From Microbacterium sp. LWH11-1.2 (lineage in GTDB: Bacteria > Actinomycetota > Actinomycetes > Actinomycetales > Microbacteriaceae), in the NCBI RefSeq assembly GCF_038397745.1, contig NZ_CP151636.1:1612001-1676000 (forward strand): DNA of 64,000 nt, in the 5' to 3' direction. Under the pieces are notes generated by a model, which ran no database searches, was not told the DNA's origin, and was given only the letters and a program-made list of their open reading frames with translations. How positions within the stretch are numbered: position 1 is the first letter of the stretch; each line of letters begins with the position of its first letter. Shown in pieces: positions 1-64,000 of this stretch. A program made the position numbers and the translations under genes.

Positions 1-915
1 TTCGAGAACGTCGCGTTCTCCTACACGCCCGAGCGCCCGCTCATCCAGGACCTGTCCTTCCGAGTGGAACCGGGACAGACCGTCGCGATCGTCGGACCGA
101 CCGGTGCGGGCAAGACCACGCTGGTCAACCTGATCATGCGGTTCTACGAGCTCAGCGGCGGCCGGATCATGCTCGACGGTCAGGACATCGCCGAGATCAC
201 CCGCGACGATCTGCGCTCCCGCACCGGCATGGTGCTTCAGGATCCGTGGCTGTTCGCAGGCAGCATCCGCGAGAACATCCGGTACGGCCGCTCCACGGCG
301 AGCGACGACGAGGTTCTCGAGGCGGCCAAGGCGACGTACGTCGACCGATTCGTGCACGCTCTCCCCGAGGGCTACGACACGGTCCTCGACGAGGACGCCT
401 CGAACGTCTCGGCGGGTGAGCGCCAGCTCATCACCATCGCCCGCGCGTTCGTCGCGCAGCCGTCGATCCTCATCCTCGATGAGGCCACGTCGGCGGTCGA
501 CACCCGCACCGAGCTGCTGCTGCAGCACGCCATGGCGGCACTCCGTGAGGGCCGCACGTCGTTCGTGATCGCGCACCGCCTGTCGACCATCCGCGACGCC
601 GACCTCATCCTCGTGATGGAGCACGGTGACATCGTGGAGAAGGGCACGCACGACGAGCTCATCGCCGCGCAGGGCGCCTACTGGCGCCTGTACCAGTCGC
701 AGTTCGAGCAGGCGGCCACCGACCTCGATGCCGAAGAAGCGCTCACCGGGACGACCCCGGTCGTCGTCACCGGCGACGCCGACGACAGTGCTCAGGCCGA
801 GGCGGATGACGCCGCAGCCGGCGCGTCGGTCGGTGCGCAGTCGCCGACGGCAGAGGCCGCGGCCGCGCAGCGCCTGGTGGAGGACGGTGCCGACGACTCC
901 GGTCGCCGGGCCTGA
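1..915 (+). CDS. ABC transporter ATP-binding protein, exporter type (5' truncated)
   Basis: The window opens inside this gene, so its start and any membrane domain are missing; 304 residues remain. They form an exporter-type nucleotide-binding domain: Walker [10 protein letters not shown] at visible residues 32-40, ABC signature VSAGERQ at 136-142, Walker B ILILDE at 156-161 and the switch histidine in IAHRLST at 192. The sequence resembles the C-terminal half of ABC-B/MsbA-like multidrug or lipid exporters, where membrane and ATPase domains are fused. The last 60 residues are a low-complexity Ala/Asp/Glu tail. A strong hairpin follows directly. Substrate cannot be told from this part. Confidence 0.9.
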
Positions 916-923
916 TCACCTGC

Positions 924-970
924 ACAGCACGACGCCCCATCCCGTTCTCCGGGGTGGGGCGTCGTGCTGT
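924..970. terminator. Bidirectional terminator hairpin
   Basis: Inverted repeat 924-943 / 951-970 with a 7-nt loop. Sixteen base pairs are perfect (924-939 with 955-970), extended by a G-T pair and three G-C pairs. It lies between two converging genes, so it can serve both; no long U-tract follows. Confidence 0.75.
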
Positions 971-982
971 TGTCGAAGCCGG

Positions 983-2893
983 TCAGGACTCGTCGGAATG
1001 GATGCCGAGCAGCTGCAGCGGGTGCGTCAGCCGCCACCAGGGACTCGGCCCCTCGACGTCCTCCGCGAGCACGAGCGGTGTCGTCACGGAGTCGAGCGGG
1101 CCCGCCGTGGTCAGTGTGCCCACCGTGCCCTTCTGCTCGCGCTGGTCGCCCAAGGCGAAGTCCGTCGTCGTGGTCGCGGTCGACCCGTTCCAGAGCACGA
1201 CGTTCGCGTCGTCAGCGGTGACGATCTCGACCTTCTCGCCCCAGAGCGTCGTGACCTCTCCGACGACCGTGCCCTTCTCGACGGCGGGGGCCTGCGCCTG
1301 CAGCGCGGCCTCGGTCTCGGCGAAGAGCGCGCGCGTCGCGGCGAGGCGCTGCTCGTCATCCGCCTGGTTCAGCACCGCGGCGTAGAGCCGCACGGTGGTG
1401 TCGCCGACTGCGAGGTCCTTCGCCGTCAGCAGGTTCCACCCGACCAGTGATCCGGTCTTGATGCCCACGACGCCCGGGTCGACGAGCATTCCGTTCGTGT
1501 TGACCACTGTGCCCGCTCCGGGCAGATCGACCACCGGGGTTCCGACGATCTCGGCGAAGACCGGGTTCTTCATCGCCCATTCGCCGAGCGTGATCAGCGC
1601 CTCCGGGGTCGCCACGTTGCCCTCGTCGAAACCGGACGGCGTGACGACGGTGATGCCGCCGAGCCCGCGCTCCCGCAACCACACGGCAGCGGCGTCCGCG
1701 AACTGCTCGTCGGACCCCCAGATCTCCGAGGCCAGCCGGTCGATGTAGTTGTTCGCCGAGCCCATCAGCGTGCCCTGCAGCAGCTGATACTCCGTCAGCA
1801 CGCCGTCGACCGGCACGTCCAGGGCCGATTGGTCCGACCTCCGGTACTCCCAGTACTCATCCTCGTCGTCGCTGTCGAACGAGAACTCCGGCCCCTGCTC
1901 GCCGAGGGCCAGCGGCATCCGGTCGAGCACCATCAGAGTGCTCACGACCTTGGTGATGCTGGCGATGCTCGCGGCGTCCGGCGTGGAGGCGGCCGTGCTC
2001 ACACCGGCGATCCCGACGGCCGCGCTGCCCTGCGCCGGCCAGGTGAGGGTCGCTGCCGGTGCGGGGATCGTGTCGAACTCGATCGTCTGCACGGTCGGAG
2101 GAACCTCGTGCAGCGGCCAGAGCAGCGTCGTGCCGGCATAGGCCGCGACCAGCCCGGCGAGCACGCCCAGCGGGACCAGCAGACCCGGACGCGTGATCGC
2201 CGGCCGCAGGTGCGCATCGCGCATCAGTCCGTCGGACTGTTCGGCGTCGGCGACGTCATCGAGCGTCGCCACGGACGTGTGGTGCGCGACGGCCGCGGGG
2301 TCGACCCAGGTCAGGGCGGTCGCGGTGACGGCCTCGTCGGCCCACTGCGCGGGAGGCGCCTGCAGGGCCGCGGCCCCGCCGTCGGTCTCGTCAGGCGTCG
2401 CGGCGGACGATTCGGGAGGGAGCGTCGCCGTCGGCGCATCGGCGCGCGGCTTGAAGAGAGGCGGCTCCACGACGTCGGTGGGGGCCTCGGTCGGGACGCT
2501 TCCCGCAGCGACCGTCTCGGTCGGGGCGGTGTCGGACAGGGTCTGCTCGGTCGGGACCGTCTCAGTGGGGACGCTCTCGGTCGGGACCGTTTCAGTCGGG
2601 ACGCTCTCGACCGCCGTGACCTCGCCGGCCTCCGGACGCGGCGGGTCCGAGGTGAACAGCGCGTCGACGGCGACGGCCGAGACCGCGAGGGCGGGCACGT
2701 GGGTCGAGGACGGCGGCGGCGCATCGCCCGCGAACAGGGCGTCGGTCGCGAAGGCAGAAGCCTGGTCCGGCGTGCGCGTGGCGGCATCCGTCCCGAACGG
2801 GAACGCGGCGCGATCGGCGTCGGGGGAGGTGTCCGAAGGAGCACCGTCGCCCAGGACGCCCGTCGCCTCGTCGGCGGGATCAGAAGGGGTCAC
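983..2893 (-). CDS. Membrane-anchored D-Ala-D-Ala carboxypeptidase (peptidase S11) with long N-terminal tail
   Basis: A penicillin-binding serine hydrolase expected to trim terminal D-Ala from peptidoglycan stem peptides outside the membrane. Residues 1-230 are acidic, Pro/Thr/Ala-rich and probably disordered; one membrane segment lies near 235-258; the catalytic domain follows with S312-x-x-K315, S379-A-N381 and K479-T-G481, the three motifs of the family. At 636 residues it is longer than usual because of the tail, which holds four VPTE units (98-116). The membrane segment follows the tail, so the tail is probably cytoplasmic. The GTG start has a TACCGT box (2900-2905) exactly 6 nt upstream and no Shine-Dalgarno sequence, suggesting a leaderless mRNA. 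Confidence 0.85.
   Translation of the reverse strand: MTPSDPADEATGVLGDGAPSDTSPDADRAAFPFGTDAATRTPDQASAFATDALFAGDAPPPSSTHVPALAVSAVAVDALFTSDPPRPEAGEVTAVESVPTETVPTESVPTETVPTEQTLSDTAPTETVAAGSVPTEAPTDVVEPPLFKPRADAPTATLPPESSAATPDETDGGAAALQAPPAQWADEAVTATALTWVDPAAVAHHTSVATLDDVADAEQSDGLMRDAHLRPAITRPGLLVPLGVLAGLVAAYAGTTLLWPLHEVPPTVQTIEFDTIPAPAATLTWPAQGSAAVGIAGVSTAASTPDAASIASITKVVSTLMVLDRMPLALGEQGPEFSFDSDDEDEYWEYRRSDQSALDVPVDGVLTEYQLLQGTLMGSANNYIDRLASEIWGSDEQFADAAAVWLRERGLGGITVVTPSGFDEGNVATPEALITLGEWAMKNPVFAEIVGTPVVDLPGAGTVVNTNGMLVDPGVVGIKTGSLVGWNLLTAKDLAVGDTTVRLYAAVLNQADDEQRLAATRALFAETEAALQAQAPAVEKGTVVGEVTTLWGEKVEIVTADDANVVLWNGSTATTTTDFALGDQREQKGTVGTLTTAGPLDSVTTPLVLAEDVEGPSPWWRLTHPLQLLGIHSDES
2546..2602 (-). 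repeat. 15-bp tandem repeat in the carboxypeptidase tail
   Basis: Four 15-bp units encode the pentapeptides VPTES or VPTET (residues 98-116). The units are nearly identical at DNA level, so copy number could vary by slippage. It lies in the predicted disordered tail. Confidence 0.7.
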
Positions 2894-2981
2894 TCGTTTA
2901 CGGTACCGAATCCCGGCCGCGATCGCGGCGGAGTCACCCCGAGGTCACAGAGTGTCGGGACGCGGTAGGATCGTCAGCACA

Positions 2982-3070
2982 ACCACGGGAGTCCGGCGAG
3001 CCGGGCTGAGAGGGAGCGAATCGCGCTTCGACCGTCGAACCTGATCTGGGTCATGCCAGCGCAGGGAGGA
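2982..3070 (+). promoter_or_regulatory. TPP riboswitch (THI element)
   Basis: The conserved thi-box elements are readable in order: ACGGGAGTCC at 2984-2993, GGCTGAGAGGGAG at 3004-3016, ACCTGATCTGGGTCATGCC at 3039-3057, and GCGCAGGGAGGA at 3059-3070. Known TPP aptamers share this order. The 3' end contains the ribosome-binding site (AGGGAGGA, 3063-3070) of the gene starting at 3077, so ligand binding probably blocks translation. A TAGGAT box at 2966-2971 would place transcription start a few bases before the aptamer. Confidence 0.95.
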
Positions 3071-3076
3071 GTTCAG

Positions 3077-3727
3077 ATGAGTACGTCCACGTCCACATCC
3101 GCGTCCACCACGACGCAGGGTCAGACACCCGCCGCAGGCCTCTTCCGCTGGCGCGTCGTCGACATCGTCGTCGCCGCAGTGCTCGGCGTCGCGATCGGCC
3201 TGGTCTTCTGGGGCTGGAACACGATCGGCTACGCCTGGTTCGGCGCGGCCGATGCCCTGACCCCCGGTCTCGGCGGCATCGCCGTCGGCGTCTGGCTGCT
3301 CGGTGGCGTCGTCGGCGGACTCGTGATCCGCAAGCCCGGCGCCGCGCTGGTCGTCGAGCTCGTCGCGGCGATCGTCTCGATGCTGATCGGCAACGTCTGG
3401 GGGGTCTCCACGGTGCTCTCCGGACTCGTCCAGGGACTCGGTGCGGAGATCATCTTCGCGCTGTTCTTCTACCGCCGCTTCGGCATCGTCGTCGCCGCAC
3501 TGGCCGGTACGGGTGCGGCAGCTGCCGCGTGGGTGTTCGAGCTCTTCTACGGCAGCTCGCCGAACATCCTGAAGTCGCTCGAGTTCAACACGATCTACCT
3601 GGTCAGCGTCGTCGTCTCCGGAGCGATCCTGGCCGGCGTCCTCGGCTGGCTGCTCGTGCGCGCTCTGGCGGTCACGGGCGCACTGAGCCGCTTCGCCGTC
3701 GGGCGAGAGCACGTGCGCGAGGTCTGA
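3077..3727 (+). CDS. ykoE: ECF transporter S component, thiamine/HMP type (YkoE family)
   Basis: Substrate-binding membrane subunit of an energy-coupling-factor importer for thiamine or its hydroxymethylpyrimidine precursor. After a Ser/Thr-rich start of about 20 residues the 216-residue protein is almost all hydrophobic helices, with the conserved WNTIGYAWF stretch near residue 50. The chosen ATG at 3077 sits 6 nt after the AGGGAGGA site inside the riboswitch; an in-frame ATG at 3053 lies within the aptamer and is unlikely to be used. The ATPase gene starts 2 nt after the stop, and the order E-D-C matches known ykoEDC operons. The riboswitch supports a thiamine-related substrate. Confidence 0.9.
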   Translation: MSTSTSTSASTTTQGQTPAAGLFRWRVVDIVVAAVLGVAIGLVFWGWNTIGYAWFGAADALTPGLGGIAVGVWLLGGVVGGLVIRKPGAALVVELVAAIVSMLIGNVWGVSTVLSGLVQGLGAEIIFALFFYRRFGIVVAALAGTGAAAAAWVFELFYGSSPNILKSLEFNTIYLVSVVVSGAILAGVLGWLLVRALAVTGALSRFAVGREHVREV

Positions 3728-3729
3728 GC

Positions 3730-5181
3730 GTGAGTGTCGCCGCCCCGGCCCGCGTGCAGGCCGCGGGCTGGGGGTGGCGCTACGCCGGTCGAAAGCGCCC
3801 GGCGGTCACCGATGTGAGCTTCACGATCGAGCCCGGGGAGCGCGTGCTGCTCCTCGGCGCCTCCGGTGCCGGCAAGTCCACGCTGCTCGCCGGCCTCGCG
3901 GGCGTGCTCGGAGACGCCGATGAAGGCGACCGTCACGGCTCGCTGCTCGTCGACGGGGCCGCCCCGGAGTCTCGGCGCGGACAGGTCGGTCTGGTGCTCC
4001 AGGATCCGGACGCCGGGATCGTGCTGTCCAAGGTGGGTGACGACATCGCCTTCGGGTGCGAGAACCTGGGCGTCGCGGCATCCGAGATCCCTGGCCGGGT
4101 CGCCGAGGCGATGGATGCCGTGGGCCTCGACGTACCGCTCCACCGCGCGACCAAGGCGCTGTCGGGAGGGCAGAAGCAGCGACTCGTGCTCGCCGGCGTG
4201 CTGGCCATGCGGCCAGGGCTCCTCCTGCTCGATGAGCCGACGGCCAACCTCGACCCCGACGGCGTGCACGAGGTGCGGGCCAGCGTCGAGCGTGCTGTCA
4301 CCGCGACCGGTGCGACGCTGATCGTCGTCGAGCACCGCACGCCTGTCTGGATCGACCTGATGACGCGGGTGATCGTGCTCGCCGCCGACGGAGGCCTGCT
4401 GGCGGACGGCCCGCCCCATCGGGTGTTCGCCGAGCACGGGGCCACGCTCGCCGACGCCGGGGTGTGGGTGCCCGATCGCGGCATCGAGCTCCCGGTGCTG
4501 CAGCAGGTGCCGGCATCCGACGCCCTCACGGCGTCCCGGCTCGCGGTCGCCAGGGAACCCGGCGTGGTCGTGCAGGCGGGGCTCGACCTGCGTGTCCCGC
4601 GGGCGAACGCGACCGTGATCACCGGGCCGAACGGCGCGGGGAAGTCGACGCTCGCGCTCACTCTCGCCGGCCTCGTCCCCGAACACGACGGCGAGGTGCG
4701 CGCCGCGCCCGAACTCGCCGGGCGCCGCGGGGTCCGTCCCATCCGCTGGACCTCTCGCGAGCTGCTCACCCGCATCGGCATGGTGTTCCAGGAGCCCGAG
4801 CACCAGTTCCTCGCGCAGACTCTGCGCGACGAGCTCGCCGTCGGACCGCGCGCTCTCGGGTGGACCCAGTCGAAGACGGATGCCGTCGTCGACGAGCTGC
4901 TCGAGCGGCTGGGCCTCGCGCCTCTCGCGCTCGCCAATCCGTTCTCTCTCTCGGGCGGACAGAAGAGGCGCCTCTCGGTGGCGACCGTGCTCGCGGGCGC
5001 ACCCGAGGTGATCGTGCTCGACGAGCCGACCTTCGGGCAGGACCGCCGCGGATGGATCTCCCTGGTCGCGCTGCTGCAGGAGGAGATCGCTCGCGGTCGC
5101 TCGATCGTCGCGGTCACCCACGACGATGCCGTGATCCGGCACCTCGGCGGTCACCGCATCGAGCTGGGGGCGGCATCGTGA
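3730..5181 (+). CDS. ykoD: ECF transporter double ATPase subunit (YkoD)
   Basis: Energising subunit of the thiamine-precursor ECF importer: 483 residues with two ABC domains in tandem. The first has Walker A GASGAGKST, signature LSGGQKQR and Walker B LLLLDEPT. The second has GPNGAGKST, LSGGQKRR and VIVLDEPT. Fusing both ATPases in one chain is typical of YkoD. The GTG start at 3730 lies 2 nt after the S-component stop and follows its reading closely; a longer frame upstream runs through the S component and is not real. The stop overlaps the next start by 4 nt, indicating translational coupling. Confidence 0.92.
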   Translation: MSVAAPARVQAAGWGWRYAGRKRPAVTDVSFTIEPGERVLLLGASGAGKSTLLAGLAGVLGDADEGDRHGSLLVDGAAPESRRGQVGLVLQDPDAGIVLSKVGDDIAFGCENLGVAASEIPGRVAEAMDAVGLDVPLHRATKALSGGQKQRLVLAGVLAMRPGLLLLDEPTANLDPDGVHEVRASVERAVTATGATLIVVEHRTPVWIDLMTRVIVLAADGGLLADGPPHRVFAEHGATLADAGVWVPDRGIELPVLQQVPASDALTASRLAVAREPGVVVQAGLDLRVPRANATVITGPNGAGKSTLALTLAGLVPEHDGEVRAAPELAGRRGVRPIRWTSRELLTRIGMVFQEPEHQFLAQTLRDELAVGPRALGWTQSKTDAVVDELLERLGLAPLALANPFSLSGGQKRRLSVATVLAGAPEVIVLDEPTFGQDRRGWISLVALLQEEIARGRSIVAVTHDDAVIRHLGGHRIELGAAS

Positions 5182-5957
5182 CCACGACCGAGACCGTCAG
5201 GGCGGCGTGGCTCGACGGCGTCAACCCGGTGACCAAGCTGCTGCTCGCGCTGCTGCTCTCGGTGCCGCTCTTCGCATCGATCGACGTCACGAGCGCCCTG
5301 GTCGCGATCGGGCTGCAGCTACTGTGCCTGCCGCTGACGGGCCTGCGCCTCGCCACGGTGCTGAAACGGCTGCTGCCGATCATGATCTTCGCGCCGATCG
5401 CCGGGATCAGCATGCTGCTCTACGCGGAACCTGCCGGTCGCGTCTACTGGACCTTCGGCTTCGCGACCATCAGCGAGGGATCGATCGTCCTCGCGATCGC
5501 GGTGAGTCTGCGCGTGATCGCCCTCGGCCTGCCGACCATCCTCCTGTTCGGCGGCACGGACCCCACGCAGCTCGCGGACGCACTGTCGCAGGTCGCGAAG
5601 CTGCCGAGCCGTTTCGTGCTCGGCATCCTCGCCGGCACGCGGATGCTCGGACTGTTCCTCGACGACTGGCGCACCATGGGCCTCGCCCGCCGGGCGCGCG
5701 GCGTCGGCGACCGCGGAGCGCTGCGGCGGTTCTTCTCGATGGCTTTCGTGCTGCTCGTGTTCGCCGTGCGTCGAGGGTCGAAGCTCGCGCTGGCGATGGA
5801 GGCGCGGGGCTTCGGGTCCGGCAGCCCGCGCACCTGGTCGCGGCCGTCGCGGCTGCATCCGCGGGATGCCGTCGCCGTGCTCGGGGGCGTCGCGATCATG
5901 GCGCTGGCGCTCGCCGCCGCTGTGGCCCTCGGCACGTTCCGCTTCGTCTGGAGCTGA
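5178..5957 (+). CDS. ykoC: ECF transporter transmembrane (T) component (YkoC)
   Basis: Integral membrane coupling subunit of the ECF importer, 259 residues with several hydrophobic helices and the Ala-Arg-Gly coupling motif of T components (RRARGVG near 172-178 and AMEARGFG near 200-207). It completes the ykoEDC operon; its GTG start overlaps the ATPase stop by 4 nt. The next gene converges from the other strand 20 nt downstream with no clear hairpin between them. Confidence 0.9.
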   Translation: MTTTETVRAAWLDGVNPVTKLLLALLLSVPLFASIDVTSALVAIGLQLLCLPLTGLRLATVLKRLLPIMIFAPIAGISMLLYAEPAGRVYWTFGFATISEGSIVLAIAVSLRVIALGLPTILLFGGTDPTQLADALSQVAKLPSRFVLGILAGTRMLGLFLDDWRTMGLARRARGVGDRGALRRFFSMAFVLLVFAVRRGSKLALAMEARGFGSGSPRTWSRPSRLHPRDAVAVLGGVAIMALALAAAVALGTFRFVWS

Positions 5958-5976
5958 GCCCGAGTCGAGGCGATCG

Positions 5977-6711
5977 TCAGGTCGCGTTCCAGAGGTCCCG
6001 GTAGTAGGCGAGGCGCTCGCGATCGGGTTCGAGACCGTAGGCCTCGATGAGTGCGTCCTCCCAGCCGGGGCCGTAGTTCCACTCCGTGCTCATGGAGGCG
6101 ACGGCCAGGTCGGCCCAGCGGTCGGCGGTCCCGAGCAGCGCGAGGTCGACGTGGGCGATCCAGCGCCCGTCGTCGCCGACGAGGGTGTTCGGGCAGCAGG
6201 CGTCGCCGTGGCTGACGACGAGGCGATCGATGGGCGGGGCGGTGCGCAGCGTGTCCGGCACCTCGATGCCGCGCCCTTCGGCGTTCGCGATGCGCGAGGC
6301 GATGCTCCACTCCCACGGGCACTCCTCGACGGGGAGCGCGTCGTGCATCGCCCGCAGGGCCTCGCCGACGGCGCGCACAGCGGTCGCGGGTTCGGCGACC
6401 CAGCGCGGGTCCACGGCGCTGAGGCCGTCGATCGCCGCGGTCACGAGCCACTCGTGCGTGTCATCCTGTCCCTGCTCGATCACCGTCGGCACGGCGATCC
6501 AGCGGGAGGCCCAGGCCATCCGCTCGGCCTCGTCCTGCAGGCTGAACTCGAGGTTCCGCGGTCCCCACTTGATGTAGAACGGATCGCCTGCACCTGTCGC
6601 TCGGAAGGTGAGCCCGCCGTAGTCGTTGTCCCAGACGCAGACCAGGTCCGCACCACGCGCGAGGCGGCGGACCTTCTCGGGGACGGCGACCGGTTCCGTG
6701 GGAATCGTCAT
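5977..6711 (-). CDS. Aminoglycoside phosphotransferase (APH) family kinase
   Basis: A small-molecule kinase of the APH/choline-kinase fold, 244 residues. The catalytic loop reads HGDACCPNTL (Brenner motif HGD-x4-N) and the following metal-binding Asp is in HVDLALLG. The length and motif fit chromosomal homologues of aminoglycoside 3'-phosphotransferases, but the substrate cannot be assigned and resistance should not be presumed. The ATG at 6711 is preceded by GGAGG, and also by CAGGAT 6 nt upstream, so both initiation modes are possible. It diverges from the SDR gene at 6829. Confidence 0.8.
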   Translation of the reverse strand: MTIPTEPVAVPEKVRRLARGADLVCVWDNDYGGLTFRATGAGDPFYIKWGPRNLEFSLQDEAERMAWASRWIAVPTVIEQGQDDTHEWLVTAAIDGLSAVDPRWVAEPATAVRAVGEALRAMHDALPVEECPWEWSIASRIANAEGRGIEVPDTLRTAPPIDRLVVSHGDACCPNTLVGDDGRWIAHVDLALLGTADRWADLAVASMSTEWNYGPGWEDALIEAYGLEPDRERLAYYRDLWNAT

Positions 6712-6828
6712 GCCTCCATCCTGACGCACGGTGCGATACCCGGACCCGGCTTCGTGACTGCACGGAGAACCACGTAGGCTGAGACTGCGTTTCAGAAGCA
6801 GCAGTCGCACACGTTCGAAGGAGAACAG

Positions 6829-7590
6829 ATGCAGGTCAGCGGACAGGGTGCTCTCATCACGGGAGGGGCGTCCGGGCTCGGGCTCGCCACAGCACGACGA
6901 CTCACGAAGGCGGGCGCGCACGTCACCATCGTCGACCTCGCCTCGTCGAAGGGCGCGGAGATCGCCGAAGAGCTCGGCGGACTGTTCGTGCCCGCCGACG
7001 TCACCAGCGCCGACGAGGTGCGCGATGCCGTCGCCGCGGCCCAGGCGGCCGCACCGCTGCGCGTCGTCGTGAACTGCGCGGGGATCGCTCCGCCCGCCAA
7101 GGTGCTCGACCGCGACGGGAACCCCGCCGTGCTCGCCGACTTCGAGCGCGTGGTCCGCATCAACCTCGTCGGCACGTTCAACGTGACCTCGCAGGCCGCT
7201 GCCGTCATCGCGAAGAACGAGCCCACCGAGAGCGGCGATCGCGGCGTGATCGTGAACACCGCGAGCGTCGCGGCCTTCGACGGGCAGATCGGCCAGCCCG
7301 CCTACTCCGCGTCCAAGGGCGGCGTGCACGCGATGACCCTCCCGGTGGCCCGCGAGCTCGCCCGCTACGGCATCCGCGTGTGCACCATCGCCCCCGGCAT
7401 CATGGAGACGCCGATGCTGATGGGGCTGCCGCAGGCCGCGCAGGACTCGCTCGGCCAGCAGGTGCCGTTCCCGTCGCGCCTCGGCCGTCCCGACGAGTAC
7501 GCCGCGCTGGTGGAGCACATCGTCGACAACGGCTACCTCAACGGCGAGACCATCCGTCTCGACGGCGCCATCCGCATGGCGCCGAAGTAA
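6829..7590 (+). CDS. SDR oxidoreductase, 3-hydroxyacyl-CoA dehydrogenase type-2-like
   Basis: NAD(P)-dependent short-chain dehydrogenase of 253 residues. Seen: cofactor motif GGASGLG near residue 12, NCAG near 78, catalytic Ser in NTASVAA, and Y-x-x-x-K in YSASKGG. Overall it resembles HSD17B10-type 3-hydroxyacyl-CoA dehydrogenases that act in fatty-acid or branched-chain degradation; this assignment rests on general resemblance. The start has a good ribosome-binding site (GAAGGAG). A second SDR gene follows after 27 nt, so the two probably form an operon. Confidence 0.85.
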   Translation: MQVSGQGALITGGASGLGLATARRLTKAGAHVTIVDLASSKGAEIAEELGGLFVPADVTSADEVRDAVAAAQAAAPLRVVVNCAGIAPPAKVLDRDGNPAVLADFERVVRINLVGTFNVTSQAAAVIAKNEPTESGDRGVIVNTASVAAFDGQIGQPAYSASKGGVHAMTLPVARELARYGIRVCTIAPGIMETPMLMGLPQAAQDSLGQQVPFPSRLGRPDEYAALVEHIVDNGYLNGETIRLDGAIRMAPK

Positions 7591-7617
7591 CCCGTCCGGC
7601 AGATCAGAGGAGCACCC

Positions 7618-8448
7618 ATGTCACTGGCAGGCAAGACCATCCTGATGTCCGGCGGAAGCCGCGGCATCGGCCTCGCGATCGCGCTGCGTGCGGCGCGAGA
7701 CGGCGCGAACATCGCGATGCTGGCGAAGACCGACACCCCGCATCCGAAGCTCGAGGGCACGGTGCACAGCGCGGCCGAGGAGATCCGCGCCGCGGGAGGG
7801 CAGGCGCTGCCGATCGTCGGCGACGTGCGCGACGACGACGACATCACCGAGGCCGTCCTGAAGACGCAGGGCGAGTTCGGCGGCATCGACATCGTGATCA
7901 ACAACGCCAGTGTGATCGACCTGTCGCGCTCGCTCGAGCTCGGCGCCAAGAAGTACGACCTCATGCAGGACGTCAATGTGCGCGGAACGTTCATGCTGTC
8001 GCGCGCCGCGGTCCCGATCCTCAAGGATGCCGAGAACCCGCACATCCTGTCGCTGTCGCCGCCCCTGAACCCGACGCCGAAGTGGCTCGGCGCGCACACC
8101 GGGTACACGCTGGCGAAGTTCGGCATGACGATGGTGACGCTCGGCCTGGCCGCGGAGTTCGCCCGTGACGGCATCGCCGCGAACACGCTCTGGCCGCGTA
8201 CGACGATCGCCACCGCGGCGGTGCAGAACCTCCTCGGCGGCGACAAGGTCATGGCGGCGAGCCGCACGGCCGACGTCTACGCGGATGCCGCCTACGCGGT
8301 GCTGCTCAAGCCCGCCGCGAGCTACACGGGCCAGACGCTCATCGTCGAGGACGTGCTCGAGGCCGACGGCGTGACGGACTTCTCCGGCTACGCCGCGATC
8401 CCCGGGACGCCCGACTCGGCGCTGTTCCCGGACATCTTCCTCGACTGA
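7618..8448 (+). CDS. SDR oxidoreductase, HSDL2-like
   Basis: Short-chain dehydrogenase of 276 residues with cofactor motif GGSRGIG near residue 12, NNAS near 100 and the active-site pair in YTLAKFG. The PKWLGAHTGYTLAK region and the long insertion after the cofactor motif are typical of the HSDL2 (hydroxysteroid dehydrogenase-like 2) group, whose physiological substrate is poorly known and often linked to fatty-acyl metabolism. The serine usually preceding the Tyr appears in LSLSPP. It is preceded by GAGGAG and lies 27 nt after the other SDR gene. Confidence 0.8.
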   Translation: MSLAGKTILMSGGSRGIGLAIALRAARDGANIAMLAKTDTPHPKLEGTVHSAAEEIRAAGGQALPIVGDVRDDDDITEAVLKTQGEFGGIDIVINNASVIDLSRSLELGAKKYDLMQDVNVRGTFMLSRAAVPILKDAENPHILSLSPPLNPTPKWLGAHTGYTLAKFGMTMVTLGLAAEFARDGIAANTLWPRTTIATAAVQNLLGGDKVMAASRTADVYADAAYAVLLKPAASYTGQTLIVEDVLEADGVTDFSGYAAIPGTPDSALFPDIFLD

Positions 8449-8454
8449 ACGGGC

Positions 8455-9204
8455 TCAGAACAGCAGGTAGACCGCACCCACGACGGTGAGCACGATCACG
8501 ATGCGGTCGAACAGCCGCTGGTCCATGCGCTTCGCGAGACGGATGCCGGCGAGGGCGCCGATCACCACCAGCGGGGCGAGCACCGCGTCCATCAGCAGCA
8601 CGGGCACGTGGAACAGGCCGAGTCCTGCGAGGAACGGCACCTTGACCAGGTTGATGATGGCGAAGAACCAGGCCGAGGTGCCGAGGAACACCTGCACGGG
8701 TGTCCGCGTCGCGAGGAAGTACATCGACATCACCGGTCCGCCTGCGTTGGCGACCATCGTGGTGAAGCCGCCGAGCGTGCCGTAGACGCCGGACAGCAGG
8801 ATGCCGCCGGGGGCGGGCGCCGCGGCATCCGCTCTGTCCTGCCGCCAGCGGCGCCACAGCGTCACGGCGATCATGAGGAGCAGGATCACGCCGATCGCGC
8901 GCCGCACGATGCCATCGCCGGCGAGCGCGAGGAACGCGAAGCCGACCAGCAGCCCTGCGACGACGGCCGGCGCGAGACGCAGCAGCGTCGGCCAGTGCGC
9001 GTGGCGGCGGTACGCGATCAACGCGAACACGTCGCCGACCATGAGCAGGAGCAGCATCGCCGCCGTCGAGGTGCGGGCGGGCAGCACGGCGGCGAAGAGT
9101 GCGATCGCCAGGATGTTGCCACCGGGGATCGCGGTCTTCGAGATGCCGATCGTGATGGCGGCGACGGCGAGGGCCGCCCATGCCCACGGCTCGAGGCCGA
9201 TCAT
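8455..9204 (-). CDS. TauE/SafE family membrane permease
   Basis: A 249-residue membrane protein of the sulfite exporter TauE/SafE family, with about seven to eight hydrophobic helices. The family moves sulfite, sulfoacetate and other small organic anions; the substrate here is unknown. Its ATG overlaps the stop of the upstream ankyrin lipoprotein gene by 4 nt (ATGA), so the two are co-translated. It converges on the HSDL2-like gene with only 6 nt between stops. Confidence 0.85.
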   Translation of the reverse strand: MIGLEPWAWAALAVAAITIGISKTAIPGGNILAIALFAAVLPARTSTAAMLLLLMVGDVFALIAYRRHAHWPTLLRLAPAVVAGLLVGFAFLALAGDGIVRRAIGVILLLMIAVTLWRRWRQDRADAAAPAPGGILLSGVYGTLGGFTTMVANAGGPVMSMYFLATRTPVQVFLGTSAWFFAIINLVKVPFLAGLGLFHVPVLLMDAVLAPLVVIGALAGIRLAKRMDQRLFDRIVIVLTVVGAVYLLF

Positions 9205-9899
9205 CGGTCGATCTCGGCGACGATCGCGTCATAGCCCCGACTCGCGGCGAGTTCGCGGGGGAGGACGCCGTCGCCGTCGGGGATCGTCACGTCGGCACCG
9301 CCGTCGATCAGTGCGCGCACCACGTCGACGTAGGCGCCGGACCCGTCGCCGAGCACGATCGCCTCGTGCAGCGCCGTCCAGTTGAGGTCGTTCACGTGGT
9401 TCGGGTCGACGCCCGCCTCCAGCAGGATCCGCACGGTGGCGAGCAGGCCGCGCTCGGATGCCGGGATCAGCGCCGTGCCGCCGAAGCGGTTCGTGCTCGT
9501 CAGGTCGGCGCCGTTGTCGAGGGTGAGGCGCAGGATCTCGTCGTGACCGCGGGCCCCCGCGTAGAGGTAGGCCGAGTCCTGGATGTCGTCCTTCGCGTTC
9601 ACGTCGGCGCCCGCTTCGATGAGCACGCTCGCGGCATCGACGCTGTTCGCCTTGGTCGCGATCACGAGCGCCGTCATCCCGCCCTCACCCCGTGCCTCGA
9701 TGTCGGCGCCGGCGTCGAGCGCCTTCGCGACGGCGTCGGCATCGCCCGTGCCGACCGCATCGAGCAGGTCACGGGTGGCTTCGGACACGGAGGACTCCTC
9801 AGACGGCGGCGGCGTTTCGGCGGAGGCGGTGCACGCCGTGGCGGCCAGGGCCGTGCTCGCCGCGATGGCCGCGGCGACCAGCATCCGTCTCGTTCTCAT
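9201..9899 (-). CDS. Ankyrin-repeat lipoprotein
   Basis: A 232-residue exported protein: basic start, hydrophobic segment and lipobox-like ATAC with the candidate lipid-modified Cys at 23, then a short Ser/Glu linker and about five ankyrin repeats (roughly 42-225) with the usual DAGADI/EAGADV turns. Ankyrin repeats bind proteins; the partner is unknown. The ATG at 9899 is chosen because it gives the signal peptide; a longer frame upstream does not. A perfect palindrome TGGTATACCA (9905-9914) sits just upstream. Co-translated with the TauE-type permease. Confidence 0.8.
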   Translation of the reverse strand: MRTRRMLVAAAIAASTALAATACTASAETPPPSEESSVSEATRDLLDAVGTGDADAVAKALDAGADIEARGEGGMTALVIATKANSVDAASVLIEAGADVNAKDDIQDSAYLYAGARGHDEILRLTLDNGADLTSTNRFGGTALIPASERGLLATVRILLEAGVDPNHVNDLNWTALHEAIVLGDGSGAYVDVVRALIDGGADVTIPDGDGVLPRELAASRGYDAIVAEIDR

Positions 9900-9904
9900 C
9901 GTTC

Positions 9905-9914
9905 TGGTATACCA
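9905..9914. promoter_or_regulatory. Palindrome TGGTATACCA upstream of ankyrin lipoprotein
   Basis: Perfect 10-bp palindrome whose centre also provides a TATACC -10-like box for the minus-strand gene, 6 nt from its ATG. Its form resembles FCD/GntR-type operators. No obvious cognate regulator is adjacent. Confidence 0.4.
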
Positions 9915-9966
9915 AACCAAGCTGAACGTGACCGAATGCGTCGCAGAGTGACGGCGGCGGAGCGCG

Positions 9967-10605
9967 TCAGCCGCGGACGGCGGACAGCGCTGTCGCGAAC
10001 CGTGCCGCGCGCTGCTCGATGTCCGTCCAGTCGGATGCCGCGATCGACGCGCCGTTCGCCAGATCGCCGCCGGCTCCGACCGCCACCGCACCCGCGGCGA
10101 ACCACGCCGCGAGGTTGTCGGGGCTGACGCCGCCGGTGGGCATGAGGGGAGCGTCGGGGAACGGCCCGCGCAGCGCGCCGAGGTAGGAGGGGCCGCCGAG
10201 AGAGGCGGGGAAGATCTTGACGACGTCGACGCCCAGCGCGAGTGCGCTCATGACCTCGGTCGGGGTCATCGCGCCGGTCATCACGACACGGCCGGTGTCG
10301 AGCATGGTGCGGGTCAGGTCGGGGAGCGTGCCGGGACTCACGAGGAACTCGGCCCCGGCGTCGGCGGCGAGCGCCGCCTGCTCCGGAGTGGTCACGGTGC
10401 CGGCGCCGACGTAGGCGGCATCCCCGTGCCGGGCGATCAGCTCGCGGATCACAGCCGGGGCATCGGGCGTCGAGAACGTGACCTCGATGCCCGTGACGCC
10501 GCCGCGGATGATCGCCTCGGACGCCTCCAGAGCGAGTTCGGGCGAGGGAGCGCGGAGCACGGCGAGGATGCCGGTGGTGCGGGCGCGGGCGAGACGGTCG
10601 GACAT
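9967..10605 (-). CDS. eda: KDPG/KHG-type aldolase (2-keto-3-deoxy-6-phosphogluconate aldolase family)
   Basis: Class I aldolase that splits a 2-keto-3-deoxy sugar-acid phosphate into pyruvate and an aldehyde phosphate. The 212-residue chain has Glu41 in GIEVTF and the Schiff-base Lys130 in VVKIFPAS, the family's catalytic pair, with GAMTPTE before the lysine. Whether it prefers KDPG, the galactonate analogue or 2-keto-4-hydroxyglutarate is not visible. The ATG at 10605 follows GAGGAG. The operator-like palindrome at 10648-10665 is shared with the rbsK/transaldolase and cupin-kinase operons, which places it in the same regulon and suggests it supplies the last cleavage step. Confidence 0.85.
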   Translation of the reverse strand: MSDRLARARTTGILAVLRAPSPELALEASEAIIRGGVTGIEVTFSTPDAPAVIRELIARHGDAAYVGAGTVTTPEQAALAADAGAEFLVSPGTLPDLTRTMLDTGRVVMTGAMTPTEVMSALALGVDVVKIFPASLGGPSYLGALRGPFPDAPLMPTGGVSPDNLAAWFAAGAVAVGAGGDLANGASIAASDWTDIEQRAARFATALSAVRG

Positions 10606-10647
10606 CGGTTCTCCTCGGGGTGGGGTGCCCCCATTCTCGCGGAACAC

Positions 10648-10665
10648 AACCTGTAATTACAAGTT
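10648..10665. promoter_or_regulatory. GntR-type operator upstream of eda (site 1 of regulon)
   Basis: AACCTGTAATTACAAGTT, a near-perfect 18-bp palindrome 43 nt upstream of the aldolase. It overlaps a possible -35 (TTGTAA) with GAGAAT 18 nt further on. The same motif occurs at 28956-28973, 47329-47346 and 47352-47369. Confidence 0.75.
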
Positions 10666-10668
10666 GTC

Positions 10669-11229
10669 TCAGTGCGTGCGGCCGGGAACCCAGGCGTCGA
10701 TCAGGAGCTTGGACTCCTTGAGCCCGAGGCCGGTGTGCTCGCGAAGCACCTTGATCGCGACGATCCGCTGATCACCGGCGACCAGCTCGTCGATGTCGGA
10801 GGCGACGGGTGCCGGCAGCGACGCGCGCACCGAGGCGGGCGTGTGCGCCGCCGGAGTGATCGAGGAGTACGCGGCGGTGGCGTTCGAACGGGCAGCGAGG
10901 TGCGGAGCCGTCGTGCTGATGGACCAGTGCTCGACGCGGTCCTTCGCCTCCTTCAGGCCGACGCCCGTGACGTCGCGGAACAGCTTGATGGCGTGGATCT
11001 TCTGCCCTGCCGCGATGAGCCGGTCGATCTCGGCGACGACCTGCGGGGTGAGACCCGAGGCGGTCGTGGCCGCGGACGACGCGGGCAGCGAGCGTGCGGT
11101 CGTCGGCGAGGGCGTGAACACCTGGGGTTCGGGGAGCTTCGGTCGCATCCCTCGGAGCGCGGCGGACAGGATCACCACGACGACGACCAGGCCGACGACG
11201 ATCCCGATGATCCAGACGATGGTGTCCAT
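10669..11229 (-). CDS. Membrane-anchored protein with two ribosomal L7/L12-like domains
   Basis: A 186-residue protein with one N-terminal membrane helix (4-26), a Pro/Ser/Thr linker, and two copies of a fold resembling the C-terminal domain of ribosomal protein bL12 (about 60-102 and 141-180), each with the KxHAIKxxRxxTGxGLKEaK pattern. True bL12 lacks a membrane anchor and has one such domain, so this is not a ribosomal protein; function unknown, perhaps docking of translation factors or ribosomes at the membrane. A TAGACT box (11236-11241) lies 6 nt before the ATG with no ribosome-binding site, suggesting a leaderless mRNA. Confidence 0.75.
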
Positions 11230-11300
11230 GGGGTCAGTCTAGGGACGCCCCGTCCCGCGCCCCAGGGCCTTCCCACCCGCCACCGCGTACCCTTGTACGT

Positions 11301-12602
11301 ATGACCGACACTCCCCGCACGCGCGAGACGCGCCCCGCAGCATCCGCGTCCGCCCCGGAGGGTCGACCCGCCCAGGGCAAGGTCCGCTCCACGAAGCCCG
11401 CCCAGGTGCGTCCGGCAACCGAGGGCTGGACGCAGCAGAAGGATGCCGAGGGGCGTCCGCTCCTGCAGTTCGCGAGCCCGAAGCGGGGGAAGCCCCCCGT
11501 GCACCTCGCCGACCTCACCCCGGCCGAGCGGGTCGAGAAGGTCAAGGAGCTCGGGCTCCCCGGCTTCCGGGCGAAGCAGCTCTCCACGCACTACTTCCGG
11601 CACTACACGTCGGATCCCGCCGAGATGACCGACCTCCCCGCCGGCATCCGCGAGGATCTCGTCTCGGGGATGCTTCCGCCGCTGCTCACCGAGGTGCGCC
11701 GGCTCGAGACCGACCGCGGCGACACGATCAAGTTCCTCTGGCGCCTGCATGACGGTGCGCTCGTCGAGTCGGTGCTCATGCGCTACCCCGGTCGCATCAC
11801 GCTCTGCGTGTCGAGCCAGGCCGGCTGCGGCATGAACTGCCCGTTCTGCGCGACCGGGCAGGCGGGCCTGACCCGCAACATGTCGACCGCGGAGATCATC
11901 GAGCAGATCGTGCGCGCGAACCGCCTGATCGCCGAGGGCGGTCTCGGCGGCAAGAAGGCGGACGACCACAGCATGGAGCGCGTCTCGAACATCGTCTTCA
12001 TGGGCATGGGTGAGCCGCTCGCCAACTACAAGCGCGTCATGGATGCCGTGCGATCGATGGTGGCCCCGCAGCCCGACGGCCTGGGCATGAGCGCTCGCGG
12101 CATCACGGTGTCGACGGTCGGGCTCGTGCCGGCGATCAAGAAGCTCGCCGACGAGGGCATCCCCGTCACCTTCGCGCTGTCGCTGCACGCGCCCGACGAC
12201 CACCTGCGCGACGAGCTCATCCCGGTGAACTCCCGGTGGAAGGTCGACGAGGCGCTCGACGCCGCGTACGACTACTACGCGAAGACCGGTCGCCGCGTCT
12301 CGATCGAGTACGCGCTGATCAAGGACATGAACGACCACGCCTGGCGCGCCGACCTCCTCGCCGAGAAGCTCAACCAGCGCGGCCGCGGCTGGGTGCACGT
12401 GAATCCGATCCCGCTGAACCCGACGCCGGGATCGATCTGGACCTCGTCGGAGACCTCGGTGCAGAACGAGTTCGTGCGGCGCCTGAACGACGCCGGCATC
12501 CCGACCACCCTCCGCGATACCCGCGGCAAGGAGATCGACGGCGCCTGCGGTCAGCTGGTCGCGACGACGGAGGACGAGGCCGCCTCGGCCGCGATGGCCT
12601 GA
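11301..12602 (+). CDS. rlmN: 23S rRNA/tRNA adenine-C2 methyltransferase RlmN
   Basis: Radical-SAM enzyme that methylates C2 of A2503 in 23S rRNA (and A37 in some tRNAs). Seen: cluster-binding C-x3-C-x2-C as [17 protein letters not shown], and the methyl-carrying Cys in GACGQL near residue 417. At 433 residues it is longer than E. coli RlmN because of a basic, Pro/Ala-rich N-terminus of about 50 residues. The start is supported by TACCCT (11288-11293) 7 nt upstream and absence of a ribosome-binding site. Its last 52 nt overlap the end of the converging oxidoreductase gene. Confidence 0.93.
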
Positions 12603-13186
12603 CCTGCCCGACGCGGTTCCGCCGACCGGCGGGCGTCGCGGGCGCCGAGCTGCTCGGCTCGGTCGAGCCAGCGGGTGACGGTCGCCTCCTTCGCGTCCTT
12701 GACGCCGAGCATCCGGTGGGTGCGCACCGAGCGGATGCCGCACAGGCGCATCGTGTTGCGCGCGACGTGCGTCTGCGCGGGGAGACCGGTCAGCGGCGCC
12801 GCGAACCACGGGGTGTCGGCGAGCAGGAGCAGGCGCCCGCGACGTGCGGGCAGCAGGCCCTCGGGGAGTCCGAGCTTCGTGTAGCGGTACTCCTGCTGCG
12901 GAAGAAGAGCCCGGTCGAAGAAGCCCTTCAGCACCGCGGGCACCGACCCCCACCACAGGGGCGTGGTCACCACCACGGTGTGCGCCTCGCTCAGCGCTCG
13001 CTTGGCCTCGACGAGGTCCGGCTCGAGCGTCATCCGCTCGCGGTATCCGAAACGCAGATGCGGATCGAAGTCGAGGTCGCGCAGCGCGAGCACGCGGGCG
13101 TCGCCGTGCCCTGCGGCATAGCGCTGCGCGAGCGCGGCGGTCAGAGAGCGGGCGTCGGGGTGGCCGTCGATCACGAGAGCGGGCAT
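12551..13186 (-). CDS. NAD(P)H-dependent oxidoreductase, flavodoxin-like fold
   Basis: A 211-residue member of the NQO1/modulator-of-drug-activity B family: an FMN- or FAD-bound quinone/electrophile reductase. Seen: GHPDARSLT at the phosphate-binding loop, [18 protein letters not shown] in the typical central segment, and a following LLLADTPWF. The C-terminal 20 residues (Ala/Ser-rich) overlap rlmN antisense. It diverges from a TetR regulator gene with a strong inverted repeat between them, so it is probably the regulated target. Confidence 0.85.
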
Positions 13187-13194
13187 GGCTGCGT

Positions 13195-13248
13195 TCCTAT
13201 CTGGACAGTGTCAAGCTGGTGGACACTGTCAAGATAGGAGACAATGTT
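13195..13248. promoter_or_regulatory. TetR operator region: 18-bp inverted repeat with three phased GACA-N-TGTY boxes
   Basis: Arms 13195-13212 and 13222-13239 are inverted copies matching at 17 of 18 positions, spacer 9 nt. Within them lie GACAGTGTC (13204-13212) and GACACTGTC (13222-13230), each nearly palindromic; a weaker GACAATGTT follows at 13240-13248. The three are spaced exactly 18 bp. The region fills the whole divergent promoter gap, so one regulator could repress both genes. Confidence 0.75.
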
Positions 13249-13252
13249 GCTC

Positions 13253-13831
13253 ATGTCAAGTTCGAAGGACGGCTACCACCACGGCGATCTCGCCCGCGCG
13301 CTCGAGGATGCCGCGATGCAGCTGCTGGAGCGGATGCCGGCCGCGGAGATCAGCCTTCGCGAGGTCGCTCGCGCGGCGAACGTCAGCCACAACGCTCCGT
13401 ATCACCACTTCGCCGATCGGCTCGGACTGCTGAAGGCCATCGCCGAGCGCAGCATGGCCGACCTGCTGGAGCAGGTGCGGGTCGCCTCGGTCGCGGCAGG
13501 CACCCCCCGAGAACGGCTCATCGAGGGTGGATCGGCGTACATCCGCTTCGCGGTCGAGCATCCGCACGCCTTCGACGCCGTCTACGATCCGACGGTCTGC
13601 GTCCCCGGATCGCCGACCGCCACCATGGCGCCGCTCATCCAGGGTCTCGAAGACGTGCTGGCCGAGTCGGCCACCGCGGCAGGCCTCGACACCCCGGCCG
13701 ATGGACTGGCGCTGTGGGGGCTGATCCACGGGCTGGGCACCCTCGCCGCTGCCGGCCACTTCACGCTCGACCACGCCATCGTCGCGCATGCCGCGACCGT
13801 CGACCGGCTCCTCGGAGAGCCGAACCTGTGA
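13253..13831 (+). CDS. TetR/AcrR family transcriptional regulator
   Basis: A 192-residue one-domain repressor-type protein. The N-terminal helix-turn-helix covers about residues 25-50 (ISLREVARAANVSHNAPYHHF). The rest is helical ligand-binding domain with a WHG-like region. ATG at 13253 is preferred by alignment to the fold; an in-frame ATG at 13244 lies only 3 nt after GGAG, and 12 nt separate GGAG from 13253, so the choice is uncertain. It diverges from the oxidoreductase; the shared operator at 13195-13248 indicates autoregulation and control of that gene. Confidence 0.85.
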   Translation: MSSSKDGYHHGDLARALEDAAMQLLERMPAAEISLREVARAANVSHNAPYHHFADRLGLLKAIAERSMADLLEQVRVASVAAGTPRERLIEGGSAYIRFAVEHPHAFDAVYDPTVCVPGSPTATMAPLIQGLEDVLAESATAAGLDTPADGLALWGLIHGLGTLAAAGHFTLDHAIVAHAATVDRLLGEPNL

Positions 13832-13887
13832 GTCGTTCAAAGCCTTCTTCCACGGGATGCACAGGCGACCTTTCGTAGATTGTCGGG

Positions 13888-15498
13888 ATGCCCTATTCCG
13901 CCCATCGACCGGGTCGCTACGACTCGCAGGGTCGGATCGTCCTCGACAGCGACCCGAACGCCGAGACCGACGACTTCGACTTCCTGCGCGAGTTCGAGCC
14001 CACCGGCACCGACGACGTGACCCGCGAAGTGCCCGTCACCGCGCCTGCAGGGGAGACGACGGAGCAGCCGTCACCCGCTCCGAAGCCGGCGCGCAAGCCC
14101 CGGGTCCGCAAGCCGCGTCGCGCGCGCACGCCCGGTTCCCGCGCCAGGACTCTGGCGATCCTCGGTGGTGCGGAGGGCGAGATCCTCGACCGCGTCCCCG
14201 GCGAGACCCCGCGCTTCGTGCAGATGTTCTTCGTCCTCGCCGGGACCGCACTGGTCTCGGCGATCTCCATGCTGTTCGCCTTGACCACCGGCGTTCAGGC
14301 GGCGATGTGGCTGGCCGTGCCGCTGGCACTCGTGTGGGCGCTCATCATCTTCAACCTCGACCGGTTCCTGACGTCGACCATGGCGTCGACCCGGAACGTC
14401 TGGAAGCTCATCGGCCTCGCGATCCCGCGAGTGATCATGGCGGCGATCATCGGCTTCGTGGTCGCCGAGCCGCTGGTGCTGCAGATCTTCCACAACGACA
14501 TCGCACGCGAGGTCGCCTCGACCAACATCACGCAGTCGCAGTCCGACCAGGAGGCCCTCGAGTCGGGGCCGGAGAAGATCGCTCTGGACGCTGCATCCGA
14601 CCGCGTCGCCGAGCTGGAGAACCAGGCCGCGACCGGAATCGTCGCCGGCACGGATTCGTCCTCGGCGACCGAATCCGCCGCGCAGGCGACGGTCGACGAC
14701 CTCACCGCCAAGATGACCGCGCAGCAGGCGGTCATCGATCAGGCCCGCCTGCTGTACCAGTGCGAGCTCACCGGCGAGGGCGCGGGCACGGTCCCCGGCT
14801 GCACCGGAGTCAACGGCGAGGGCGCGAGCTCGGATGCCGCCGAGGCGCAGCTCGCCGAGGCGCAGCAGACCTACGACGCGCTGGCCGCGCAGCTGCGCAC
14901 GGCGAACGACGAGCTCGCCGCCGCCGGCACGTCCGCCAAGGAGAACACCTCGGCGTCGGAGTCGCAGAACCGCGAGCAGGCGCAGTCGCAGCTGCCGGGG
15001 GCGCGCGACACCTACGACCAGGCTCTCGCGGCATACAACGCGCGCGCGGATGCCGTGGCGCAGGGCAACGCGGGAGCTGTCGGACTGCTGAGCCAGATCA
15101 GCGGACTCAACCGGCTGAGCGAGAAGGAGCCGACGATCCTGTGGGCGCACATCCTGATCGCGGCGCTGTTCTTCATGATCGAGCTGCTGCCCGTGCTGGT
15201 GAAGGTCCTCACGAGCTACGGGGACCCGAACCTCTATGAGAAGGCCGCGGCCATCCGCAAGCAGGTCGCGCTCGACAAGGTGACGGCCGAGGGCTTCCGC
15301 GACCGCGCCGAGATCGTGACGACGCAGTCGCAGGGGATGCAGGCGGATGCCGCCGGCTCCGGTGAACCGCAGACCCGCGCCGAGCGCCGCGAGGCGGCCG
15401 AGGCGGCCGAGGCGCAGGAGCGCGAACGGGCCGAGAAGCGCGCGCAGGCGCAGACCCTCGACGAGCAGGAGCAGCTGGTCCGTCCGACAGTCGGCTGA
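13888..15498 (+). CDS. DUF4407 membrane protein with extracytoplasmic coiled coil
   Basis: A 536-residue protein of unknown function. Residues 1-90 are charged and Pro/Arg-rich; ILGGAEGEIL (91-100) opens the DUF4407 core; membrane segments lie near 110-133, 136-158 and 174-200; about 205-410 is an Ala/Gln/Glu-rich region likely to form coiled coils outside the membrane and containing one Cys pair; a fourth membrane segment lies near 417-440; the C-terminal 90 residues are charged coiled coil. The architecture suggests a structural or sensing role. TAGATT (13876-13881) lies 6 nt before ATG without a ribosome-binding site, suggesting a leaderless mRNA. Confidence 0.85.
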   Translation: MPYSAHRPGRYDSQGRIVLDSDPNAETDDFDFLREFEPTGTDDVTREVPVTAPAGETTEQPSPAPKPARKPRVRKPRRARTPGSRARTLAILGGAEGEILDRVPGETPRFVQMFFVLAGTALVSAISMLFALTTGVQAAMWLAVPLALVWALIIFNLDRFLTSTMASTRNVWKLIGLAIPRVIMAAIIGFVVAEPLVLQIFHNDIAREVASTNITQSQSDQEALESGPEKIALDAASDRVAELENQAATGIVAGTDSSSATESAAQATVDDLTAKMTAQQAVIDQARLLYQCELTGEGAGTVPGCTGVNGEGASSDAAEAQLAEAQQTYDALAAQLRTANDELAAAGTSAKENTSASESQNREQAQSQLPGARDTYDQALAAYNARADAVAQGNAGAVGLLSQISGLNRLSEKEPTILWAHILIAALFFMIELLPVLVKVLTSYGDPNLYEKAAAIRKQVALDKVTAEGFRDRAEIVTTQSQGMQADAAGSGEPQTRAERREAAEAAEAQERERAEKRAQAQTLDEQEQLVRPTVG

Positions 15499-15520
15499 GC
15501 CGGCGAAGGCGGCTCAGCCG
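15492..15520. terminator. Terminator hairpin after the DUF4407 gene
   Basis: Perfect 11-bp stem 15492-15502 / 15510-15520 with loop 15503-15509. The stem overlaps the stop codon of the DUF4407 gene and lies before the converging small gene. Confidence 0.6.
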
Positions 15521-15555
15521 CGTCGGGAGCACAGGAACCGCAGGCGAGCGGGCTC

Positions 15556-15876
15556 TCAGGCGAGCTGGAGAAGCCGCTCCGGCGTGGACGTGCTCGTGGA
15601 GGTCGGATCGGGGCTGCCGAGATCGCGGATGCGGATGCGGCGGATCGCCGGATCGCCGATCACCGCGTCCGCGATGGATCGGATCAGGGCGACGGTCGAC
15701 GGGCTGTGCGTCCAGCGCGCACCGGCGAGCTCCGCGTCGATCCGGGCGAGCGGGCCCCGGAGCGCCGGGTCGTGCTGACGGGAGTCCTCGCTGAGCCACT
15801 CGACGAGCGCGCCGATGGTCCAATCTGGGTCGATTGGACCGAGATCGGGTGAAGTGCTGGCGAAGAACGTGTCCAT
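15556..15876 (-). CDS. Small hypothetical protein divergent from the MocR-type regulator
   Basis: A 106-residue protein I do not recognise. It is soluble-looking, with amphipathic helices in the middle (DWTIGALVEWLSED and STVALIRSIADAVIG) and a Thr/Ser-rich stretch near the C-terminus. Start uncertain: ATG at 15876, or 15897/15903, the last two overlapping the opposite gene's start. The regulator's operator-like repeats (15817-15887) lie partly inside its 5' end, which is unusual for a real promoter arrangement, so the frame may be shorter or spurious. Codon use fits its neighbours. Confidence 0.45.
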   Translation of the reverse strand: MDTFFASTSPDLGPIDPDWTIGALVEWLSEDSRQHDPALRGPLARIDAELAGARWTHSPSTVALIRSIADAVIGDPAIRRIRIRDLGSPDPTSTSTSTPERLLQLA

Positions 15877-15891
15877 TGGTCCAGAATCGGG
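15817..15891. promoter_or_regulatory. MocR-type operator cluster
   Basis: Perfect 9-bp inverted repeat GGTCCAATC (15817-15825) / GATTGGACC (15832-15840), followed by a related ATTGGTCC at 15875-15882. The two ATTGG(A/T)CC elements and the trailing ATCGGGT form direct repeats about 40 bp apart. Direct plus inverted half-sites of this kind are usual for MocR/PdxR regulators. Confidence 0.55.
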
Positions 15892-15895
15892 TCTC

Positions 15896-17395
15896 ATGAG
15901 CATCGATCACAGGGCCAATCCGGCGCCAGTGGACCACGGATCGGACACAGGATCATCGACCGTGCTCGTTCGGGCCGGCGAGGTGTCGTCCGAGGGGCTC
16001 TCCGGGCGACTGGGGCGCTGGACCCACGGCGACGGCACTCTCGCGGGCCGGCTCGCGCGCGGAATCGCGGGCCTCATCGAGACCGGCGAGCTGCGTCCCG
16101 GTGACCGCCTCCCCGCCGAACGCGCGCTCGCCGCCGCCAGCTCGGTGTCTCGGGGCACCGTCGTCGCGGCCTATGCCGACCTCGCCGAGAGCGGGCTCGT
16201 CGAGCGGCGGCAGGGGAGCGGAACGCGCATCGCGGGCTCCGCGGCATCCGTCGCCCCCGTGCAGCGACCGGGTCGCGGCGAAGCGCTGTTCTCCGCCCTG
16301 CCGAACGCGATCGACCTGCTGCGGACCGTCCCGCAGATCCCCGAGCTCGCCGTGCAGCTGATCCGCGACCATCAGCCACGGCTCGACCTCGCGCTCCTGC
16401 CCGAGACGGACCCCGCTGGACTCCCCGTCCTGCGCCAGCTCATCGCGGAGATGTACCGCGCCGAGGGCACGCCGACCACTCCCGAGCAGATCCTCGTGAC
16501 GCACGGAGCGCAGCAGGCGATCAGCCTCGTCGTGAACGCGCTCGTCGGCCCCGGCGACGTGGTGCTCGCGGAGGAGATCACCTGGCCGGGGGTCACCGAC
16601 TCGGTGGGGCTGCGCGGCGGCACGGTGCACGGCATCCCGATGGGGCCGGACGGGCTCGACGTCGACGCGCTCGAGCAGGCGCTTGCGCGGCTGCGGCCCG
16701 CACTCGTCGCGCTCAACCCGCACCACCAGAACCCGACCGGGACGCGTCTGCCCGTCGCCGCCCGGCGCCGCGTCGCGGAGCTCGCCGCGGTCTACGGCGT
16801 GCCCGTGATCGAGGACCGCGTCGTCGCAGGCATCTCCTTCGACGGCGTCGTGCCGCCCACCCTCGCGGCAGAGCGGGCCGATGCGCCGATCATCGTCGTC
16901 GAGTCCGTCTCGAAGTGGGCGTGGGCGGGGCTGCGGATCGGCTGGCTGCGCGCCGAGCCGGTGCTCGTGCGGCGGCTGCGCGGCGCACGGCAGCTCGCCG
17001 ACCAGTCCACCAGTGTGCCGGGGCAGCTCATCGCGCTCGACCTCATCGCGCACGCTGAGGAGCTGCGGCGTGCGAACAGCCGCATCCACCAGGAGCGCCT
17101 CGGGCTCCTCCGACGCCTGATGGCCGAGCACCTGCCCGACTGGCAGGTCGACCCGCCGCGTGGTGGCCTGTCGCTCTGGGTCGCGCTGCCCGCGGGATCC
17201 GCCGACGCCCTCGCCCGGATCGCGGCCACCCACGGCGTCTCGATCGCCGGGAGTGCCGCGTTCGCGGCATCCGTCTCCTCCGACGACCACATCCGGATCC
17301 CGTTCACCGCACCCGACGACGTGCTCACGGAGGGCATCCGCCGGCTCGGCGCGGCGTGGCGCGAGTATCGGGAGACTCTCGGGCGTGCTTCCTAG
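15896..17395 (+). CDS. PLP-dependent MocR/PdxR-type GntR transcriptional regulator
   Basis: A 499-residue fusion of an N-terminal winged helix-turn-helix (about 45-115, with ELRPGDRLPAERALAA and the wing GLVERRQGSGTRI) and a fold-type I aminotransferase domain. The PLP-binding lysine is Lys340 in SVSKWAWAG, preceded by NPHHQNPTG and the Asp-containing IEDRV. Members sense PLP or amino compounds and often control pyridoxine synthesis or transport, sometimes GABA or taurine use; no such gene is adjacent, so the target is unknown. ATG 15896 is chosen over the upstream in-frame GTG because the latter would lie inside the operator repeats. Confidence 0.85.
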   Translation: MSIDHRANPAPVDHGSDTGSSTVLVRAGEVSSEGLSGRLGRWTHGDGTLAGRLARGIAGLIETGELRPGDRLPAERALAAASSVSRGTVVAAYADLAESGLVERRQGSGTRIAGSAASVAPVQRPGRGEALFSALPNAIDLLRTVPQIPELAVQLIRDHQPRLDLALLPETDPAGLPVLRQLIAEMYRAEGTPTTPEQILVTHGAQQAISLVVNALVGPGDVVLAEEITWPGVTDSVGLRGGTVHGIPMGPDGLDVDALEQALARLRPALVALNPHHQNPTGTRLPVAARRRVAELAAVYGVPVIEDRVVAGISFDGVVPPTLAAERADAPIIVVESVSKWAWAGLRIGWLRAEPVLVRRLRGARQLADQSTSVPGQLIALDLIAHAEELRRANSRIHQERLGLLRRLMAEHLPDWQVDPPRGGLSLWVALPAGSADALARIAATHGVSIAGSAAFAASVSSDDHIRIPFTAPDDVLTEGIRRLGAAWREYRETLGRAS

Positions 17396-17468
17396 GATGA
17401 CGATGTCCGCCTGAGACCGGTCACGGAATCCCGCCCTCGGCCCGCTCGGCAGCGACTAGCGTGGGAAC

Positions 17469-18482
17469 ATGGTCAACTATCGCTATCTCGGAAACAGCGG
17501 TCTCAAGGTCTCGGAGATCACCTACGGCAACTGGGTCACCCACGCATCGCAGGTCGGCGATGACGCCGCCGTGAAGACGGTCCACGCGGCGCTCGACGCC
17601 GGCATCACCACATTCGACACCGCAGACACCTATGCCAACACCGCCGCCGAGGTCGTGCTCGGCAAGGCTCTGGAAGGACAGCGCCGCGAAGGGCTGGAGA
17701 TCTTCACGAAGGTCTACTTCCCGACCGGCCCGAAGGGTCCGAACGACACCGGCCTGAGCCGCAAGCACATCCTCGAGTCGATCAACGGCTCGCTGAAGCG
17801 CCTCGGAACCGACTACGTCGACCTGTACCAGGCGCACCGCTTCGACTACGAGACGCCGCTCGAGGAGACCTTCCAGGCCTTCGCCGACGTCGTGCGTCAG
17901 GGCAAGGCGCTGTACATCGGCGTCTCGGAGTGGACCGCCGAGCAGCTGCGCGAGGGCCACGCGATCGCGAAGCAGCTCGGCGTTCAGCTCATCTCGAACC
18001 AGCCCCAGTACTCGATGCTGTGGCGGGTCATCGAGGGCAAGGTCGTCCCGGCATCCGAAGAGCTCGGCATCTCGCAGATCGTCTGGTCGCCGATGGCGCA
18101 GGGGGTGCTCAGCGGCAAGTACCTCCCCGGTCAGCCGGTGCCCGAGGGATCGCGCGCGACCGACCCGCACAGCGGTGCCGACTTCATCAAGAGCTTCCTG
18201 CAGGACGACATCCTCACCGCCGTGCAGCGGCTCAAGCCGATCGCCGACGAGGCGGGCCTCTCGATGCCGCAGCTCGCGATCGCGTGGGTGCTGCAGAACC
18301 CGAACATCGCCGCGGCGCTGGTCGGAGCATCCCGTCCGGAGCAGCTCGCCGAGACGGTCAAGGCCTCGGGCGTGAAGCTCGACGCCGACACGCTCGCGGC
18401 GATCGACACGGCACTCGGCGATGCGGTCAACCGCGACGCCGAGCACACCTACTCGGTCTCGCCGAAGCACCGCCTGACCTGA
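17469..18482 (+). CDS. Aldo/keto reductase, KCNAB/YghZ-like
   Basis: NADPH-dependent aldehyde/ketone reductase, 337 residues, TIM barrel. The catalytic tetrad is visible: Asp and Tyr in FDTADTYANT, Lys in IFTKVYFP, His in QAHRFD. The sequence resembles the potassium-channel beta-subunit/YghZ branch that reduces methylglyoxal-type aldehydes; the natural substrate is not evident. TAGCGT (17457-17462) lies 6 nt before ATG with no ribosome-binding site, suggesting leaderless expression. It ends before a very long hairpin. Confidence 0.88.
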   Translation: MVNYRYLGNSGLKVSEITYGNWVTHASQVGDDAAVKTVHAALDAGITTFDTADTYANTAAEVVLGKALEGQRREGLEIFTKVYFPTGPKGPNDTGLSRKHILESINGSLKRLGTDYVDLYQAHRFDYETPLEETFQAFADVVRQGKALYIGVSEWTAEQLREGHAIAKQLGVQLISNQPQYSMLWRVIEGKVVPASEELGISQIVWSPMAQGVLSGKYLPGQPVPEGSRATDPHSGADFIKSFLQDDILTAVQRLKPIADEAGLSMPQLAIAWVLQNPNIAAALVGASRPEQLAETVKASGVKLDADTLAAIDTALGDAVNRDAEHTYSVSPKHRLT

Positions 18483-18489
18483 GCCTCGC

Positions 18490-18550
18490 GTTCCGGTCGC
18501 GAAAACGGCTCCATCCGCATGTCGGATGGAGCCGTTTCTGCGACCGGAAC
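18490..18550. terminator. Long bidirectional terminator hairpin
   Basis: Inner stem of 15 perfect pairs (18503-18517 / 18523-18537, loop of 5) and outer stem of 11 pairs (18490-18500 / 18540-18550), joined through a two-base internal mismatch: almost 28 bp in all. It separates converging genes, and T-runs flank the inner stem on both strands. Confidence 0.85.
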
Positions 18551-18558
18551 CGGCTCGA

Positions 18559-19464
18559 TTACTCCTTCACGGCGCCGGCCGTCAGGCCCTGCACGATCCA
18601 GCGGCTCGCGAGCGCGAACATCGCCATGGTCGGCAGGATCGTCAGGACCGCTGCGGCGCTCATCGAGCCCCAGTCGATGTTGAACGTCGAGATGAAGCCG
18701 TTCAGCGCCGAGGGGACCGTGCGGTTCTCGTCGGTGTTCATCAGCACGACCGACAGGAACAGCTCGTTCCAGCAGTTCACGAAGTTGAAGATGAACGCCG
18801 CGATGATGCCGGGCGTCATGACCGGCACGAGCACCCGGAACAGGGCGCCGAGGCGGGAGCATCCGTCGATCATCGCCGCCTCCTCCAGCGCATCCGGCAC
18901 GTTCTCGAAGAAGCCCCGCAGCATGACGGTCGAGAACGGGATGCAGATCGCGATGTAGACGAGGATGAGGCCGGGCTTGGTGTCGACCAGACCCAGGTCG
19001 GTCATCATCGAGTACAGCGGTCCCAGGGCGATGAACGCCGGGATCATCTGGGTGAGCAGGAACGCGATCAGCACCGCGCCCTTCCCGCGGAACTCGAAGC
19101 GGGCGATCACGTAGGCGGAGAGCAATGCGATCAGCGTGGCCACCGCGCCGGCGACGATCGCCACCAGGGCCGAGTTGCCGAGGAACACCGCGAACGAGCT
19201 CTGCTGGAACAGGTTCACGTAGTTCTCGAACGAGGGCTCGCTGGGCCAGTACTCGATCGGGAACCGGTTGATCGTGCCCGGCGACTTGATCGACGTCAGC
19301 GCGATCCAGTAGAGCGGGAAGAGCGTGATCACCAGCCAGAGCCCGAGGCCGACGACGCGCACAACGCCGCCCGGCGTCACCCGGCGCTTCGGACGCGGAG
19401 CCCTGGCCGGGTCGGGGACGGTGAGCCGCCTGGTCTCCGTCATGGTGGTACCGGTGATGGTCAT
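18559..19464 (-). CDS. Carbohydrate ABC transporter permease, CUT1 MalG type
   Basis: Membrane subunit of a sugar-type ABC importer, 301 residues with six predicted helices. The EAA loop reads EEAAMIDGCSRLGALFRVLVP, contacting the ATPase. The ATG at 19464 overlaps the stop of the partner permease by 4 nt; a second ATG (19443) is possible. It is the last gene of an aminotransferase-binding protein-permease-permease operon. No ATPase is encoded, so it likely borrows a shared MsiK-type ATPase encoded elsewhere, as in many actinobacteria. Confidence 0.9.
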   Translation of the reverse strand: MTITGTTMTETRRLTVPDPARAPRPKRRVTPGGVVRVVGLGLWLVITLFPLYWIALTSIKSPGTINRFPIEYWPSEPSFENYVNLFQQSSFAVFLGNSALVAIVAGAVATLIALLSAYVIARFEFRGKGAVLIAFLLTQMIPAFIALGPLYSMMTDLGLVDTKPGLILVYIAICIPFSTVMLRGFFENVPDALEEAAMIDGCSRLGALFRVLVPVMTPGIIAAFIFNFVNCWNELFLSVVLMNTDENRTVPSALNGFISTFNIDWGSMSAAAVLTILPTMAMFALASRWIVQGLTAGAVKE

Positions 19465-20423
19465 CGCTGGGCCCTCCGCATCGCCATCAGATAGAACGCG
19501 CAGAACACGAACAGGAACGCGACGACGATGAGGCCGATCGCGCTCGCGATGCCGTAGTTGCCCTGCTGGGTGTAGTTGATCATCCAGGTCGTGATGATGT
19601 GGGTCTGGTTCGCGGGCCCGCCGTTGGTCATGGCGTAGATGATGTCCGGGAAGTTGAAGATCCAGATCACGCGCAGCAGGATCGTGAGCAGCAGCGTCAC
19701 CGCGATGTACGGGATGATGATCGAGAACAGCTGTCGCACCTTGCCGGCGCCGTCGAGGCTCGCGGCCTCCAGCATCTCGTCCGGGACGGACTGGAGCGCG
19801 GCCAGGATCATGATCGCGAAGAACGTCACGCCGTACCAGATGTTGGCGACGATCACGGCGATCATCGCGAGCTTCGGGTCGGCGAGCCAGGGCAGCGGGG
19901 CGTCGATCAGACCGGCCTTCATGAGCAGGTCGTTGACGACGCCGAACTCGGCGTTGAACATCCAGCGGAACAGCATCCCGATCAGGAAGCCCGACACCGC
20001 CCAGGGGAAGAACACGAGGGCCTGGTAGAGCCCGCGGAAGCGGAACCGCTTGCGCAGGGCGAGGGCGATCAGGAAGCCGATCACCAGCTGCGGGACGAGG
20101 GAGCCGACCACCCAGAGGATCGAGTTCCACGCCACGACGGGGAACGCCGGATCCTGGAACACCGCGACGAAGTTGTCGAAGCCGACGAACGGGGTCGACG
20201 TGAGGTCCCAGAGGTTCCAGTCGTGGAAGGCCATGCGGGCGCCCTGCAGCATCGGCCAGTATGTGAACCAGCACACGAAGACGATCGCCGGGGCCATGAA
20301 GGCCAGGAGCGTCAGCGCGTGCCGGCCGCGGAACGGCCGGCGCCGGGGGCCGGGGGAGGCCCCGCCGGCGGCTTCTTTCGAAGCCGTGCCGACGGAACCT
20401 CCCTCGCGAGCGGTCAGGGCCAC
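19461..20423 (-). CDS. Carbohydrate ABC transporter permease, CUT1 MalF type
   Basis: Partner permease of 320 residues, with a charged 35-residue cytoplasmic N-terminus, about six helices and the EAA loop LEAASLDGAGKVRQLFSIIIP. GTG start 3 nt after the binding-protein stop; its stop overlaps the next permease by 4 nt. Together with its neighbours it forms an importer whose substrate is unknown. Confidence 0.9.
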   Translation of the reverse strand: MALTAREGGSVGTASKEAAGGASPGPRRRPFRGRHALTLLAFMAPAIVFVCWFTYWPMLQGARMAFHDWNLWDLTSTPFVGFDNFVAVFQDPAFPVVAWNSILWVVGSLVPQLVIGFLIALALRKRFRFRGLYQALVFFPWAVSGFLIGMLFRWMFNAEFGVVNDLLMKAGLIDAPLPWLADPKLAMIAVIVANIWYGVTFFAIMILAALQSVPDEMLEAASLDGAGKVRQLFSIIIPYIAVTLLLTILLRVIWIFNFPDIIYAMTNGGPANQTHIITTWMINYTQQGNYGIASAIGLIVVAFLFVFCAFYLMAMRRAQR

Positions 20424-20426
20424 GGG

Positions 20427-21737
20427 TCAGCCCTTCTCCGCGGCGTACTTCTCCGTCCAGAAGGCGTCCCAGGATGCCAGCAGATCGCTCGTCGACATGT
20501 TGCCGAGCAGCACGTTCTGCACATCCTGGTCGGACTTCTGGATCCATTCGGTCCACCAGCTGACGCCGCGCGGCTGGCGCACGTTGACGTAGGTGTCCGG
20601 GTCTTCCGTCATGGTGACGTAGCTCGTCCACGGGCCGGTGGAGTAGAAGTCGTCATCCGCCGCTTCGGTGATGATCGGCACCAGGCTGTTCGCCTGCGCG
20701 AACTCGGTCGCGGGCTCGGCGGACGAGAGGAACTCGACGAGCTTCACCGCCGCCTCCTTGTTCTCGCTCGCCTCGGCGACGCCCCATCCGGCCACGGCCA
20801 ACGGCTGCGCGGCCTTGCCCGACGGGCCCACGAGGAGCGGAGCGGTGTCCCACTGGTCCTCGGTGAGGTTCGAGTCCTGGACCGTCGCGATGACCTCGGG
20901 GTCCTGCAGCAGGAACGCCGTGGTGCCGTTCGTGAAGCCGGCGACCATCTCGGGGTAGCCCCACGACACGGCCGAGGGCGGCGATGCCTTCTCGAACAGG
21001 GCGAAGTAGTCGTCGACGGCATCCTGCGCCTCGGGCGCCGCGAAGATCGTCGAGCCGTCCTTCATCAGGAAGGCGTCGTCGATGTTCAGATCGTCGATCG
21101 TGTACGCCTCGATGGCGGCGACCACGTTGCTGTTCGCGTTCGGGCCGCCGCGGAAGGCGTAGCCGTAGACGTTGTTCGACGGGTCCTGGATCGCGCTCGC
21201 CTGCTCGAGCAGGTCTTCCCAGCTCTTCGGCGGACCGTCGAAGCCGGCCTTCTCGACGAGGTCGGTGCGGTAGAACAGCGACAGGCCGTAGAAGCCGTAC
21301 GGGACGAAGTAGCTGTTGCCGTCTTCTGCGACCGACGCGGACTTGGCGTTGTCGGTCAGGGCGTCCCAGCCGTCCCACTTCTCCAGGTCGTCGCCGAGGT
21401 CGTACAGCCAGCCGTTGTTGGCGAACGGTCCGACCGTGATGTCGCGCACCTCGAGGAGGTCGACGCCCTTGCCGGACTGCAGCATCTGCTGGATCTTCTG
21501 GTCGGCCTGCTCGGTGGGCGGCGAGACCAGGTTGACCTTGATCTTCGGGTTCTCCTTCTCGAACTCGTCGAGGAGTCCGCGGATGAGGTCGGTGCGCGCC
21601 GGGTTGGTCAGGCTCTCGACCATCTGCAGGGTGACGGTCCCGTCGGCGGACGGGCCGCCGCCGGCGGAGCAGCCGGTGAGCGCGAGGACGGCGACGGTGC
21701 CGACTCCCGCCGCTGTCGTCAAGATCTTGTTCTTCAC
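20427..21737 (-). CDS. Extracellular solute-binding lipoprotein (sugar ABC importer)
   Basis: Family 1 solute-binding protein, 436 residues. Signal peptide of about 21 residues ending in the lipobox LTGC (Cys22), followed by a mature domain with the usual hinge and a GTTAFLLQDPEV-type segment. It delivers the ligand to the two permeases downstream. GTG start with AGAGG about 8 nt upstream; 33 nt after the aminotransferase gene. CUT1-class receptors bind oligosaccharides or sugar derivatives; the linked aminotransferase hints at an amino-bearing compound, which is inference only. Confidence 0.88.
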   Translation of the reverse strand: MKNKILTTAAGVGTVAVLALTGCSAGGGPSADGTVTLQMVESLTNPARTDLIRGLLDEFEKENPKIKVNLVSPPTEQADQKIQQMLQSGKGVDLLEVRDITVGPFANNGWLYDLGDDLEKWDGWDALTDNAKSASVAEDGNSYFVPYGFYGLSLFYRTDLVEKAGFDGPPKSWEDLLEQASAIQDPSNNVYGYAFRGGPNANSNVVAAIEAYTIDDLNIDDAFLMKDGSTIFAAPEAQDAVDDYFALFEKASPPSAVSWGYPEMVAGFTNGTTAFLLQDPEVIATVQDSNLTEDQWDTAPLLVGPSGKAAQPLAVAGWGVAEASENKEAAVKLVEFLSSAEPATEFAQANSLVPIITEAADDDFYSTGPWTSYVTMTEDPDTYVNVRQPRGVSWWTEWIQKSDQDVQNVLLGNMSTSDLLASWDAFWTEKYAAEKG

Positions 21738-21770
21738 GATGTGCCTCTCAGTTGGTGTTTCGGGTGGGGG

Positions 21771-23006
21771 TCAGGGGATGATGACGGATGCCGCGGGCCG
21801 GATGCCGGCACGCTGGAGGATCTGCGGGATGCAGCGCTCCACGAACGCCTCGAAGTCGGATGCCTCGGAGTAGAGGTGCGCCGACAGGCGGAAGTAGCCG
21901 ATGCCGCGGAAGCTGGTGAACGCGGTCTCGACCCCGGTCAGGTCGAGCAGGTCCATGCGCAGGGCGTCGGCCTCCTCCCGCGTGGCGCCGAGGCCGAGGG
22001 GGAGGCGGACGAGTCGCATCGACGGAACGGGCGAGGGGAGCGGGGTGAGGGGCTCCTCGTCGGCGTAGGGGCGGAAGCCCTCGGCGATGATCTCAGCGCC
22101 GGCATCCGCGAGCACCGCCATCGTCTCGCGCGCACGCTGCCAGCCGTACTCGCTCTCGACGAAGTCGATGGCGGCGGGGGTGGCGAGGTAGGTCGTCGCG
22201 TCGATCGTGCCCTGCGTGTCGAAGCGCGTCGGGTACGACTCCTGCGCCGCCCACGAGTCGATCAGGGGCCAGAGCTCTTCGCGGTCGTGCGTCTCTGTCA
22301 CGAGCAGCGCCGAGCCGCGCGGAGCGCAGGGCCACTTGTGCAGGTTGCCGAACCACCAGTCGCCGCCGGCGACGGCTGCGGCATCCGCGACGAGGCCGGG
22401 GGCGTGGGCGCCGTCGACGAGCGTGCGCACTCCGCGGTCGGCTGCGAGTTCGGCGATGCGTCGGGTCGGCAGCAGCCGGGCGGTCGGGGAGGTGATCTGA
22501 TCGACGACGATGAGCTTCGTGCGCGGGGTGAGGGCAGCGGCGAACAGCTCGACGATCTCGTCGTCGGAGCCCAGCAGCGGGAGCTCGACGACCCGCACGG
22601 TCGCGCCGAAGCGGCGGGCGAGGCGCTGCGCCCCCATCGTGATCGCGCCGTAGCCCTGATCGGTGACGAGGATCTCGTCTCCGCTCTCGAGGCGGAGCGC
22701 GTTGTAGACGACGGTGGCAGCGGCAGAGGCGTTCGGCACGAAGGCACTGTCCTCGGGGCGAGCGCCCACGAACGGGGCGGTCAGCTCCCGGGCGGCGCGC
22801 ACGCGCTCGGCGATGCGGGGGAACCACTCGACCGGGCTCAGATCCGCCTTGCGGCGCAGCGCGTCCTGCTGCTCGACGACGGCGGTGGGGACGGCGCCGA
22901 ATGAGCCGTGGTTGAGGTGGATGATCGCCGGATCCAGGGGCCAGGCATCCCGCGCACGGTCGAACGACCTCAGTCGGAGCGGGGCGGGGAAACCGGTGGC
23001 CTGCAT
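21771..23006 (-). CDS. Class V aminotransferase-fold enzyme, isopenicillin-N epimerase-like
   Basis: PLP enzyme of fold type I, 411 residues, resembling CefD/isopenicillin-N epimerase-like proteins. Seen: LNHGSFGAVP near 31, the cofactor Asp198 in LVDGAHAPG, and the PLP lysine Lys224 in NLHKWPCAPRG. Members include epimerases, desulfurases, lyases and aminotransferases; beta-lactam chemistry should not be inferred from the name. It is first in an operon with an ABC importer and diverges from a FadR-type regulator, with a GTTGT-N3-ACAAC palindrome in its leader. Confidence 0.82.
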   Translation of the reverse strand: MQATGFPAPLRLRSFDRARDAWPLDPAIIHLNHGSFGAVPTAVVEQQDALRRKADLSPVEWFPRIAERVRAARELTAPFVGARPEDSAFVPNASAAATVVYNALRLESGDEILVTDQGYGAITMGAQRLARRFGATVRVVELPLLGSDDEIVELFAAALTPRTKLIVVDQITSPTARLLPTRRIAELAADRGVRTLVDGAHAPGLVADAAAVAGGDWWFGNLHKWPCAPRGSALLVTETHDREELWPLIDSWAAQESYPTRFDTQGTIDATTYLATPAAIDFVESEYGWQRARETMAVLADAGAEIIAEGFRPYADEEPLTPLPSPVPSMRLVRLPLGLGATREEADALRMDLLDLTGVETAFTSFRGIGYFRLSAHLYSEASDFEAFVERCIPQILQRAGIRPAASVIIP

Positions 23007-23032
23007 GGGTCCTCTTCAACACGTCGGGGGGA

Positions 23033-23045
23033 GTTGTTGCACAAC
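23033..23045. promoter_or_regulatory. FadR/GntR-type operator
   Basis: GTTGT-TGC-ACAAC, perfect 5-bp arms. It sits downstream of a possible minus-strand promoter (TTGTGC, 16 nt, TATCGA) for the aminotransferase operon. The form matches the T-GT-N3-AC-A signature of FadR-subfamily operators, and a FadR-type gene diverges from it. Confidence 0.6.
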
Positions 23046-23169
23046 TTTGCCACACAGGTCGATAGATCACCAGAAATCACGCACAATTTAATAAAGTCGT
23101 CATACAAGTTGGTTGCGCGATCGGCATCCGACAGACTCACAGGAGATCCGGGTGCCAGAGAGGAACACG

Positions 23170-23862
23170 ATGAGCGCGTTGGACAAAGCGCTGCACGGGC
23201 TGCGGGCGCTCATCGCCGACGGTGCCCTGCGGCCGGGGGACAGACTGCCCAGCGAGGGCGAGCTCTGCGAACGGCTCGGCGTCTCTCGCGGATCACTCCG
23301 CGAGGCGATCCGCACGCTCGGCGCCCTCGGCGTGCTGGAGACCCGGCACGGGTCCGGCAGCTACGTCAGCGAGCTGCGCGCCGCCGACCTCATCGGCAGC
23401 CTGTCGCTCACCGTGGGGCTTCTGCCCATGGCGGGAGTGCTCGAGCTCACCGAGCTGCGGCGCGTGCTCGAACCGCACGCTGCTGCGCTCGCCGCGGCGC
23501 GTATCGATGAAGAGACCGTGGAGAAGCTCGATGCGCTCCTCGGCGAGATCGAGGTCAGCGACGACTTCGAGGATCACTCGCGGCTCGACCACGAGTTCCA
23601 CATGACGATCTCGAAGGTCGCCGGCAACGACGCCCTCACCAGCCTGATCGACGTGCTCCGGTCGCGCTCGCGCGCCTATCGGATCCACGATGTGCACGAT
23701 GCGGCCGAGCTCAAGCTGCATTCGGATGCCGGGCACCGCGCGATCCTCCGCGGTCTCGCCGCGGCCGATCCGGTGGCGGCCTCTGCGGCGGCGTCTTCGC
23801 ATGTCGCGTACACCGAGTACTGGGTGCGCAAGTACACCGAGGTGGACGAGCAGGCTGAATGA
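23170..23862 (+). CDS. FadR-subfamily GntR regulator (FCD domain)
   Basis: A 230-residue regulator: winged helix-turn-helix at about 5-70 (ALRPGDRLPSEGELCERLG and the wing GVLETRHGSGSYV) and an all-helical FCD ligand domain carrying metal-binding His residues (DHEFHMTIS, DAGHRAI). ATG 23170 follows GAGAGGA; upstream in-frame codons lack the fold. It diverges from the aminotransferase-ABC operon and probably controls it, with the substrate or a product as effector. Confidence 0.87.
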   Translation: MSALDKALHGLRALIADGALRPGDRLPSEGELCERLGVSRGSLREAIRTLGALGVLETRHGSGSYVSELRAADLIGSLSLTVGLLPMAGVLELTELRRVLEPHAAALAAARIDEETVEKLDALLGEIEVSDDFEDHSRLDHEFHMTISKVAGNDALTSLIDVLRSRSRAYRIHDVHDAAELKLHSDAGHRAILRGLAAADPVAASAAASSHVAYTEYWVRKYTEVDEQAE

Positions 23863-23863
23863 G

Positions 23864-23948
23864 GTCCCGATCTGCGGATGTCGTCCCGATCTGCGGAGGA
23901 TTCTGACCGATCCGTGAGCTGATCGGGTCACGGTCAGCAGATCGGGAC
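23864..23948. repeat. Repeated GTCCCGATCTGCGGA with inverted copy; structured convergent gap
   Basis: Two direct copies of GTCCCGATCTGCGGA (from 23864 and 23883, 19 bp apart) and an inverted GCAGATCGGGAC at 23937-23948. Copy 2 can pair with the inverted copy, enclosing a second stem (CTGACC with GGTCAG). It fills the space between converging genes and may act as a terminator. Confidence 0.6.
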
Positions 23949-23956
23949 GCAGGCGG

Positions 23957-24472
23957 TCAGGCGAGGGTGATGTCGACCTGGATCTCGGCGGCGATGCGCT
24001 CGAGGTCGGCGCGCAGCGCGTCGAGATCGACCGTCGCCGGAACGCGCGCGGTGACGGATGCCTCGAACAGGCGACCGCCGGCCATCGCGGCATCCCGGGT
24101 CTCGGTCGCCAGCTCCTCGATGCTCAGGGCGTGCTGACTCAGCACCGTCGAGATCTCGCGGACGATGCCGTGGCGGTCGTTTCCGAGCACCTGGATCGTC
24201 AGGAGCTGCTCGTCGTCGAGATCGGCGGCGGGGGTGCCCGTGAGCACGGCGAGGGTCAACAGGCCCTGGCCCTGCAGCGAGCGCAGCGCGGTCTGGAGCT
24301 CGGGCGCGCGGTCTTCGGCGACGGACACCTCGATCACGCCCGCGAACGTGCCGGCGAGTTCTGCCAGCGAGCTGTTCTCCCAGTTGCCGCCGTGCGCATC
24401 GACGACATCGGCGACAGCGGCCACGAGGCCCGGACGGTCTGCACCCGCGACGGTGAGGATCAGAGTGGTCAT
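23957..24472 (-). CDS. Two-ACT-domain protein, glycine cleavage regulator (GcvR)-like
   Basis: A 171-residue cytoplasmic protein made of two ACT domains (about 3-75 and 88-165; GADRPGLVAAV and GNDRHGIVREI mark their ligand loops). This is the arrangement of GcvR-like proteins that sense glycine or other amino acids and act on regulators, and it lacks a DNA-binding domain. The actual partner is unknown. TACGCT (24479-24484) lies 6 nt before ATG, with no ribosome-binding site: probably leaderless. Confidence 0.8.
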   Translation of the reverse strand: MTTLILTVAGADRPGLVAAVADVVDAHGGNWENSSLAELAGTFAGVIEVSVAEDRAPELQTALRSLQGQGLLTLAVLTGTPAADLDDEQLLTIQVLGNDRHGIVREISTVLSQHALSIEELATETRDAAMAGGRLFEASVTARVPATVDLDALRADLERIAAEIQVDITLA

Positions 24473-24509
24473 GCCGCCAGCGTAGCCCGATCGGCCATCG
24501 CCGAAGGGC

Positions 24510-24556
24510 TGGGTCGCTGAGCCTGCTCGGGCCCTTCGACGAGCTCAGCGCCCCGG
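24510..24556. repeat. Extragenic CTGAGC/CTTCGAC repeat copy
   Basis: A stem CGCTGAGC / GCTCAGCG (24515-24522 / 24543-24550) with CCTTCGACGAGCTCAG in the right half. It belongs to the dispersed family also seen at 32237-32262 and 51451-51507. It lies between two same-strand genes. Confidence 0.6.
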
Positions 24557-24565
24557 GGGTGCGGG

Positions 24566-25624
24566 TCAGTCGGCCCAGACGCCCGTCTCGAGGAAGGCGT
24601 CCAGACGTGCGCGATGCGGGGCGAGGTCCCAGCCCTGGGCGGCGACCCACTCGTCGGAGTAGTAGGTGCCGGCGTAGCGGATGCCGCTGTCGCAGATGAG
24701 TGTCACGACGCTGCCGGTCTCGCCGGCCGCCCGCATCCGGGCGATGAGCTGGAACGCGCCGTAGAGGTTGGTGCCCGTCGACCCGCCCGCCCAGTGCAGG
24801 GTGCGTGCGCGCAGCATCCGGATCGCGGCGATCGAACCCGCATCCGGCACCCGGATCATCTCGTCGATCACGCTCGGCACGAACGACGGCTCGACGCGGG
24901 GCCGTCCGATGCCCTCGATGCGGCTCGGTCGTCCGGCGGGGGCGTCGACGGTGCCGGCCCAGCCGTCGTAGAACGCCGAGCCCTCCGGGTCGACCACGGC
25001 GATCTGCGTCTCGTGCCGGCGGTACTTCACGTACCGTCCGAAGGTCGCGCTCGTGCCGCCGGTGCCGGCGCCCACGACGATCCAGCGGGGGATCGGATGC
25101 CTCTCCTGTGAGAGCTGGCTGAACACGCTCTCCGCGATGTTGTTGTTGCCGCGCCAGTCGGTCGCCCGCTCGGCGAACGTGAACTGGTCGAGGTAGTGGC
25201 CGTGGCAGTCCGAGGCGAGGCGCTGAGCTTCGGGCGACATGTCCTCGGCGCGGTCGACGAAGTGGCACCGTCCGCCGTAGAACTCGATGAGGTCGATCTT
25301 CTCCTGGCTGGTGGAACGCGGCACGACGGTGACGAACGGCAGTCCCAGCATCCGCGCGAAGTACGCCTCCGAGACCGCGGTCGACCCGCTCGACGACTCG
25401 ACGAGCGTCGTGTTCTCGTGGATGCGCCCGTTGACGAGTCCGTAGAGCAGCAGCGAGCGGGCCAGGCGGTGCTTGAGGGAACCGGTCGGATGCACCGACT
25501 CGTCCTTCAGGTACAGGTCGATGCCCCACTCCGGCGGCAGCGGGAACAGATGCAGGTGCGTGTCGGCGCTGCGATTGGCATCGGCTTCCAGCAGGGCGAT
25601 CGCGGTGCTGGTCCAGGAGGTCAC
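24566..25624 (-). CDS. PLP-dependent cysteine synthase-fold enzyme, Cds1-like
   Basis: Fold type II PLP enzyme, 352 residues. The cofactor lysine is Lys51 in PTGSLKHR, with SSSGSTA as the substrate loop and GTGGTSA as the phosphate-binding loop. It resembles the mycobacterial Cds1 L-cysteine desulfhydrase/cysteine synthase group, which makes sulfide, pyruvate and ammonia from cysteine; which reaction applies here is not decided by sequence. GTG 25624 is chosen because TACGCT (25631-25636) lies exactly 6 nt upstream, indicating leaderless expression; a longer frame would run into the next gene. Confidence 0.82.
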
Positions 25625-25646
25625 GGATCGAGCGTAACGCGCCCGC

Positions 25647-26417
25647 TCACTTGTCGGTGTAGCCGCCTTCGCCGGTCTCGCCGTCATAGATGAAGACCTT
25701 GTCCTCGAGGGTGATCTTTATGTCGTCGCCGAGCGGCTGCTGCGCGAGCAGGCGCTCCTCGAGCATCGCCATGCGTTCGTCGTACTCCTGCGCCTGCTGT
25801 TCGTCGATCCCCCAGATCGTCGCGACCTTCATGTCGGTCATCAGATACAGGAACGCCGAGACGGCGGTGCGGTTGTACTCGGTGTCGGGGATCGTCTGCC
25901 AGAGCGCGCCGGAGTCGCGCAGGCGCTTGTACTCATCGATCTTCGCCGCGAGCCGGTCCGCGATCCCCGAGGCGTCGGCGTCAGGGCCGGCAGGCTCGTC
26001 GTCGGACGGCTGGTCGTCGGAGGGGGCATCCGGCTCTTCGGCGAACGCGCTCGGGCTCGGTACCGGGACCGGCGGGGAAGCCTCGTCCGACCCGCGGACG
26101 AGGAACCCGACGAGCACGGCGACGCCGACGACCGCGAGGATGACGAGACCGCCGACCACGGCCAGCACGATGCCGAGGGCGTTCGAGGACTTCGCCGGGG
26201 CAGGTGCCGGGTACGCGGGTGCGGGAGCGGGTGCCGGGTGGCCGCCCGCGGTCGCGTAGGGCGGCAGAGGTGCGGCGGAGGGTCCGGGAGGAACGGGAGC
26301 GCTCACCGGTGGCGCGAGCGGGACGACGGGCGGGAAACTCGGAGCGCGGCCGCCGGCATCCACAGGTGGAGGCGGAATGACGTCGTCTGGTTCTGCCCCC
26401 GTCTGCGCGTCTGTCAT
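25647..26417 (-). CDS. Hypothetical single-span membrane protein with proline-rich cytoplasmic region
   Basis: A 256-residue protein I do not recognise as a named family. Residues 1-90 are Pro/Ala-rich, one membrane helix lies near 92-117 ([23 protein letters not shown] core), then a Pro/Ser/Asp linker, and a globular C-terminal part of about 100 residues with helices and the motif [16 protein letters not shown]. Topology predicts an extracytoplasmic C-terminus. ATG 26417 follows GGGGAGA. Confidence 0.65.
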
Positions 26418-26673
26418 CGTTCTCCCCCTGGATCGAAAGCACCTGCCGGATGCCCTCTCCGAAAGGTAGTCGTTTCCGTCATCGACCGTGCGGGCAGATC
26501 TGCTCAGGTGGTCATGCTGTGGGGAGAATCTTCGCCACCATCCGCGACGTGCAGGAGAGATCGTCAGTCGTGCGCGGGCCGCTCGGGGCCCAGGGGGCCT
26601 GCTGATTGCTCCCCGGCGGCGTCGTCTTGTCGCGCGGTTCGTCGGTACTCGGGATGACCGCGGCAGACCCTCT
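26418..26673. other. Intergenic region, nothing assigned
   Basis: 256 nt between two minus-strand genes. It should hold the promoter of the membrane protein and the end of the rbsK-rbsD-gntR transcript. Apart from a short GGGCCGCTCGGGGCCC hairpin near 26577-26592, I see no clear site or small gene. Confidence 0.5.
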
Positions 26674-27489
26674 TCAGCCGACCGTGCCCGCGGGAGAGGC
26701 ACCGCCATCGCCGTCGACGTGCAGGAGGGAGGCCTGTGACTGCTCCTGCCGCAGCTGGAACTCGAAGCGCGACCGATCGCCGCGGTGGTAGGCGATGAAG
26801 TACTCCATGGGGGCGCCGTCGGCGCTGCGGCTCACGCTGCGCAGCCGCAGCAGAGCCGAGCCCGCACTGACGCCGAGGAGCTGCGCCTGCTCGTGGGTCG
26901 CGACCGTGGCCTCCGCCGAGCGGACGCCGTGCGTCGCGACCATGCCGTTGTCGGCGAGGAGGCGGTACAGCGACGCCTCGGTCAGATCGGCGTCGAGGGT
27001 GACGGCGCCGACGGCATCCGGCATCCAGGTCGTGGAGAGCGACCACGGCTCGCCGTCCACATGACGCAGTCGCTCGAGGGCGACGACCGGCGACCCGACG
27101 GGGATCTCCAGGGCGAGCGCGACCTCCTCATCGGCAGTCGTCCGCTCGTGCCGCAGCACGTCGCTGTGCACGTGGCCGCCGCGACGCTCCACGTCGTCGT
27201 ACAGGCCGACGAGCGTGTGCACGAGGCTCTCGCTCGTGCGCGGTCGGGACACGAACGTGCCCTTGCCCTTGACCCGCTCGACCAGCCCTTCGTGCTCCAG
27301 CTGGGCGAGAGCCTGTCGCACGACGGTGCGCGAGATGCCGTAGCGCTCGCACAGGCGGTGCTCCCCGGGCAGCGGATCGCCGGGCTGCAGGCCGTCTCGC
27401 GCGATGCCGTCGATGATCAGCTGGCGCAGCTGGTCGTACATCGGAGCGGCGGAGTGCCGGTCGATCGTGTCCGCAACGGTGCCGGTCAT
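26674..27489 (-). CDS. GntR regulator, HutC/UTRA type
   Basis: A 271-residue transcriptional regulator with an N-terminal winged helix-turn-helix (about 15-80: GDPLPGEHRLCERYGISRTVVRQ start and wing GLVERVKGKGTFV) and a UTRA effector domain to about 250 that binds sugar phosphates or related ligands. It is the last gene of rbsK-rbsD-gntR, starting 1 nt after the rbsD stop. HutC-type proteins bind palindromes with GT-N4-6-AC cores; AACCTGT-N4-ACAGGTT sites lie before this operon and two remote loci, making it the best candidate for a three-locus regulator. Confidence 0.85.
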   Translation of the reverse strand: MTGTVADTIDRHSAAPMYDQLRQLIIDGIARDGLQPGDPLPGEHRLCERYGISRTVVRQALAQLEHEGLVERVKGKGTFVSRPRTSESLVHTLVGLYDDVERRGGHVHSDVLRHERTTADEEVALALEIPVGSPVVALERLRHVDGEPWSLSTTWMPDAVGAVTLDADLTEASLYRLLADNGMVATHGVRSAEATVATHEQAQLLGVSAGSALLRLRSVSRSADGAPMEYFIAYHRGDRSRFEFQLRQEQSQASLLHVDGDGGASPAGTVG

Positions 27490-27490
27490 G

Positions 27491-27895
27491 TCAGTACGCG
27501 ACCCCCGCGTGCAGGATGACGTTCGCATAGGGCGTGAACTCGCCGGAGCGCACGAACGCCCGCGCGCCCTGCGTGAGCTTCTTGAACTCGACGTGCGGCA
27601 CGAGCTCGATCTCGAACCCCATTCCGGCGAAGCGCTCGCGCAGAGCGTCGAGCACTTGCGGGCTCTTCTCGGCGACCTCGGCGGACACCGTCGCGCCCTC
27701 CACCACGAGTTCGGCCAGCACGGTGTCGAGCACATCGAGGAAGGTCGGTGCTCCGGGTCGATACGCCAGGTCGATGCGCTCCGAGCCGAGCGGGATCGGC
27801 AGGCCGGCATCGGTCACGACGAGCAGGTCGGTGTGCCCGGTCTCGCTGATCACCCGCGAGAGCGCGGGATTGATCGTGGTCGCTGACTTGCGCAT
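27491..27895 (-). CDS. rbsD: D-ribose pyranase RbsD
   Basis: A 134-residue sugar mutarotase that converts the pyranose to the furanose form so that a kinase can act; the RbsD/FucU family. Seen: the N-terminal NPALSRVISETGHTDLLV with the catalytic His20, SERIDLAY, and the C-terminal TPYANVILHAGV. It lies between ribokinase and the GntR regulator, overlapping neither. Substrate could be ribose or another pentose, since no ribose transporter is adjacent. Confidence 0.92.
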   Translation of the reverse strand: MRKSATTINPALSRVISETGHTDLLVVTDAGLPIPLGSERIDLAYRPGAPTFLDVLDTVLAELVVEGATVSAEVAEKSPQVLDALRERFAGMGFEIELVPHVEFKKLTQGARAFVRSGEFTPYANVILHAGVAY

Positions 27896-27904
27896 GGGTT
27901 CTCC

Positions 27905-28867
27905 TCAGTTCGTCGCGGTCGCGGATTCCCGGGCCTCGAGGAAGGCATCGACATCGGCACGGTGCGGCAGGCTCGGCGACGCGCCCTGCGTGGTCACGGT
28001 CAGCGCTCCGGCCGCCGTGGCCAGGCGCACGGCTTCGCTCAGCGTGCTGCCGTTCGCGAGGGCGGCGCCGAGATAGCCGGCGTAGGCGTCGCCGGCCGCG
28101 GTCGTGTCGACCGCCTCGACCGGGAACGGCGGGACGATCGTCGCGCCCTCCGCCGTCACGACGCAGGACCCCTGCCCCGCGAGCGTGATGACCGCGGCAC
28201 CCACACCCTGCTGGAGGAACCACAGGCCGGCGCGCTCCGCCGACGCGGCATCCGTCACCTCGATCCCGCTGATCAGCGAGGCCTCGGTCTCGTTGGGGGT
28301 GACGATGTCGACGCTCCGCCAGATCTCGGCCGGGAGCTCGGCAGCGGGCGCCGGGTCGAGGATCACGGTCATCCCGTGCTCGCGCCCCCGCGCCGTGATG
28401 TGGGCGGTGAGCGCGGACGGCGTCTCGAGCTGGGTCAGGAGGACGGATGTCGTCGACGCCAGCGCACCGAGCGCGGCGTCGATCTGCTCGGTGCTCAGGG
28501 CGGCGTTGGCGAGCGGGACCATGACGATGTCGTTCTGCGCGGAGGCGTCGACGCGGATGTGCGCGATGCCGGTCGGGCCCGGGACCGTGCGCAGGTGCGT
28601 GAGGTCGACTCCCGCGTCGCCGAGTCCGTCGACGACGAGGTCGTGGAACAGGTCGTCGCCGACGCAGCCCACGAAGCTGGTGCGGGCGCCGGAGCGCCCG
28701 GCGGCGACCGCCTGGTTGGCGCCCTTGCCGCCGAGCATGAGCGTGAACTCGTCGCCGAGGATCGTCTCGCCCCGGGCGGGGAGGCGCCGTGAGAAGGTGG
28801 TCACGTCGGCGGTCACGCTGCCGACGATGACGACGCCGGAGCGATCGCCGGGAAGTGCGGGGGACAT
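27905..28867 (-). CDS. rbsK: Ribokinase-type sugar kinase (PfkB family)
   Basis: ATP-dependent kinase, 320 residues, phosphorylating a furanose at the 5-hydroxyl. The N-terminal LGGKGANQAVAAGRSGA and the C-terminal DTTAAGDAYAG with the catalytic Asp are the two PfkB signatures. ATG 28867 follows AGGAG; an upstream in-frame start is less likely. First gene of rbsK-rbsD-gntR and divergent from the transaldolase-family gene, with a shared operator at 28956-28973. Confidence 0.9.
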   Translation of the reverse strand: MSPALPGDRSGVVIVGSVTADVTTFSRRLPARGETILGDEFTLMLGGKGANQAVAAGRSGARTSFVGCVGDDLFHDLVVDGLGDAGVDLTHLRTVPGPTGIAHIRVDASAQNDIVMVPLANAALSTEQIDAALGALASTTSVLLTQLETPSALTAHITARGREHGMTVILDPAPAAELPAEIWRSVDIVTPNETEASLISGIEVTDAASAERAGLWFLQQGVGAAVITLAGQGSCVVTAEGATIVPPFPVEAVDTTAAGDAYAGYLGAALANGSTLSEAVRLATAAGALTVTTQGASPSLPHRADVDAFLEARESATATN

Positions 28868-28914
28868 CTCGCTCCTGATCCTCTTCGACAGCACGCTCGG
28901 CCGCGTCGGCGTCT

Positions 28915-28944
28915 TTGACAGACGTCGGCGGCTGTCATTACATT
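28915..28944 (+). promoter_or_regulatory. Promoter of the transaldolase-family gene
   Basis: TTGACA (28915-28920), 18-nt spacer, TACATT (28939-28944). Start of transcription would be near 28951, just before the operator at 28956-28973. Confidence 0.6.
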
Positions 28945-28955
28945 AGCCGAATCCG

Positions 28956-28973
28956 AACCTGTAACGACAGGTT
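28956..28973. promoter_or_regulatory. GntR-type operator between rbsK and transaldolase (site 2 of regulon)
   Basis: AACCTGTAACGACAGGTT: perfect 7-bp arms around a 4-nt centre, the best copy in the window. It lies immediately downstream of the predicted plus-strand transcription start and 89 nt from rbsK, so binding could block the promoter. Confidence 0.8.
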
Positions 28974-28991
28974 CCTCTGTCTGGAGCTCCG

Positions 28992-29675
28992 ATGACTGCG
29001 ATCGCCCCCCGCCTCTACGTCGACAGCGCCGACGTCGACCGCATCTCCCGGCTGCTCGCCGCCGGCGTCGTGCACGGCGTGACGACCAATCCGACCATCC
29101 TCGAGCGCGGCGACAGGACGGCCGCGGACATCCCGGAGCTGTATGCGCGGTGGGCGGGCGAGGGTGCGCAGGAGATCTTCTTCCAGACGTGGGGAGGTGA
29201 CACGGCGTCCTTCCTGCGCAACGCCGAGGGCATCCGCGCTCTGGGCGACCGCGTGGTCGTGAAGGTGCCGGCCACGGCCGACGGCTTCGCCGCGGCATCC
29301 GCTCTCGTCCGCGACGGCGCGACCGTGCTCGTGACGGCCGTGTACTCCGTGGCGCAGGCACTCGTGGCCGCGAGCATCGGCGTGCGGTACATCGCCCCGT
29401 ACCTCGGACGGATGCGGGATGCCGCCGCCGAGACCGGCTTCTCCGGGCCCGGCGCCGAAGACGTCATCGCCCGCATGCAGGAGGTCTGCGTCGGCAGCGG
29501 CACCGATGTTCTGGCGGCGTCGCTGCGCTCGCCGGAGGACATCGTCGGTCTGCGGATGCTGGGGGTGCCCTACTTCACCGCCGCCCCGGACGTGATCGAG
29601 CGGATGCTCCTCCACGACGTGAGCGACAGCTCGGCTGTGGAGTTCGACGCGGCCATGGAGCGACTCGGGGCCTGA
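28992..29675 (+). CDS. Transaldolase/fructose-6-phosphate aldolase family protein
   Basis: Class I aldolase of 227 residues, in the small-transaldolase (FSA/TalC) size range. Seen: YVDSADV at the start, the substrate loop GVTTNPTIL, and Schiff-base Lys91 in VVVKVPAT. It transfers or releases a three-carbon dihydroxyacetone unit from a ketose or ketose phosphate. It diverges from rbsK and shares its operator, so it probably works downstream of that kinase. The Asp in YVDSAD and the C-terminal region are conserved. Confidence 0.87.
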   Translation: MTAIAPRLYVDSADVDRISRLLAAGVVHGVTTNPTILERGDRTAADIPELYARWAGEGAQEIFFQTWGGDTASFLRNAEGIRALGDRVVVKVPATADGFAAASALVRDGATVLVTAVYSVAQALVAASIGVRYIAPYLGRMRDAAAETGFSGPGAEDVIARMQEVCVGSGTDVLAASLRSPEDIVGLRMLGVPYFTAAPDVIERMLLHDVSDSSAVEFDAAMERLGA

Positions 29676-29721
29676 CCCGGGTCGATCGGGCTGCAGCTTC
29701 TGCGCACGCTGCGCGTCGGGA

Positions 29722-30399
29722 TCAGGCGGATGCCGCCTGGCGCAGCCACCGTTCGACGCCGGCGATGTGCGCCGTGGTCAGCGAGGTCGCGAGAGCGGAA
29801 TCGTGCTGCGCGATGGCCTCGGCGATCGCGCGGTGCTCGGAGAGCGTGCGCTCGACCGCGCCGCCCTCGGTGAGACCGCGCCACACACGCGCGCGCACGG
29901 TCTGGCTGCTGAGGTGCTCGATCAGGCTCGCGAGGTACGCGTTGCCCGCCATCCGGACGATCTCCCGGTGGAAGCGGATGTCGTGCTCCACCAGCTCCTC
30001 GATCGTCACGGAGGCGTCGATCCCGTCGATCTCGGCCGCCAGCTCGGCGATCGCCTCGTCGGTGCCCAGGTTCGCGGCGAGGCCGGTCGCCTGCGACTCC
30101 AGCATCCGCCGCACCGCGAAGATCTCGAGCATCGAGTCGTCGTCGTGCATGTCGACGACGAACGAGATGGCCTCGAGCAGGAGATGCGGTTCGAGGCTCG
30201 TCACATAGGTGCCGTCGCCGCGGCGCACATCGAGCACGCGGATGACCTCGAGTGCCTTGACCGCCTCGCGCATCGAGTTGCGGGACAGGCCGAGGCGTTC
30301 GGACAGCTCCTTCTCGGGAGGGAGTCGATCGCCGGGGGACAGCTCGCCCGACACGATCATCGCCTTGATCTTCTCGATCGCCTCATCCGTGACAGCCAT
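29722..30399 (-). CDS. FCD-type GntR regulator, probable L-fucose pathway repressor
   Basis: A 225-residue FadR-subfamily regulator: helix-turn-helix at about 10-70 (LSPGDRLPPEKELSERLG and the wing RVLDVRRGDGTYV), then an FCD domain. It diverges from the lactonase gene with 46 nt between starts. The half-palindrome ATCGGATGTCT (30419-30429) in that gap recurs at the dehydratase divergon and before the importer, so it probably represses the fucose genes and itself. TAGGAT (30406-30411) lies 6 nt before ATG, without a ribosome-binding site: leaderless. Confidence 0.85.
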   Translation of the reverse strand: MAVTDEAIEKIKAMIVSGELSPGDRLPPEKELSERLGLSRNSMREAVKALEVIRVLDVRRGDGTYVTSLEPHLLLEAISFVVDMHDDDSMLEIFAVRRMLESQATGLAANLGTDEAIAELAAEIDGIDASVTIEELVEHDIRFHREIVRMAGNAYLASLIEHLSSQTVRARVWRGLTEGGAVERTLSEHRAIAEAIAQHDSALATSLTTAHIAGVERWLRQAASA

Positions 30400-30416
30400 G
30401 GCGTCATCCTAGCGAT

Positions 30417-30430
30417 TGATCGGATGTCTG
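30417..30430. promoter_or_regulatory. Fucose-regulon operator, site A
   Basis: TGATCGGATGTCTG; its ATCGGATGTCT matches the reverse complement of the palindrome at 33176-33192 over 11 bases. It lies between the divergent regulator and lactonase starts. Confidence 0.65.
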
Positions 30431-30445
30431 GGGCAGGATGGGGGC

Positions 30446-31414
30446 ATGCGCGTCATCGATTCACATCTGCACCTGTGGGATCCGGAGCTGCTCGAGTACA
30501 CCTGGCTCGAGGGGCCGTACGATTTCCGGTTCGCCGAGATCGAGCTGGAGCACGCGCGGCTGGGCGCCGCGGCGGACGAGAAGGCGGTGTTCGTGCAGGC
30601 CGAGACCGCCGACGACCGCTTCCTCGACGAGGTGCGCTGGGTCGAGAGCCTCGCCGAGCGCGTCGGGGTGATCGGCATCGTGGCGGGCGTGCGCCTCGAC
30701 CACGGAGTCGACACGACCACGCACCTCGACGAGCTCGCCGCGCAGACGCTCGTGGTCGGCGTGCGGCACAACCTGCAGAACGAGCCGGACGGCCTCGCGG
30801 TGTCGACGGCGTTCGTGACGGGAGCGCGTGAGGTCGCGGCGCGCGGATGGACCTTCGACGCCTGCGTCCGCGCGAACCAGCTGCCCGATATCGCCCGTCT
30901 CGCCGGCGCGATCCCGGAGCTGCGCATGGTGCTCGACCACCTCGGCAAGCCCGAGGTCGGCACGGCGGATGCACCGCGGACGCCGTCGGTGGAGTGGGTG
31001 CGCGATCTCGACGAGCTGGCACGGCATCCGAACGTCTTCTGCAAGCTGTCGGGCCTGCCGGCGGAGTCGGCGGGGAACTGGAGCAGAGAGCAGCTCGAGC
31101 CGTTCCTGGATGTCGCCGCCGACGCGTTCGGCGAGGAGCGTCTGATGTGGGGCAGCGACTGGCCCGTCTCGGCGATCGGACCGGCGGAGTCGGGCGACCC
31201 GCATGCCCCGGAAGACGGCTCCGCGACCTACCAGGCGACCGCGCGCACACGCTGGCTCGAGGTCGTCGTGGCCTGGGCCGAGGCGCGCGGCCACGACGTC
31301 GACGCGGTCCTCTGGTCCAATGCCGAGCGCTTCTACGAGGTGGGGGACGCGCGGCAGCCGGGGGCGCCGGAGTCTCCGCGCCGCGGCATCCTCGGCTGGC
31401 TGCGCGGGGAGTAG
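30446..31414 (+). CDS. Amidohydrolase-family lactonase, probable L-fucono-1,5-lactonase
   Basis: A 322-residue TIM-barrel hydrolase of the COG3618 lactonase group. Seen: DSHLHLWD (metal-binding HxH) at residues 4-11, VLDHLGKP near 160, and MWGSDWPV near 235 with the metal Asp. In the non-phosphorylating fucose route it would open L-fuconolactone to L-fuconate. Context supports this: an L-fuconate dehydratase and the other steps are nearby under what looks like the same operator. The C-terminal 20 residues are basic and extend beyond the fold. Followed by a strong terminator. Confidence 0.8.
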   Translation: MRVIDSHLHLWDPELLEYTWLEGPYDFRFAEIELEHARLGAAADEKAVFVQAETADDRFLDEVRWVESLAERVGVIGIVAGVRLDHGVDTTTHLDELAAQTLVVGVRHNLQNEPDGLAVSTAFVTGAREVAARGWTFDACVRANQLPDIARLAGAIPELRMVLDHLGKPEVGTADAPRTPSVEWVRDLDELARHPNVFCKLSGLPAESAGNWSREQLEPFLDVAADAFGEERLMWGSDWPVSAIGPAESGDPHAPEDGSATYQATARTRWLEVVVAWAEARGHDVDAVLWSNAERFYEVGDARQPGAPESPRRGILGWLRGE

Positions 31415-31423
31415 GAAGCTCCC

Positions 31424-31472
31424 GTCGCAGAAAGGCACCGATCCCCGCTCGGGATCGGTGCCTTTTCGCGAC
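31424..31472. terminator. Bidirectional terminator hairpin
   Basis: Perfect 15-bp stem AAAGGCACCGATCCC (31431-31445) with its complement (31451-31465), loop of 5, T-run at the end; an outer GTCGC / GCGAC pair extends it. It separates converging lactonase and SDR genes. Confidence 0.88.
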
Positions 31473-31489
31473 CGGGGCGGTGACCGGGG

Positions 31490-32263
31490 CTACTCGGTGC
31501 GCAGACGCAGCTGCGCCATGCCGCCGTCGACCTCGATCGCCGTGCCGGTCGTCGAACCGGCGGACGGGCCGACCAGGTACGCGACGGCTGCGGCGACCTC
31601 GTCGGCGCTCACCAGTCGGCCGTGCGGCTGCCGCGCCTCGAGAGCCGCGCGCTCGGCGGCGGGGTCGGATGCCGAGTCCAGCAGTCGGCTGACCCACGGG
31701 GTGTCGGCGGTGCCGGGGTTGACGGCGTTCACGCGGATGCCCTCGCGCAGATGGTCTGCAGCCATGGCGCGGGTGAGCGCGGCGACCGCACCCTTCGACG
31801 CGGTGTAGAGCGCGCGCTGCTGCAGGCCGGTCGTCGAGGCGATGGATGCCGTGTTGCAGACCGCTGCCGACGGCGACTTCCGCAGCCAGGGGAGCGCGGC
31901 CGAGGTCACGCGGGCGATGCCGGTGACGTTGATCGACAGCACGCGGGCCCACTCGTCGTCGTCGTTCGCGGTGATGTCGCCCGTCGCGCCGATCCCGGCG
32001 TTGTTCACCACGATGTCGATGCGGCCGAACTGCTCGGCGACCGCCGCGACCGCCGCGTCGACGCTCGCGCGATCCGACACGTCGGCCGTGAAGGCCGCGA
32101 AGGCGGGATCTGCGGCGGAGGTGTCGCGATCGAGCACGGCGATCTGCGCCCCGTCGGCGTGCAGGCGCTGCGCGATCGCCGCGCCGATGCCGGATGCTCC
32201 GCCGGTGACGATCGCGACCAGTCCTTCCAGTGCGGTGGGTCCCTGAGCCTGTCGAAGGGTCAC
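31490..32263 (-). CDS. SDR dehydrogenase, probable 2-keto-3-deoxy-L-fuconate dehydrogenase
   Basis: NAD(P)-dependent short-chain dehydrogenase of 257 residues: TGGASGIG cofactor motif, NNAGIG, catalytic Ser in NTASIAS and YTASKGA with Tyr and Lys, and a C-terminal EVDGGM. Its place directly after the FAH-family hydrolase gene suggests oxidation of 2-keto-3-deoxy-L-fuconate to the 2,4-diketo acid. The GTG start overlaps the hydrolase stop; an ATG at 32278 is an alternative. In either case the first residues (TLRQAQGP) are encoded by a dispersed repeat, so the N-terminus has been changed by that element. Confidence 0.8.
   Translation of the reverse strand: MTLRQAQGPTALEGLVAIVTGGASGIGAAIAQRLHADGAQIAVLDRDTSAADPAFAAFTADVSDRASVDAAVAAVAEQFGRIDIVVNNAGIGATGDITANDDDEWARVLSINVTGIARVTSAALPWLRKSPSAAVCNTASIASTTGLQQRALYTASKGAVAALTRAMAADHLREGIRVNAVNPGTADTPWVSRLLDSASDPAAERAALEARQPHGRLVSADEVAAAVAYLVGPSAGSTTGTAIEVDGGMAQLRLRTE
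32237..32262. repeat. Dispersed CCTGAGCCTGTCGAAGGG repeat copy within a coding start
   Basis: Copy of the CTTCGACAGGCTCAG family. It covers the junction of the FAH hydrolase stop and the SDR start and encodes the SDR residues TLRQAQGP on the minus strand. Confidence 0.7.
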
Positions 32264-33120
32264 TTCTGCGCCTCCCATGCCACGAACTCCTGACGCTGTC
32301 GGCCCAGCCCGTCGATCTCGATCTCGACGACGTCGCCGGCGGCGAGGTACGGGAAGTTGCCCGAGAGCGCGACGCCCTGCGGGGTGCCGGTGAGGATCAG
32401 GTCGCCCGGCTCGAGGGTCACGTACTGCGACAGGTGATGCACGATGTGCTCGACCGAGAAGATCATGTCGCTGGTGTTCGAATCCTGGCGCGGCTCGCCG
32501 TTGACGAAGCTGCGCAGTCCGAGGGCATGGTGATCGACCTCGTCGGGGGTGACCAGCCACGGACCGGTCGGGTTGAAGCCCGGAGCGATCTTGCCCTTCG
32601 ACCACTGGCCGCCGGACACCTCGATCTGGAACGAGCGCTCGGAGACGTCGTTCGCCGTCACGAAGCCGGCGACGTGCGCCATCGACTCCTCGGGGGAGTC
32701 GAGATAGGCGGTGCGGGCGCCGATGACGATGCCGAGCTCGACCTCCCAGTCGGTCTTCTCGCTGCCGCGGGGGATCGTGACGGTGTCGTTCGGGCCGACC
32801 ACGGTGTTCGGGGTCTTCAGGAAGATGATCGGGATGGTCGGCGGCTGCGAGCCCGACTCGGCCGCGTGGGCGGCGTAGTTCATGCCGACGCAGATCACGG
32901 CGCTGGGCCGGGCGATCGGGGCGCCGATGCGGAGGGACGCGGCATCCGTCAGCTCGGGGAGCTCACCGGCATCACGCGCCGCGGCGACGCGGGCGCGGAA
33001 GTCGCCGGCGAGGAAATCACCGTTCACATCGGATGTCACGGGACGGAGGTCGAGGTAGCGGTCGCCCTCCACGAGGACGGGGATCTCGGTCCCTGGGGCG
33101 CCAAGCCGCGCGAACTTCAT
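32260..33120 (-). CDS. FAH-family hydrolase, probable 2,4-diketo-3-deoxy-L-fuconate hydrolase
   Basis: Fumarylacetoacetate-hydrolase-fold enzyme, 286 residues. The metal site is visible in the DWEVELGIVIG segment and the conserved GYFVANDVSER-like AGFVTANDVSER; LTGTPQGVALS lies near the C-terminus. In the fucose route this family cleaves the 2,4-diketo-3-deoxy acid to pyruvate and L-lactate. It is first in a two-gene operon with the SDR and diverges from the fuconate dehydratase gene through an overlapping promoter pair. Confidence 0.85.
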   Translation of the reverse strand: MKFARLGAPGTEIPVLVEGDRYLDLRPVTSDVNGDFLAGDFRARVAAARDAGELPELTDAASLRIGAPIARPSAVICVGMNYAAHAAESGSQPPTIPIIFLKTPNTVVGPNDTVTIPRGSEKTDWEVELGIVIGARTAYLDSPEESMAHVAGFVTANDVSERSFQIEVSGGQWSKGKIAPGFNPTGPWLVTPDEVDHHALGLRSFVNGEPRQDSNTSDMIFSVEHIVHHLSQYVTLEPGDLILTGTPQGVALSGNFPYLAAGDVVEIEIDGLGRQRQEFVAWEAQK

Positions 33121-33166
33121 GATTCTCCTGATCGGTCGGTGGGCCGCGTCGGTGCGGCCGGTCTCG

Positions 33167-33200
33167 TTGACAGTATAGACATCCGATGTTTACACTCCAA
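33167..33200. promoter_or_regulatory. Face-to-face promoters with operator in the shared spacer
   Basis: Plus strand: TTGACA (33167-33172), 18 nt, TACACT (33191-33196). Minus strand: TTGGAG (33200-33195), 17 nt, TATACT (33177-33172). The two promoters occupy the same DNA, and the palindrome at 33176-33192 lies in their common spacer, so one bound repressor would silence both. Confidence 0.75.
33176..33192. promoter_or_regulatory. Fucose-regulon operator, site B
   Basis: TA-N-ACATC-C-GATGT-N-TA, a 17-bp palindrome. ATCCGATGTTTAC (33181-33193) is repeated exactly at 37858-37870, and the reverse complement resembles the site at 30417-30430. Confidence 0.75.
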
Positions 33201-33245
33201 GAGATCCGCGCGAAGAAAACCGCTCGCGCATGGAGAGGAAACCCT

Positions 33246-34541
33246 GTGAGCCGCATCGTCGCCCTCGACACCACCGACATCCGCTTCCCCACGTCGCTCA
33301 GCCTCGACGGCTCGGATGCGATGAATCCCGACCCCGACTACTCGGCTGCCTACATGATCGTGCGGACGGATGCCGACGACGACATCGAGGGTCACGCCTT
33401 CGTGTTCACGATCGGCCGCGGCAACGACGTGCAGGTCGCGGCGATCGACGCGCTCGCCGGGCATCTGGTCGGGCGCGAGCTCGAGCCGCTCCTCGATGAC
33501 ATGGGCGGCACGTTCCGCGCGATCATCGGCGACTCGCAGCTGCGCTGGCTCGGCCCCGAGAAGGGGGTCATGCACATGGCGATCGGCGCGGTCATCAACG
33601 CGCTGTGGGACATCAAGGCCAAGCGCGCCGGGCTCCCGCTCTGGCAGCTGCTGGCAAGGATGACGCCCGAAGAACTCGTCGACCTCGTCGACTTCCGCTA
33701 CCTCACCAACGCCCTCACCCGCGAGGACGCGCTCGAGATCCTGCGCGCCGCCGAGCCCGGTCGCGCCGAGCGGGAGCAGCAGCTGCTCGCCACCGGCTAT
33801 CCGGGCTACACCACGAGCCCCGGCTGGCTCGGCTACTCCGACGAGAAGCTCGAGCGCCTGGCCCGTGAGGCCATGGCCGACGGCTTCACCCAGATCAAGC
33901 TCAAGGTCGGCGCCGACCTCGACGACGACATCCGCCGGTTCCGCAAGGCGCGCGAGGTGTGTGGACCCGACTTCCCGATCGCGATCGACGCGAACCAGCG
34001 CTGGGAGGTGTCCGAGGCGATCGAGTGGGTGAACGCGCTCGCCGAGTTCCACCCGGCCTGGATCGAGGAGCCGACCAGCCCCGACGACGTGCTCGGTCAC
34101 GCCGAGATCGCGCGGGGGGTGGCGCCCATCCGCGTCGCGACCGGCGAGCATGCGCAGAACCGCGTGATCTTCAAGCAGCTGCTGCAGGCCGAGGCGATCT
34201 CGGTCATGCAGATCGACGCGGTGCGGGTCGCCGGCGTGAACGAGAACATCGCCAACCTTCTCCTCGCCGCGAAGTTCGGGGTGCCGGTCTGCCCGCATGC
34301 CGGCGGGGTGGGCCTCTGCGAGGCCGTGCAGCACCTGTCGATGTTCGACTTCGTGGCCGTCACGGGCACGCGCGAGGGCCGCATGATCGAGTTCGTCGAT
34401 CACCTGCACGAGCACTTCGTGGTGCCGACCGACATCCAGGGCGGTTCGTACATGGCGCCGACCGCTCCCGGTGCCGGCATGGAGATGAAGGCCGACAGCA
34501 TCGCGACCTACACCTGGACGGGTGCGCATGTCGGGGCCTGA
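33246..34541 (+). CDS. fucD: L-fuconate dehydratase (enolase superfamily)
   Basis: Converts L-fuconate to 2-keto-3-deoxy-L-fuconate. The 431-residue chain has the enolase-superfamily sites in order: KxK at Lys218/Lys220, metal ligands Asp248 (IDAN), Glu274 (EEPTSP) and Glu301 (ATGEH), and His351 (CPHAGG). The N-terminal [21 protein letters not shown] stretch, the length and this spacing match the FucD group rather than other acid-sugar dehydratases. GTG 33246 follows GGAGAGG; the longer upstream frame would enter the promoter. Its end overlaps the next start. Divergent from the FAH-family hydrolase. Confidence 0.9.
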
Positions 34542-35538
34542 GCGGCGGGTTTCCACGTCGGCGGACACCGGGGAGCGCGGGCACGCCCTCACCGACATCC
34601 CCGCCCTCGGCTACGGCGCCGCGAACGTCGGGAACCTGTTCCGCGCGCTCTCCGACGACGATGCGTGGGCCGTGCTGGATGCCGCGTGGGAGAGCGGCAT
34701 CCGGTACTACGACACCGCGCCGCACTACGGACTCGGCCTGTCCGAGCGTCGCCTCGGCGCGTTCCTCCAGACGAAGCCGCGCGACGAGTACGTGCTGTCG
34801 ACGAAGGCCGGGCGGCTGCTGCGCCCGAACCCCGAGTTCTCCGGCGGCCTCGACACGGCGAACGACTTCCACGTGCCCGACGACCTGCAGCGGGTGTGGG
34901 ACTTCTCGGCAGAGGGCATCCGTCGGAGCCTCGACGAATCGCGCGAACGCCTCGGCATCGAGCGCATCGACCTGCTCTACCTGCACGACCCGGAGCGCAA
35001 CGACCTGGATCTCGCGCTCGCCGAGGCCTTCCCCGCCCTCGAGCAGCTGCGTGCCGAGGGTGAGGTCGCGGCGATCGGCATCGGATCGATGGTCTCGGAT
35101 GCACTGGCCGCCGCCGTCCGCAGCGCCGACCTCGACCTGATCATGATCGCCGGTCGGTACACGCTGCTCGAGCAGCCCGCCGCCGTCGACGTGCTCCCGG
35201 CCTGTCGGGAGCGGGGGACCGGGATCGTCGCGGCATCCGTCTTCAACTCCGGCCTGCTCGCCTCGAGCGAGCCGCGCCGCGACGGGCGCTACGAGTACGG
35301 ACAGCTGCCGGACGAGCTGTGGGAGCGGCTGCTGCGGATCGCCGCGGTCTGCGCCGACCACGACGTGCCGCTGCCTGCAGCCGCCGTGCAGTTCCCGCTG
35401 CAGGCGTCGGGCGTGCGCTCGGTGGTTGTGGGCGGGAGTCGCCCCGAGCAGCTGCGCCAGAACGCGGAGTATGCGGCCCGGCCGATCCCCGAGGAGCTCT
35501 GGGAGAACCTGGCAGCCGACGGCCTCATCCCGGCGTGA
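34528..35538 (+). CDS. Aldo/keto reductase, probable L-fucose dehydrogenase
   Basis: A 336-residue aldo/keto reductase of the D-threo-aldose (L-fucose) dehydrogenase group. The tetrad is visible: Asp and Tyr in YYDTAPHYG, Lys in [10 protein letters not shown], His in YLHDPE. It would oxidise L-fucose to L-fucono-1,5-lactone, the first step of the pathway, and its coupling to fucD (14-nt overlap) supports that. ATG 34528 is preferred; a GTG at 34522 is possible. Confidence 0.82.
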
Positions 35539-35560
35539 GCGCGGGTGGTGCACGCCGCGT

Positions 35561-35646
35561 GTTCACATTTCAGCAAGAACGTACGGAGATCGCCCGGATC
35601 GCGTCCGAATCCTCAGGGAACACGACGGATTTGCTGAATCGTGAAC
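35561..35646. repeat. Long-range inverted repeat between converging genes
   Basis: GTTCACATTTCAGCAA (35561-35576) and TTGCTGAATCGTGAAC (35631-35646) are complementary at 14 of 16 positions with a 54-nt loop. It lies between the dehydrogenase and the LacI gene; possibly a terminator for both, though the loop is unusually long. Confidence 0.55.
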
Positions 35647-35671
35647 GCCGACGCAGTGAGACGAGACCGCC

Positions 35672-36673
35672 TCAGCGTCCGATCGTCGACTCGCGCACGA
35701 TGAGTTCGGCGGGGAACGGGGTCGTGGCGGGTGGCGGAGCGCCGGGGTCGGCCAGCTGCTGGAGCAGCGCTGCGCCTGCCGCACGGCCGATCTCGTAGCC
35801 CGGCTGCCGCACGCTCGTCAGCGGCACGACCCCCTGGTGCGCCTGGTCGACGTCGTCGAAACCGACGAGCGCGATCTCCTCGGGAACGCGGATGCCGTGC
35901 CGCAGCAGCTGGGTGAGCACGCCCAGCGCCACCATGTCGTTCGCGGCGAAGACGGCATCCGGGCGCTCGGTGGCAGGGAGGGCGATGAGCTGCTCGGCGG
36001 CCCGCAACCCGTCTTCGGTCGCGAGATGCGGCACGTCGACGACCGTGATGGTCGCAGTGGTGCCCGCGACCGCGTCCTGGAGGCCGGCCAGGCGGTCGTT
36101 CGACTGGCTGACCGCGGGATTCCCGAGGAAGAGGATGCGGCTGCGGCCGAGCGACAGCAGATGCTCGCCCGCGAGCCTGCCCCCGCCTCGATCGTCGAAG
36201 AGCACGGACGCGACGGTGTCGGATGAGCGGATGGGGCCGACGACCACCGAGCGGATGCCCCGTTCGGCCAGGAGCTCCAGACGCGGCACGACATCGCCGA
36301 GCGGATAGATCACGATGCCCTGCACCCGGTGCGCCTCGAACATGTCGATGTTGCGGCGCTCCTGCGCGCCGTCGCGGTTGCTGTTGCTGAAGAAGAGCGA
36401 CCAGCCGCCCTCGCGGGTCACGTCCTCGACCCCGCGGGACAGCTCGTTGAAGTAGGGCAGCCACGCGTCGAGCAGGATCAGCGCGAGCGCCTTGCTCGAC
36501 CCTGCGCGCAGCTGCCGCGCCGACTCGTTCGGCACGAACCCGAGCTGCTCGATCGCGTCCCGGACGCGCTCCCGGCTCGACGCGCCGAGCACGTGCGGGT
36601 GATTGAGGTAGTTCGAGACCGTGGAGGACGAGACCCCGGCGAGAGCGGCGACGTCCTTGACGCTCGCGGGCAT
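35672..36673 (-). CDS. LacI family transcriptional regulator
   Basis: A 333-residue LacI/GalR regulator: helix-turn-helix at 3-24 (VKDVAALAGVSSSTVSNYL), hinge near 45-58, and a periplasmic-binding-protein-like effector domain with AANDMVALGVL and GFDDVDQA. It diverges from the ketose 3-epimerase gene with CACGTG-centred palindromes in between, so it is the likely local repressor responding to a sugar. ATG 36673 follows GAGGAG; a longer upstream frame crosses the operators. Confidence 0.9.
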   Translation of the reverse strand: MPASVKDVAALAGVSSSTVSNYLNHPHVLGASSRERVRDAIEQLGFVPNESARQLRAGSSKALALILLDAWLPYFNELSRGVEDVTREGGWSLFFSNSNRDGAQERRNIDMFEAHRVQGIVIYPLGDVVPRLELLAERGIRSVVVGPIRSSDTVASVLFDDRGGGRLAGEHLLSLGRSRILFLGNPAVSQSNDRLAGLQDAVAGTTATITVVDVPHLATEDGLRAAEQLIALPATERPDAVFAANDMVALGVLTQLLRHGIRVPEEIALVGFDDVDQAHQGVVPLTSVRQPGYEIGRAAGAALLQQLADPGAPPPATTPFPAELIVRESTIGR

Positions 36674-36742
36674 GGATACTCCTCGTTGTCGTGCCCCGAT
36701 CACGGCAGCGGGCGGGGCGGCGACCCTCAGCGTAGCGGAGGA

Positions 36743-36758
36743 CTTGGCACGTGCCAAG
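36743..36758. promoter_or_regulatory. LacI operator O1
   Basis: CTTGGCACGTGCCAAG, perfect 16-bp palindrome, 70 nt upstream of the LacI gene start. Related to O2 at 36811-36824, 68 bp away. Confidence 0.85.
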
Positions 36759-36765
36759 AAATGAC

Positions 36766-36794
36766 TTGACTTCGCCTCGCCACCGCCGTAGCGT
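36766..36794 (+). promoter_or_regulatory. Promoter of the ketose 3-epimerase gene
   Basis: TTGACT (36766-36771), 17 nt, TAGCGT (36789-36794). It is bracketed by the LacI operators O1 and O2. Confidence 0.7.
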
Positions 36795-36810
36795 GACTCG
36801 AACGTCGGGA

Positions 36811-36824
36811 TTGGCACGTGCCAA
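36811..36824. promoter_or_regulatory. LacI operator O2
   Basis: TTGGCACGTGCCAA, perfect 14-bp palindrome at about +10 relative to the predicted start of transcription. Together with O1 it could form a repression loop. Confidence 0.85.
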
Positions 36825-36867
36825 CCGGCGAGGCGACGGTGCCGGACACCCGCCTGCGAGAGGCCTC

Positions 36868-37737
36868 ATGAACATCGGCTGCCACGGGCTCGTCTGGACC
36901 GGGAACTTCGATGCCGACGGCATCCGTCTCGCTGTGGAGAAGACGAAAGCGGCGGGATTCGATCTCATCGAGTTCCCCCTCATGGATCCGTTCTCGTTCG
37001 ACGTGGCGGCCGCGAAGGACGCGCTCGAGGAGCACGACCTCGCGGTGAGCGCATCGCTCGGGCTGTCCGAGGCGACCGACGTCACGAGCTCCGACCCCGC
37101 GATCGTCGCGGCGGGCGAGGCGCTGCTGATCCGCGCGGTCGACGTGCTCGCCGAGTTGGGCGGCGAGCACTTCTGCGGGGTGATCTACAGTGCCATGAAG
37201 AAGTACATGGAGCCCGTGACGCCCGAAGGACTCGCGAGCAGTCGCGCCGCCATCGCGCGGGTCGCCGACCACGCCGCCGAGCGCGGGGTGTCGGTGTCGC
37301 TCGAGGTGGTCAACCGCTACGAGACCAACGTGCTGAACACGGCACGTCAGGCGCTCGGCTACCTGGCGGAGGTCGACCGGCCCAATGTCGGGATCCACCT
37401 CGACACGTACCACATGAACATCGAGGAGTCGGATATGTTCGCGCCGGTCCTCGACGCCGCTCCCGCCCTGCGCTACGTGCACATCGGCGAGAGCCATCGG
37501 GGCTACCTCGGCACCGGGACGGTCGACTTCGACACCTTCTTCAAGGCGCTCGGCCGCATCGGGTACGACGGTCCGATCGTCTTCGAGTCGTTCTCGTCGG
37601 CCGTGGTCGCTCCTGATCTCAGCCGGATGCTGGGCATCTGGCGGAACCTCTGGACCGACAACGACGAACTGGGCGCCCACGCCAACGCGTACATCCGCGA
37701 CAAGCTCGTGGCGGTCGAATCGATCCGCCTGCACTGA
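36868..37737 (+). CDS. Ketose 3-epimerase, D-tagatose/D-allulose 3-epimerase-like
   Basis: A 289-residue TIM-barrel epimerase that moves the C3 hydroxyl of a free ketose. The metal-binding and catalytic set is visible: Glu146 (SLEVVNR), Asp179 (HLDTYHMN), His205 (YVHIGES) and Glu240 (VFESF); EVVNRYETNVLNTA is the signature of D-tagatose 3-epimerase/D-psicose 3-epimerase-type enzymes. The substrate might be D-allulose, D-tagatose or an L-ketose. ATG 36868 starts the fold. It is regulated separately from the fucose genes by the divergent LacI protein. Confidence 0.83.
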   Translation: MNIGCHGLVWTGNFDADGIRLAVEKTKAAGFDLIEFPLMDPFSFDVAAAKDALEEHDLAVSASLGLSEATDVTSSDPAIVAAGEALLIRAVDVLAELGGEHFCGVIYSAMKKYMEPVTPEGLASSRAAIARVADHAAERGVSVSLEVVNRYETNVLNTARQALGYLAEVDRPNVGIHLDTYHMNIEESDMFAPVLDAAPALRYVHIGESHRGYLGTGTVDFDTFFKALGRIGYDGPIVFESFSSAVVAPDLSRMLGIWRNLWTDNDELGAHANAYIRDKLVAVESIRLH

Positions 37738-37924
37738 GGCGGGCAGCCGGATCCGGCGGCGGGAAGATCAAGATGTTATTACAGGCCTTCCCCATCCGTG
37801 CTTCGTTAGATACATTCAGATACAACTTGCGCGGAAGAGGCGCAGGCCGCAGAATTGATCCGATGTTTACTGCGGCCCGCATCGCCGGACTCGCAACATG
37901 ACCTTCAAGGAAGCAGGTGAGCAC
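37738..37924. other. Intergenic region before the ABC importer
   Basis: 187 nt. It holds two direct AGATACA repeats (37808-37814, 37818-37824), exactly 10 bp apart as expected for one helix face, and the fucose-regulon site C at 37858-37870 overlapping a TTTACT -10-like box (37866-37871). No hairpin terminator for the epimerase is evident. Confidence 0.6.
37858..37870. promoter_or_regulatory. Fucose-regulon operator, site C
   Basis: ATCCGATGTTTAC, identical to 33181-33193 over all 13 positions, and preceded by TTG as at 30416-30418. It would link the importer to the fucose catabolic genes. Confidence 0.65.
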
Positions 37925-39427
37925 ATGAGTGAGCCCATTCTCAGAGTGGAGGGGATCAGCAAGGGATTCCCCGGTGTGCAGGCGCTGAAAGACGTGCACC
38001 TGGAGGTGCGTGCCGGCGAGGTGCTGGTGCTGGTGGGAGAGAACGGCGCCGGCAAGTCGACGCTGATGAAGATCCTCTCCGGGATCTACACCAAGGACGA
38101 GGGCACCATCACGTTCGAGGGGCAGGAGGTCGAGCTCACCAGCCCGCTGCAGGCCCAGGAGCTCGGCATCACGATCATCCATCAGGAGCTCAACCTGATG
38201 CCGGATCTGACCGTCGCACAGAACATCTTCGTAGGCCGTGAGCCGACTTCCGGCCCCTTCCTCTCCGAGCGGAAGCTCAACACGCAGACCGCTGAGCTGC
38301 TCAAACGGCTCGAGATCCGCCTCGACCCGCGCCAGCTCGTCGGCGAGCTGACGGTCGCCGAGCAGCAGATGGTCGAGATCGCCAAGGCCCTGTCGTTCAA
38401 CGCCAAGGTCCTGATCATGGACGAGCCGACATCGGCCCTCACCGACACCGAGGTCGAGACGCTGTTCGTGCTGATCGAGCAGCTCAAGGCCAGCGGCACC
38501 GGCATCGTCTACATCTCGCACCGCATGGACGAGCTCCGCCGACTCGCCGACCGGGTGACCGTGCTGCGCGACGGCACATACATCGGATCACTCGACCGGG
38601 CCGACGTCACGATCCCGACGATCATCGAGATGATGGTGGGCCGCGTGATCGACGAGGGCACCCGGCCCCAGGCGCGCGAGCACATCAACGATCCGATCGT
38701 CCTCGACGTGCAGGGCCTCTCGACGAGGAACCTGCTCAAGGACGTGTCGTTCCAGCTGCACAAGGGCGAGATCCTCGGCTTCGCCGGACTCATGGGCGCC
38801 GGCCGCACCGAGACCGCGCGCGCCGTCATCGGCGCCGACCACCGCGACGGCGGCACGATCTCGATCAGCGGACGTCCGGTGCGCATCGGCCAGCCGGCGG
38901 ATGCCGTGAAGCACGGCCTCGGCTACCTCTCCGAGGACCGGAAGCTGCTCGGACTCATGCTCGAGCAGGACGTCACGTTCAACACGGTGCTCGCCTCGCT
39001 CGGCTCGTACGCCAACGGCATCGGCTGGATGGGCGACAGCAAGGCGAAGAACCGCACCAAGGAGTACGTGCAGCAGCTGCGGGTGAAGACGCCCTCGGTC
39101 AACCAGGTCGTCAAGCTCCTCTCCGGAGGGAACCAGCAGAAGGTCGTCATCGCCCGGTGGCTGATGCGCGACTGCGACATCCTCATCTTCGACGAGCCGA
39201 CCCGAGGGATCGACGTCGGCGCGAAGGAGGAGATCTACCGCCTCATGCAGCAGCTCGCTGACCAGGGCAAGTCCATCATCGTCATCTCATCGGAGCTCCC
39301 GGAGATCCTCCGCGTCGCGAACCGCATCGCGGTCTTCGCGAACGGTCGCATCACCGGGACGCTCCGCAACGAGGAAGCCAGCCAGGAGAAGATCATGCAA
39401 CTCGCAGCCCACGGGGAGGAAGACTGA
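37925..39427 (+). CDS. Sugar ABC importer ATPase with two ABC domains (RbsA/XylG type)
   Basis: CUT2-class ATPase of 500 residues. Domain 1 has a normal Walker A GENGAGKST and signature LTVAEQQMVEIAKAL-type; domain 2 has the degenerate GLMGAGRTE and LSGGNQQKV typical of RbsA-like proteins. It energises the downstream permease and binding protein. ATG 37925 is favoured by spacing and the family start; an upstream ATG at 37898 adds nine residues. The fucose-type operator upstream suggests L-fucose or a related deoxyhexose as substrate, which is inference. Confidence 0.9.
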   Translation: MSEPILRVEGISKGFPGVQALKDVHLEVRAGEVLVLVGENGAGKSTLMKILSGIYTKDEGTITFEGQEVELTSPLQAQELGITIIHQELNLMPDLTVAQNIFVGREPTSGPFLSERKLNTQTAELLKRLEIRLDPRQLVGELTVAEQQMVEIAKALSFNAKVLIMDEPTSALTDTEVETLFVLIEQLKASGTGIVYISHRMDELRRLADRVTVLRDGTYIGSLDRADVTIPTIIEMMVGRVIDEGTRPQAREHINDPIVLDVQGLSTRNLLKDVSFQLHKGEILGFAGLMGAGRTETARAVIGADHRDGGTISISGRPVRIGQPADAVKHGLGYLSEDRKLLGLMLEQDVTFNTVLASLGSYANGIGWMGDSKAKNRTKEYVQQLRVKTPSVNQVVKLLSGGNQQKVVIARWLMRDCDILIFDEPTRGIDVGAKEEIYRLMQQLADQGKSIIVISSELPEILRVANRIAVFANGRITGTLRNEEASQEKIMQLAAHGEED

Positions 39428-40461
39428 TGAGCACCCCACAGCAGCCCGGATCGTCGACGACGACGGTCATCCAGACGGCGGTGAACGAGAACACCGACAA
39501 GCGCGACGTCGGAGCGTTCCTGAAGCGCCAGCTCCAGCAGTCGCTGGCATTCGGCACCCTCATCGTCCTGGTGATCTTCTTCACGATCGCCAGCCCGAAC
39601 TTCTTCACCTTCAGCAACATCGCCACCGTCCTCCTCTCGACCGCGGTCATCGGCATCCTCGCCCTCGGCACGACGTTCGTCATCATCACCGGCGGCATCG
39701 ACCTGTCGATCGGCACCGGCATGGCGCTCTGCGCCGTGATGACCGGTGTGTTCGTGACCAACATGGGCCTCCCGGTCTGGGTCGGCGTGATCGGCGGCGT
39801 GCTGACCGGTGTGCTGATGGGCCTGGTGAACGGCGTGAACATCACGTTCCTCCGGCTTCCTCCGTTCATCGCCACGCTCGCGATGATGATGATCGCGGGC
39901 GGTCTCGCCCTCGTCATCTCCAACGTCTCGCCGATCTACTTCTCCACCTCGGCGCCGGACTTCAAGAAGATCGCGCTCGGCGTGATCATCCCCGGCATCC
40001 CGAACGCCGTGCTCATCACGGCCGTCGTCGCGATCATCGCGTGGCTGGTCCTGTCGAAGACGCTCCTCGGCCGCTACACCTTCGCGATCGGCTCCAACGA
40101 GGAGGCCACGCGTCTCTCGGGTGTCAACACCCGTCGCTGGACGATCCTCATCTACATGTTCGCCGGCGCCTTCACCGGCATCGCGGGCATCGTGATCGCC
40201 GCTCGCCTCGACTCGGCCCAGCCGCAGATCGGCATGGGGTACGAGCTGCAGGCGATCGCCGCGGTCATCATCGGCGGCACCTCGCTGCTGGGCGGCCGCG
40301 GATCCATCCTCGGCACCGTGATCGGCGCGCTCATCATGAGCGTGCTCGTCAACGGCCTGCGCATCCTGTCGATCCAGCCCGAATGGCAGAACATCGTCGT
40401 CGGCGTCGTCGTGCTGCTGGCCGTGTTCCTCGACTCGCTGCGCAACCGCCAGCGGACCTGA
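39427..40461 (+). CDS. Sugar ABC importer permease (RbsC type)
   Basis: A 344-residue CUT2 permease with a charged N-terminus of about 40 residues and roughly eight to ten membrane helices. Family motifs include GTTFVIITGGIDLSIG and IIGGTSLLGGRGS. Its ATG shares one base with the ATPase stop (TGATG), indicating translational coupling. Confidence 0.92.
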   Translation: MSTPQQPGSSTTTVIQTAVNENTDKRDVGAFLKRQLQQSLAFGTLIVLVIFFTIASPNFFTFSNIATVLLSTAVIGILALGTTFVIITGGIDLSIGTGMALCAVMTGVFVTNMGLPVWVGVIGGVLTGVLMGLVNGVNITFLRLPPFIATLAMMMIAGGLALVISNVSPIYFSTSAPDFKKIALGVIIPGIPNAVLITAVVAIIAWLVLSKTLLGRYTFAIGSNEEATRLSGVNTRRWTILIYMFAGAFTGIAGIVIAARLDSAQPQIGMGYELQAIAAVIIGGTSLLGGRGSILGTVIGALIMSVLVNGLRILSIQPEWQNIVVGVVVLLAVFLDSLRNRQRT

Positions 40462-40546
40462 AGCAGTTCGACCCGACTCAACTGAATAGCACCACGCAGT
40501 CCACCGTCGGCCCCGGCCGGCAATCACAGAGAACAATGGAGTTTCC

Positions 40547-41548
40547 ATGACATTCGGCAAGAAGACCGCATTCGCGGCACTCGTGGCAGCATCCGCGCTG
40601 GTGTTCGCCGGCTGCGCCGGCGGCGGAGACGTGATCGAAGAAGGCAGCGGCGGCGGCAGTGGCTCAGGCGACGGCGAGATGTACATCGCCCTCGTCTCGA
40701 AGGGCTTCCAGCACCAGTTCTGGCAGGCCGTGAAGAAGGGCGCGGAGCAGAAGGCGGAAGAGCTCGGCGTCAAGATCACGTTCGAAGGCCCCGCGGCCGA
40801 GACCGAGATCGCCGGCCAGCTCGAGATGCTGACCGCCGCGATCGACAAGAACCCGGATGCCATCGCCTACGCGGCGCTGGACCCCGAGGCCTGTGTCGCC
40901 CCGCTCGAGCAGGCGAAGTCGAAGGACATCCCTGTCGTCTACTTCGACGCTCCCTGCAACGGCGACGTCGGGCTCAGCCTGTCGGCGACCGACAGCAAGG
41001 TCGCGGGCGCGCTCGCCGCAGAGCACATGGCCGAGCTGATCGGCGGTGAGGGCCAGGTCGCGATCGTGGGCCACTCGCAGATCAACTCGACCGGTGTCGA
41101 GCGTCGTGACGGCTTCGTCGAGAAGATCGAGGCCGACTACCCCGACATCGAGATCGTCGACATCCAGTACGGCGACGGCGACCACCTGAAGTCGGCCGAC
41201 ATCGCGAAGACGCTGATCGCGGCGCACCCCGACCTCAAGGGCATCTACGGCACCAACGAGGGCTCGGCCATCGGCGTCGTGAACGCCGTGAACGAGCTCG
41301 GCCTGGAGAAGGGCAAGATCACGATCGTCGGCTTCGACTCCGGAGCGGCGCAGATCAACGCCATCAAGGACGGCACCATGGCCGGCGCCATCACGCAGGA
41401 CCCGATCGGCATCGGCGAGCAGGTCGTGCAGGCCGCCTACGACGCGGCCAACGGCAAGGAGGTCGACGAGTTCTACGACACCGGTTCCTACTGGTACGAC
41501 AAGACCAACATCGAAGACCCGAAGATCGCCGCAGTCCTCTACGAGTGA
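40547..41548 (+). CDS. Sugar-binding lipoprotein of the RbsABC-type importer
   Basis: Periplasmic-binding-protein-like receptor of 333 residues (RbsB family). Signal peptide with lipobox FAGC (Cys23), Gly/Ser linker, then the domain with FQHQFWQAVKKGAE, the central KDIPVVYFD and YGTNEGSAIGVVNA. It binds a monosaccharide outside the cell. 85 nt separate it from the permease, enough for an internal processing or start site. It ends the operon and is followed by a terminator. Confidence 0.9.
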   Translation: MTFGKKTAFAALVAASALVFAGCAGGGDVIEEGSGGGSGSGDGEMYIALVSKGFQHQFWQAVKKGAEQKAEELGVKITFEGPAAETEIAGQLEMLTAAIDKNPDAIAYAALDPEACVAPLEQAKSKDIPVVYFDAPCNGDVGLSLSATDSKVAGALAAEHMAELIGGEGQVAIVGHSQINSTGVERRDGFVEKIEADYPDIEIVDIQYGDGDHLKSADIAKTLIAAHPDLKGIYGTNEGSAIGVVNAVNELGLEKGKITIVGFDSGAAQINAIKDGTMAGAITQDPIGIGEQVVQAAYDAANGKEVDEFYDTGSYWYDKTNIEDPKIAAVLYE

Positions 41549-41566
41549 CCTCGGCAGATCCACGGG

Positions 41567-41592
41567 AGCCCCTCACCTTCGGGTGGGGGGCT
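41567..41592 (+). terminator. Rho-independent-like terminator
   Basis: Stem AGCCCCTCACC (41567-41577) / GGTGGGGGGCT (41582-41592) with a TTCG tetraloop and one G-T pair; followed by TCTTCGT. Confidence 0.8.
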
Positions 41593-41668
41593 TCTTCGTG
41601 CGCGCGGCGAATGAGGACAGGATCCGTCCGCGGCGAATGTCACGATGTGATCGACGAAAGGATGCACC

Positions 41669-42217
41669 ATGACCACCACCCCCGCGCGACCTGACGGCTC
41701 CAACACCGTCAACCCCTTCCTCATGACCGACGACGCCGCACGGATCATCGACTTCCTCACGCGCGTCTTCGGCGCGATCGACGTGCCCGAGGCGCGGACG
41801 CTCGACACCGACGGGCTGATCCTGCACTCCGAGCTGCGCATCGGAGACTCCCTGATCACGGTGGCGGATCGCAAGCCGGACTGGCCGTTCACGCCCGGCT
41901 TCCTCCAGGTCTACGTCGACGACGTCGAGGCGACGCTGGAACGCGCGGTCGCGCTCGGTGCGCGCATCGTGACCCGCCCGACGGACTTCTTCGGCGACAC
42001 GTTCTCGCGCTTCACCGATCCGTCCGGCAATCTGTGGTGGGTGTATCGGCACGAGCCGCAGGAAGCGGCCTGGGATGCCGCGCCGGCTGTGGACGCCGGA
42101 ACGACCGATGCCGACGCCGAGGACTGGTCCAGCTTCACCTCTCCGGAGCTCGAGTACATCCACGAGAGCCTGGTCGAGGCGATGACATCGTTGCAGGATC
42201 CGCGGCTCGCGAACTGA
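41669..42217 (+). CDS. VOC (glyoxalase/bleomycin-resistance fold) family protein
   Basis: A 182-residue vicinal-oxygen-chelate protein. The paired beta-alpha-beta3 units are seen: NPFLMTDDAARIIDFLTRVFGA at the start and VYVDDVEATLERAVALGA in the middle, ending in FTDPSGNLWWVYRH. Members include dioxygenases, isomerases and binding proteins; no function can be assigned. The last 50 residues are an acidic extension. Ribosome-binding site AAAGGA upstream. Unrelated in strand to its catabolic neighbours. Confidence 0.75.
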   Translation: MTTTPARPDGSNTVNPFLMTDDAARIIDFLTRVFGAIDVPEARTLDTDGLILHSELRIGDSLITVADRKPDWPFTPGFLQVYVDDVEATLERAVALGARIVTRPTDFFGDTFSRFTDPSGNLWWVYRHEPQEAAWDAAPAVDAGTTDADAEDWSSFTSPELEYIHESLVEAMTSLQDPRLAN

Positions 42218-42226
42218 GGCGCCTGG

Positions 42227-42299
42227 TCGGGCGGAGATCTCACGTTCGGGAGTTGGATCTGAGCCTCAGACTCCTCCCGTCGCGGAGAACTCCGCCCGA
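42227..42299. terminator. Nested inverted repeats between converging genes
   Basis: TCGGGCGGAG (42227-42236) pairs with CTCCGCCCGA (42290-42299), enclosing CGGGAG (42247-42252) / CTCCCG (42274-42279) and TCTGA (42258-42262) / TCAGA (42266-42270). Probably a bidirectional terminator. Confidence 0.55.
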
Positions 42300-42328
42300 A
42301 CAGCTGTCAGATGACGCAGCGCCGCGAC

Positions 42329-43297
42329 TCACGCCGAGAGCGTGAGCAGGCGCGCGGGGTTGGCGATCAGCATCCGGTCCACGGCGTCATCGCCGATCAG
42401 CGCGCGGAGACGCGGGACGTAGCGCTCGCCGAGGTAGCCGAGGCCCGGCATGCCGCCGTAGGCGAGGTAGCGGGTGCGTCGCGCGACGTCTCCGCCGAGC
42501 ACCACACGATCGCCCGCTCCACGCTCGACGACGGATGCGGTCAGCGCCAGCAACTCGGCATCGGACCGCGTGCGCGGCCGCGCGAATCCGTCGTACCCGA
42601 GGTAGGCGCCGCGTTCGGTGAGGGAGACGTGCAGCCCCGGATCCGGATCGCGGTCGGCGTGCGCCAGGACCACCCGATCGGATGCCACGCCCTCGGCCGC
42701 GAGCAGATCGAGGACCTCATGGGCTGCGGTGCAGAACTCCAGGTGCACCATCACCGGCGCACCGGTCTCGCGGTGCGCGGCGGCGACGGCGAGGAGGCTC
42801 GTGCGTTCGAAGGGGCTGATGCGCCAGTAGTCGATGCCGGCCTTCAGCAGCCCGGCGCGCACCGGCTCGCCGTGGGTGGTCGCGGCGAGTGGGACCTCCG
42901 GCGTCTCGAACACCGCGGTGTCGGCATCCGGCATCCCGCGGGTGAGGTCGGAGCGGAACAGCGCGGCCAGGCGGTCGACCGTCCAGACCTGCATCGGATG
43001 GTCCGCTCCGTAGTGCGCCTCGCGATGCCGGCCCGTCGTCGCGATGATGTGCAGGCCGGTCGTCGCACTGATCCGCGCCAGCGCCGCGGGGTCGCGGGCG
43101 AGGCCGAACGGGGTCGCATCGACCATCGACTCGAAGCCGCTCGCCTTCAGCAGCCCCGCTTCTGCGCCCGACGCGCGCTCGTCGTCGAGCTCATCACCCG
43201 GCAGCAGAGGCGACACCTGGAACAGATGCTCGTGATAGTCCACGCGCCCGAGCGCGGCCGGTTCGACATCGCCGAGCACCGTCCGGACGACCGGCAT
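42329..43297 (-). CDS. Phosphotriesterase-family hydrolase, probable sugar-lactone (phosphate) lactonase
   Basis: A 322-residue binuclear metal hydrolase of the PTE family. All expected ligands are present: His22 and His24 (DYHEHLF), Lys152 (LKAGIDYW, carboxylated in the family), His185 (VHLEFC), His213 (LAHADRDP) and Asp270 (LGGDV). Characterised bacterial relatives outside true phosphotriesterases hydrolyse lactones, including pentonolactone 5-phosphates; that specificity is inferred. It is the last of five overlapping genes. An operator upstream of the operon links it to rbsK, transaldolase and eda. Confidence 0.83.
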   Translation of the reverse strand: MPVVRTVLGDVEPAALGRVDYHEHLFQVSPLLPGDELDDERASGAEAGLLKASGFESMVDATPFGLARDPAALARISATTGLHIIATTGRHREAHYGADHPMQVWTVDRLAALFRSDLTRGMPDADTAVFETPEVPLAATTHGEPVRAGLLKAGIDYWRISPFERTSLLAVAAAHRETGAPVMVHLEFCTAAHEVLDLLAAEGVASDRVVLAHADRDPDPGLHVSLTERGAYLGYDGFARPRTRSDAELLALTASVVERGAGDRVVLGGDVARRTRYLAYGGMPGLGYLGERYVPRLRALIGDDAVDRMLIANPARLLTLSA

Positions 43298-44256
43298 CAG
43301 CGCACCGACTCCGCCGCCTCGGCGAGCCGCTCGACGGTCTCGGGGGTGAGGTCGAGCTCGAACACGTCGGCCACGACCTGCGACCAGCCGTGGATGAAGT
43401 AGCGCCAGCCGTCGACCACGTGCAGCGACCGGGCGGTCTCCTGCGCGTGGGCCTGGTGCAGGAACTCGAGCGAGCCGCGGTAGTTGAACTCCCACGCGTA
43501 CGCGCCCTCGGGGAACACGACCGCGTCGGTCAGCGGAGAGCCGGGGCGATCCTTGCCGAGTCCCGTGGCGTTCGCGATCACCGATCCCGGGGGAGCGGCG
43601 GCCACGACCGCGTCGGCCTCGTCGGGGGTGGCCGTGACGATGTAGTCGATCAGCCCGTCGCGGGTGCCGTGCTGGCGGTGCACCTCGCGGAGATGGTCGA
43701 GCTTGTCCTGCGAGCGGGCGGTCACCGTGACGCGAGCGGGAGCATCGGCGCGCTCCGCGAGCGCCCAGCTGAGCGCCGTGCCCGAGCCGCCGGCTCCGAG
43801 GATCACGACCTCCGCTCCTGTGCGGGCGAAGTGGTCGGCGGGGAGGAAGTCGTTCAGCGCCAGGTCGACCGTGATCGGATCCTTCGCGCGGCCCGACAGC
43901 AGCGCGCCGCGCTTGGAGATGCTCGAGATCTCGGCGCACGACACCGCGAACGGATCGAGCTCGTCGAACAGATCGGATGCCGCGGCGTACACGTTCATCT
44001 TGTGCGTGGTGACGAGGGCGCCGCGGTGGTGCGGGTCGTCGCGGATCTGCTCGACCATCGCCCGGTACTGCGCCGGATCGGCATCCATCGGCAGGTCGTG
44101 GCCGATCAGCGTGCGGGTCGGGAGGCCCAGGATGTCGGCCCAGAGCGGGAACACCTTCATGATCGACGACGACGCCGTCGTCACGCCGACGAAGCCCATG
44201 TAGTTCGACGGCACGGTCTCGATCGTCTCCGGATCGGTGGTGAGGGACGAGGTCAT
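43297..44256 (-). CDS. Shikimate dehydrogenase-like oxidoreductase
   Basis: A 319-residue protein with the two-domain shikimate/quinate dehydrogenase fold: a substrate domain with VTTHK (the usual catalytic lysine) near 88 and a nucleotide-binding motif GAGGSGTA near 151. The canonical N-T-D region is replaced by RAKDPITVD, and it has 20 extra N-terminal residues, so it is probably not the aromatic-pathway AroE. It may oxidise a polyhydroxy acid or its phosphate in the operon's pathway. Shares one base with the lactonase start. Confidence 0.75.
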   Translation of the reverse strand: MTSSLTTDPETIETVPSNYMGFVGVTTASSSIMKVFPLWADILGLPTRTLIGHDLPMDADPAQYRAMVEQIRDDPHHRGALVTTHKMNVYAAASDLFDELDPFAVSCAEISSISKRGALLSGRAKDPITVDLALNDFLPADHFARTGAEVVILGAGGSGTALSWALAERADAPARVTVTARSQDKLDHLREVHRQHGTRDGLIDYIVTATPDEADAVVAAAPPGSVIANATGLGKDRPGSPLTDAVVFPEGAYAWEFNYRGSLEFLHQAHAQETARSLHVVDGWRYFIHGWSQVVADVFELDLTPETVERLAEAAESVR

Positions 44257-44265
44257 CGGAGGCTC

Positions 44266-45219
44266 CTAGCGGGCGGTCACGGGGTGGGCGGGCTCTGCGC
44301 CCCTGAGCACGGCGAGGACGTCGTCGAGCGAGATCGAGCCCATGTTGTCCACGGCCTGGGTGGTCTGCGCCCCGAGATGAGGAGTCACGATCACCCGGTG
44401 CGCGAGGGCCGGATCGAGCAGAGGGCTGGCCTGGGCGGCGGTGTCGCCGTCGAGCGTGTCGGCGGCGTAGGCGGACAGGATGCCGTCGCGCAGCGCCTCG
44501 GCGACGGCGGTCTCGTCGACGAGGTCGCCGCGCGCCGTGTTCACCAGCACGGTGCCTCGTCGCATATGGGCGAGCCGTCCGGCGTCGACGAGCAGCTGAC
44601 CGCCCGGGGCGTGCAGCGTGATCACGTCGGCGACGCGGAACAGCTCGTCGAGGTCGATCGGCTCGGCGCCGTTCGCCCGGATCAGGTCGGCGGACAGGAA
44701 GGGGTCGGCGGCGACGACGCGCGGCCCGAAGCCGCTCAGGCGCCTCGCCACGCCCTGGCCGATGCGGCCGAAGCCGACGATCCCCACGACGGCCGCCCCC
44801 AGCTCGCGTCCGCGTCGCACGCTCCAGTCGCCCTCGCGCACCCGGCGGTCGCCGTCCGGCACGGACCGCAGCGCGGCCAGCATGAGACCTGTGGCGTGGT
44901 CGGCGACGGCATCCGCATTGGCGCCGGGGGTGTTGGTGACAGGGATGCCGCGGCGACGGGCCGCCTCCAGATCGACGGCCTCCGTGCCGACGCCGTAGCG
45001 GGCGATGACCTTGAGGCGCGGCCCCGCGTCGAAATGCTCGTCGGTGACGGCACCCGTGCCGGCGATCCAGGCATCCGCGCCATGCAGCAGCGGACGCAGC
45101 TCGTCGAGGTCGTGGTGGGCGGGACCGCGCAGGATGCGGTGACCGGCCTGTGCCGCCCGACCGACGAGGTCGAGGTCGCCGTCCGAGAACGAGCGGCTGG
45201 TGACGAGGATCACGCCCAT
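44266..45219 (-). CDS. D-2-hydroxyacid dehydrogenase (PGDH-like)
   Basis: NAD-dependent dehydrogenase of 317 residues. Seen: ARYGVGTEAVD near the active site, cofactor motif GFGRIGQG near 151, catalytic Arg in NTARGDLVD, Glu in the following region and His in VTPHLGAQT. It resembles phosphoglycerate dehydrogenase-like enzymes but lacks the C-terminal ACT domain, so a catabolic 2-hydroxy- or keto-acid substrate is likely. Its ATG shares a base with the kinase stop. Confidence 0.85.
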   Translation of the reverse strand: MGVILVTSRSFSDGDLDLVGRAAQAGHRILRGPAHHDLDELRPLLHGADAWIAGTGAVTDEHFDAGPRLKVIARYGVGTEAVDLEAARRRGIPVTNTPGANADAVADHATGLMLAALRSVPDGDRRVREGDWSVRRGRELGAAVVGIVGFGRIGQGVARRLSGFGPRVVAADPFLSADLIRANGAEPIDLDELFRVADVITLHAPGGQLLVDAGRLAHMRRGTVLVNTARGDLVDETAVAEALRDGILSAYAADTLDGDTAAQASPLLDPALAHRVIVTPHLGAQTTQAVDNMGSISLDDVLAVLRGAEPAHPVTAR

Positions 45220-46709
45220 CAGCTCGGCCGTCCTGCGAACCAGGGCGCGAGAGCCGAGTAGGCCTCGGCGAAGCGGGCGTGGCGCTCGACATAGACCGCG
45301 TGACGCCCGGCATCCGGGGTGAACTCGGCGGTCACCTCGCTCAGCGCGCGCGCCGCGGCGAAGTCGGCGAGGCCGAGACCGACCGCGCCCGTGACCGCGG
45401 CGCCGAGGCTGTTCGCCTCTTCGACGATCGTGCGTCGGCGCACCGGCACACCCCAGACATCGGCGAGGACGGACAGGTACACGTCGCTCTGCGCTCCGCC
45501 GCCGACCGCATCGATGCGGTCGATCACGGCGCCCGAATCCCGGAACGCCTGGATGCACGTGAGCAGGTTGAAGGCGGTGCCCTCGAGCACCGCGCGCGTG
45601 AGGTGGGCGCGCTGATGATGGCGTGCGAGGCCGACGAAGGCGCCGCGCGCGTCGGGATCCCAGAGCGGGGAGCGCTCGCCGAGGAGGTACGGGAGGAAGT
45701 AGAGGTCGTCGGTGTCGACGTCACCGGAGGCTTCGGCGATGAGCCGACCAGTCTGCGGGTGCGCCGGATCGGGGGAGAGGGCTTCGGCGATCCACTGCAC
45801 GGATGCTCCGCCGGCCTGCATCGTCGCGGTCGGGACGAACGACCCCGGCACGACGTTGTCGAACGTGAAGGTGCGCATCGCCGGATCGTGCAGCGGCTGA
45901 TCCGCGGCGAACGAGATCCACGACGACGTGCCGAGGCAGACGTACGCGCCGTCCTCGGGTGCGACCACGCCGGAGCCGACGGCGGCCATCGGGCCGTCTC
46001 CGCCGCCCATGACCACGGGGACGCCGGCAGGCAGGCCGAGCGCCTGGGCCGCGGCATCCGTCAGTCCGCCGGCGATCGCGGTCGAGTCGAGGATCTCGGG
46101 GAACAGGGCGGGGTCGAGGCGCGCAGCCTGCAGCACCTCGTCGGACCAGGTGCCGGTGCGCTGGTCGTACGCGTTCGTTCCCGAGGCATCGGAGCGGTCG
46201 GTCGCCAGGCGTCCGGTGAGGCGCAGCACGATGAAGTCCTTGGCGACGCAGACGCGGCGCACGCGCGACCAGATGTCTGGCTCGTGGTCGCGCACCCACA
46301 TGACCTTCTCGAGGGAGTAGGTCGGGTTGAGGCGATGACCGAGGATCGCGTAGGCGTGCTCGGCGCCGAGGGCGGCTTCGAGCTCGCGCTGCTGCGCCCC
46401 CGCACGGGTGTCGGCCCAGATGATCGCCGGACGCGCCGGCTCGCCGTCGGCGTCGAGAAGCACGGCGCCCATCATCTGCCCGCTCACGACGAGGCCGGCG
46501 ATGGCGGCAGGGGCCGTCTCGGTGCGGGCGAGCAGATCGCGGGTCGCGGCGACGACCGCGTTCCACCAGTCGGCCGGTTCCTGCTCGGCGATGCCACCGG
46601 CGGCGAAGTGCGCCGGGTAGGGCACGGTGACCGCGGCGACCAGTCGGCCGTCGTCGTGATGCAGGGACGCCTTGTTCCCCGTGGTCCCCAGGTCGTGCGC
46701 GATGAGCAT
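45219..46709 (-). CDS. FGGY carbohydrate kinase, xylulokinase-like
   Basis: ATP-dependent sugar kinase of 496 residues. The N-terminal HDLGTTGNKAS phosphate loop, GLVVSGQMMG, IWADTRA with the catalytic Asp, and the C-terminal GGGAQSD ATP-binding motif are all present. The family phosphorylates ketopentoses, polyols and related sugars; closeness to XylB is only general. Starts 9 nt after the cupin gene and overlaps the next gene by a base. Confidence 0.88.
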   Translation of the reverse strand: MLIAHDLGTTGNKASLHHDDGRLVAAVTVPYPAHFAAGGIAEQEPADWWNAVVAATRDLLARTETAPAAIAGLVVSGQMMGAVLLDADGEPARPAIIWADTRAGAQQRELEAALGAEHAYAILGHRLNPTYSLEKVMWVRDHEPDIWSRVRRVCVAKDFIVLRLTGRLATDRSDASGTNAYDQRTGTWSDEVLQAARLDPALFPEILDSTAIAGGLTDAAAQALGLPAGVPVVMGGGDGPMAAVGSGVVAPEDGAYVCLGTSSWISFAADQPLHDPAMRTFTFDNVVPGSFVPTATMQAGGASVQWIAEALSPDPAHPQTGRLIAEASGDVDTDDLYFLPYLLGERSPLWDPDARGAFVGLARHHQRAHLTRAVLEGTAFNLLTCIQAFRDSGAVIDRIDAVGGGAQSDVYLSVLADVWGVPVRRRTIVEEANSLGAAVTGAVGLGLADFAAARALSEVTAEFTPDAGRHAVYVERHARFAEAYSALAPWFAGRPS

Positions 46710-46718
46710 GGCCGCGGC

Positions 46719-47294
46719 CTATCCCGCGTAGGGACGCAGGTCGACGCCGTCGGCCGCACGGTAGGCGCGCGAGCCCATGCCGTGCTCGAGCACCCAGCCG
46801 TAGTCGTGGCCGGCGCCGCCTGGATACACGGCGAGGAACGCGTAGGGCTCGTCGCCGGTGTTGACCGAGCGATGCGCCCACCCCGGCGGGATGTAGCCGA
46901 TGGTACCGGGGAGCATGTCGAGCCATTCGGTGCGCTCGCCGTCGAACATGAGCAGTCCGCCGCGTCCCTTGAGCGCGAGGTAGATCTCGCCCTGGTGGTT
47001 CGGATGCTGGTGCCCCTTGGTCATCCACAGCTCGCCGGACGTGTCGCCGGGCATGATCGTGGTGATCGACTGGGGGAGCTCGCGGTCGATCTCGGGGACA
47101 GGGGAGCTGACGACGGTGTAGACGACCGGGTCGTCGCCCGCGGATGCCGCGGCCCAGGCGTCGGCGTCGAGGAAGAGGCCCTCGAGATCGGACATCCGCC
47201 GGGTGAGGGTCGGTCCTTCGGGGGAGAGCGTCAGCTTCTCGGCATCGAAGGCGATCGCCATCGGGGAGATCGGCGGGGTGTGGAACTCGGGCAT
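46719..47294 (-). CDS. Cupin-type glucose-6-phosphate isomerase-like protein
   Basis: A 191-residue single-cupin protein resembling archaeal phosphoglucose isomerase. The metal motif HQHPNHQGEIY (His, His, Glu) lies near residue 98 and the fourth ligand in GWAHRSVN near 143. It would interconvert an aldose (phosphate) and ketose. It is first in the operon; ATG 47294 follows AAGGAG. The two operators at 47329-47369 lie just upstream. Confidence 0.82.
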   Translation of the reverse strand: MPEFHTPPISPMAIAFDAEKLTLSPEGPTLTRRMSDLEGLFLDADAWAAASAGDDPVVYTVVSSPVPEIDRELPQSITTIMPGDTSGELWMTKGHQHPNHQGEIYLALKGRGGLLMFDGERTEWLDMLPGTIGYIPPGWAHRSVNTGDEPYAFLAVYPGGAGHDYGWVLEHGMGSRAYRAADGVDLRPYAG

Positions 47295-47328
47295 CGGTGC
47301 TCCTTGCGAGGATGCTGCGGCGCTGCGC

Positions 47329-47346
47329 AACCTGTAATGACAAGTT
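47329..47346. promoter_or_regulatory. GntR-type operator upstream of the cupin-kinase operon (site 3)
   Basis: AACCTGTAATGACAAGTT. It overlaps the predicted start of transcription of the minus-strand operon, whose -10 box TACACT reads 47353-47348. Confidence 0.78.
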
Positions 47347-47351
47347 GAGTG

Positions 47352-47369
47352 TACCTGTGATGACAGGTT
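47352..47369. promoter_or_regulatory. Second GntR-type operator upstream of the cupin-kinase operon (site 4)
   Basis: TACCTGTGATGACAGGTT, 23 bp from site 3 and on the other side of the -10 box. Paired operators suggest tight repression. Confidence 0.75.
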
Positions 47370-47505
47370 CGCGTCCAGGACACATCGCTCATCCGCGCAG
47401 GTCTCGGCGCGCGCTGGTGGCCGCTCTGTCAGCTCCGGTCGCGATATCTCATGGATCCGCGGCCGGGATGGCTGACATATCGCGACGGGAGGCGGGTCAG
47501 CGGGG

Positions 47506-48042
47506 TCAGGCGTCGGCGCGGCGGGCGCGGTACGCGGCGACAGCGTTGCGGTTGGCGCAGGTCGCCGAGCAGTAGCGCTTCGAGCGGTTGCGCGAGAGGT
47601 CGAGGGCGAGAGCCTCGCAGGTGTCGTCGTCGCAGACTGTGATGCGTGACCCCTCGTCGGTGCGGATGACGTCGATCAGGGCCATCGCCGTCTCGATGAG
47701 CACGCGCTCGGCGAGCGGTCGTTCGTCATCGACGGCGTGCAGGTGCCAGTCGGTGCCGTCGTGCCGCACGAGGTGCGGCGTGAGCGTGCTCTCGTCGAGG
47801 GCGGCGTTCACCCGCTCGACCATGTCGTCGCGCGGGGCCAGCAGCATCGAGCGCAGACGCGGTCGAAGCTGCTGCAGTGACGCGAGTTCCGCGTCGTCGC
47901 GATCGAGCCGCCCGGTGTAGGGGAACTCCACCAGGAATGCCGCGTAGTCGTGGAGGTCGGCGAGCGTCTCCGGGTCCTCCGCGGAGTTCACGAGCCAGAC
48001 CGCCGAGCGGAGAGCCTCGGCCGTGTCATTCGTGAAGATCAT
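47506..48042 (-). CDS. CGNR zinc-finger regulator (ABATE domain)
   Basis: A 178-residue putative transcription regulator: an N-terminal ABATE-type helical domain (about 1-130) and a C-terminal zinc finger with CDDDTC and RSKRYCSATCANRNAVA. The family is widespread in actinobacteria but its targets are poorly known. It diverges from the EamA transporter over 39 nt, suggesting control of it. TAACAT (48054-48049) lies 6 nt before ATG: leaderless. Confidence 0.85.
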   Translation of the reverse strand: MIFTNDTAEALRSAVWLVNSAEDPETLADLHDYAAFLVEFPYTGRLDRDDAELASLQQLRPRLRSMLLAPRDDMVERVNAALDESTLTPHLVRHDGTDWHLHAVDDERPLAERVLIETAMALIDVIRTDEGSRITVCDDDTCEALALDLSRNRSKRYCSATCANRNAVAAYRARRADA

Positions 48043-48043
48043 G

Positions 48044-48073
48044 TTGACATGTTACATCGGGGACGCGTAACGT
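48044..48073 (+). promoter_or_regulatory. EamA promoter overlapping the opposite -10 box
   Basis: TTGACA (48044-48049), 18 nt, TAACGT (48068-48073), 8 nt before the ATG at 48082. The -35 covers the minus-strand -10 (TAACAT, 48054-48049), so the two promoters exclude each other. An imperfect inverted repeat TGACATGTTAC / GTAACGTCA spans them. Confidence 0.65.
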
Positions 48074-48081
48074 CACATCCT

Positions 48082-49059
48082 ATGAGCACTATGGCGAATG
48101 ACACCGTCGGTACGACCGTGTCCGGCGTGCGTCTGGGACTGCCGCTCGCCATCGGCGCCGCGTTCGCCTTCGGCATGTCCGGCGGCTGGGCGCGGGGTCT
48201 CATGGATGCCGGGTGGACGCCCGGCGCCGCCGTCACCGCACGCATCTGGGTCGCCGCCCTCGTCCTGCTGATCCCGACGGTCCTGTCCCTGCGAGGGCGA
48301 TGGAATCTGCTCCGACGCAATCTCGGCATGATCGCGGCGTACGGCCTGCTCGCGGTGGCGGCCACGCAGCTCTTCTACTTCCAGGCTGTTGCCGTGATGG
48401 ATGTCGGCATCGCGCTGCTCATCGAGTACACGGCGCCGATCGCCGTCATCCTCTGGCTGTGGCTCCGCCGCGGGGAGCGGCCGAGCCGACGCAGCATCCT
48501 CGGTGCGCTGATCGCGTTCGTCGGCCTCGTGCTCATGCTCGACATCGTGACCGGTGCCGAGGTGAACGCTGCCGGCATCCTGTGGGCGCTCGGGGCGATG
48601 GTCGGTGCCGCGACCTACTTCCTGCTCTCGGCCAAGGCCGACACGGGTCTGCCGCCGGTCGCGCTCGCCGGGAGCGGCCTGCTGCTCGGGGCGCTCGGTC
48701 TGACCGTCGCCGGCGCCGTCGGCGTCCTGCCCATCGCGTGGAGCACTGACGACATCGCCTACCGGTTCGGCACCGTGCCGTGGTTCGTGCCGGTGCTGGC
48801 AATGGGCGTGCTCGCGACGGCGCTGGCCTATCTGCTCGGCATCGCCTCGACGCGGATGCTGGGCTCGCGACTCGCCTCGTTCGTCGCACTGGCCGAGGTC
48901 GTGGCTGCGCTGCTCTTCGGCTGGCTCCTGCTCGGACAGCTGCCCGATCTTCTCCAGGCCCTCGGCGGCGTGCTCGTGCTGGCGGGTGTCGTGATCGTGA
49001 AGCTCGGGGAGCCGGTGCCGGCGGAGTTCGTCGAGCCCGTGCCGGAGCCGCGTCGCTGA
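48082..49059 (+). CDS. EamA family (DMT) transporter
   Basis: Drug/metabolite-type membrane exporter of 325 residues with about ten helices in two EamA repeats. The substrate is unknown; relatives export amino acids or other metabolites. ATG 48082 has no ribosome-binding site and TAACGT 8 nt upstream, so it is probably leaderless. A longer upstream frame would run over the opposite gene. Confidence 0.88.
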   Translation: MSTMANDTVGTTVSGVRLGLPLAIGAAFAFGMSGGWARGLMDAGWTPGAAVTARIWVAALVLLIPTVLSLRGRWNLLRRNLGMIAAYGLLAVAATQLFYFQAVAVMDVGIALLIEYTAPIAVILWLWLRRGERPSRRSILGALIAFVGLVLMLDIVTGAEVNAAGILWALGAMVGAATYFLLSAKADTGLPPVALAGSGLLLGALGLTVAGAVGVLPIAWSTDDIAYRFGTVPWFVPVLAMGVLATALAYLLGIASTRMLGSRLASFVALAEVVAALLFGWLLLGQLPDLLQALGGVLVLAGVVIVKLGEPVPAEFVEPVPEPRR

Positions 49060-49120
49060 CTGCTTCCCCGCCGAGAGGGTGGCTCGACAGGCATTCTCGA
49101 CGGCGCGACAGTGAGACGAA

Positions 49121-49180
49121 TGTATACGAGAGGTGCATGAATGGGGAGATGCGCCCGGGAGTAGCTCGTTTATGTATACA
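49121..49180. promoter_or_regulatory. Two TGTATAC operator-like sites before the prp regulator
   Basis: TGTATAC at 49121-49127 and the perfect palindrome TGTATACA at 49173-49180, 52 bp apart (about five helical turns). The second overlaps the -10 box TACACT (49177-49182), so the encoded GntR protein may repress its own operon. Confidence 0.6.
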
Positions 49181-49188
49181 CTGAGGGC

Positions 49189-49917
49189 ATGACCCTCTCC
49201 GTCGAGCGCACGTCCGCGAGCGATCGCGCGTATGCGGCTCTGCTCGACGGCATCCAGTCCGGAGCCCTCGCAGCGGGCGTCGTCCTGGGCGAGGTCGAGC
49301 AGGCGGAGCGTCTCGGCGTGAGCCGCACCCCGATGCGCGAAGCGCTGCGCCGCCTGATCGCCGACGGCCTCGTCGTGCAGCAGTCGCCGCGGGTCACCGT
49401 CGTCGCGGACCTGCATGCCGACGACATCCGCTCGCTCTTCGAGATCCGCCGCGCACTGGAGGAGACCTCCGCCCGCCTCGCCGCCACTCGCGGCGATGCG
49501 GGCCTCTTCGCCGCCCTCGCCGACGAGTTCGCCCACGTCGACCTCGCCGCCGCCGAGGGGCGCGACGCCTACTACGCCCTCATCGCCCGCTTCGACGCCG
49601 CCCTCGACGCGGCCGTCGCCAACGACTACATCGCCTCGGCACTGCGCACCGTCCGCACGCACCTCGTGCGGGTGCGGCGGATGGCGCGCGACAACCCGGC
49701 GCGACTCGCGGCATCCGCCTCCGAGCACCGGACGATCGCCGAGGCCCTCGCCGCGCGCGACGGCGACCTCGCCGCCCACGCCACGCACGTCCACCTGCAC
49801 AACGCGCTCACCGGCATCCTCGATTCGCTACCTGAACACGTTTCGTCACTTCGACTCGCTCCGCTCGCTCAGTACAACGCTCGCTCCGCTCGCTCAACGA
49901 CCGAAAGAGTCTCATGA
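49189..49917 (+). CDS. GntR/FCD regulator of the 2-methylcitrate operon
   Basis: A 242-residue FCD-type GntR regulator: helix-turn-helix at about 10-70 ([22 protein letters not shown]) and an FCD domain with His residues for a metal or carboxylate ligand ([17 protein letters not shown]). It is co-directional with prpDBC; ATGA overlap joins it to prpD. The last 28 residues, after GILDSLPEH, come from a 17-bp direct repeat (49855-49871, 49880-49896), so they may be a recent extension. TACACT lies 6 nt before ATG: leaderless. Confidence 0.85.
49850..49912. repeat. CGCTCCGCTCGCTCA direct repeats encoding a regulator tail
   Basis: CTCGCTCCGCTCGCTCA occurs at 49855-49871 and 49880-49896, 25 bp apart. 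It is related to the GAGCGAGCAGCGAAG sequence near 52470-52512 in inverted form. Confidence 0.6.
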
Positions 49918-51440
49918 CCGTCACCCACCACGTCCGTGTCCACCGCAGTGACGAGAACCTCGCGCGCGAGGACCAGCTCGCCTGGAAGATCGCCGAGGTC
50001 GCCGCCGACCCGGTCGAGGTCGAGCAGGACGTCGTCGACATGATCATCAACCGCATCATCGACAACGCGTCGGTCGCCGCGGCATCCCTTACCCGTGCGC
50101 CGATCAACGCGGCACGCGCGCAGGCGTTCAGCCACCCGGTCTCGACCGGAGGAGCGGGCGCGAACCTCTTCGGTGCCGCCCTCGACCGTCGCACGAGCCC
50201 CGAGTGGGCGGCGTGGGCCAATGGCGTGGCCGTGCGCGAGCTCGACTACCACGACACCTTCCTCGCGGCGGAGTACTCGCACCCCGGCGACAACATCCCG
50301 CCGATCCTCGCCGTCGCGCAGCACGCAGGCAAGGACGGGCGGGCGCTCGTGCGCGGCATCGCGACCGGATACGAGATCCAGATGGACCTCGTGCGCGCGA
50401 TCTGCCTGCACAAGCACAAGATCGATCACGTCGCCCACCTCGGCCCGTCGGCCGCGGCCGGCATCGGCACCCTGCTCGGCCTCGACGTCGAGACGATCTA
50501 CCAGGCCGTCGGCCAGGGGCTGCACACCACGACCGCCACCCGGCAGAGCCGCAAGGGCGAGATCTCGACCTGGAAGGCGCACGCCCCGGCCTTCGCGGGC
50601 AAGATGGCCGTCGAGGCGGTCGACCGGGCGATGCGCGGGCAGACGAGCCCCGCCCCGATCTACGAGGGCGAGGACGGCGTGATCGCCTGGATGCTCGATG
50701 GCAAGGATGCCGCGTACGAGGTGCCGCTGCCCGCCGCCGGCGAGCCGAAGCGCGCGATCCTCGACTCGTACACGAAGGAGCACTCGGCCGAGTACCAGGC
50801 ACAGGCGTGGATCGACCTCGCTCGCAAGCTCGGCACCGAGAACCCGGCGCTGCGCGACCCCGCGAACATCGCCTCGATCGTGCTGCACACCAGCCACCAC
50901 ACGCACTACGTGATCGGCTCGGGTGCGAACGACCCGCAGAAGTACGACCCGACGGCGTCCCGCGAGACGCTCGACCACTCGATCCCGTACATCTTCGCGG
51001 TGGCACTGCAGGACGGCGGCTGGCACCACGTCGACTCCTACGCCCCGTCTCGCGCGGCACGCCCCGACACCGTCGAGCTGTGGCACAAGATCACCACGGC
51101 CGAGGATGCCGAGTGGACGCGCCGCTACCACTCCGAGGACCCGGACGTGAAGGCGTTCGGCGGTCGCGTCGAGTTCCTGCTCACCGATGGCACGACCGTG
51201 GTCGACGAGATCGCGGTCGCCGACGCGCACCCGCTCGGCGCCCGTCCGTTCGCCCGCGACAACTACATCGCGAAGTTCCGCCTGCTCGCCGAGCCCGTGC
51301 TCGAGCCCGCCGAGATCGAGCGCTTCCTCGAGCTCGTGCAGCGCCTGCCCGAGCTCACCGCCGCCGAGGTCGGCGAGCTCTCGATCGTCGCGAAGGCCGG
51401 GCTGCTCGACGGCGCCGACGCGCCGAAGGGGCTGTTCTGA
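49914..51440 (+). CDS. prpD: 2-Methylcitrate dehydratase PrpD (MmgE/PrpD family)
   Basis: Dehydrates 2-methylcitrate to methylaconitate in propionate breakdown. 508 residues; family motifs include [18 protein letters not shown] with the conserved Asp/His, [29 protein letters not shown], and [17 protein letters not shown]. Its position next to prpB and prpC makes the assignment firm. ATG overlaps the regulator stop by 4 nt. It is not an aconitase-type AcnD. Confidence 0.95.
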
Positions 51441-51450
51441 TGCTGTCCTC

Positions 51451-51507
51451 GGACCCTTCGACAAGCTCAGGGACCCAGGGTGGGTTGCTGAGCCTGTCGA
51501 AGCACCC
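51451..51507. repeat. Paired CTTCGACA-GCTCAG repeat forming a hairpin between prpD and prpB
   Basis: CTTCGACAAGCTCAG (51456-51470) and CTGAGCCTGTCGAAG (51488-51502) are complementary at 14 of 15 positions, loop 17 nt. It fills most of the 94-nt prpD-prpB gap and could dampen expression downstream or stabilise the prpD end. Same family as the copies at 24510 and 32237. Confidence 0.75.
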
Positions 51508-51534
51508 CACCCGCGCACGTGATCGGAGGTTCTG

Positions 51535-52443
51535 ATGCTGTACTCCACGACCACCCCGGCCGAGAAGCGGCGGCTGTTCCGGGAACGGCTCCGCTCCGGC
51601 GAACTGCTGCGCTTCCCGGGAGCCTTCAACCCGCTGAGCGCCCGGCTCATCGAGCAGAAGGGCTTCGACGGGGTCTACATCTCCGGTGCGGTGCTCGCCG
51701 CCGATCTCGGGCTCCCCGACATCGGCCTCACGACGCTCACCGAGGTCGCCGGTCGGGCGAAGCAGATCGCCCGCATGACGGAGCTCCCCGCGATCGTCGA
51801 TGCCGACACCGGATTCGGCGAGCCGATGAACGTCGCCCGCACGATCCAGGAGCTCGAGGATGCCGGACTCGCCGGCACGCACATCGAGGACCAGATCAAC
51901 CCGAAGCGCTGCGGTCACCTCGACGGGAAGAGCGTCGTCGACGAGAGCACGGCGATCAAGCGCATCCGCGCCGCCGCCGACGCGCGTCGCGATGAGAACT
52001 TCCTCATCATGGCGCGCACCGACATCCGCGCGATCGAGGGACTGGATGCCGCGATCGACCGCGCCAAGGCGCTGGTGGATGCCGGAGCGGATGCCGTGTT
52101 CCCCGAGGCGATGCGGACCCTCGCGGAGTTCGAGGCGATGGCGAACGCGCTGGACGTGCCGATCCTCGCGAACATGACCGAGTTCGGCAAGAGCGAGCTG
52201 TTCTCCACGGACCAGCTGCGCGACGCCGGGGTCGCCCTCGTCATCTGGCCTGTGTCGCTCCTTCGCATCTCGATGGGGGCATCCGGGCGTGCACTGGATA
52301 CTCTGAACGACGAGGGGCATCTGACCTCGAAGCTCGGCGAGATGCAGCACCGCGCCGATCTCTACGACCTCATCGACTACGAGTCGTACAACCACTTCGA
52401 CTCGGGCGTCTTCAACTTCACAGTCGACAACACCGGTCGCTGA
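51535..52443 (+). CDS. prpB: Methylisocitrate lyase PrpB
   Basis: Splits 2-methylisocitrate into pyruvate and succinate. A 302-residue member of the isocitrate lyase/PEP mutase fold, with IVDADTGFGEP (metal-binding Asp) and the catalytic loop KRCGH (Cys126). The next gene is the matching synthase. ATG 51535 follows GGAGGT. Confidence 0.94.
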   Translation: MLYSTTTPAEKRRLFRERLRSGELLRFPGAFNPLSARLIEQKGFDGVYISGAVLAADLGLPDIGLTTLTEVAGRAKQIARMTELPAIVDADTGFGEPMNVARTIQELEDAGLAGTHIEDQINPKRCGHLDGKSVVDESTAIKRIRAAADARRDENFLIMARTDIRAIEGLDAAIDRAKALVDAGADAVFPEAMRTLAEFEAMANALDVPILANMTEFGKSELFSTDQLRDAGVALVIWPVSLLRISMGASGRALDTLNDEGHLTSKLGEMQHRADLYDLIDYESYNHFDSGVFNFTVDNTGR

Positions 52444-52512
52444 GCAAAGCGAAGCGGACATCCGACCCGGTCGCCGAGCGAGCAGCGAAGTGACGAGTCG
52501 AAGTACACGAAG
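52435..52512. repeat. GAGCGAGCAGCGAAG-type repeat between prpB and prpC
   Basis: The gap is made mostly of CGCTGAGC, AGCGAAGCGG and GAGCGAGCAGCGAAGTGACGAG-like words, an inverted relative of the repeat at 49850-49912. It ends at the prpC ribosome-binding site (AGGAG, 52511-52515). Confidence 0.5.
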
Positions 52513-52519
52513 GAGTGAC

Positions 52520-53710
52520 ATGACCGAGCCGGACATCAAGAAGGGCCTCGCGGGGGTCGTGGTCGACACGACCGCGATCTCGAAGGTCAATCCCGAGACG
52601 AACAGCCTGCTCTACCGGGGATACCCGGTGCAGGAGCTGGCCGCGACGCAGCCCTTCGAGGCGGTCGCGTACCTGCTCTGGAACGGGGAGCTGCCCACGG
52701 CCGAGGAGCTGGCGGCGTTCCGCGTCACCGAGCGCTCGAACCGCGCGCTCTCGCCGGTGGTCAAGGACGCGATCGACCGGCTGCCGCTGGACTCGCATCC
52801 GATGGACGAGGTGCGCACGGCGGTGAGCGTCATCGGCGCCATCGAGACCGCGGGCATCGCCAACGTCCTCGACGCGGTCGGAACTCCGGAGGAGAACCTG
52901 GAGCGCAGCCTGACCCTGTTCGCCGCGCTTCCCGCGATCGTGTCGTACGGTCAGCGTCGTCGCCGGGGCCTGGAGCCGCTCGAGCCGCGCGATGACCTCG
53001 ACTACGCGGCGAACTTCCTCTGGCTCACGTTCGGCGAAGAGCCCGAGCCGGCCGTCGTCGACGCGTTCAACCGCTCGATGATCCTCTACGCGGAGCACTC
53101 CTTCAACGCCTCCACGTTCACGGCACGGGTGATCACCTCCACGCTGAGCGACCTGTACTCCGCGGTCGTCGGCGCCATCGGCGCGCTCAAGGGGCCGCTG
53201 CACGGCGGGGCGAACGAGGCGGTCATGCACATCTTCGACGAGATCGGCACCGCCGACCGGGTCGGGGGGTGGCTCGACGCCGCGCTGGCCGAGAAGCGCA
53301 AGATCATGGGCTTCGGGCACCGCGTGTACAAGCGCGGCGACTCGCGGGTGCCGACCATGAAGGCGGCGCTCGACTCCCTCGTCGCGCACTACGACCGGCC
53401 GGATGTCGCCGAGCTGTACGAGACGCTGGAGAGCGAGTTCGTCTCCCGCAAGGGCATCTACCCGAACCTCGACTACCCCTCGGGTCCCGCGTACAACCTC
53501 ATCGGGTTCGACACCCTGACGTTCACTCCGCTCTTCGTCGCCGCTCGCATCACCGGCTGGACCGCGCACATCATCGAGCAGCAGTCGTCGAACGCGCTGA
53601 TCCGTCCGCTGTCGGCCTACGACGGCCCGGATGAGCGCCACATCGAGGAGTACGTGCCCGACACCGCGGCGATCGACGTGCTCGAGCGTCCGGAGGAAGC
53701 CGCCGGCTGA
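52520..53710 (+). CDS. prpC: 2-Methylcitrate synthase/citrate synthase PrpC
   Basis: Condenses propionyl-CoA (and often acetyl-CoA) with oxaloacetate. 396 residues of the type I citrate synthase fold; catalytic histidines in GPLHGGANEA and GFGHRVYK and an Asp-containing ARITGWTAHIIEQ region; VPDTAAIDVLERP at the end. ATG 52520 follows AGGAG with 4 nt spacing. Completes the methylcitrate cycle module and would detoxify propionyl-CoA from odd-chain or branched substrates. Confidence 0.94.
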   Translation: MTEPDIKKGLAGVVVDTTAISKVNPETNSLLYRGYPVQELAATQPFEAVAYLLWNGELPTAEELAAFRVTERSNRALSPVVKDAIDRLPLDSHPMDEVRTAVSVIGAIETAGIANVLDAVGTPEENLERSLTLFAALPAIVSYGQRRRRGLEPLEPRDDLDYAANFLWLTFGEEPEPAVVDAFNRSMILYAEHSFNASTFTARVITSTLSDLYSAVVGAIGALKGPLHGGANEAVMHIFDEIGTADRVGGWLDAALAEKRKIMGFGHRVYKRGDSRVPTMKAALDSLVAHYDRPDVAELYETLESEFVSRKGIYPNLDYPSGPAYNLIGFDTLTFTPLFVAARITGWTAHIIEQQSSNALIRPLSAYDGPDERHIEEYVPDTAAIDVLERPEEAAG

Positions 53711-53731
53711 CCCTGTCGAAGCGGGTGGCTC

Positions 53732-54166
53732 TCAGTCCGCGCGGGTGAGCTCGCCGACCTTCGTGCCTGCCGCGTTCATCGCGACCAGCACATCGCCGTC
53801 GACCTCGGCGGAGCGCACGCTGCGCAGCCAGTCGTCGACTCCCTCGCACGCCTTCAGGGTCGACGCGAAGGGCGCCAGGGAGATGCGGCCGCCGTCGACC
53901 GTGTACGTCGTCGTGATGCCGTTGCACCCGTCGCTGCCGTGCACCTCGCCGTCCGCCGTGAACTCCAGGTGCGGCTCACCCGCCGCGTCCTGACCCCAGA
54001 GTCCGACGACCTCGGAGGCGACGGCATCCGGTGCTGCCGCATCGGTCGGGGTCGAAGTGGGCGCGGCGGACTCGCCGGACGTGCATCCGGTGCCGACCAG
54101 CGCGAGGAGGCCGAGCGCCGCGAGGCCGACCAGGGAACGTGTTCGGGTTCGGCTCATGCCCGTCAT
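53732..54166 (-). CDS. META-domain lipoprotein
   Basis: A 144-residue exported protein: basic start, hydrophobic segment, lipobox GTGC (Cys near 28), Thr/Pro/Ala linker and a META (HslJ-like) domain with the GSDGCNGI motif near 80 and KACEG near 107. META-domain proteins are found in surface lipoproteins with unclear roles in envelope stress or motility. ATG 54166 follows AGGAGG; the alternative 54157 is 9 nt downstream. It converges on prpC over a 21-nt gap. Confidence 0.8.
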   Translation of the reverse strand: MTGMSRTRTRSLVGLAALGLLALVGTGCTSGESAAPTSTPTDAAAPDAVASEVVGLWGQDAAGEPHLEFTADGEVHGSDGCNGITTTYTVDGGRISLAPFASTLKACEGVDDWLRSVRSAEVDGDVLVAMNAAGTKVGELTRAD

Positions 54167-54208
54167 GCTAGCCGCCTCCTCGTCGAACCCGCCGATATCT
54201 CCAGTCAT

Positions 54209-54447
54209 TGGAACAAAGCGCGCACACTTTCGCCCACCTTATGAATTCCTCATGAACGCAGCCGGTTTCCTGTGTGTTCGCTGAGTAGTATTTCGGTTAT
54301 CCCTCGCCATGACGGCGAGGGACTCTGCTGCTCGGGGGACCAGCGTCGCACTTCGCGCCCCGTCCGGGACGCAGACCGGCCGTGCGTGAGCACGAGGCCG
54401 CAGTCCAGAGTGAATGACGATCCGCGACCAGCAAGGACATACATCAC
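54209..54447 (+). other. Leader of the secreted protease gene, with hairpin and possible riboswitch
   Basis: TAGTAT (54286-54291) could be a -10 box, giving a leader of about 150 nt. The first feature is a perfect 8-bp hairpin CCCTCGCC (54301-54308) / GGCGAGGG (54314-54321), followed by CTCGGGGGACCAGCG (54331-54345) and, near 54411, AGTGAATGACGATCC. The words GGGGGACC and GTGAAT recall the c-di-AMP (ydaO) element but spacing is poor. No ribosome-binding site stronger than AAGGA at 54433-54437. Confidence 0.35.
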
Positions 54448-56646
54448 ATGAAGCACAGAGGGACAGGACGGCGCCCACTGGCGTTGACCGCCGCAGCGAC
54501 GATCGCCCTGTCGGGGCTCTTCATCAGCGCACCGGCCTTCGCCGAAGACGGGGCTGACCTGCCCGCCGACCCGTCGGCGACGACGTCGGAGACCGCGGCG
54601 CCGGAGGCCCCCGCGACCGAGGCGCCCGCGACCGAGGCTCCTGCGGAAGAGCAGCCGCCTGCCGCGGAGGAGCCGCCGGCCGAGCTCGTCGAGACCTTCG
54701 AGGCTGCGGCCGCGAGTGACATCGACGCGGTCGCCTACGGCCAGAACGCCAACGACGAGTGGGTGTTCCTCGTCACCGAGGCCACGACCGCGAGCGACCA
54801 GGAGATCCAGGCCTTCGCCGACTCGAAGAGCCTCCCGGTCGACGTCGTCGCGAAGGTGGACGCCGCTCCCACCGCCTGGGCGGACGGCGACTTCGTCGGA
54901 GGCCAGGGCTACCTCGTCGTGCACCCCGACGACAACGTCTCCGCCTGCTCCGTCGGCTTCGCGGCCTTCGCACCCGACGGATCGGACGCCTTCCTGAGCG
55001 CCGGTCACTGCGCGTTCAACGCCCAGGGCACCAAGCTCTCGGCCACGACGCTGAGCATCCCGAACCAGGAGCCCGCCGTCGGCGGCCCCGGCTTCGAGGT
55101 GCCGAACCCTCCCGTTCTGCTCGGCACCTTCGGGTTCGCGCAGTTCGGCAGCACGGGCAACGCCGCAGGTTCCAACGGCGACACCAACGCCACCGACATC
55201 TCGGTGATCGATGTCGTCGAGGCCAACGGCTGGAACCCCCTTCCCTCCGTGACCGACTGGACGACCGCCGGCCCCGCTCTCGACTCGCTCGCCGCGAGCA
55301 CCTTCCCGGTCAAGGCCGTGGGCTCTGCGGTTCCCGGCTCCGTCTCGAAGAGCGGTCGTACGACCGGATTCACGACCGGCACGATCGACGGCGACGACAT
55401 CATCGACGGCTGGGCGAACATCGACGGCCGCTTCGTGCAGGGCTTCTCCAGCAACACCGTCGCCGGCCCCGGAGACTCCGGCGGCTCGGTCATCCAGGGC
55501 ACCACGGCAGTGGGCCTCATCAGCGGCGGTACCGAAGCCGACCCGGGAGCCGGCATCGAGCAGTGGACCTGGGCGGCGTCGCTCACCACCGCTCTTCCGA
55601 AGACCGGTGGCTACGAGGTCGCGCTCGACCTCGACGCCCCCGCGATCGCGAGCCCGGCCAACGGCGCCAGCGTCACCCCCGGCCAGACCGTCAGCGGCAC
55701 CGCCCCTGGCGCCACCTCTGTCATCGTGAACCTTGGTGGCGGCGACCAGGAGGTCCCGGTCTCGAACGGCGCGTTCTCCTTCGCGGGTCCCGTCGCGCTC
55801 GGCGCCGCCTCGATCTCGGTGACCTCGGCGAACGGCTTCAGCCGCTCGGACACGACGACCATCGCCGTCGAGGTGGAGGCTGCTCCGCTCGCCGCGCCGA
55901 TCATCACGTCGCCGGCGAGCGGCACGACGCTCACCGCCACCGTCACGGCGATCAGCGGCACGGGTCTCCCGACCGCGGACATCACGGTCGTCGACGGCGA
56001 GGGCAACACTCTCGGCACGGCAGTGGTCGGCGGGACCGGCACCTGGACCGTCGACGGGCTGAACCTCGGGTACGGGGCTCACACGGTCGTCGTGACGCAG
56101 GCCAGCGCAGGTGAGGTCTCCCCGGAGGCCACGGCCTCCTTCTCGGTCGTGCCGGTCGCCCCGGGTGTGACGTCGATCGCGGGCGGCTCGGCCTTCCCGC
56201 ATGACGGCGGGCCCTCGGCTCTCTCCGGCACGGGTATCGACGGAGCCACGGTCACCGTGGTGCTCACCGGCGTCGACGCGCCCGCGGCGAAGGCGGATGC
56301 CGGTGCCCTCGCGGCACTGAGCGGCGTCTACACCACGACCGTCGCAGGCGGCACGTGGACCGTGACCTTCCCCGAGGTCCTGATGACCGGTTCGTACACG
56401 GTCTCCGCGCGGCAGACCGTCTCCGGCTTCGTCTCTTCGGCGACGCTGGTCTCGTTCTCGGTTCTCGGCGTGCCGGCACCGGGTGGCGGCGCGGTCGCTC
56501 CGGGCGGCGGCGGAACCGGCGACGGCAACCTCGCCGCGACGGGTGCGGACGCACTGGTCCCGATGGGTGCCGCGGCCGTCGCGCTCGCGCTGCTCTCGGG
56601 CGGGCTGCTGCTGATGGCACGTCGTCGTCGGACGATCGAGGCCTGA
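54448..56646 (+). CDS. Secreted S1-type serine protease-like protein with C-terminal LAxTG sorting signal
   Basis: A 732-residue surface protein: signal peptide ending near APAFA (32), an Ala/Glu/Pro-rich prosegment, a chymotrypsin-fold domain with His187 (LSAGHCAF), Asp250 (NATDIS) and Ser344 (GPGDSGGSV), and a Cys167-Cys188 pair. Three Ig-like (bacterial adhesive) repeats follow at about 395-665. The C-terminus is LAATG (695-699), a hydrophobic helix and four Arg: a class E sortase signal, so the protein is probably anchored to peptidoglycan. Catalytic residues look intact, but activity and target are unknown. Confidence 0.85.
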   Translation: MKHRGTGRRPLALTAAATIALSGLFISAPAFAEDGADLPADPSATTSETAAPEAPATEAPATEAPAEEQPPAAEEPPAELVETFEAAAASDIDAVAYGQNANDEWVFLVTEATTASDQEIQAFADSKSLPVDVVAKVDAAPTAWADGDFVGGQGYLVVHPDDNVSACSVGFAAFAPDGSDAFLSAGHCAFNAQGTKLSATTLSIPNQEPAVGGPGFEVPNPPVLLGTFGFAQFGSTGNAAGSNGDTNATDISVIDVVEANGWNPLPSVTDWTTAGPALDSLAASTFPVKAVGSAVPGSVSKSGRTTGFTTGTIDGDDIIDGWANIDGRFVQGFSSNTVAGPGDSGGSVIQGTTAVGLISGGTEADPGAGIEQWTWAASLTTALPKTGGYEVALDLDAPAIASPANGASVTPGQTVSGTAPGATSVIVNLGGGDQEVPVSNGAFSFAGPVALGAASISVTSANGFSRSDTTTIAVEVEAAPLAAPIITSPASGTTLTATVTAISGTGLPTADITVVDGEGNTLGTAVVGGTGTWTVDGLNLGYGAHTVVVTQASAGEVSPEATASFSVVPVAPGVTSIAGGSAFPHDGGPSALSGTGIDGATVTVVLTGVDAPAAKADAGALAALSGVYTTTVAGGTWTVTFPEVLMTGSYTVSARQTVSGFVSSATLVSFSVLGVPAPGGGAVAPGGGGTGDGNLAATGADALVPMGAAAVALALLSGGLLLMARRRRTIEA

Positions 56647-56691
56647 CCGCACTGATCGGAACCTGATCCGACACGACCTCGGTCGCCGTCG

Positions 56692-56739
56692 GAGAACGAA
56701 GAAGCCCGGTATCGGAGGATACCGGGCTTCTTCGTTCTC
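56692..56739. terminator. Bidirectional terminator with 22-bp perfect stem
   Basis: Left arm 56692-56713 and right arm 56718-56739 are perfectly complementary with a 4-nt loop (GGAG). It separates the protease gene from the converging arabinofuranosidase gene. Confidence 0.93.
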
Positions 56740-56748
56740 GCGGAGGGG

Positions 56749-58284
56749 TCAGGCGCGGGTCACGTCCAGCTCGATGACCGACCAGGACAGCGGCGGGAGA
56801 GCCGTGCGCACGGCCCCGTCGACGACCTCGGCGCGTGCGAGCGGCACCATGTGCACCGTGTCGGGTGCGGTCTCGAGGTTCGCCGTGTGGCGGTCGCCGC
56901 CCTCGGGGATCGTGAGGGTCTCGGCCTGGCGCACGTGCAGGTCGCCGAGTCCGTGCAGGTCGATCGTGAGGTCGCTCTCCTCATCGAGCGAGCGGTTCGC
57001 GACGAAGACGACCAGGCGTCCGGTCGTCTCGTCCCAGGTCGCGGCCGCGTCGACGGCGTCGACTCCGCCGTAGCGCGCGGTCTCGATCTGCGGCGCCGAC
57101 ACCGCGAGACGCAGGATGCGGCCCTTGGCGAGGCGCGCCATGCGCTCGAACGGCCAGAAGCTCGTCTGCCGCCATGCGGCACCGCCCTCCTCCGACCGGA
57201 TCGGGGCGATCACGTTCACGAGCTGCGCCTGGTTGGCGATCTTCACCCGGTCGCCGTGCCGCAGCAGGCTGTTGAGCAGGGTGCCGACGACGACGGCATC
57301 CGTCACGTTGTACGTGTCCTCGATCAGGCGCGGATGCTGCTTCCATCCGGCCTTCGCGATCTCCCCGGCTTCGACGTCGTTGTACTTGACCTGGTCCCAC
57401 ACGTTCCACTCGTCGAACGAGATGTCGACCTGCTTGGTGTGCTTGCCGGCGGCCTTGACCGCGTCGACCGTCGCGATGACGCCCTCGATGAAGGCATCCA
57501 TGTCCACCGACTCCGCCAGGAACGACTCGGCGTCGCCGTCGTGCTCCTGGTAATACGCGTGCATCGAGACGAAGTCGACCTCGTCGTACGCGTGGCTCAG
57601 CACGGTGTGCTCCCAGGTGCCGAACGTCGGCATCGAGCGGCCCGACGAGCCGACCGCGACGAGCTCGATGGACGGGTCCACGAGGCGCATGGCCTTCGCC
57701 GCCTCCTGGGCGAGGCGGCCGTACTCGGTCGCGGTCTTGCCGCCGATCTGCCACGGCCCGTCGAGCTCGTTGCCGAGGCACCAGAGCTTGATGTCGAAGG
57801 GCTGCTCCGCACCGTTCTTCCGGCGCAGGTCCGACCAGTAGGTGCCGCCGGGGTGGTTCGCGTACTCGACGAGTGCGCGAGCCTCCTCGACGCCGCGCGT
57901 GCCGAGGTTGATGGCCTCCATGACCTCGACGTCGGCCTCCTTCGCCCAGTCCATGAACTCGTGCAGGCCGAACGCGTTGGTCTCGATCGTGTGCCACGCC
58001 CCGTCGATGCGCACGGGGCGGTCCTCGACGGGGCCGACGCCGTCTTCCCACCGGTACCCGGAGACGAAGTTGCCGCCGGGGTAGCGGATGACGGTCGGTC
58101 CCATCTCCTTGACCAGCGCCAGCACGTCCTGGCGGAATCCGCGCTCGTCGGCCTGGGGGTGGCCGGGCTCGTAGATGCCGGTGTAGACGCAGCGCCCCAT
58201 GTGCTCGACGAACGAGCCGAAGAGCCTCCGGGGGACGTCGGCGATCGTGAAGTCGCGGTCGATGGTGATGCGGGCCTGAGACAT
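56749..58284 (-). CDS. abfA: Alpha-L-arabinofuranosidase, GH51
   Basis: Glycoside hydrolase family 51, 511 residues, removing alpha-L-arabinofuranosyl units from arabinan or arabinoxylan fragments. The acid/base Glu173 lies in WCLGNELDG and the nucleophile Glu292 in SFDEWN; the domain SFVEHMGRCVYTGIYEP at 24-40 is family typical, and the last 150 residues form the usual beta-sandwich. No signal peptide, so it acts inside the cell on imported oligosaccharides. Last gene of the ABC operon. ATG 58284 follows AAGGAG. Confidence 0.95.
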   Translation of the reverse strand: MSQARITIDRDFTIADVPRRLFGSFVEHMGRCVYTGIYEPGHPQADERGFRQDVLALVKEMGPTVIRYPGGNFVSGYRWEDGVGPVEDRPVRIDGAWHTIETNAFGLHEFMDWAKEADVEVMEAINLGTRGVEEARALVEYANHPGGTYWSDLRRKNGAEQPFDIKLWCLGNELDGPWQIGGKTATEYGRLAQEAAKAMRLVDPSIELVAVGSSGRSMPTFGTWEHTVLSHAYDEVDFVSMHAYYQEHDGDAESFLAESVDMDAFIEGVIATVDAVKAAGKHTKQVDISFDEWNVWDQVKYNDVEAGEIAKAGWKQHPRLIEDTYNVTDAVVVGTLLNSLLRHGDRVKIANQAQLVNVIAPIRSEEGGAAWRQTSFWPFERMARLAKGRILRLAVSAPQIETARYGGVDAVDAAATWDETTGRLVVFVANRSLDEESDLTIDLHGLGDLHVRQAETLTIPEGGDRHTANLETAPDTVHMVPLARAEVVDGAVRTALPPLSWSVIELDVTRA

Positions 58285-58322
58285 TGCTCTCCTTGTGTCT
58301 GGCTCTGTGGCCGGGTGGGGGA

Positions 58323-59240
58323 CTACTGACCGCCGAAGCCGCTCGTCGCGACTCCCTTGACGATCTGCTTCTGGAAGATGAGGAACACGACGATAAGGGG
58401 CAGTGCGGCCAGCACGGCCTGCGCCATGACCTGGGCGTACTGCACGCCGTAGGCGCTGATCACCGTCTGGAGACCGACCGGCAGCGTCATCAGGGTGGTG
58501 TCGTTGATGACGAGGAACGGCCAGAGGAAGTTGTTCCACGCGGCGATGAAGACGAAGATGCCGACGGATGCCATGATCGGACGCGACAGGGGCAGCACGA
58601 TCGACCAGAAGATGCGCAGGCGCCCGGCGCCGTCGACGCGGGCGGCGTCTTCGAGCTCGATCGGGATCGCGTCGAAGAACCGCTTCAGGATGAACACCAT
58701 CGCGGGGGCCACGACCTGCGGCAGGATCAGGCCCCAGTACGTGTCGATCAGGTTGAACGCGAGCATCTCGTAGAACAGCGGGATGATCAGCACCTGCGGC
58801 GGCACGACGATCGAGGCGATGATGACGACGAACAGCCACTTGCGTCCGGTGAAGTCCAGCCGTGAGAAGGCGTACGCGGCCAGTGCCGAGATCGTCAGCG
58901 TGATCAGGGTGATCGCGACCGAGGTCCAGAGGCTGTTGAACGCCCAGGTGTAGACGTTGCCCTGCGACAGGATCGCGGTGAACGCGTCGATCGTGGGGCC
59001 GGCGGCTCCGATCCAGCCGGGGTCGCCGGATGCGGCATCCGTCTCGGTCTTGAACGCGGTGGCGACGGCCCACAGGAAGGGCAGCAGCCAGCCGATCGCG
59101 AGGAGCAGCAGCACGACGAAGGCGGTGATGCGCAGCGGCCCGAACGGCTTCTGGCCGGGCAGGTGCGCGCGGCGGGGCTTCCGCGTCTCGGCGGTGGTGA
59201 TCGCCTCGGTGCGGGTGGCGGTGACGGTGGCGGTGGACAT
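58323..59240 (-). CDS. Carbohydrate ABC transporter permease, MalG type
   Basis: CUT1 permease of 305 residues with six helices and EAA loop LEDAARVDGAGRLRIFWSIVLP. Its start shares a base with the partner's stop. Part of the arabino-oligosaccharide importer; no ATPase gene is present. Confidence 0.92.
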   Translation of the reverse strand: MSTATVTATRTEAITTAETRKPRRAHLPGQKPFGPLRITAFVVLLLLAIGWLLPFLWAVATAFKTETDAASGDPGWIGAAGPTIDAFTAILSQGNVYTWAFNSLWTSVAITLITLTISALAAYAFSRLDFTGRKWLFVVIIASIVVPPQVLIIPLFYEMLAFNLIDTYWGLILPQVVAPAMVFILKRFFDAIPIELEDAARVDGAGRLRIFWSIVLPLSRPIMASVGIFVFIAAWNNFLWPFLVINDTTLMTLPVGLQTVISAYGVQYAQVMAQAVLAALPLIVVFLIFQKQIVKGVATSGFGGQ

Positions 59241-60187
59241 CAGAACTGCTCCTTCCGGCGGCGCGTGATGAGGGCCTGCACGACGCCGAGGATGACGATG
59301 AGAGCGAAGAACACGTAGGAGATGGCGGCCGAGTAGCCGAACCGGTAGCTGACGAATCCGGCCTCGTAGATGTACTGCACGATCGAGCGGGTGGTGTCGC
59401 TCGCGACCCCGCCGAGCATCTGGTACGCCTGATCGAACAGCTTCAGCGAGGCGAGGATCTGCAGGATGAGGATCAGCACGGTCGCCGGTCCCAGCTGGGG
59501 GAGCGTGATCGACCAGAACTGCCGCCACGCGCCGGCGCCGTCGAGGGATGCGGCCTCGTACTGCTGCGGCGGGATGTTCTGCATCGCCGCCAGGTACAGC
59601 AGGAAGTTGAAGCCGACCGTCCACCACACGGTGGCGATCACGATCGACAGCATGTTCGTGTCGGGGTTCTGCAGCCAGGCGAGCGGCTCGAGTCCGAAGA
59701 ACTCCAGGATGTTGTTGGCCGCGCCGACCTGCGGGTTGAAGATCCAGACCCAGATCTGCGAGATCACGGTCGAGGCCAGCAGGAACGGCATGAAGAACGA
59801 CAGCCGCCAGAGCCACTGGCCGGGAATGCCGCGGTCGACGAGTGCCGCCATGACCAGGGCGATCACGACGAGCGGCACGGTGGAGAGCAGCGTGAACCAC
59901 ACGGTGTTCCCCATCGACTGCCACATCTTCGGGTCGCCGAGCGCCTCGACGTAGTTGGCGAAGCCGACGAACGCGCCGCCGGCCCCGGTGAGGGACTGGT
60001 CGGTGAAGCTGAGGATGATGCCGTGCACGATGGGCCAGGCGAGGAACAGGACGAACGCGACCAGGAACGGGGCGAGGAACGCCCAGCTGATGAGCTGCTC
60101 GCGGTTGCGGGCTCCGGCGCGACGCGGCGGGGTTCCGGTCTTCGATCCGGTGACGATGGTGCGGGTGGAATCGGTTGCGGTCGTCAT
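59240..60187 (-). CDS. Carbohydrate ABC transporter permease, MalF type
   Basis: CUT1 permease of 315 residues with about six helices and EAA loop YEAASLDGAGAWRQFWSITLP. Its ATG overlaps the binding-protein stop by 4 nt. Confidence 0.92.
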   Translation of the reverse strand: MTTATDSTRTIVTGSKTGTPPRRAGARNREQLISWAFLAPFLVAFVLFLAWPIVHGIILSFTDQSLTGAGGAFVGFANYVEALGDPKMWQSMGNTVWFTLLSTVPLVVIALVMAALVDRGIPGQWLWRLSFFMPFLLASTVISQIWVWIFNPQVGAANNILEFFGLEPLAWLQNPDTNMLSIVIATVWWTVGFNFLLYLAAMQNIPPQQYEAASLDGAGAWRQFWSITLPQLGPATVLILILQILASLKLFDQAYQMLGGVASDTTRSIVQYIYEAGFVSYRFGYSAAISYVFFALIVILGVVQALITRRRKEQF

Positions 60188-61521
60188 GATCCGAACGTCC
60201 CTTCGGGGTCAGCCGGGTTGGGCTGTCGGAGCAGGGTGTTCACCCGTGCCTCGAAGCGGTCGATCGCGGCAGCGGGGTCGTCGCCCGAGAGGAGCACACC
60301 CTGCACGGCGGCGCCGAACTCGGACTGGAAGTTCGATCCGGATCCGGTGAACCACGCGGTCGGGTCGTAGACGACGTGCTGCGCGGCCTCGGCGTAGTGC
60401 GCCTGCGGGATGAGGTCGTCGTAGTCGGGGGACTCCGTGACCGGCAGGAAGGCCGGGATGTGCCCGGCCTCGGCCCACCCGAATGATCCCTTCAGCATGT
60501 CGGCGACGAACTGATAGGTCAGGTCGCGGCGGACGGGGTCGGCGTTCGTCTGATGCGGGAGCACGAAGGAGTGCGAGTCGGCGTAGACGGCCGGAGTGCC
60601 GAACAGGGTGGGGATCATGGTCGCGTCGAAGGGCAGCGACGCCGCCTGCATGGTGCGCAGCTCCCAGACGCCGGTGAAGAGCATGCCGCTCTTGCCGGTC
60701 GCGAACTCGGCGACCGCGCTGCCGTAGTCGGCCTGCGCGAGGGCGATCTCGCCGTCGAGGAGGGTGCGCATCAGCGACAGCGACTCGACGGCGACGTCTT
60801 TGTCGATCACGGCAGGGCCGCCGGGCGGGAGCTCGATGGCGCCGCCGTGCTGCGAGTAGAACGTGTAGAACAGGCGCCACATCTGCGCGCCGTCGCCGAG
60901 GTAGCCGTAGGACAGCGCGTGGCCCTCGGCCTGGCCGCCCACTTCGCGCAGCTGGTCGAGGAACTCCTCGGGCGAGGAGGTCTCCTGGAGCTTCCCGTCG
61001 CTGTCGAGCACTCCGGCCGCATCGCAGATGTCGGTGTTGAACATCATCACGAACGGGTGGGCGTCGAGCGCGATGCTGTACATGCCCTCGCCGACGAAGC
61101 CCTTCTCCCAGATCGGCTTCGGGAAGGTCGAGCTGTCGATGCCGAGAGAGGCGAGCTTGTCGACATCCCAGCGGTCGAGCAGCCCGCCCGGCGCCCAGCC
61201 GACGGTGCGGGTGGCGTGCATGATCGCGACGTCGGGTGCGCGACCGCCGGCTCCCGCCATCGCGAGCTTCGTGTAGTACGGCGTGCCCCAGGCGAGCACG
61301 GTGGGGCGGATGCGGAACGCGCTCTGCGCGCCGTTCACGTCATCGAGCAGCTGCGACATGGTGACACCGTCGCCTCCGGAGAGCAGGTGCCAGAACTGCA
61401 GGGTCTGGGTTCCCGAGCCGGGGACCGCGCCGGGGGCGCAGCCGGCGAGCAGAGCCGTGCCGGCGGCCACCGAGGCGGCGGTCAGGAACTGCCTGCGGGA
61501 CAGATCGAGTGGGGGCGTCAT
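60184..61521 (-). CDS. Solute-binding lipoprotein with twin-arginine-like signal
   Basis: Family 1 extracellular receptor, 445 residues, delivering arabino-oligosaccharides (inferred from the linked GH51). The start has SRRQFLTAA, a Tat-type signal, with a lipobox LAGC (Cys28). ATG 61521 follows AAGGAG. The mature part carries ADKQSGM-like AEFATGKSGMLFTG. First gene of the operon, 38 nt downstream of a perfect LacI-type palindrome. Confidence 0.9.
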   Translation of the reverse strand: MTPPLDLSRRQFLTAASVAAGTALLAGCAPGAVPGSGTQTLQFWHLLSGGDGVTMSQLLDDVNGAQSAFRIRPTVLAWGTPYYTKLAMAGAGGRAPDVAIMHATRTVGWAPGGLLDRWDVDKLASLGIDSSTFPKPIWEKGFVGEGMYSIALDAHPFVMMFNTDICDAAGVLDSDGKLQETSSPEEFLDQLREVGGQAEGHALSYGYLGDGAQMWRLFYTFYSQHGGAIELPPGGPAVIDKDVAVESLSLMRTLLDGEIALAQADYGSAVAEFATGKSGMLFTGVWELRTMQAASLPFDATMIPTLFGTPAVYADSHSFVLPHQTNADPVRRDLTYQFVADMLKGSFGWAEAGHIPAFLPVTESPDYDDLIPQAHYAEAAQHVVYDPTAWFTGSGSNFQSEFGAAVQGVLLSGDDPAAAIDRFEARVNTLLRQPNPADPEGTFGS

Positions 61522-61558
61522 CGTCACTCCTTCGTGACCGGTGGGTGGACGACTCATC

Positions 61559-61574
61559 ATTACATCGATGTAAT
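61559..61574. promoter_or_regulatory. LacI operator of the arabinoside operon
   Basis: ATTACATCGATGTAAT, perfect 16-bp palindrome between the LacI gene and the binding-protein gene. A related copy is at 62697-62712. Confidence 0.88.
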
Positions 61575-61614
61575 CGACGCGCAAGAAGCAGTTCGGACGA
61601 TTCGCACGCGGGAG

Positions 61615-62661
61615 TCAGGGGCGGTAGCCCGCGGGGCGTCCGGCGGTGCTCGCGCGCTCGAGCAGATGGTGCGACAGCGTCAGGGATCGCGGCGGCGTGC
61701 TGCGGTCGTCCATACGCGACTCGAGCAGACCGAGCGCTGCCTCGGCGAACGCGCGACGGTCGAAGGCAACCGAGGTGAGCGCCGGCGACGTGTACTTCGA
61801 GAACTCGACGTCGTCGAAGCCCGTGACGATCACGTCGTCGGGAACGCGGATGCCGTGATCGTGCAGGGTGTGCAGCGCCCCGAGGGCGAGGGAGTCGGTG
61901 AAGGCCACGATCGCGTCGAACGCGACTCCGCGGGCGAGCAGCGTGCGCGCGGCATCCGCTCCACCCGACATCGACCAGGGCAGCCGGTTGACCTCGAGCG
62001 CCGGGTCCCGCGGGATGCCGGCTTCGCGCAGGGCGTCGTGCACGCCCTCGAGGCGCAGTCGACTCGTCGCCGTCGCGACGGACGGGTCGTCGTCGGCGCC
62101 GACCACCGCGATCCGCCTGGCGCCGCGCGAGAGCACGTGCCGCGTGGCATCCGCGGCCGCCATCCGGCTGTCGATGCGCACGTGGTCGGCCCTGTTCTGC
62201 TCGACCTCGCCGATCACGACGAGGGGCGGCAGACGATCGGAGTACTTGATGACGCTGTCCTCGAGGCGGATGGGGTTGAGGATCAGCCCGTCGACGAGGT
62301 GCGCCCTGGCGCGCGAGACGAGCTCCTTCTCGCGCTCGGGCACCGACGCGGTCTCCTCGATCTGCACGGCCAGGCCGCGATCGTGTGCGGCCTCGACGAT
62401 GCGGTGCAGCAGCTCGGCCGAGAACGCGGTCGCGAGATCGGGGAGGGCGACGGCGATGATGCCGGACCGCCCCTTGCGGAGCCCGCGTGCGCTGAGGTTC
62501 GGGACGAAGTCGAGCTGCGTCATCGCGGATTCGACCTTGGCGCGCGTCTCCTCGCGCACGGCCACGGTGCCGGTGACGACGTTGGAGACGGTCTTGATCG
62601 ACACCCCGGCGAGGGCGGCGACGTCTCTCATCGTCGCGCGTGGCGGTGGCGTCGCTGTCAT
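61615..62661 (-). CDS. LacI family repressor of the arabinoside operon
   Basis: A 348-residue LacI/GalR regulator, helix-turn-helix at 11-33 (MRDVAALAGVSIKTVSNVV), hinge, and an effector domain with AFTDSLALGAL and GFDDVEFSKY. It lies directly upstream of the importer/GH51 operon on the same strand; the palindrome at 61559-61574 and a copy beside its own start are its probable operators. TAGGCT (62673-62668) lies 6 nt before ATG with no ribosome-binding site: leaderless. Confidence 0.9.
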   Translation of the reverse strand: MTATPPPRATMRDVAALAGVSIKTVSNVVTGTVAVREETRAKVESAMTQLDFVPNLSARGLRKGRSGIIAVALPDLATAFSAELLHRIVEAAHDRGLAVQIEETASVPEREKELVSRARAHLVDGLILNPIRLEDSVIKYSDRLPPLVVIGEVEQNRADHVRIDSRMAAADATRHVLSRGARRIAVVGADDDPSVATATSRLRLEGVHDALREAGIPRDPALEVNRLPWSMSGGADAARTLLARGVAFDAIVAFTDSLALGALHTLHDHGIRVPDDVIVTGFDDVEFSKYTSPALTSVAFDRRAFAEAALGLLESRMDDRSTPPRSLTLSHHLLERASTAGRPAGYRP

Positions 62662-62696
62662 CCGGTCAGCCTAGTGGGGACCGCCTCCGGCGAGGG

Positions 62697-62712
62697 AGTA
62701 CAACGATGTAGT
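62697..62712. promoter_or_regulatory. Second LacI operator, between lacI and the alditol oxidase gene
   Basis: AGTACAACGATGTAGT, matching the perfect operator at 13 of 16 positions. It lies in the 78-nt divergent gap, so the LacI protein may control itself and the oxidase. Confidence 0.65.
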
Positions 62713-62739
62713 CGAGCCGTTCGTGGCTATCATGGCGCC

Positions 62740-63999
62740 ATGGGCATCGAACGCAACTGGGCGGGCAACCTCACGTATCGCGCATCACGCGTGGAGCACC
62801 CGTCGTCGACGGATGAGCTGGCCGCGCTTCTCGCGCAGGGCGGTCCGGTGCGGATGCTGGGATCACGCCACAGCTTCAACGACCTCGCCGACACCGACGG
62901 CCTGCTCGTGGCCGTCGACGCGCTGCCCGCGGTGTTCGAGGTGAACCAGGCGCGCGACGCCGTCCGCGTCTCGGGTGGGCTGCGCTACGGCGACATCGCC
63001 CCGCGTCTGCTGGCGGAGGGGCTCGCGCTCGCGAACCTCGCCTCGCTCCCGCACATCTCGGTGGCGGGCGCGGTCATCACCGGCACGCACGGCTCGGGCG
63101 ACGCGATCGGCTCGCTCGCGAGCGCGGTGCGTGCGCTCACGATCATCACGCCGACGGGGGAGATCCGCACGCTCCGCCGCGGCGACGACGACTTCGACGG
63201 CGCGGTGGTGAATCTCGGCGCGCTCGGAGCGGTCGTCGACCTGACCCTCGACGTCGAGCCGACCTACGAGGTCGCTCAGCACGTGTTCGAGCATCCGGAC
63301 TGGGACGCGATCCTCGCCGACCTCGACGACGTGACCGGCGCCGGCACCAGCGTGAGCATCTTCTCGACCTGGCAGCGGACCGACATCGCCGACCAGATCT
63401 GGGTGAAGCAGCGGCTGCCCGAGGCGCACGAGGCTGCGCGCGAGTCGCTGTTCGAGCGTCTCGGCTCCGCGGCCGCCGTGAGCAAGCGGCATCCCATCCT
63501 CGGTGTGGACCCGGTCGCCTGCACCGACCAGCTGGGCGTTCCCGGGCCCTGGTCCGAACGGCTGGCCCACTTCAAGCTCGAGTTCACGCCCTCGGCCGGG
63601 GCCGAGATCCAGAGCGAGTACCTCGTGCCGCGCGCCGACGCCGTCGCCGCGATCCAGGCCGTGCGCACGCTCGCCGGCCAGATCGCCCCGCTGCTGCTGG
63701 TCAACGAGATCCGCACGGTGCGGGCCGACAGCCTCTGGCTGAGCTCGTCGTACGAGACGGATGCCGTGGGCATCCACTTCACGTGGAAGCCCGAGGAGGC
63801 CGCGGTCCGGGCGCTCCTCCCGACGATCGAGGCGGCGCTGCCGCCGACGGCCCGTCCGCACTGGGGCAAGGTGTTCGAGTTCGACGGCGCCGAGGTGCGC
63901 TCGCGGTACCCGCGCTTCGACGACTTCGCGGCGCTCGCCGCGCGCTTCGACCCCGATCGTCGGCTGGTGAACCCGTACCTGGAGCGCCTCGGACTGTAG
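62740..63999 (+). CDS. FAD-linked alditol (xylitol) oxidase-like protein
   Basis: A 419-residue flavoprotein of the vanillyl-alcohol-oxidase fold resembling Streptomyces AldO, which oxidises xylitol, sorbitol or glycerol at C1 and makes hydrogen peroxide. His44 in GSRHSFND is where the family attaches FAD; LPHISVAGAVITGTHGSG is the pyrophosphate region, and the C-terminal fold ends in DPDRRLVNPYLERL. It diverges from the LacI gene; TATCAT (62728-62733) lies 6 nt before ATG with no ribosome-binding site, so it is probably leaderless. Ends 1 nt before the window edge. Confidence 0.87.
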   Translation: MGIERNWAGNLTYRASRVEHPSSTDELAALLAQGGPVRMLGSRHSFNDLADTDGLLVAVDALPAVFEVNQARDAVRVSGGLRYGDIAPRLLAEGLALANLASLPHISVAGAVITGTHGSGDAIGSLASAVRALTIITPTGEIRTLRRGDDDFDGAVVNLGALGAVVDLTLDVEPTYEVAQHVFEHPDWDAILADLDDVTGAGTSVSIFSTWQRTDIADQIWVKQRLPEAHEAARESLFERLGSAAAVSKRHPILGVDPVACTDQLGVPGPWSERLAHFKLEFTPSAGAEIQSEYLVPRADAVAAIQAVRTLAGQIAPLLLVNEIRTVRADSLWLSSSYETDAVGIHFTWKPEEAAVRALLPTIEAALPPTARPHWGKVFEFDGAEVRSRYPRFDDFAALAARFDPDRRLVNPYLERLGL

Positions 64000-64000
64000 G

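Follow-up and report, generated by a model that had tools for sequence, protein, structure and literature searches.

Scattered sugar-catabolism genes in Microbacterium that appear to be controlled by one GntR repressor

NagR (YvoA) and DasR, two GntR/HutC repressors with dre sites, are the closest described regulators to the one considered here. They have a UTRA domain and recognize palindromes with a 4-bp centre and half-sites carrying T at −3 and G at −4. In the NagR operator complex one arginine (Arg48) reads G−4 and another (Arg38) reads G−5 (PMC4333415). The proposed regulator encoded in the window (the whole 64,000-nucleotide stretch of Microbacterium sp. LWH11-1.2 DNA analyzed) and its palindromes share these features, including the equivalents of Arg48 and of the wing residue Gly69, but the operator has T instead of G at −5, a histidine replaces Arg38 and a different gene set would be controlled.

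The enzymes also have distant known relatives. The PTE-family hydrolase has as its closest solved relative, over nearly the full length, Lmo2620 (3pnz, E-value = 2.6e-38), a PTE-family phospho-furanose lactonase. However it scores 100.7 bits against the curated model of that lactonase, where the cut-off is 630, and it is therefore classed as probably working like a phospho-furanose lactonase and not as that enzyme. The SDH-like oxidoreductase has the overall fold of shikimate/quinate dehydrogenases, but its identity to these and to 5-ketofructose reductase (7cok) is about 15%–24% and it reaches no curated model (best AroE score 33.4 bits, cut-off 252). The gene set may share with the Entner-Doudoroff pathway (Zwf, Pgl, Edd, Eda) the logic of a sugar-phosphate lactone, a lactonase and a KDPG-type aldolase; the SDH-like enzyme would stand for Zwf, a PTE or MBL-fold hydrolase for Pgl, and the D-2-hydroxyacid dehydrogenase (HADH) would replace Edd. 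The KguK/KguD route for 2-ketogluconate uses a kinase and a 2-hydroxyacid dehydrogenase on a phosphorylated sugar acid, as is proposed here, but it has no lactone step and its end product is 6-phosphogluconate.

The operator palindrome and its candidate reader

The earlier note had described four near-identical palindromes, AACCTGT-N4-ACAGGTT, in the window, and these are present with zero or one mismatch each (Table 1). An additional match at 57388 has three mismatches to the 18-bp motif. Shuffled window sequences gave a mean of 0.30 matches at three or fewer mismatches, and none of 100 shuffles reached five. The genome-wide scan that the note had called for revealed no random spread: in 4,223,098 bases (one contig) the only sites with zero or one mismatch are the four in the window. 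Besides these, four sites have two mismatches, and sites with up to three number 42, compared with 22 for a reversed-motif control. The two-mismatch site at 544578 falls within an open frame that adjoins a gene for an ABC ATPase and was set aside as a further target. A coding-frame test of the other three does not discriminate, as frames are also found over the real sites.

Table 1. Features of the window discussed in the text.
Feature	Position	Strand	Model match or remark
KDPG/KHG-type aldolase (eda)	9967–10605	−	TIGR01182, 186.6 bits (cut-off 156.05)
Operator of eda	10648–10665		1 mismatch
UTRA GntR/HutC repressor, proposed regulator	26674–27489	−	UTRA PF07702, 125.6 bits; GntR PF00392, 70.2 bits
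RbsD, sugar pyranase	27491–27895	−	D-ribose pyranase model, 148.4 bits (cut-off 93)
RbsK-like PfkB kinase	27905–28894	−	Ribokinase model, 288.6 bits, slightly under cut-off 299.65
Promoter-like sequence toward FSA	28915–28944	+	TTGACA-N18-TACATT, 10/12
Operator, rbsK-rbsD-gntR/FSA intergenic region	28956–28973		Exact match
FSA-type transaldolase/aldolase	28992–29675	+	PF00923; FSA model, 125 bits, under cut-off 245.95
FCD-type GntR gene near the rbsK/FSA locus	29722–30399		
Sugar epimerase-like TIM barrel, possible member	36751–37737	+	PF01261; D-psicose 3-epimerase, 167 bits, cut-off 300
Weak fifth operator-like site before ABC transporter	37770–37787		4 mismatches, core intact
CUT2-type sugar ABC transporter	37898–41548	+	ATPase 37898–39427, permease 39427–40461, binding protein 40547–41548
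PTE-family hydrolase, proposed phosphosugar lactonase	42329–43297	−	PF02126, 137 bits (cut-off 22.4)
SDH-like oxidoreductase	43297–44256	−	Shikimate/quinate dehydrogenase fold
D-2-hydroxyacid dehydrogenase (HADH), PGDH branch	44266–45219	−	PF02826, PF00389
FGGY kinase, xylulokinase-like	45219–46709	−	XylB TIGR01312, 395.8 bits (cut-off 380.25)
Cupin sugar(-phosphate) isomerase, GPI family	46719–47294	−	PF06560, 69.9 bits (cut-off 20.7)
Proximal operator, cupin operon	47329–47346		1 mismatch; conserved among relatives
Distal operator, cupin operon	47352–47369		1 mismatch; conserved among relatives

The two sites of the cupin operon are 23 bp apart, start to start. The intergenic site before rbsK and FSA is found with zero or one mismatch in 8 of the 12 genomes that carry the GntR gene. 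The promoter-like sequence at this locus ends 11 bases upstream of the operator, and the probable transcription start would therefore be covered once the repressor is bound. This agrees with the placement for repression put forward earlier, but the other part of that suggestion, sites flanking −10 boxes, is unsupported at the cupin and eda genes. There, and also at the ABC transporter site, a simple scan detected nothing close by that resembles a consensus promoter.

The GntR protein displays an N-terminal GntR winged helix and a C-terminal UTRA domain, both above the Pfam cut-off, and its closest solved structure is DasR. In the alignment Arg54 and Gly75 correspond to Arg48 and Gly69 of NagR, and His44 occupies the position of Arg38. 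One of 22 aligned GntR proteins, that of a Nocardioides locus (L091), has arginine at the Arg38 position yet T at −5 of its operator. At the level of aligned residues, the agreement with the NagR operator complex supports the GntR protein as the predicted reader of the palindromes.

The gene set and its arrangement in related bacteria

Gene identities at the three window loci agree with those given in the earlier note, with several enzyme assignments scoring under curated cut-offs. The best solved relatives of the cupin protein are archaeal phosphoglucose isomerases (E-value = 9e-42); its H-x-H metal motif and an E and an H align with the archaeal enzyme, which is consistent with a GPI-family isomerase. 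The best NCBIfam match of HADH is PGDH, at 212 bits and under the cut-off of 454. Actinobacterial eda differs from the Thermotoga enzyme at residues of the presumed phosphate region; the window protein has Gly where Thermotoga enzymes show Ser or Gly. A second SDH-like locus is found in the same genome, and no eda or HADH was seen there.

In 6 of 80 related loci (L058, L059, L062, L066, L076 and L080), among them Cryobacterium, Agrococcus and Mycetocola, the genes that are spread over three loci in the window are united in one complete cluster, in the order FSA / rbsK rbsD gntR cupin FGGY HADH eda SDH-like PTE. Nearly complete clusters are present in further loci, including two of Microbacterium (L085 and G043). 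The HADH, eda, SDH-like and PTE genes stay beside the kinase gene across families, and the distant clusters L070, L077, L084 and L093 are without rbsK, rbsD and FSA. From comparison with outgroups, the scattered layout would be derived from the joined cluster.

Among 59 Microbacterium genomes the GntR gene is found in 12, the SDH-like gene (at least 59%) in 13 and eda (at least 64%) in 15. All 12 GntR-carrying genomes have both the SDH-like gene and eda (Fisher 1e-11 and 4e-10, respectively, uncorrected for ancestry). The GntR match has one in-frame TGA in G036 and G043. In all 39 Microbacterium loci and in 20 of 28 other loci, the operator core lies no more than 130 bp upstream of cupin or FGGY, the strict core being missing in the remaining 8; the comparable figure for random stretches is 0.66%. 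Of 14 genomes tested, 12 have the core upstream of eda, and the other two (G023 and G034) also lack a match to GntR and to the SDH-like protein. A chance motif is ruled out by the genome scan, the conservation in relatives and the loss together with the regulator.

In plasmid clusters of the rhizobial type (15 matches, of which seven annotated clusters were examined; L100 carries no annotation), an MBL-fold hydrolase gene is located beside HADH in 7 of 7 and a PTE match in 0 of 7. The MBL-fold protein has a weak match to the UlaG lactonase model. This exchange of hydrolases was computed directly, as were the shared operators, the single cluster in relatives and the co-occurrence.

The earlier note had stated that no transporter is attached to these genes. 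This is probably wrong: a weak fifth site precedes a sugar ABC transporter, and a comparable site (four or fewer mismatches, at 110–150 bp) is present in 36 of 38 Microbacterium loci, although 14 of 18 outgroup loci do not have it, their best match there showing at least five mismatches. The transporter adjoins the cluster in most related loci and probably belongs to the regulon. A LacI-type gene is also found near it. The best named model for the binding protein is that for D-allose, at 133.5 bits and under the cut-off of 335, and the closest solved folds are 6sw4, 3g1w, 5dkv, 4wut and 4rxt, the last three with tagatose, D-fucose and D-arabinose, respectively, as presumed ligands. A rhizobial binding protein (L096) is close to 4ry9 (E-value = 1.1e-116), whose ligand is presumably D-talitol. 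These ligands carry no weight in the proposals below. Many different binding proteins and kinases are present in the related clusters.

Proposed regulation and pathway

The proposal in the earlier note of a common GntR regulon is strongly supported by the uniqueness of the motif, the single cluster, the co-occurrence, the loss of the eda site where GntR is missing and the residue agreement with NagR. In this bacterium several dispersed sets of sugar-catabolism genes appear to answer to one repressor, and it is very probable that the palindrome-marked loci form one regulon. The repressor, encoded by the last gene of rbsK-rbsD-gntR, would bind directly to yTGT-N4-ACAr palindromes at the cupin operon (two sites), rbsK/FSA and eda, and probably at the ABC transporter. 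Its release would be triggered by an intermediate of the catabolic route, which is probably a phosphorylated sugar. The alternative that the palindrome is the target of another regulator, or a functionless inherited promoter sequence, is highly improbable. An FCD-type GntR gene and a LacI-type gene are located nearby, but the eda site is gone where GntR is absent, the loci examined in distant taxa keep the site at no other genes than these, and the site fits the GntR residues.

The best overall explanation combines the GntR regulon with a phosphorylative-oxidative sugar route (probability roughly 0.6). The controlled genes would constitute one pathway, encoded by a single cluster in relatives and by scattered genes in most Microbacterium. 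A sugar, perhaps a rare ketose or aldose, would be imported by the ABC transporter and phosphorylated by one of the two kinases (FGGY or RbsK-like), and the cupin isomerase would turn a ketose phosphate into an aldose phosphate. The SDH-like enzyme may then act on the ring form and oxidize it to a lactone phosphate, PTE would open the lactone ring, HADH would oxidize C2 and the KDPG-type aldolase would cleave the product. The chance that the steps follow in this order is put slightly short of even.

Rival readings of the same regulon differ in substrate and end products. If the product of the C2 dehydrogenase is a 2-keto acid which retains the C3 hydroxyl, it follows that an ordinary sugar would yield hydroxypyruvate together with glyceraldehyde-3-phosphate (from a hexose) or glycolaldehyde phosphate (from a pentose). 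The psicose-epimerase-like and allose-binding-like neighbours, both under cut-off, fit rare hexoses. However the cluster has no hydroxypyruvate reductase other than HADH itself, and the KDPG-type aldolase family would have to cleave a 3-hydroxy 2-keto acid; this version of the regulon is a possibility to be taken seriously, short of being probable. No dehydratase is found in the window cluster or in annotated related clusters, with the exception of L098, where an adjacent operon encodes one, and no 6-phosphogluconate dehydratase gene (Edd) is beside eda in the clusters examined. The missing dehydratase would be accounted for, and every enzyme explained, if the substrate of the same regulon were a 3-deoxy sugar such as 3-deoxyfructose: kinase, cupin, SDH-like enzyme, lactonase and C2 dehydrogenase would then give KDPG, which eda would split to pyruvate and glyceraldehyde-3-phosphate. 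This is nevertheless unlikely, as the varied binding proteins and kinases suggest commoner and more varied substrates, the second SDH-like locus is without eda, and no such 3-deoxyfructose route was found in open-licence literature. Still less likely is an ordinary ribose/xylulose regulon, in which RbsK, RbsD, the FGGY kinase and the isomerase suffice and the other genes have an auxiliary role or act on different substrates. The cut-offs of the RbsD and XylB models are reached, that of RbsK almost, and CUT2 is the type of the transporter; however it is HADH, eda, SDH-like and PTE that stay with the kinase, and rbsK, rbsD and FSA that are missing in the four distant clusters.

With the phosphorylative-oxidative route as the preferred reading, we tentatively suggest that it is an undescribed one, where an SDH-fold enzyme forms a lactone, a PTE or MBL-fold hydrolase opens it, C2 is oxidized and a KDPG-type aldolase acts with no dehydratase. 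It would extend over Actinomycetota, Pseudomonadota and at least one Chloroflexota genome, with scattered genes under one GntR in most Microbacterium having the route. The statement in the earlier note that no known pathway uses this combination agrees with searches of open-licence papers, including PMC4918961 and PMC9007349, which gave no description of this gene set.

If the proposed route is correct, it would provide a role for a large family annotated as “shikimate dehydrogenase” (7880 of 7994 scored candidates match at E 1e-3), and it would place phosphosugar lactonases in a metabolic context. The gene set is also a clear example of a cluster that, by the outgroup comparison, dispersed while its operator moved along. 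Joined and scattered layouts are present within one genus, and therefore the substrate and the regulator are open to simple experiments.

Operator sites and their conservation

All four near-identical palindromes that the earlier note described at three loci, AACCTGT-N4-ACAGGTT, are present: two upstream of the cupin operon (23 bp apart), one between rbsK and the FSA-type transaldolase gene, and one upstream of eda, which encodes a KDPG/KHG-type aldolase. This count was reached in 0 of 100 shuffles of the window, and a whole-genome scan gave these four as the only sites with 0–1 mismatch. A promoter-like sequence, TTGACA-N18-TACATT, is directed at the FSA gene, and 11 bases separate its end from the rbsK/FSA site. 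Near the cupin, eda and ABC transporter sites, a simple scan gave no consensus promoter.

With the SDH-like oxidoreductase as bait, 80 named loci (L numbers) were fetched out of 179 that encode a relative; upstream sequence was readable in 67 and unreadable in 13. All 39 Microbacterium loci, and 20 of the 28 others (a group that includes one Microbacterium, L085), have the core yTGTN4ACAr within the 130 bp that precede the cupin or FGGY kinase match. The core occurs in 0.66% of random stretches from the same loci. It is lacking in L063, L066, L067, L071, L081, L089, L090 and L093, some of which have near-matches. Distant relatives (L068, L069, L070, L077, L084) display ATCCTGTN4ACAGGAC at the equivalent position.

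The rbsK/FSA site has 0–1 mismatch in 8 of the 12 Microbacterium genomes (G numbers) that have the GntR gene, two mismatches in G042, three in G033 and four in G043; the G040 sequence stops short of the site. Fourteen of 16 eda loci were covered. In 12 of these the core precedes the match by 37–44 bp (81 bp in one locus), and the site differs from the full motif at 1 to 5 positions. The two loci that lack the core belong to G023 (L149; assembly incomplete) and G034 (L154; assembly not incomplete), and both genomes are without a GntR or SDH-like match. This loss of the core where GntR is absent appears to be the strongest sign that the site serves the GntR protein.

Coordinates of the features (window positions unless marked)
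Feature	Coordinates	Remarks
Operator, eda	10648-10665
Operator, rbsK/FSA	28956-28973
Operators, cupin operon	47329-47346; 47352-47369
Candidate operator upstream of ABC system	37770-37787	four mismatches, core intact
Motif AAGTTGTATCTGAATGTATC	37805-37828	minus strand; near transporter start
CUT2-type ABC system	37898-41548	convergent with cluster; single glyoxalase-like gene between
Glyoxalase-family gene	41669-42217	likewise between transporter and cluster in several relatives
Second SDH-like locus (L182, L183)	G000:C1:1871752-1888089	own genome, outside window

The GntR protein and the cluster in relatives

In NagR, according to PMC4333415, G-4 is read by Arg48 and G-5 by Arg38, and G-7 is reached by wing residue Gly69. 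The window GntR has Arg54 and Gly75 at the places of Arg48 and Gly69 (numbering offset 6 throughout). Unlike NagR, it has His44 in place of Arg38, as positioned by match to the DasR Arg, and the operator, which keeps T-3 and G-4, has T at -5. This position is without Arg in 21 of 22 aligned family members (16 His, 3 Leu, 1 Tyr, 1 Val). Changes in protein and DNA agree, with the sole exception of L091 (Nocardioides), which has Arg yet still T at -5.

Six loci (two Cryobacterium, two Agrococcus, one Mycetocola and one Microbacteriaceae assembly) have every gene from the three window loci joined in the order FSA / rbsK rbsD gntR cupin FGGY HADH eda SDH-like PTE, where HADH is a 2-hydroxyacid dehydrogenase and PTE a hydrolase. 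Several further loci lack one or two members. Clusters L070, L077, L084 and L093 (Plantactinospora, Goodfellowiella, Streptomyces aculeolatus) contain an ABC transporter, and rbsK, rbsD and FSA were not found in them. Both states occur within Microbacterium: the genes are joined in L085 (M. suaedae) and G043 (L145 and L160), L052 is intermediate, and in most others gntR, rbsK and eda do not adjoin the cupin operon. From the outgroups we infer that the joined state is the older. In one Microbacterium branch (L026-L032, L034-L039, L045, L054) the usual cupin is absent before FGGY and a divergently oriented cupin (32–37% identity) is in its place.

Among 59 Microbacterium genomes, own included, GntR is found in 12, the SDH-like gene in 13 (at least 59% identity; 18 with paralogues near 50%) and eda in 15 (at least 64%; 16 if a match at 49% is counted). 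Each of the 12 GntR genomes carries SDH-like and eda genes as well (Fisher tests, 1e-11 and 4e-10, kinship of genomes ignored). Genomes with eda and no GntR match are G023 (83% complete), G030 (77%) and G034 (100%). There is one in-frame TGA inside the GntR matches of G036 and G043. The proposal of a common GntR regulon at three loci is very likely correct, given the sites unique genome-wide at 0–1 mismatch, the single cluster in relatives and the co-occurrence.

The transporter region

The cluster had been described as having no transporter attached; this is probably wrong, as a CUT2-type ABC system with an operator-like site upstream converges with it. Of the 38 Microbacterium loci tested, 36 have a site with at most four mismatches 110–150 bp before the transporter (the exceptions are L031 and L085; background about 6% per 300-bp stretch), and in L052 it is the perfect motif. 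Against a place for the transporter in the regulon, outgroup transporters have nothing better than five mismatches upstream in 14 of 18 loci. Since apparent L-fucose route genes are nearby, the transporter may additionally serve a second sugar. The genes at 29722-35538 (FCD-type GntR, amidohydrolase, SDR, enolase-family dehydratase, aldo-keto reductase) resemble those of a non-phosphorylated L-fucose route; in other genera fucose isomerase- or dehydratase-type genes adjoin the cluster. The conserved motif AAGTTGTATCTGAATGTATC, which outgroups share (L062, L067, L076, L080 and L087 among them), is perhaps another regulator's operator.

Enzymes and the proposed pathway

By domain evidence the cupin is a relative of archaeal phosphoglucose isomerase, the FGGY kinase is XylB-like, HADH is of the PGDH branch and the SDH-like protein has the SDH fold, as do quinate dehydrogenase and the sugar enzyme 5-ketofructose reductase. 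The closest structure to PTE is Lmo2620. Across phyla the SDH-like protein shows the highest conservation of the set, with 43–53% identity to plasmid copies (cupin, eda and HADH, 30–39%).

Eight of 15 plasmid matches were fetched, seven of them annotated. In all seven an MBL-fold hydrolase adjoins HADH, and none has a PTE match. The MBL proteins of L096 and own-genome L183 reach 42.3 and 36 bits with the NCBIfam L-ascorbate-6-phosphate lactonase model, a weak match (cut-off 306), and a generic hydrolase model scores better. PTE and MBL are unrelated folds in the same slot, each with known sugar-phosphate lactonases, and therefore point to a pathway that passes through a lactone. The second locus in the own genome resembles the rhizobial clusters. 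Its enzymes are two SDH-like paralogues, a cupin, an MBL-fold hydrolase, alcohol dehydrogenases and an FGGY kinase similar to glycerol kinase; an RpiR-type regulator and a CUT2 ABC system are also encoded there.

In the simplest chain the kinase would phosphorylate the sugar, the cupin would isomerize the product, the SDH-like dehydrogenase would form a lactone for the lactonase, and a C2 dehydrogenase and then the aldolase would complete the route; the chances for this step order are about even. As the cluster has no dehydratase gene, the aldolase would either take a 3-deoxy acid or release hydroxypyruvate.

No description of this enzyme combination was found in the searchable open-licence literature, in line with the earlier suggestion of an unnamed sugar pathway. 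GntR control itself is of a familiar type, and the part that appears new is the enzyme combination.
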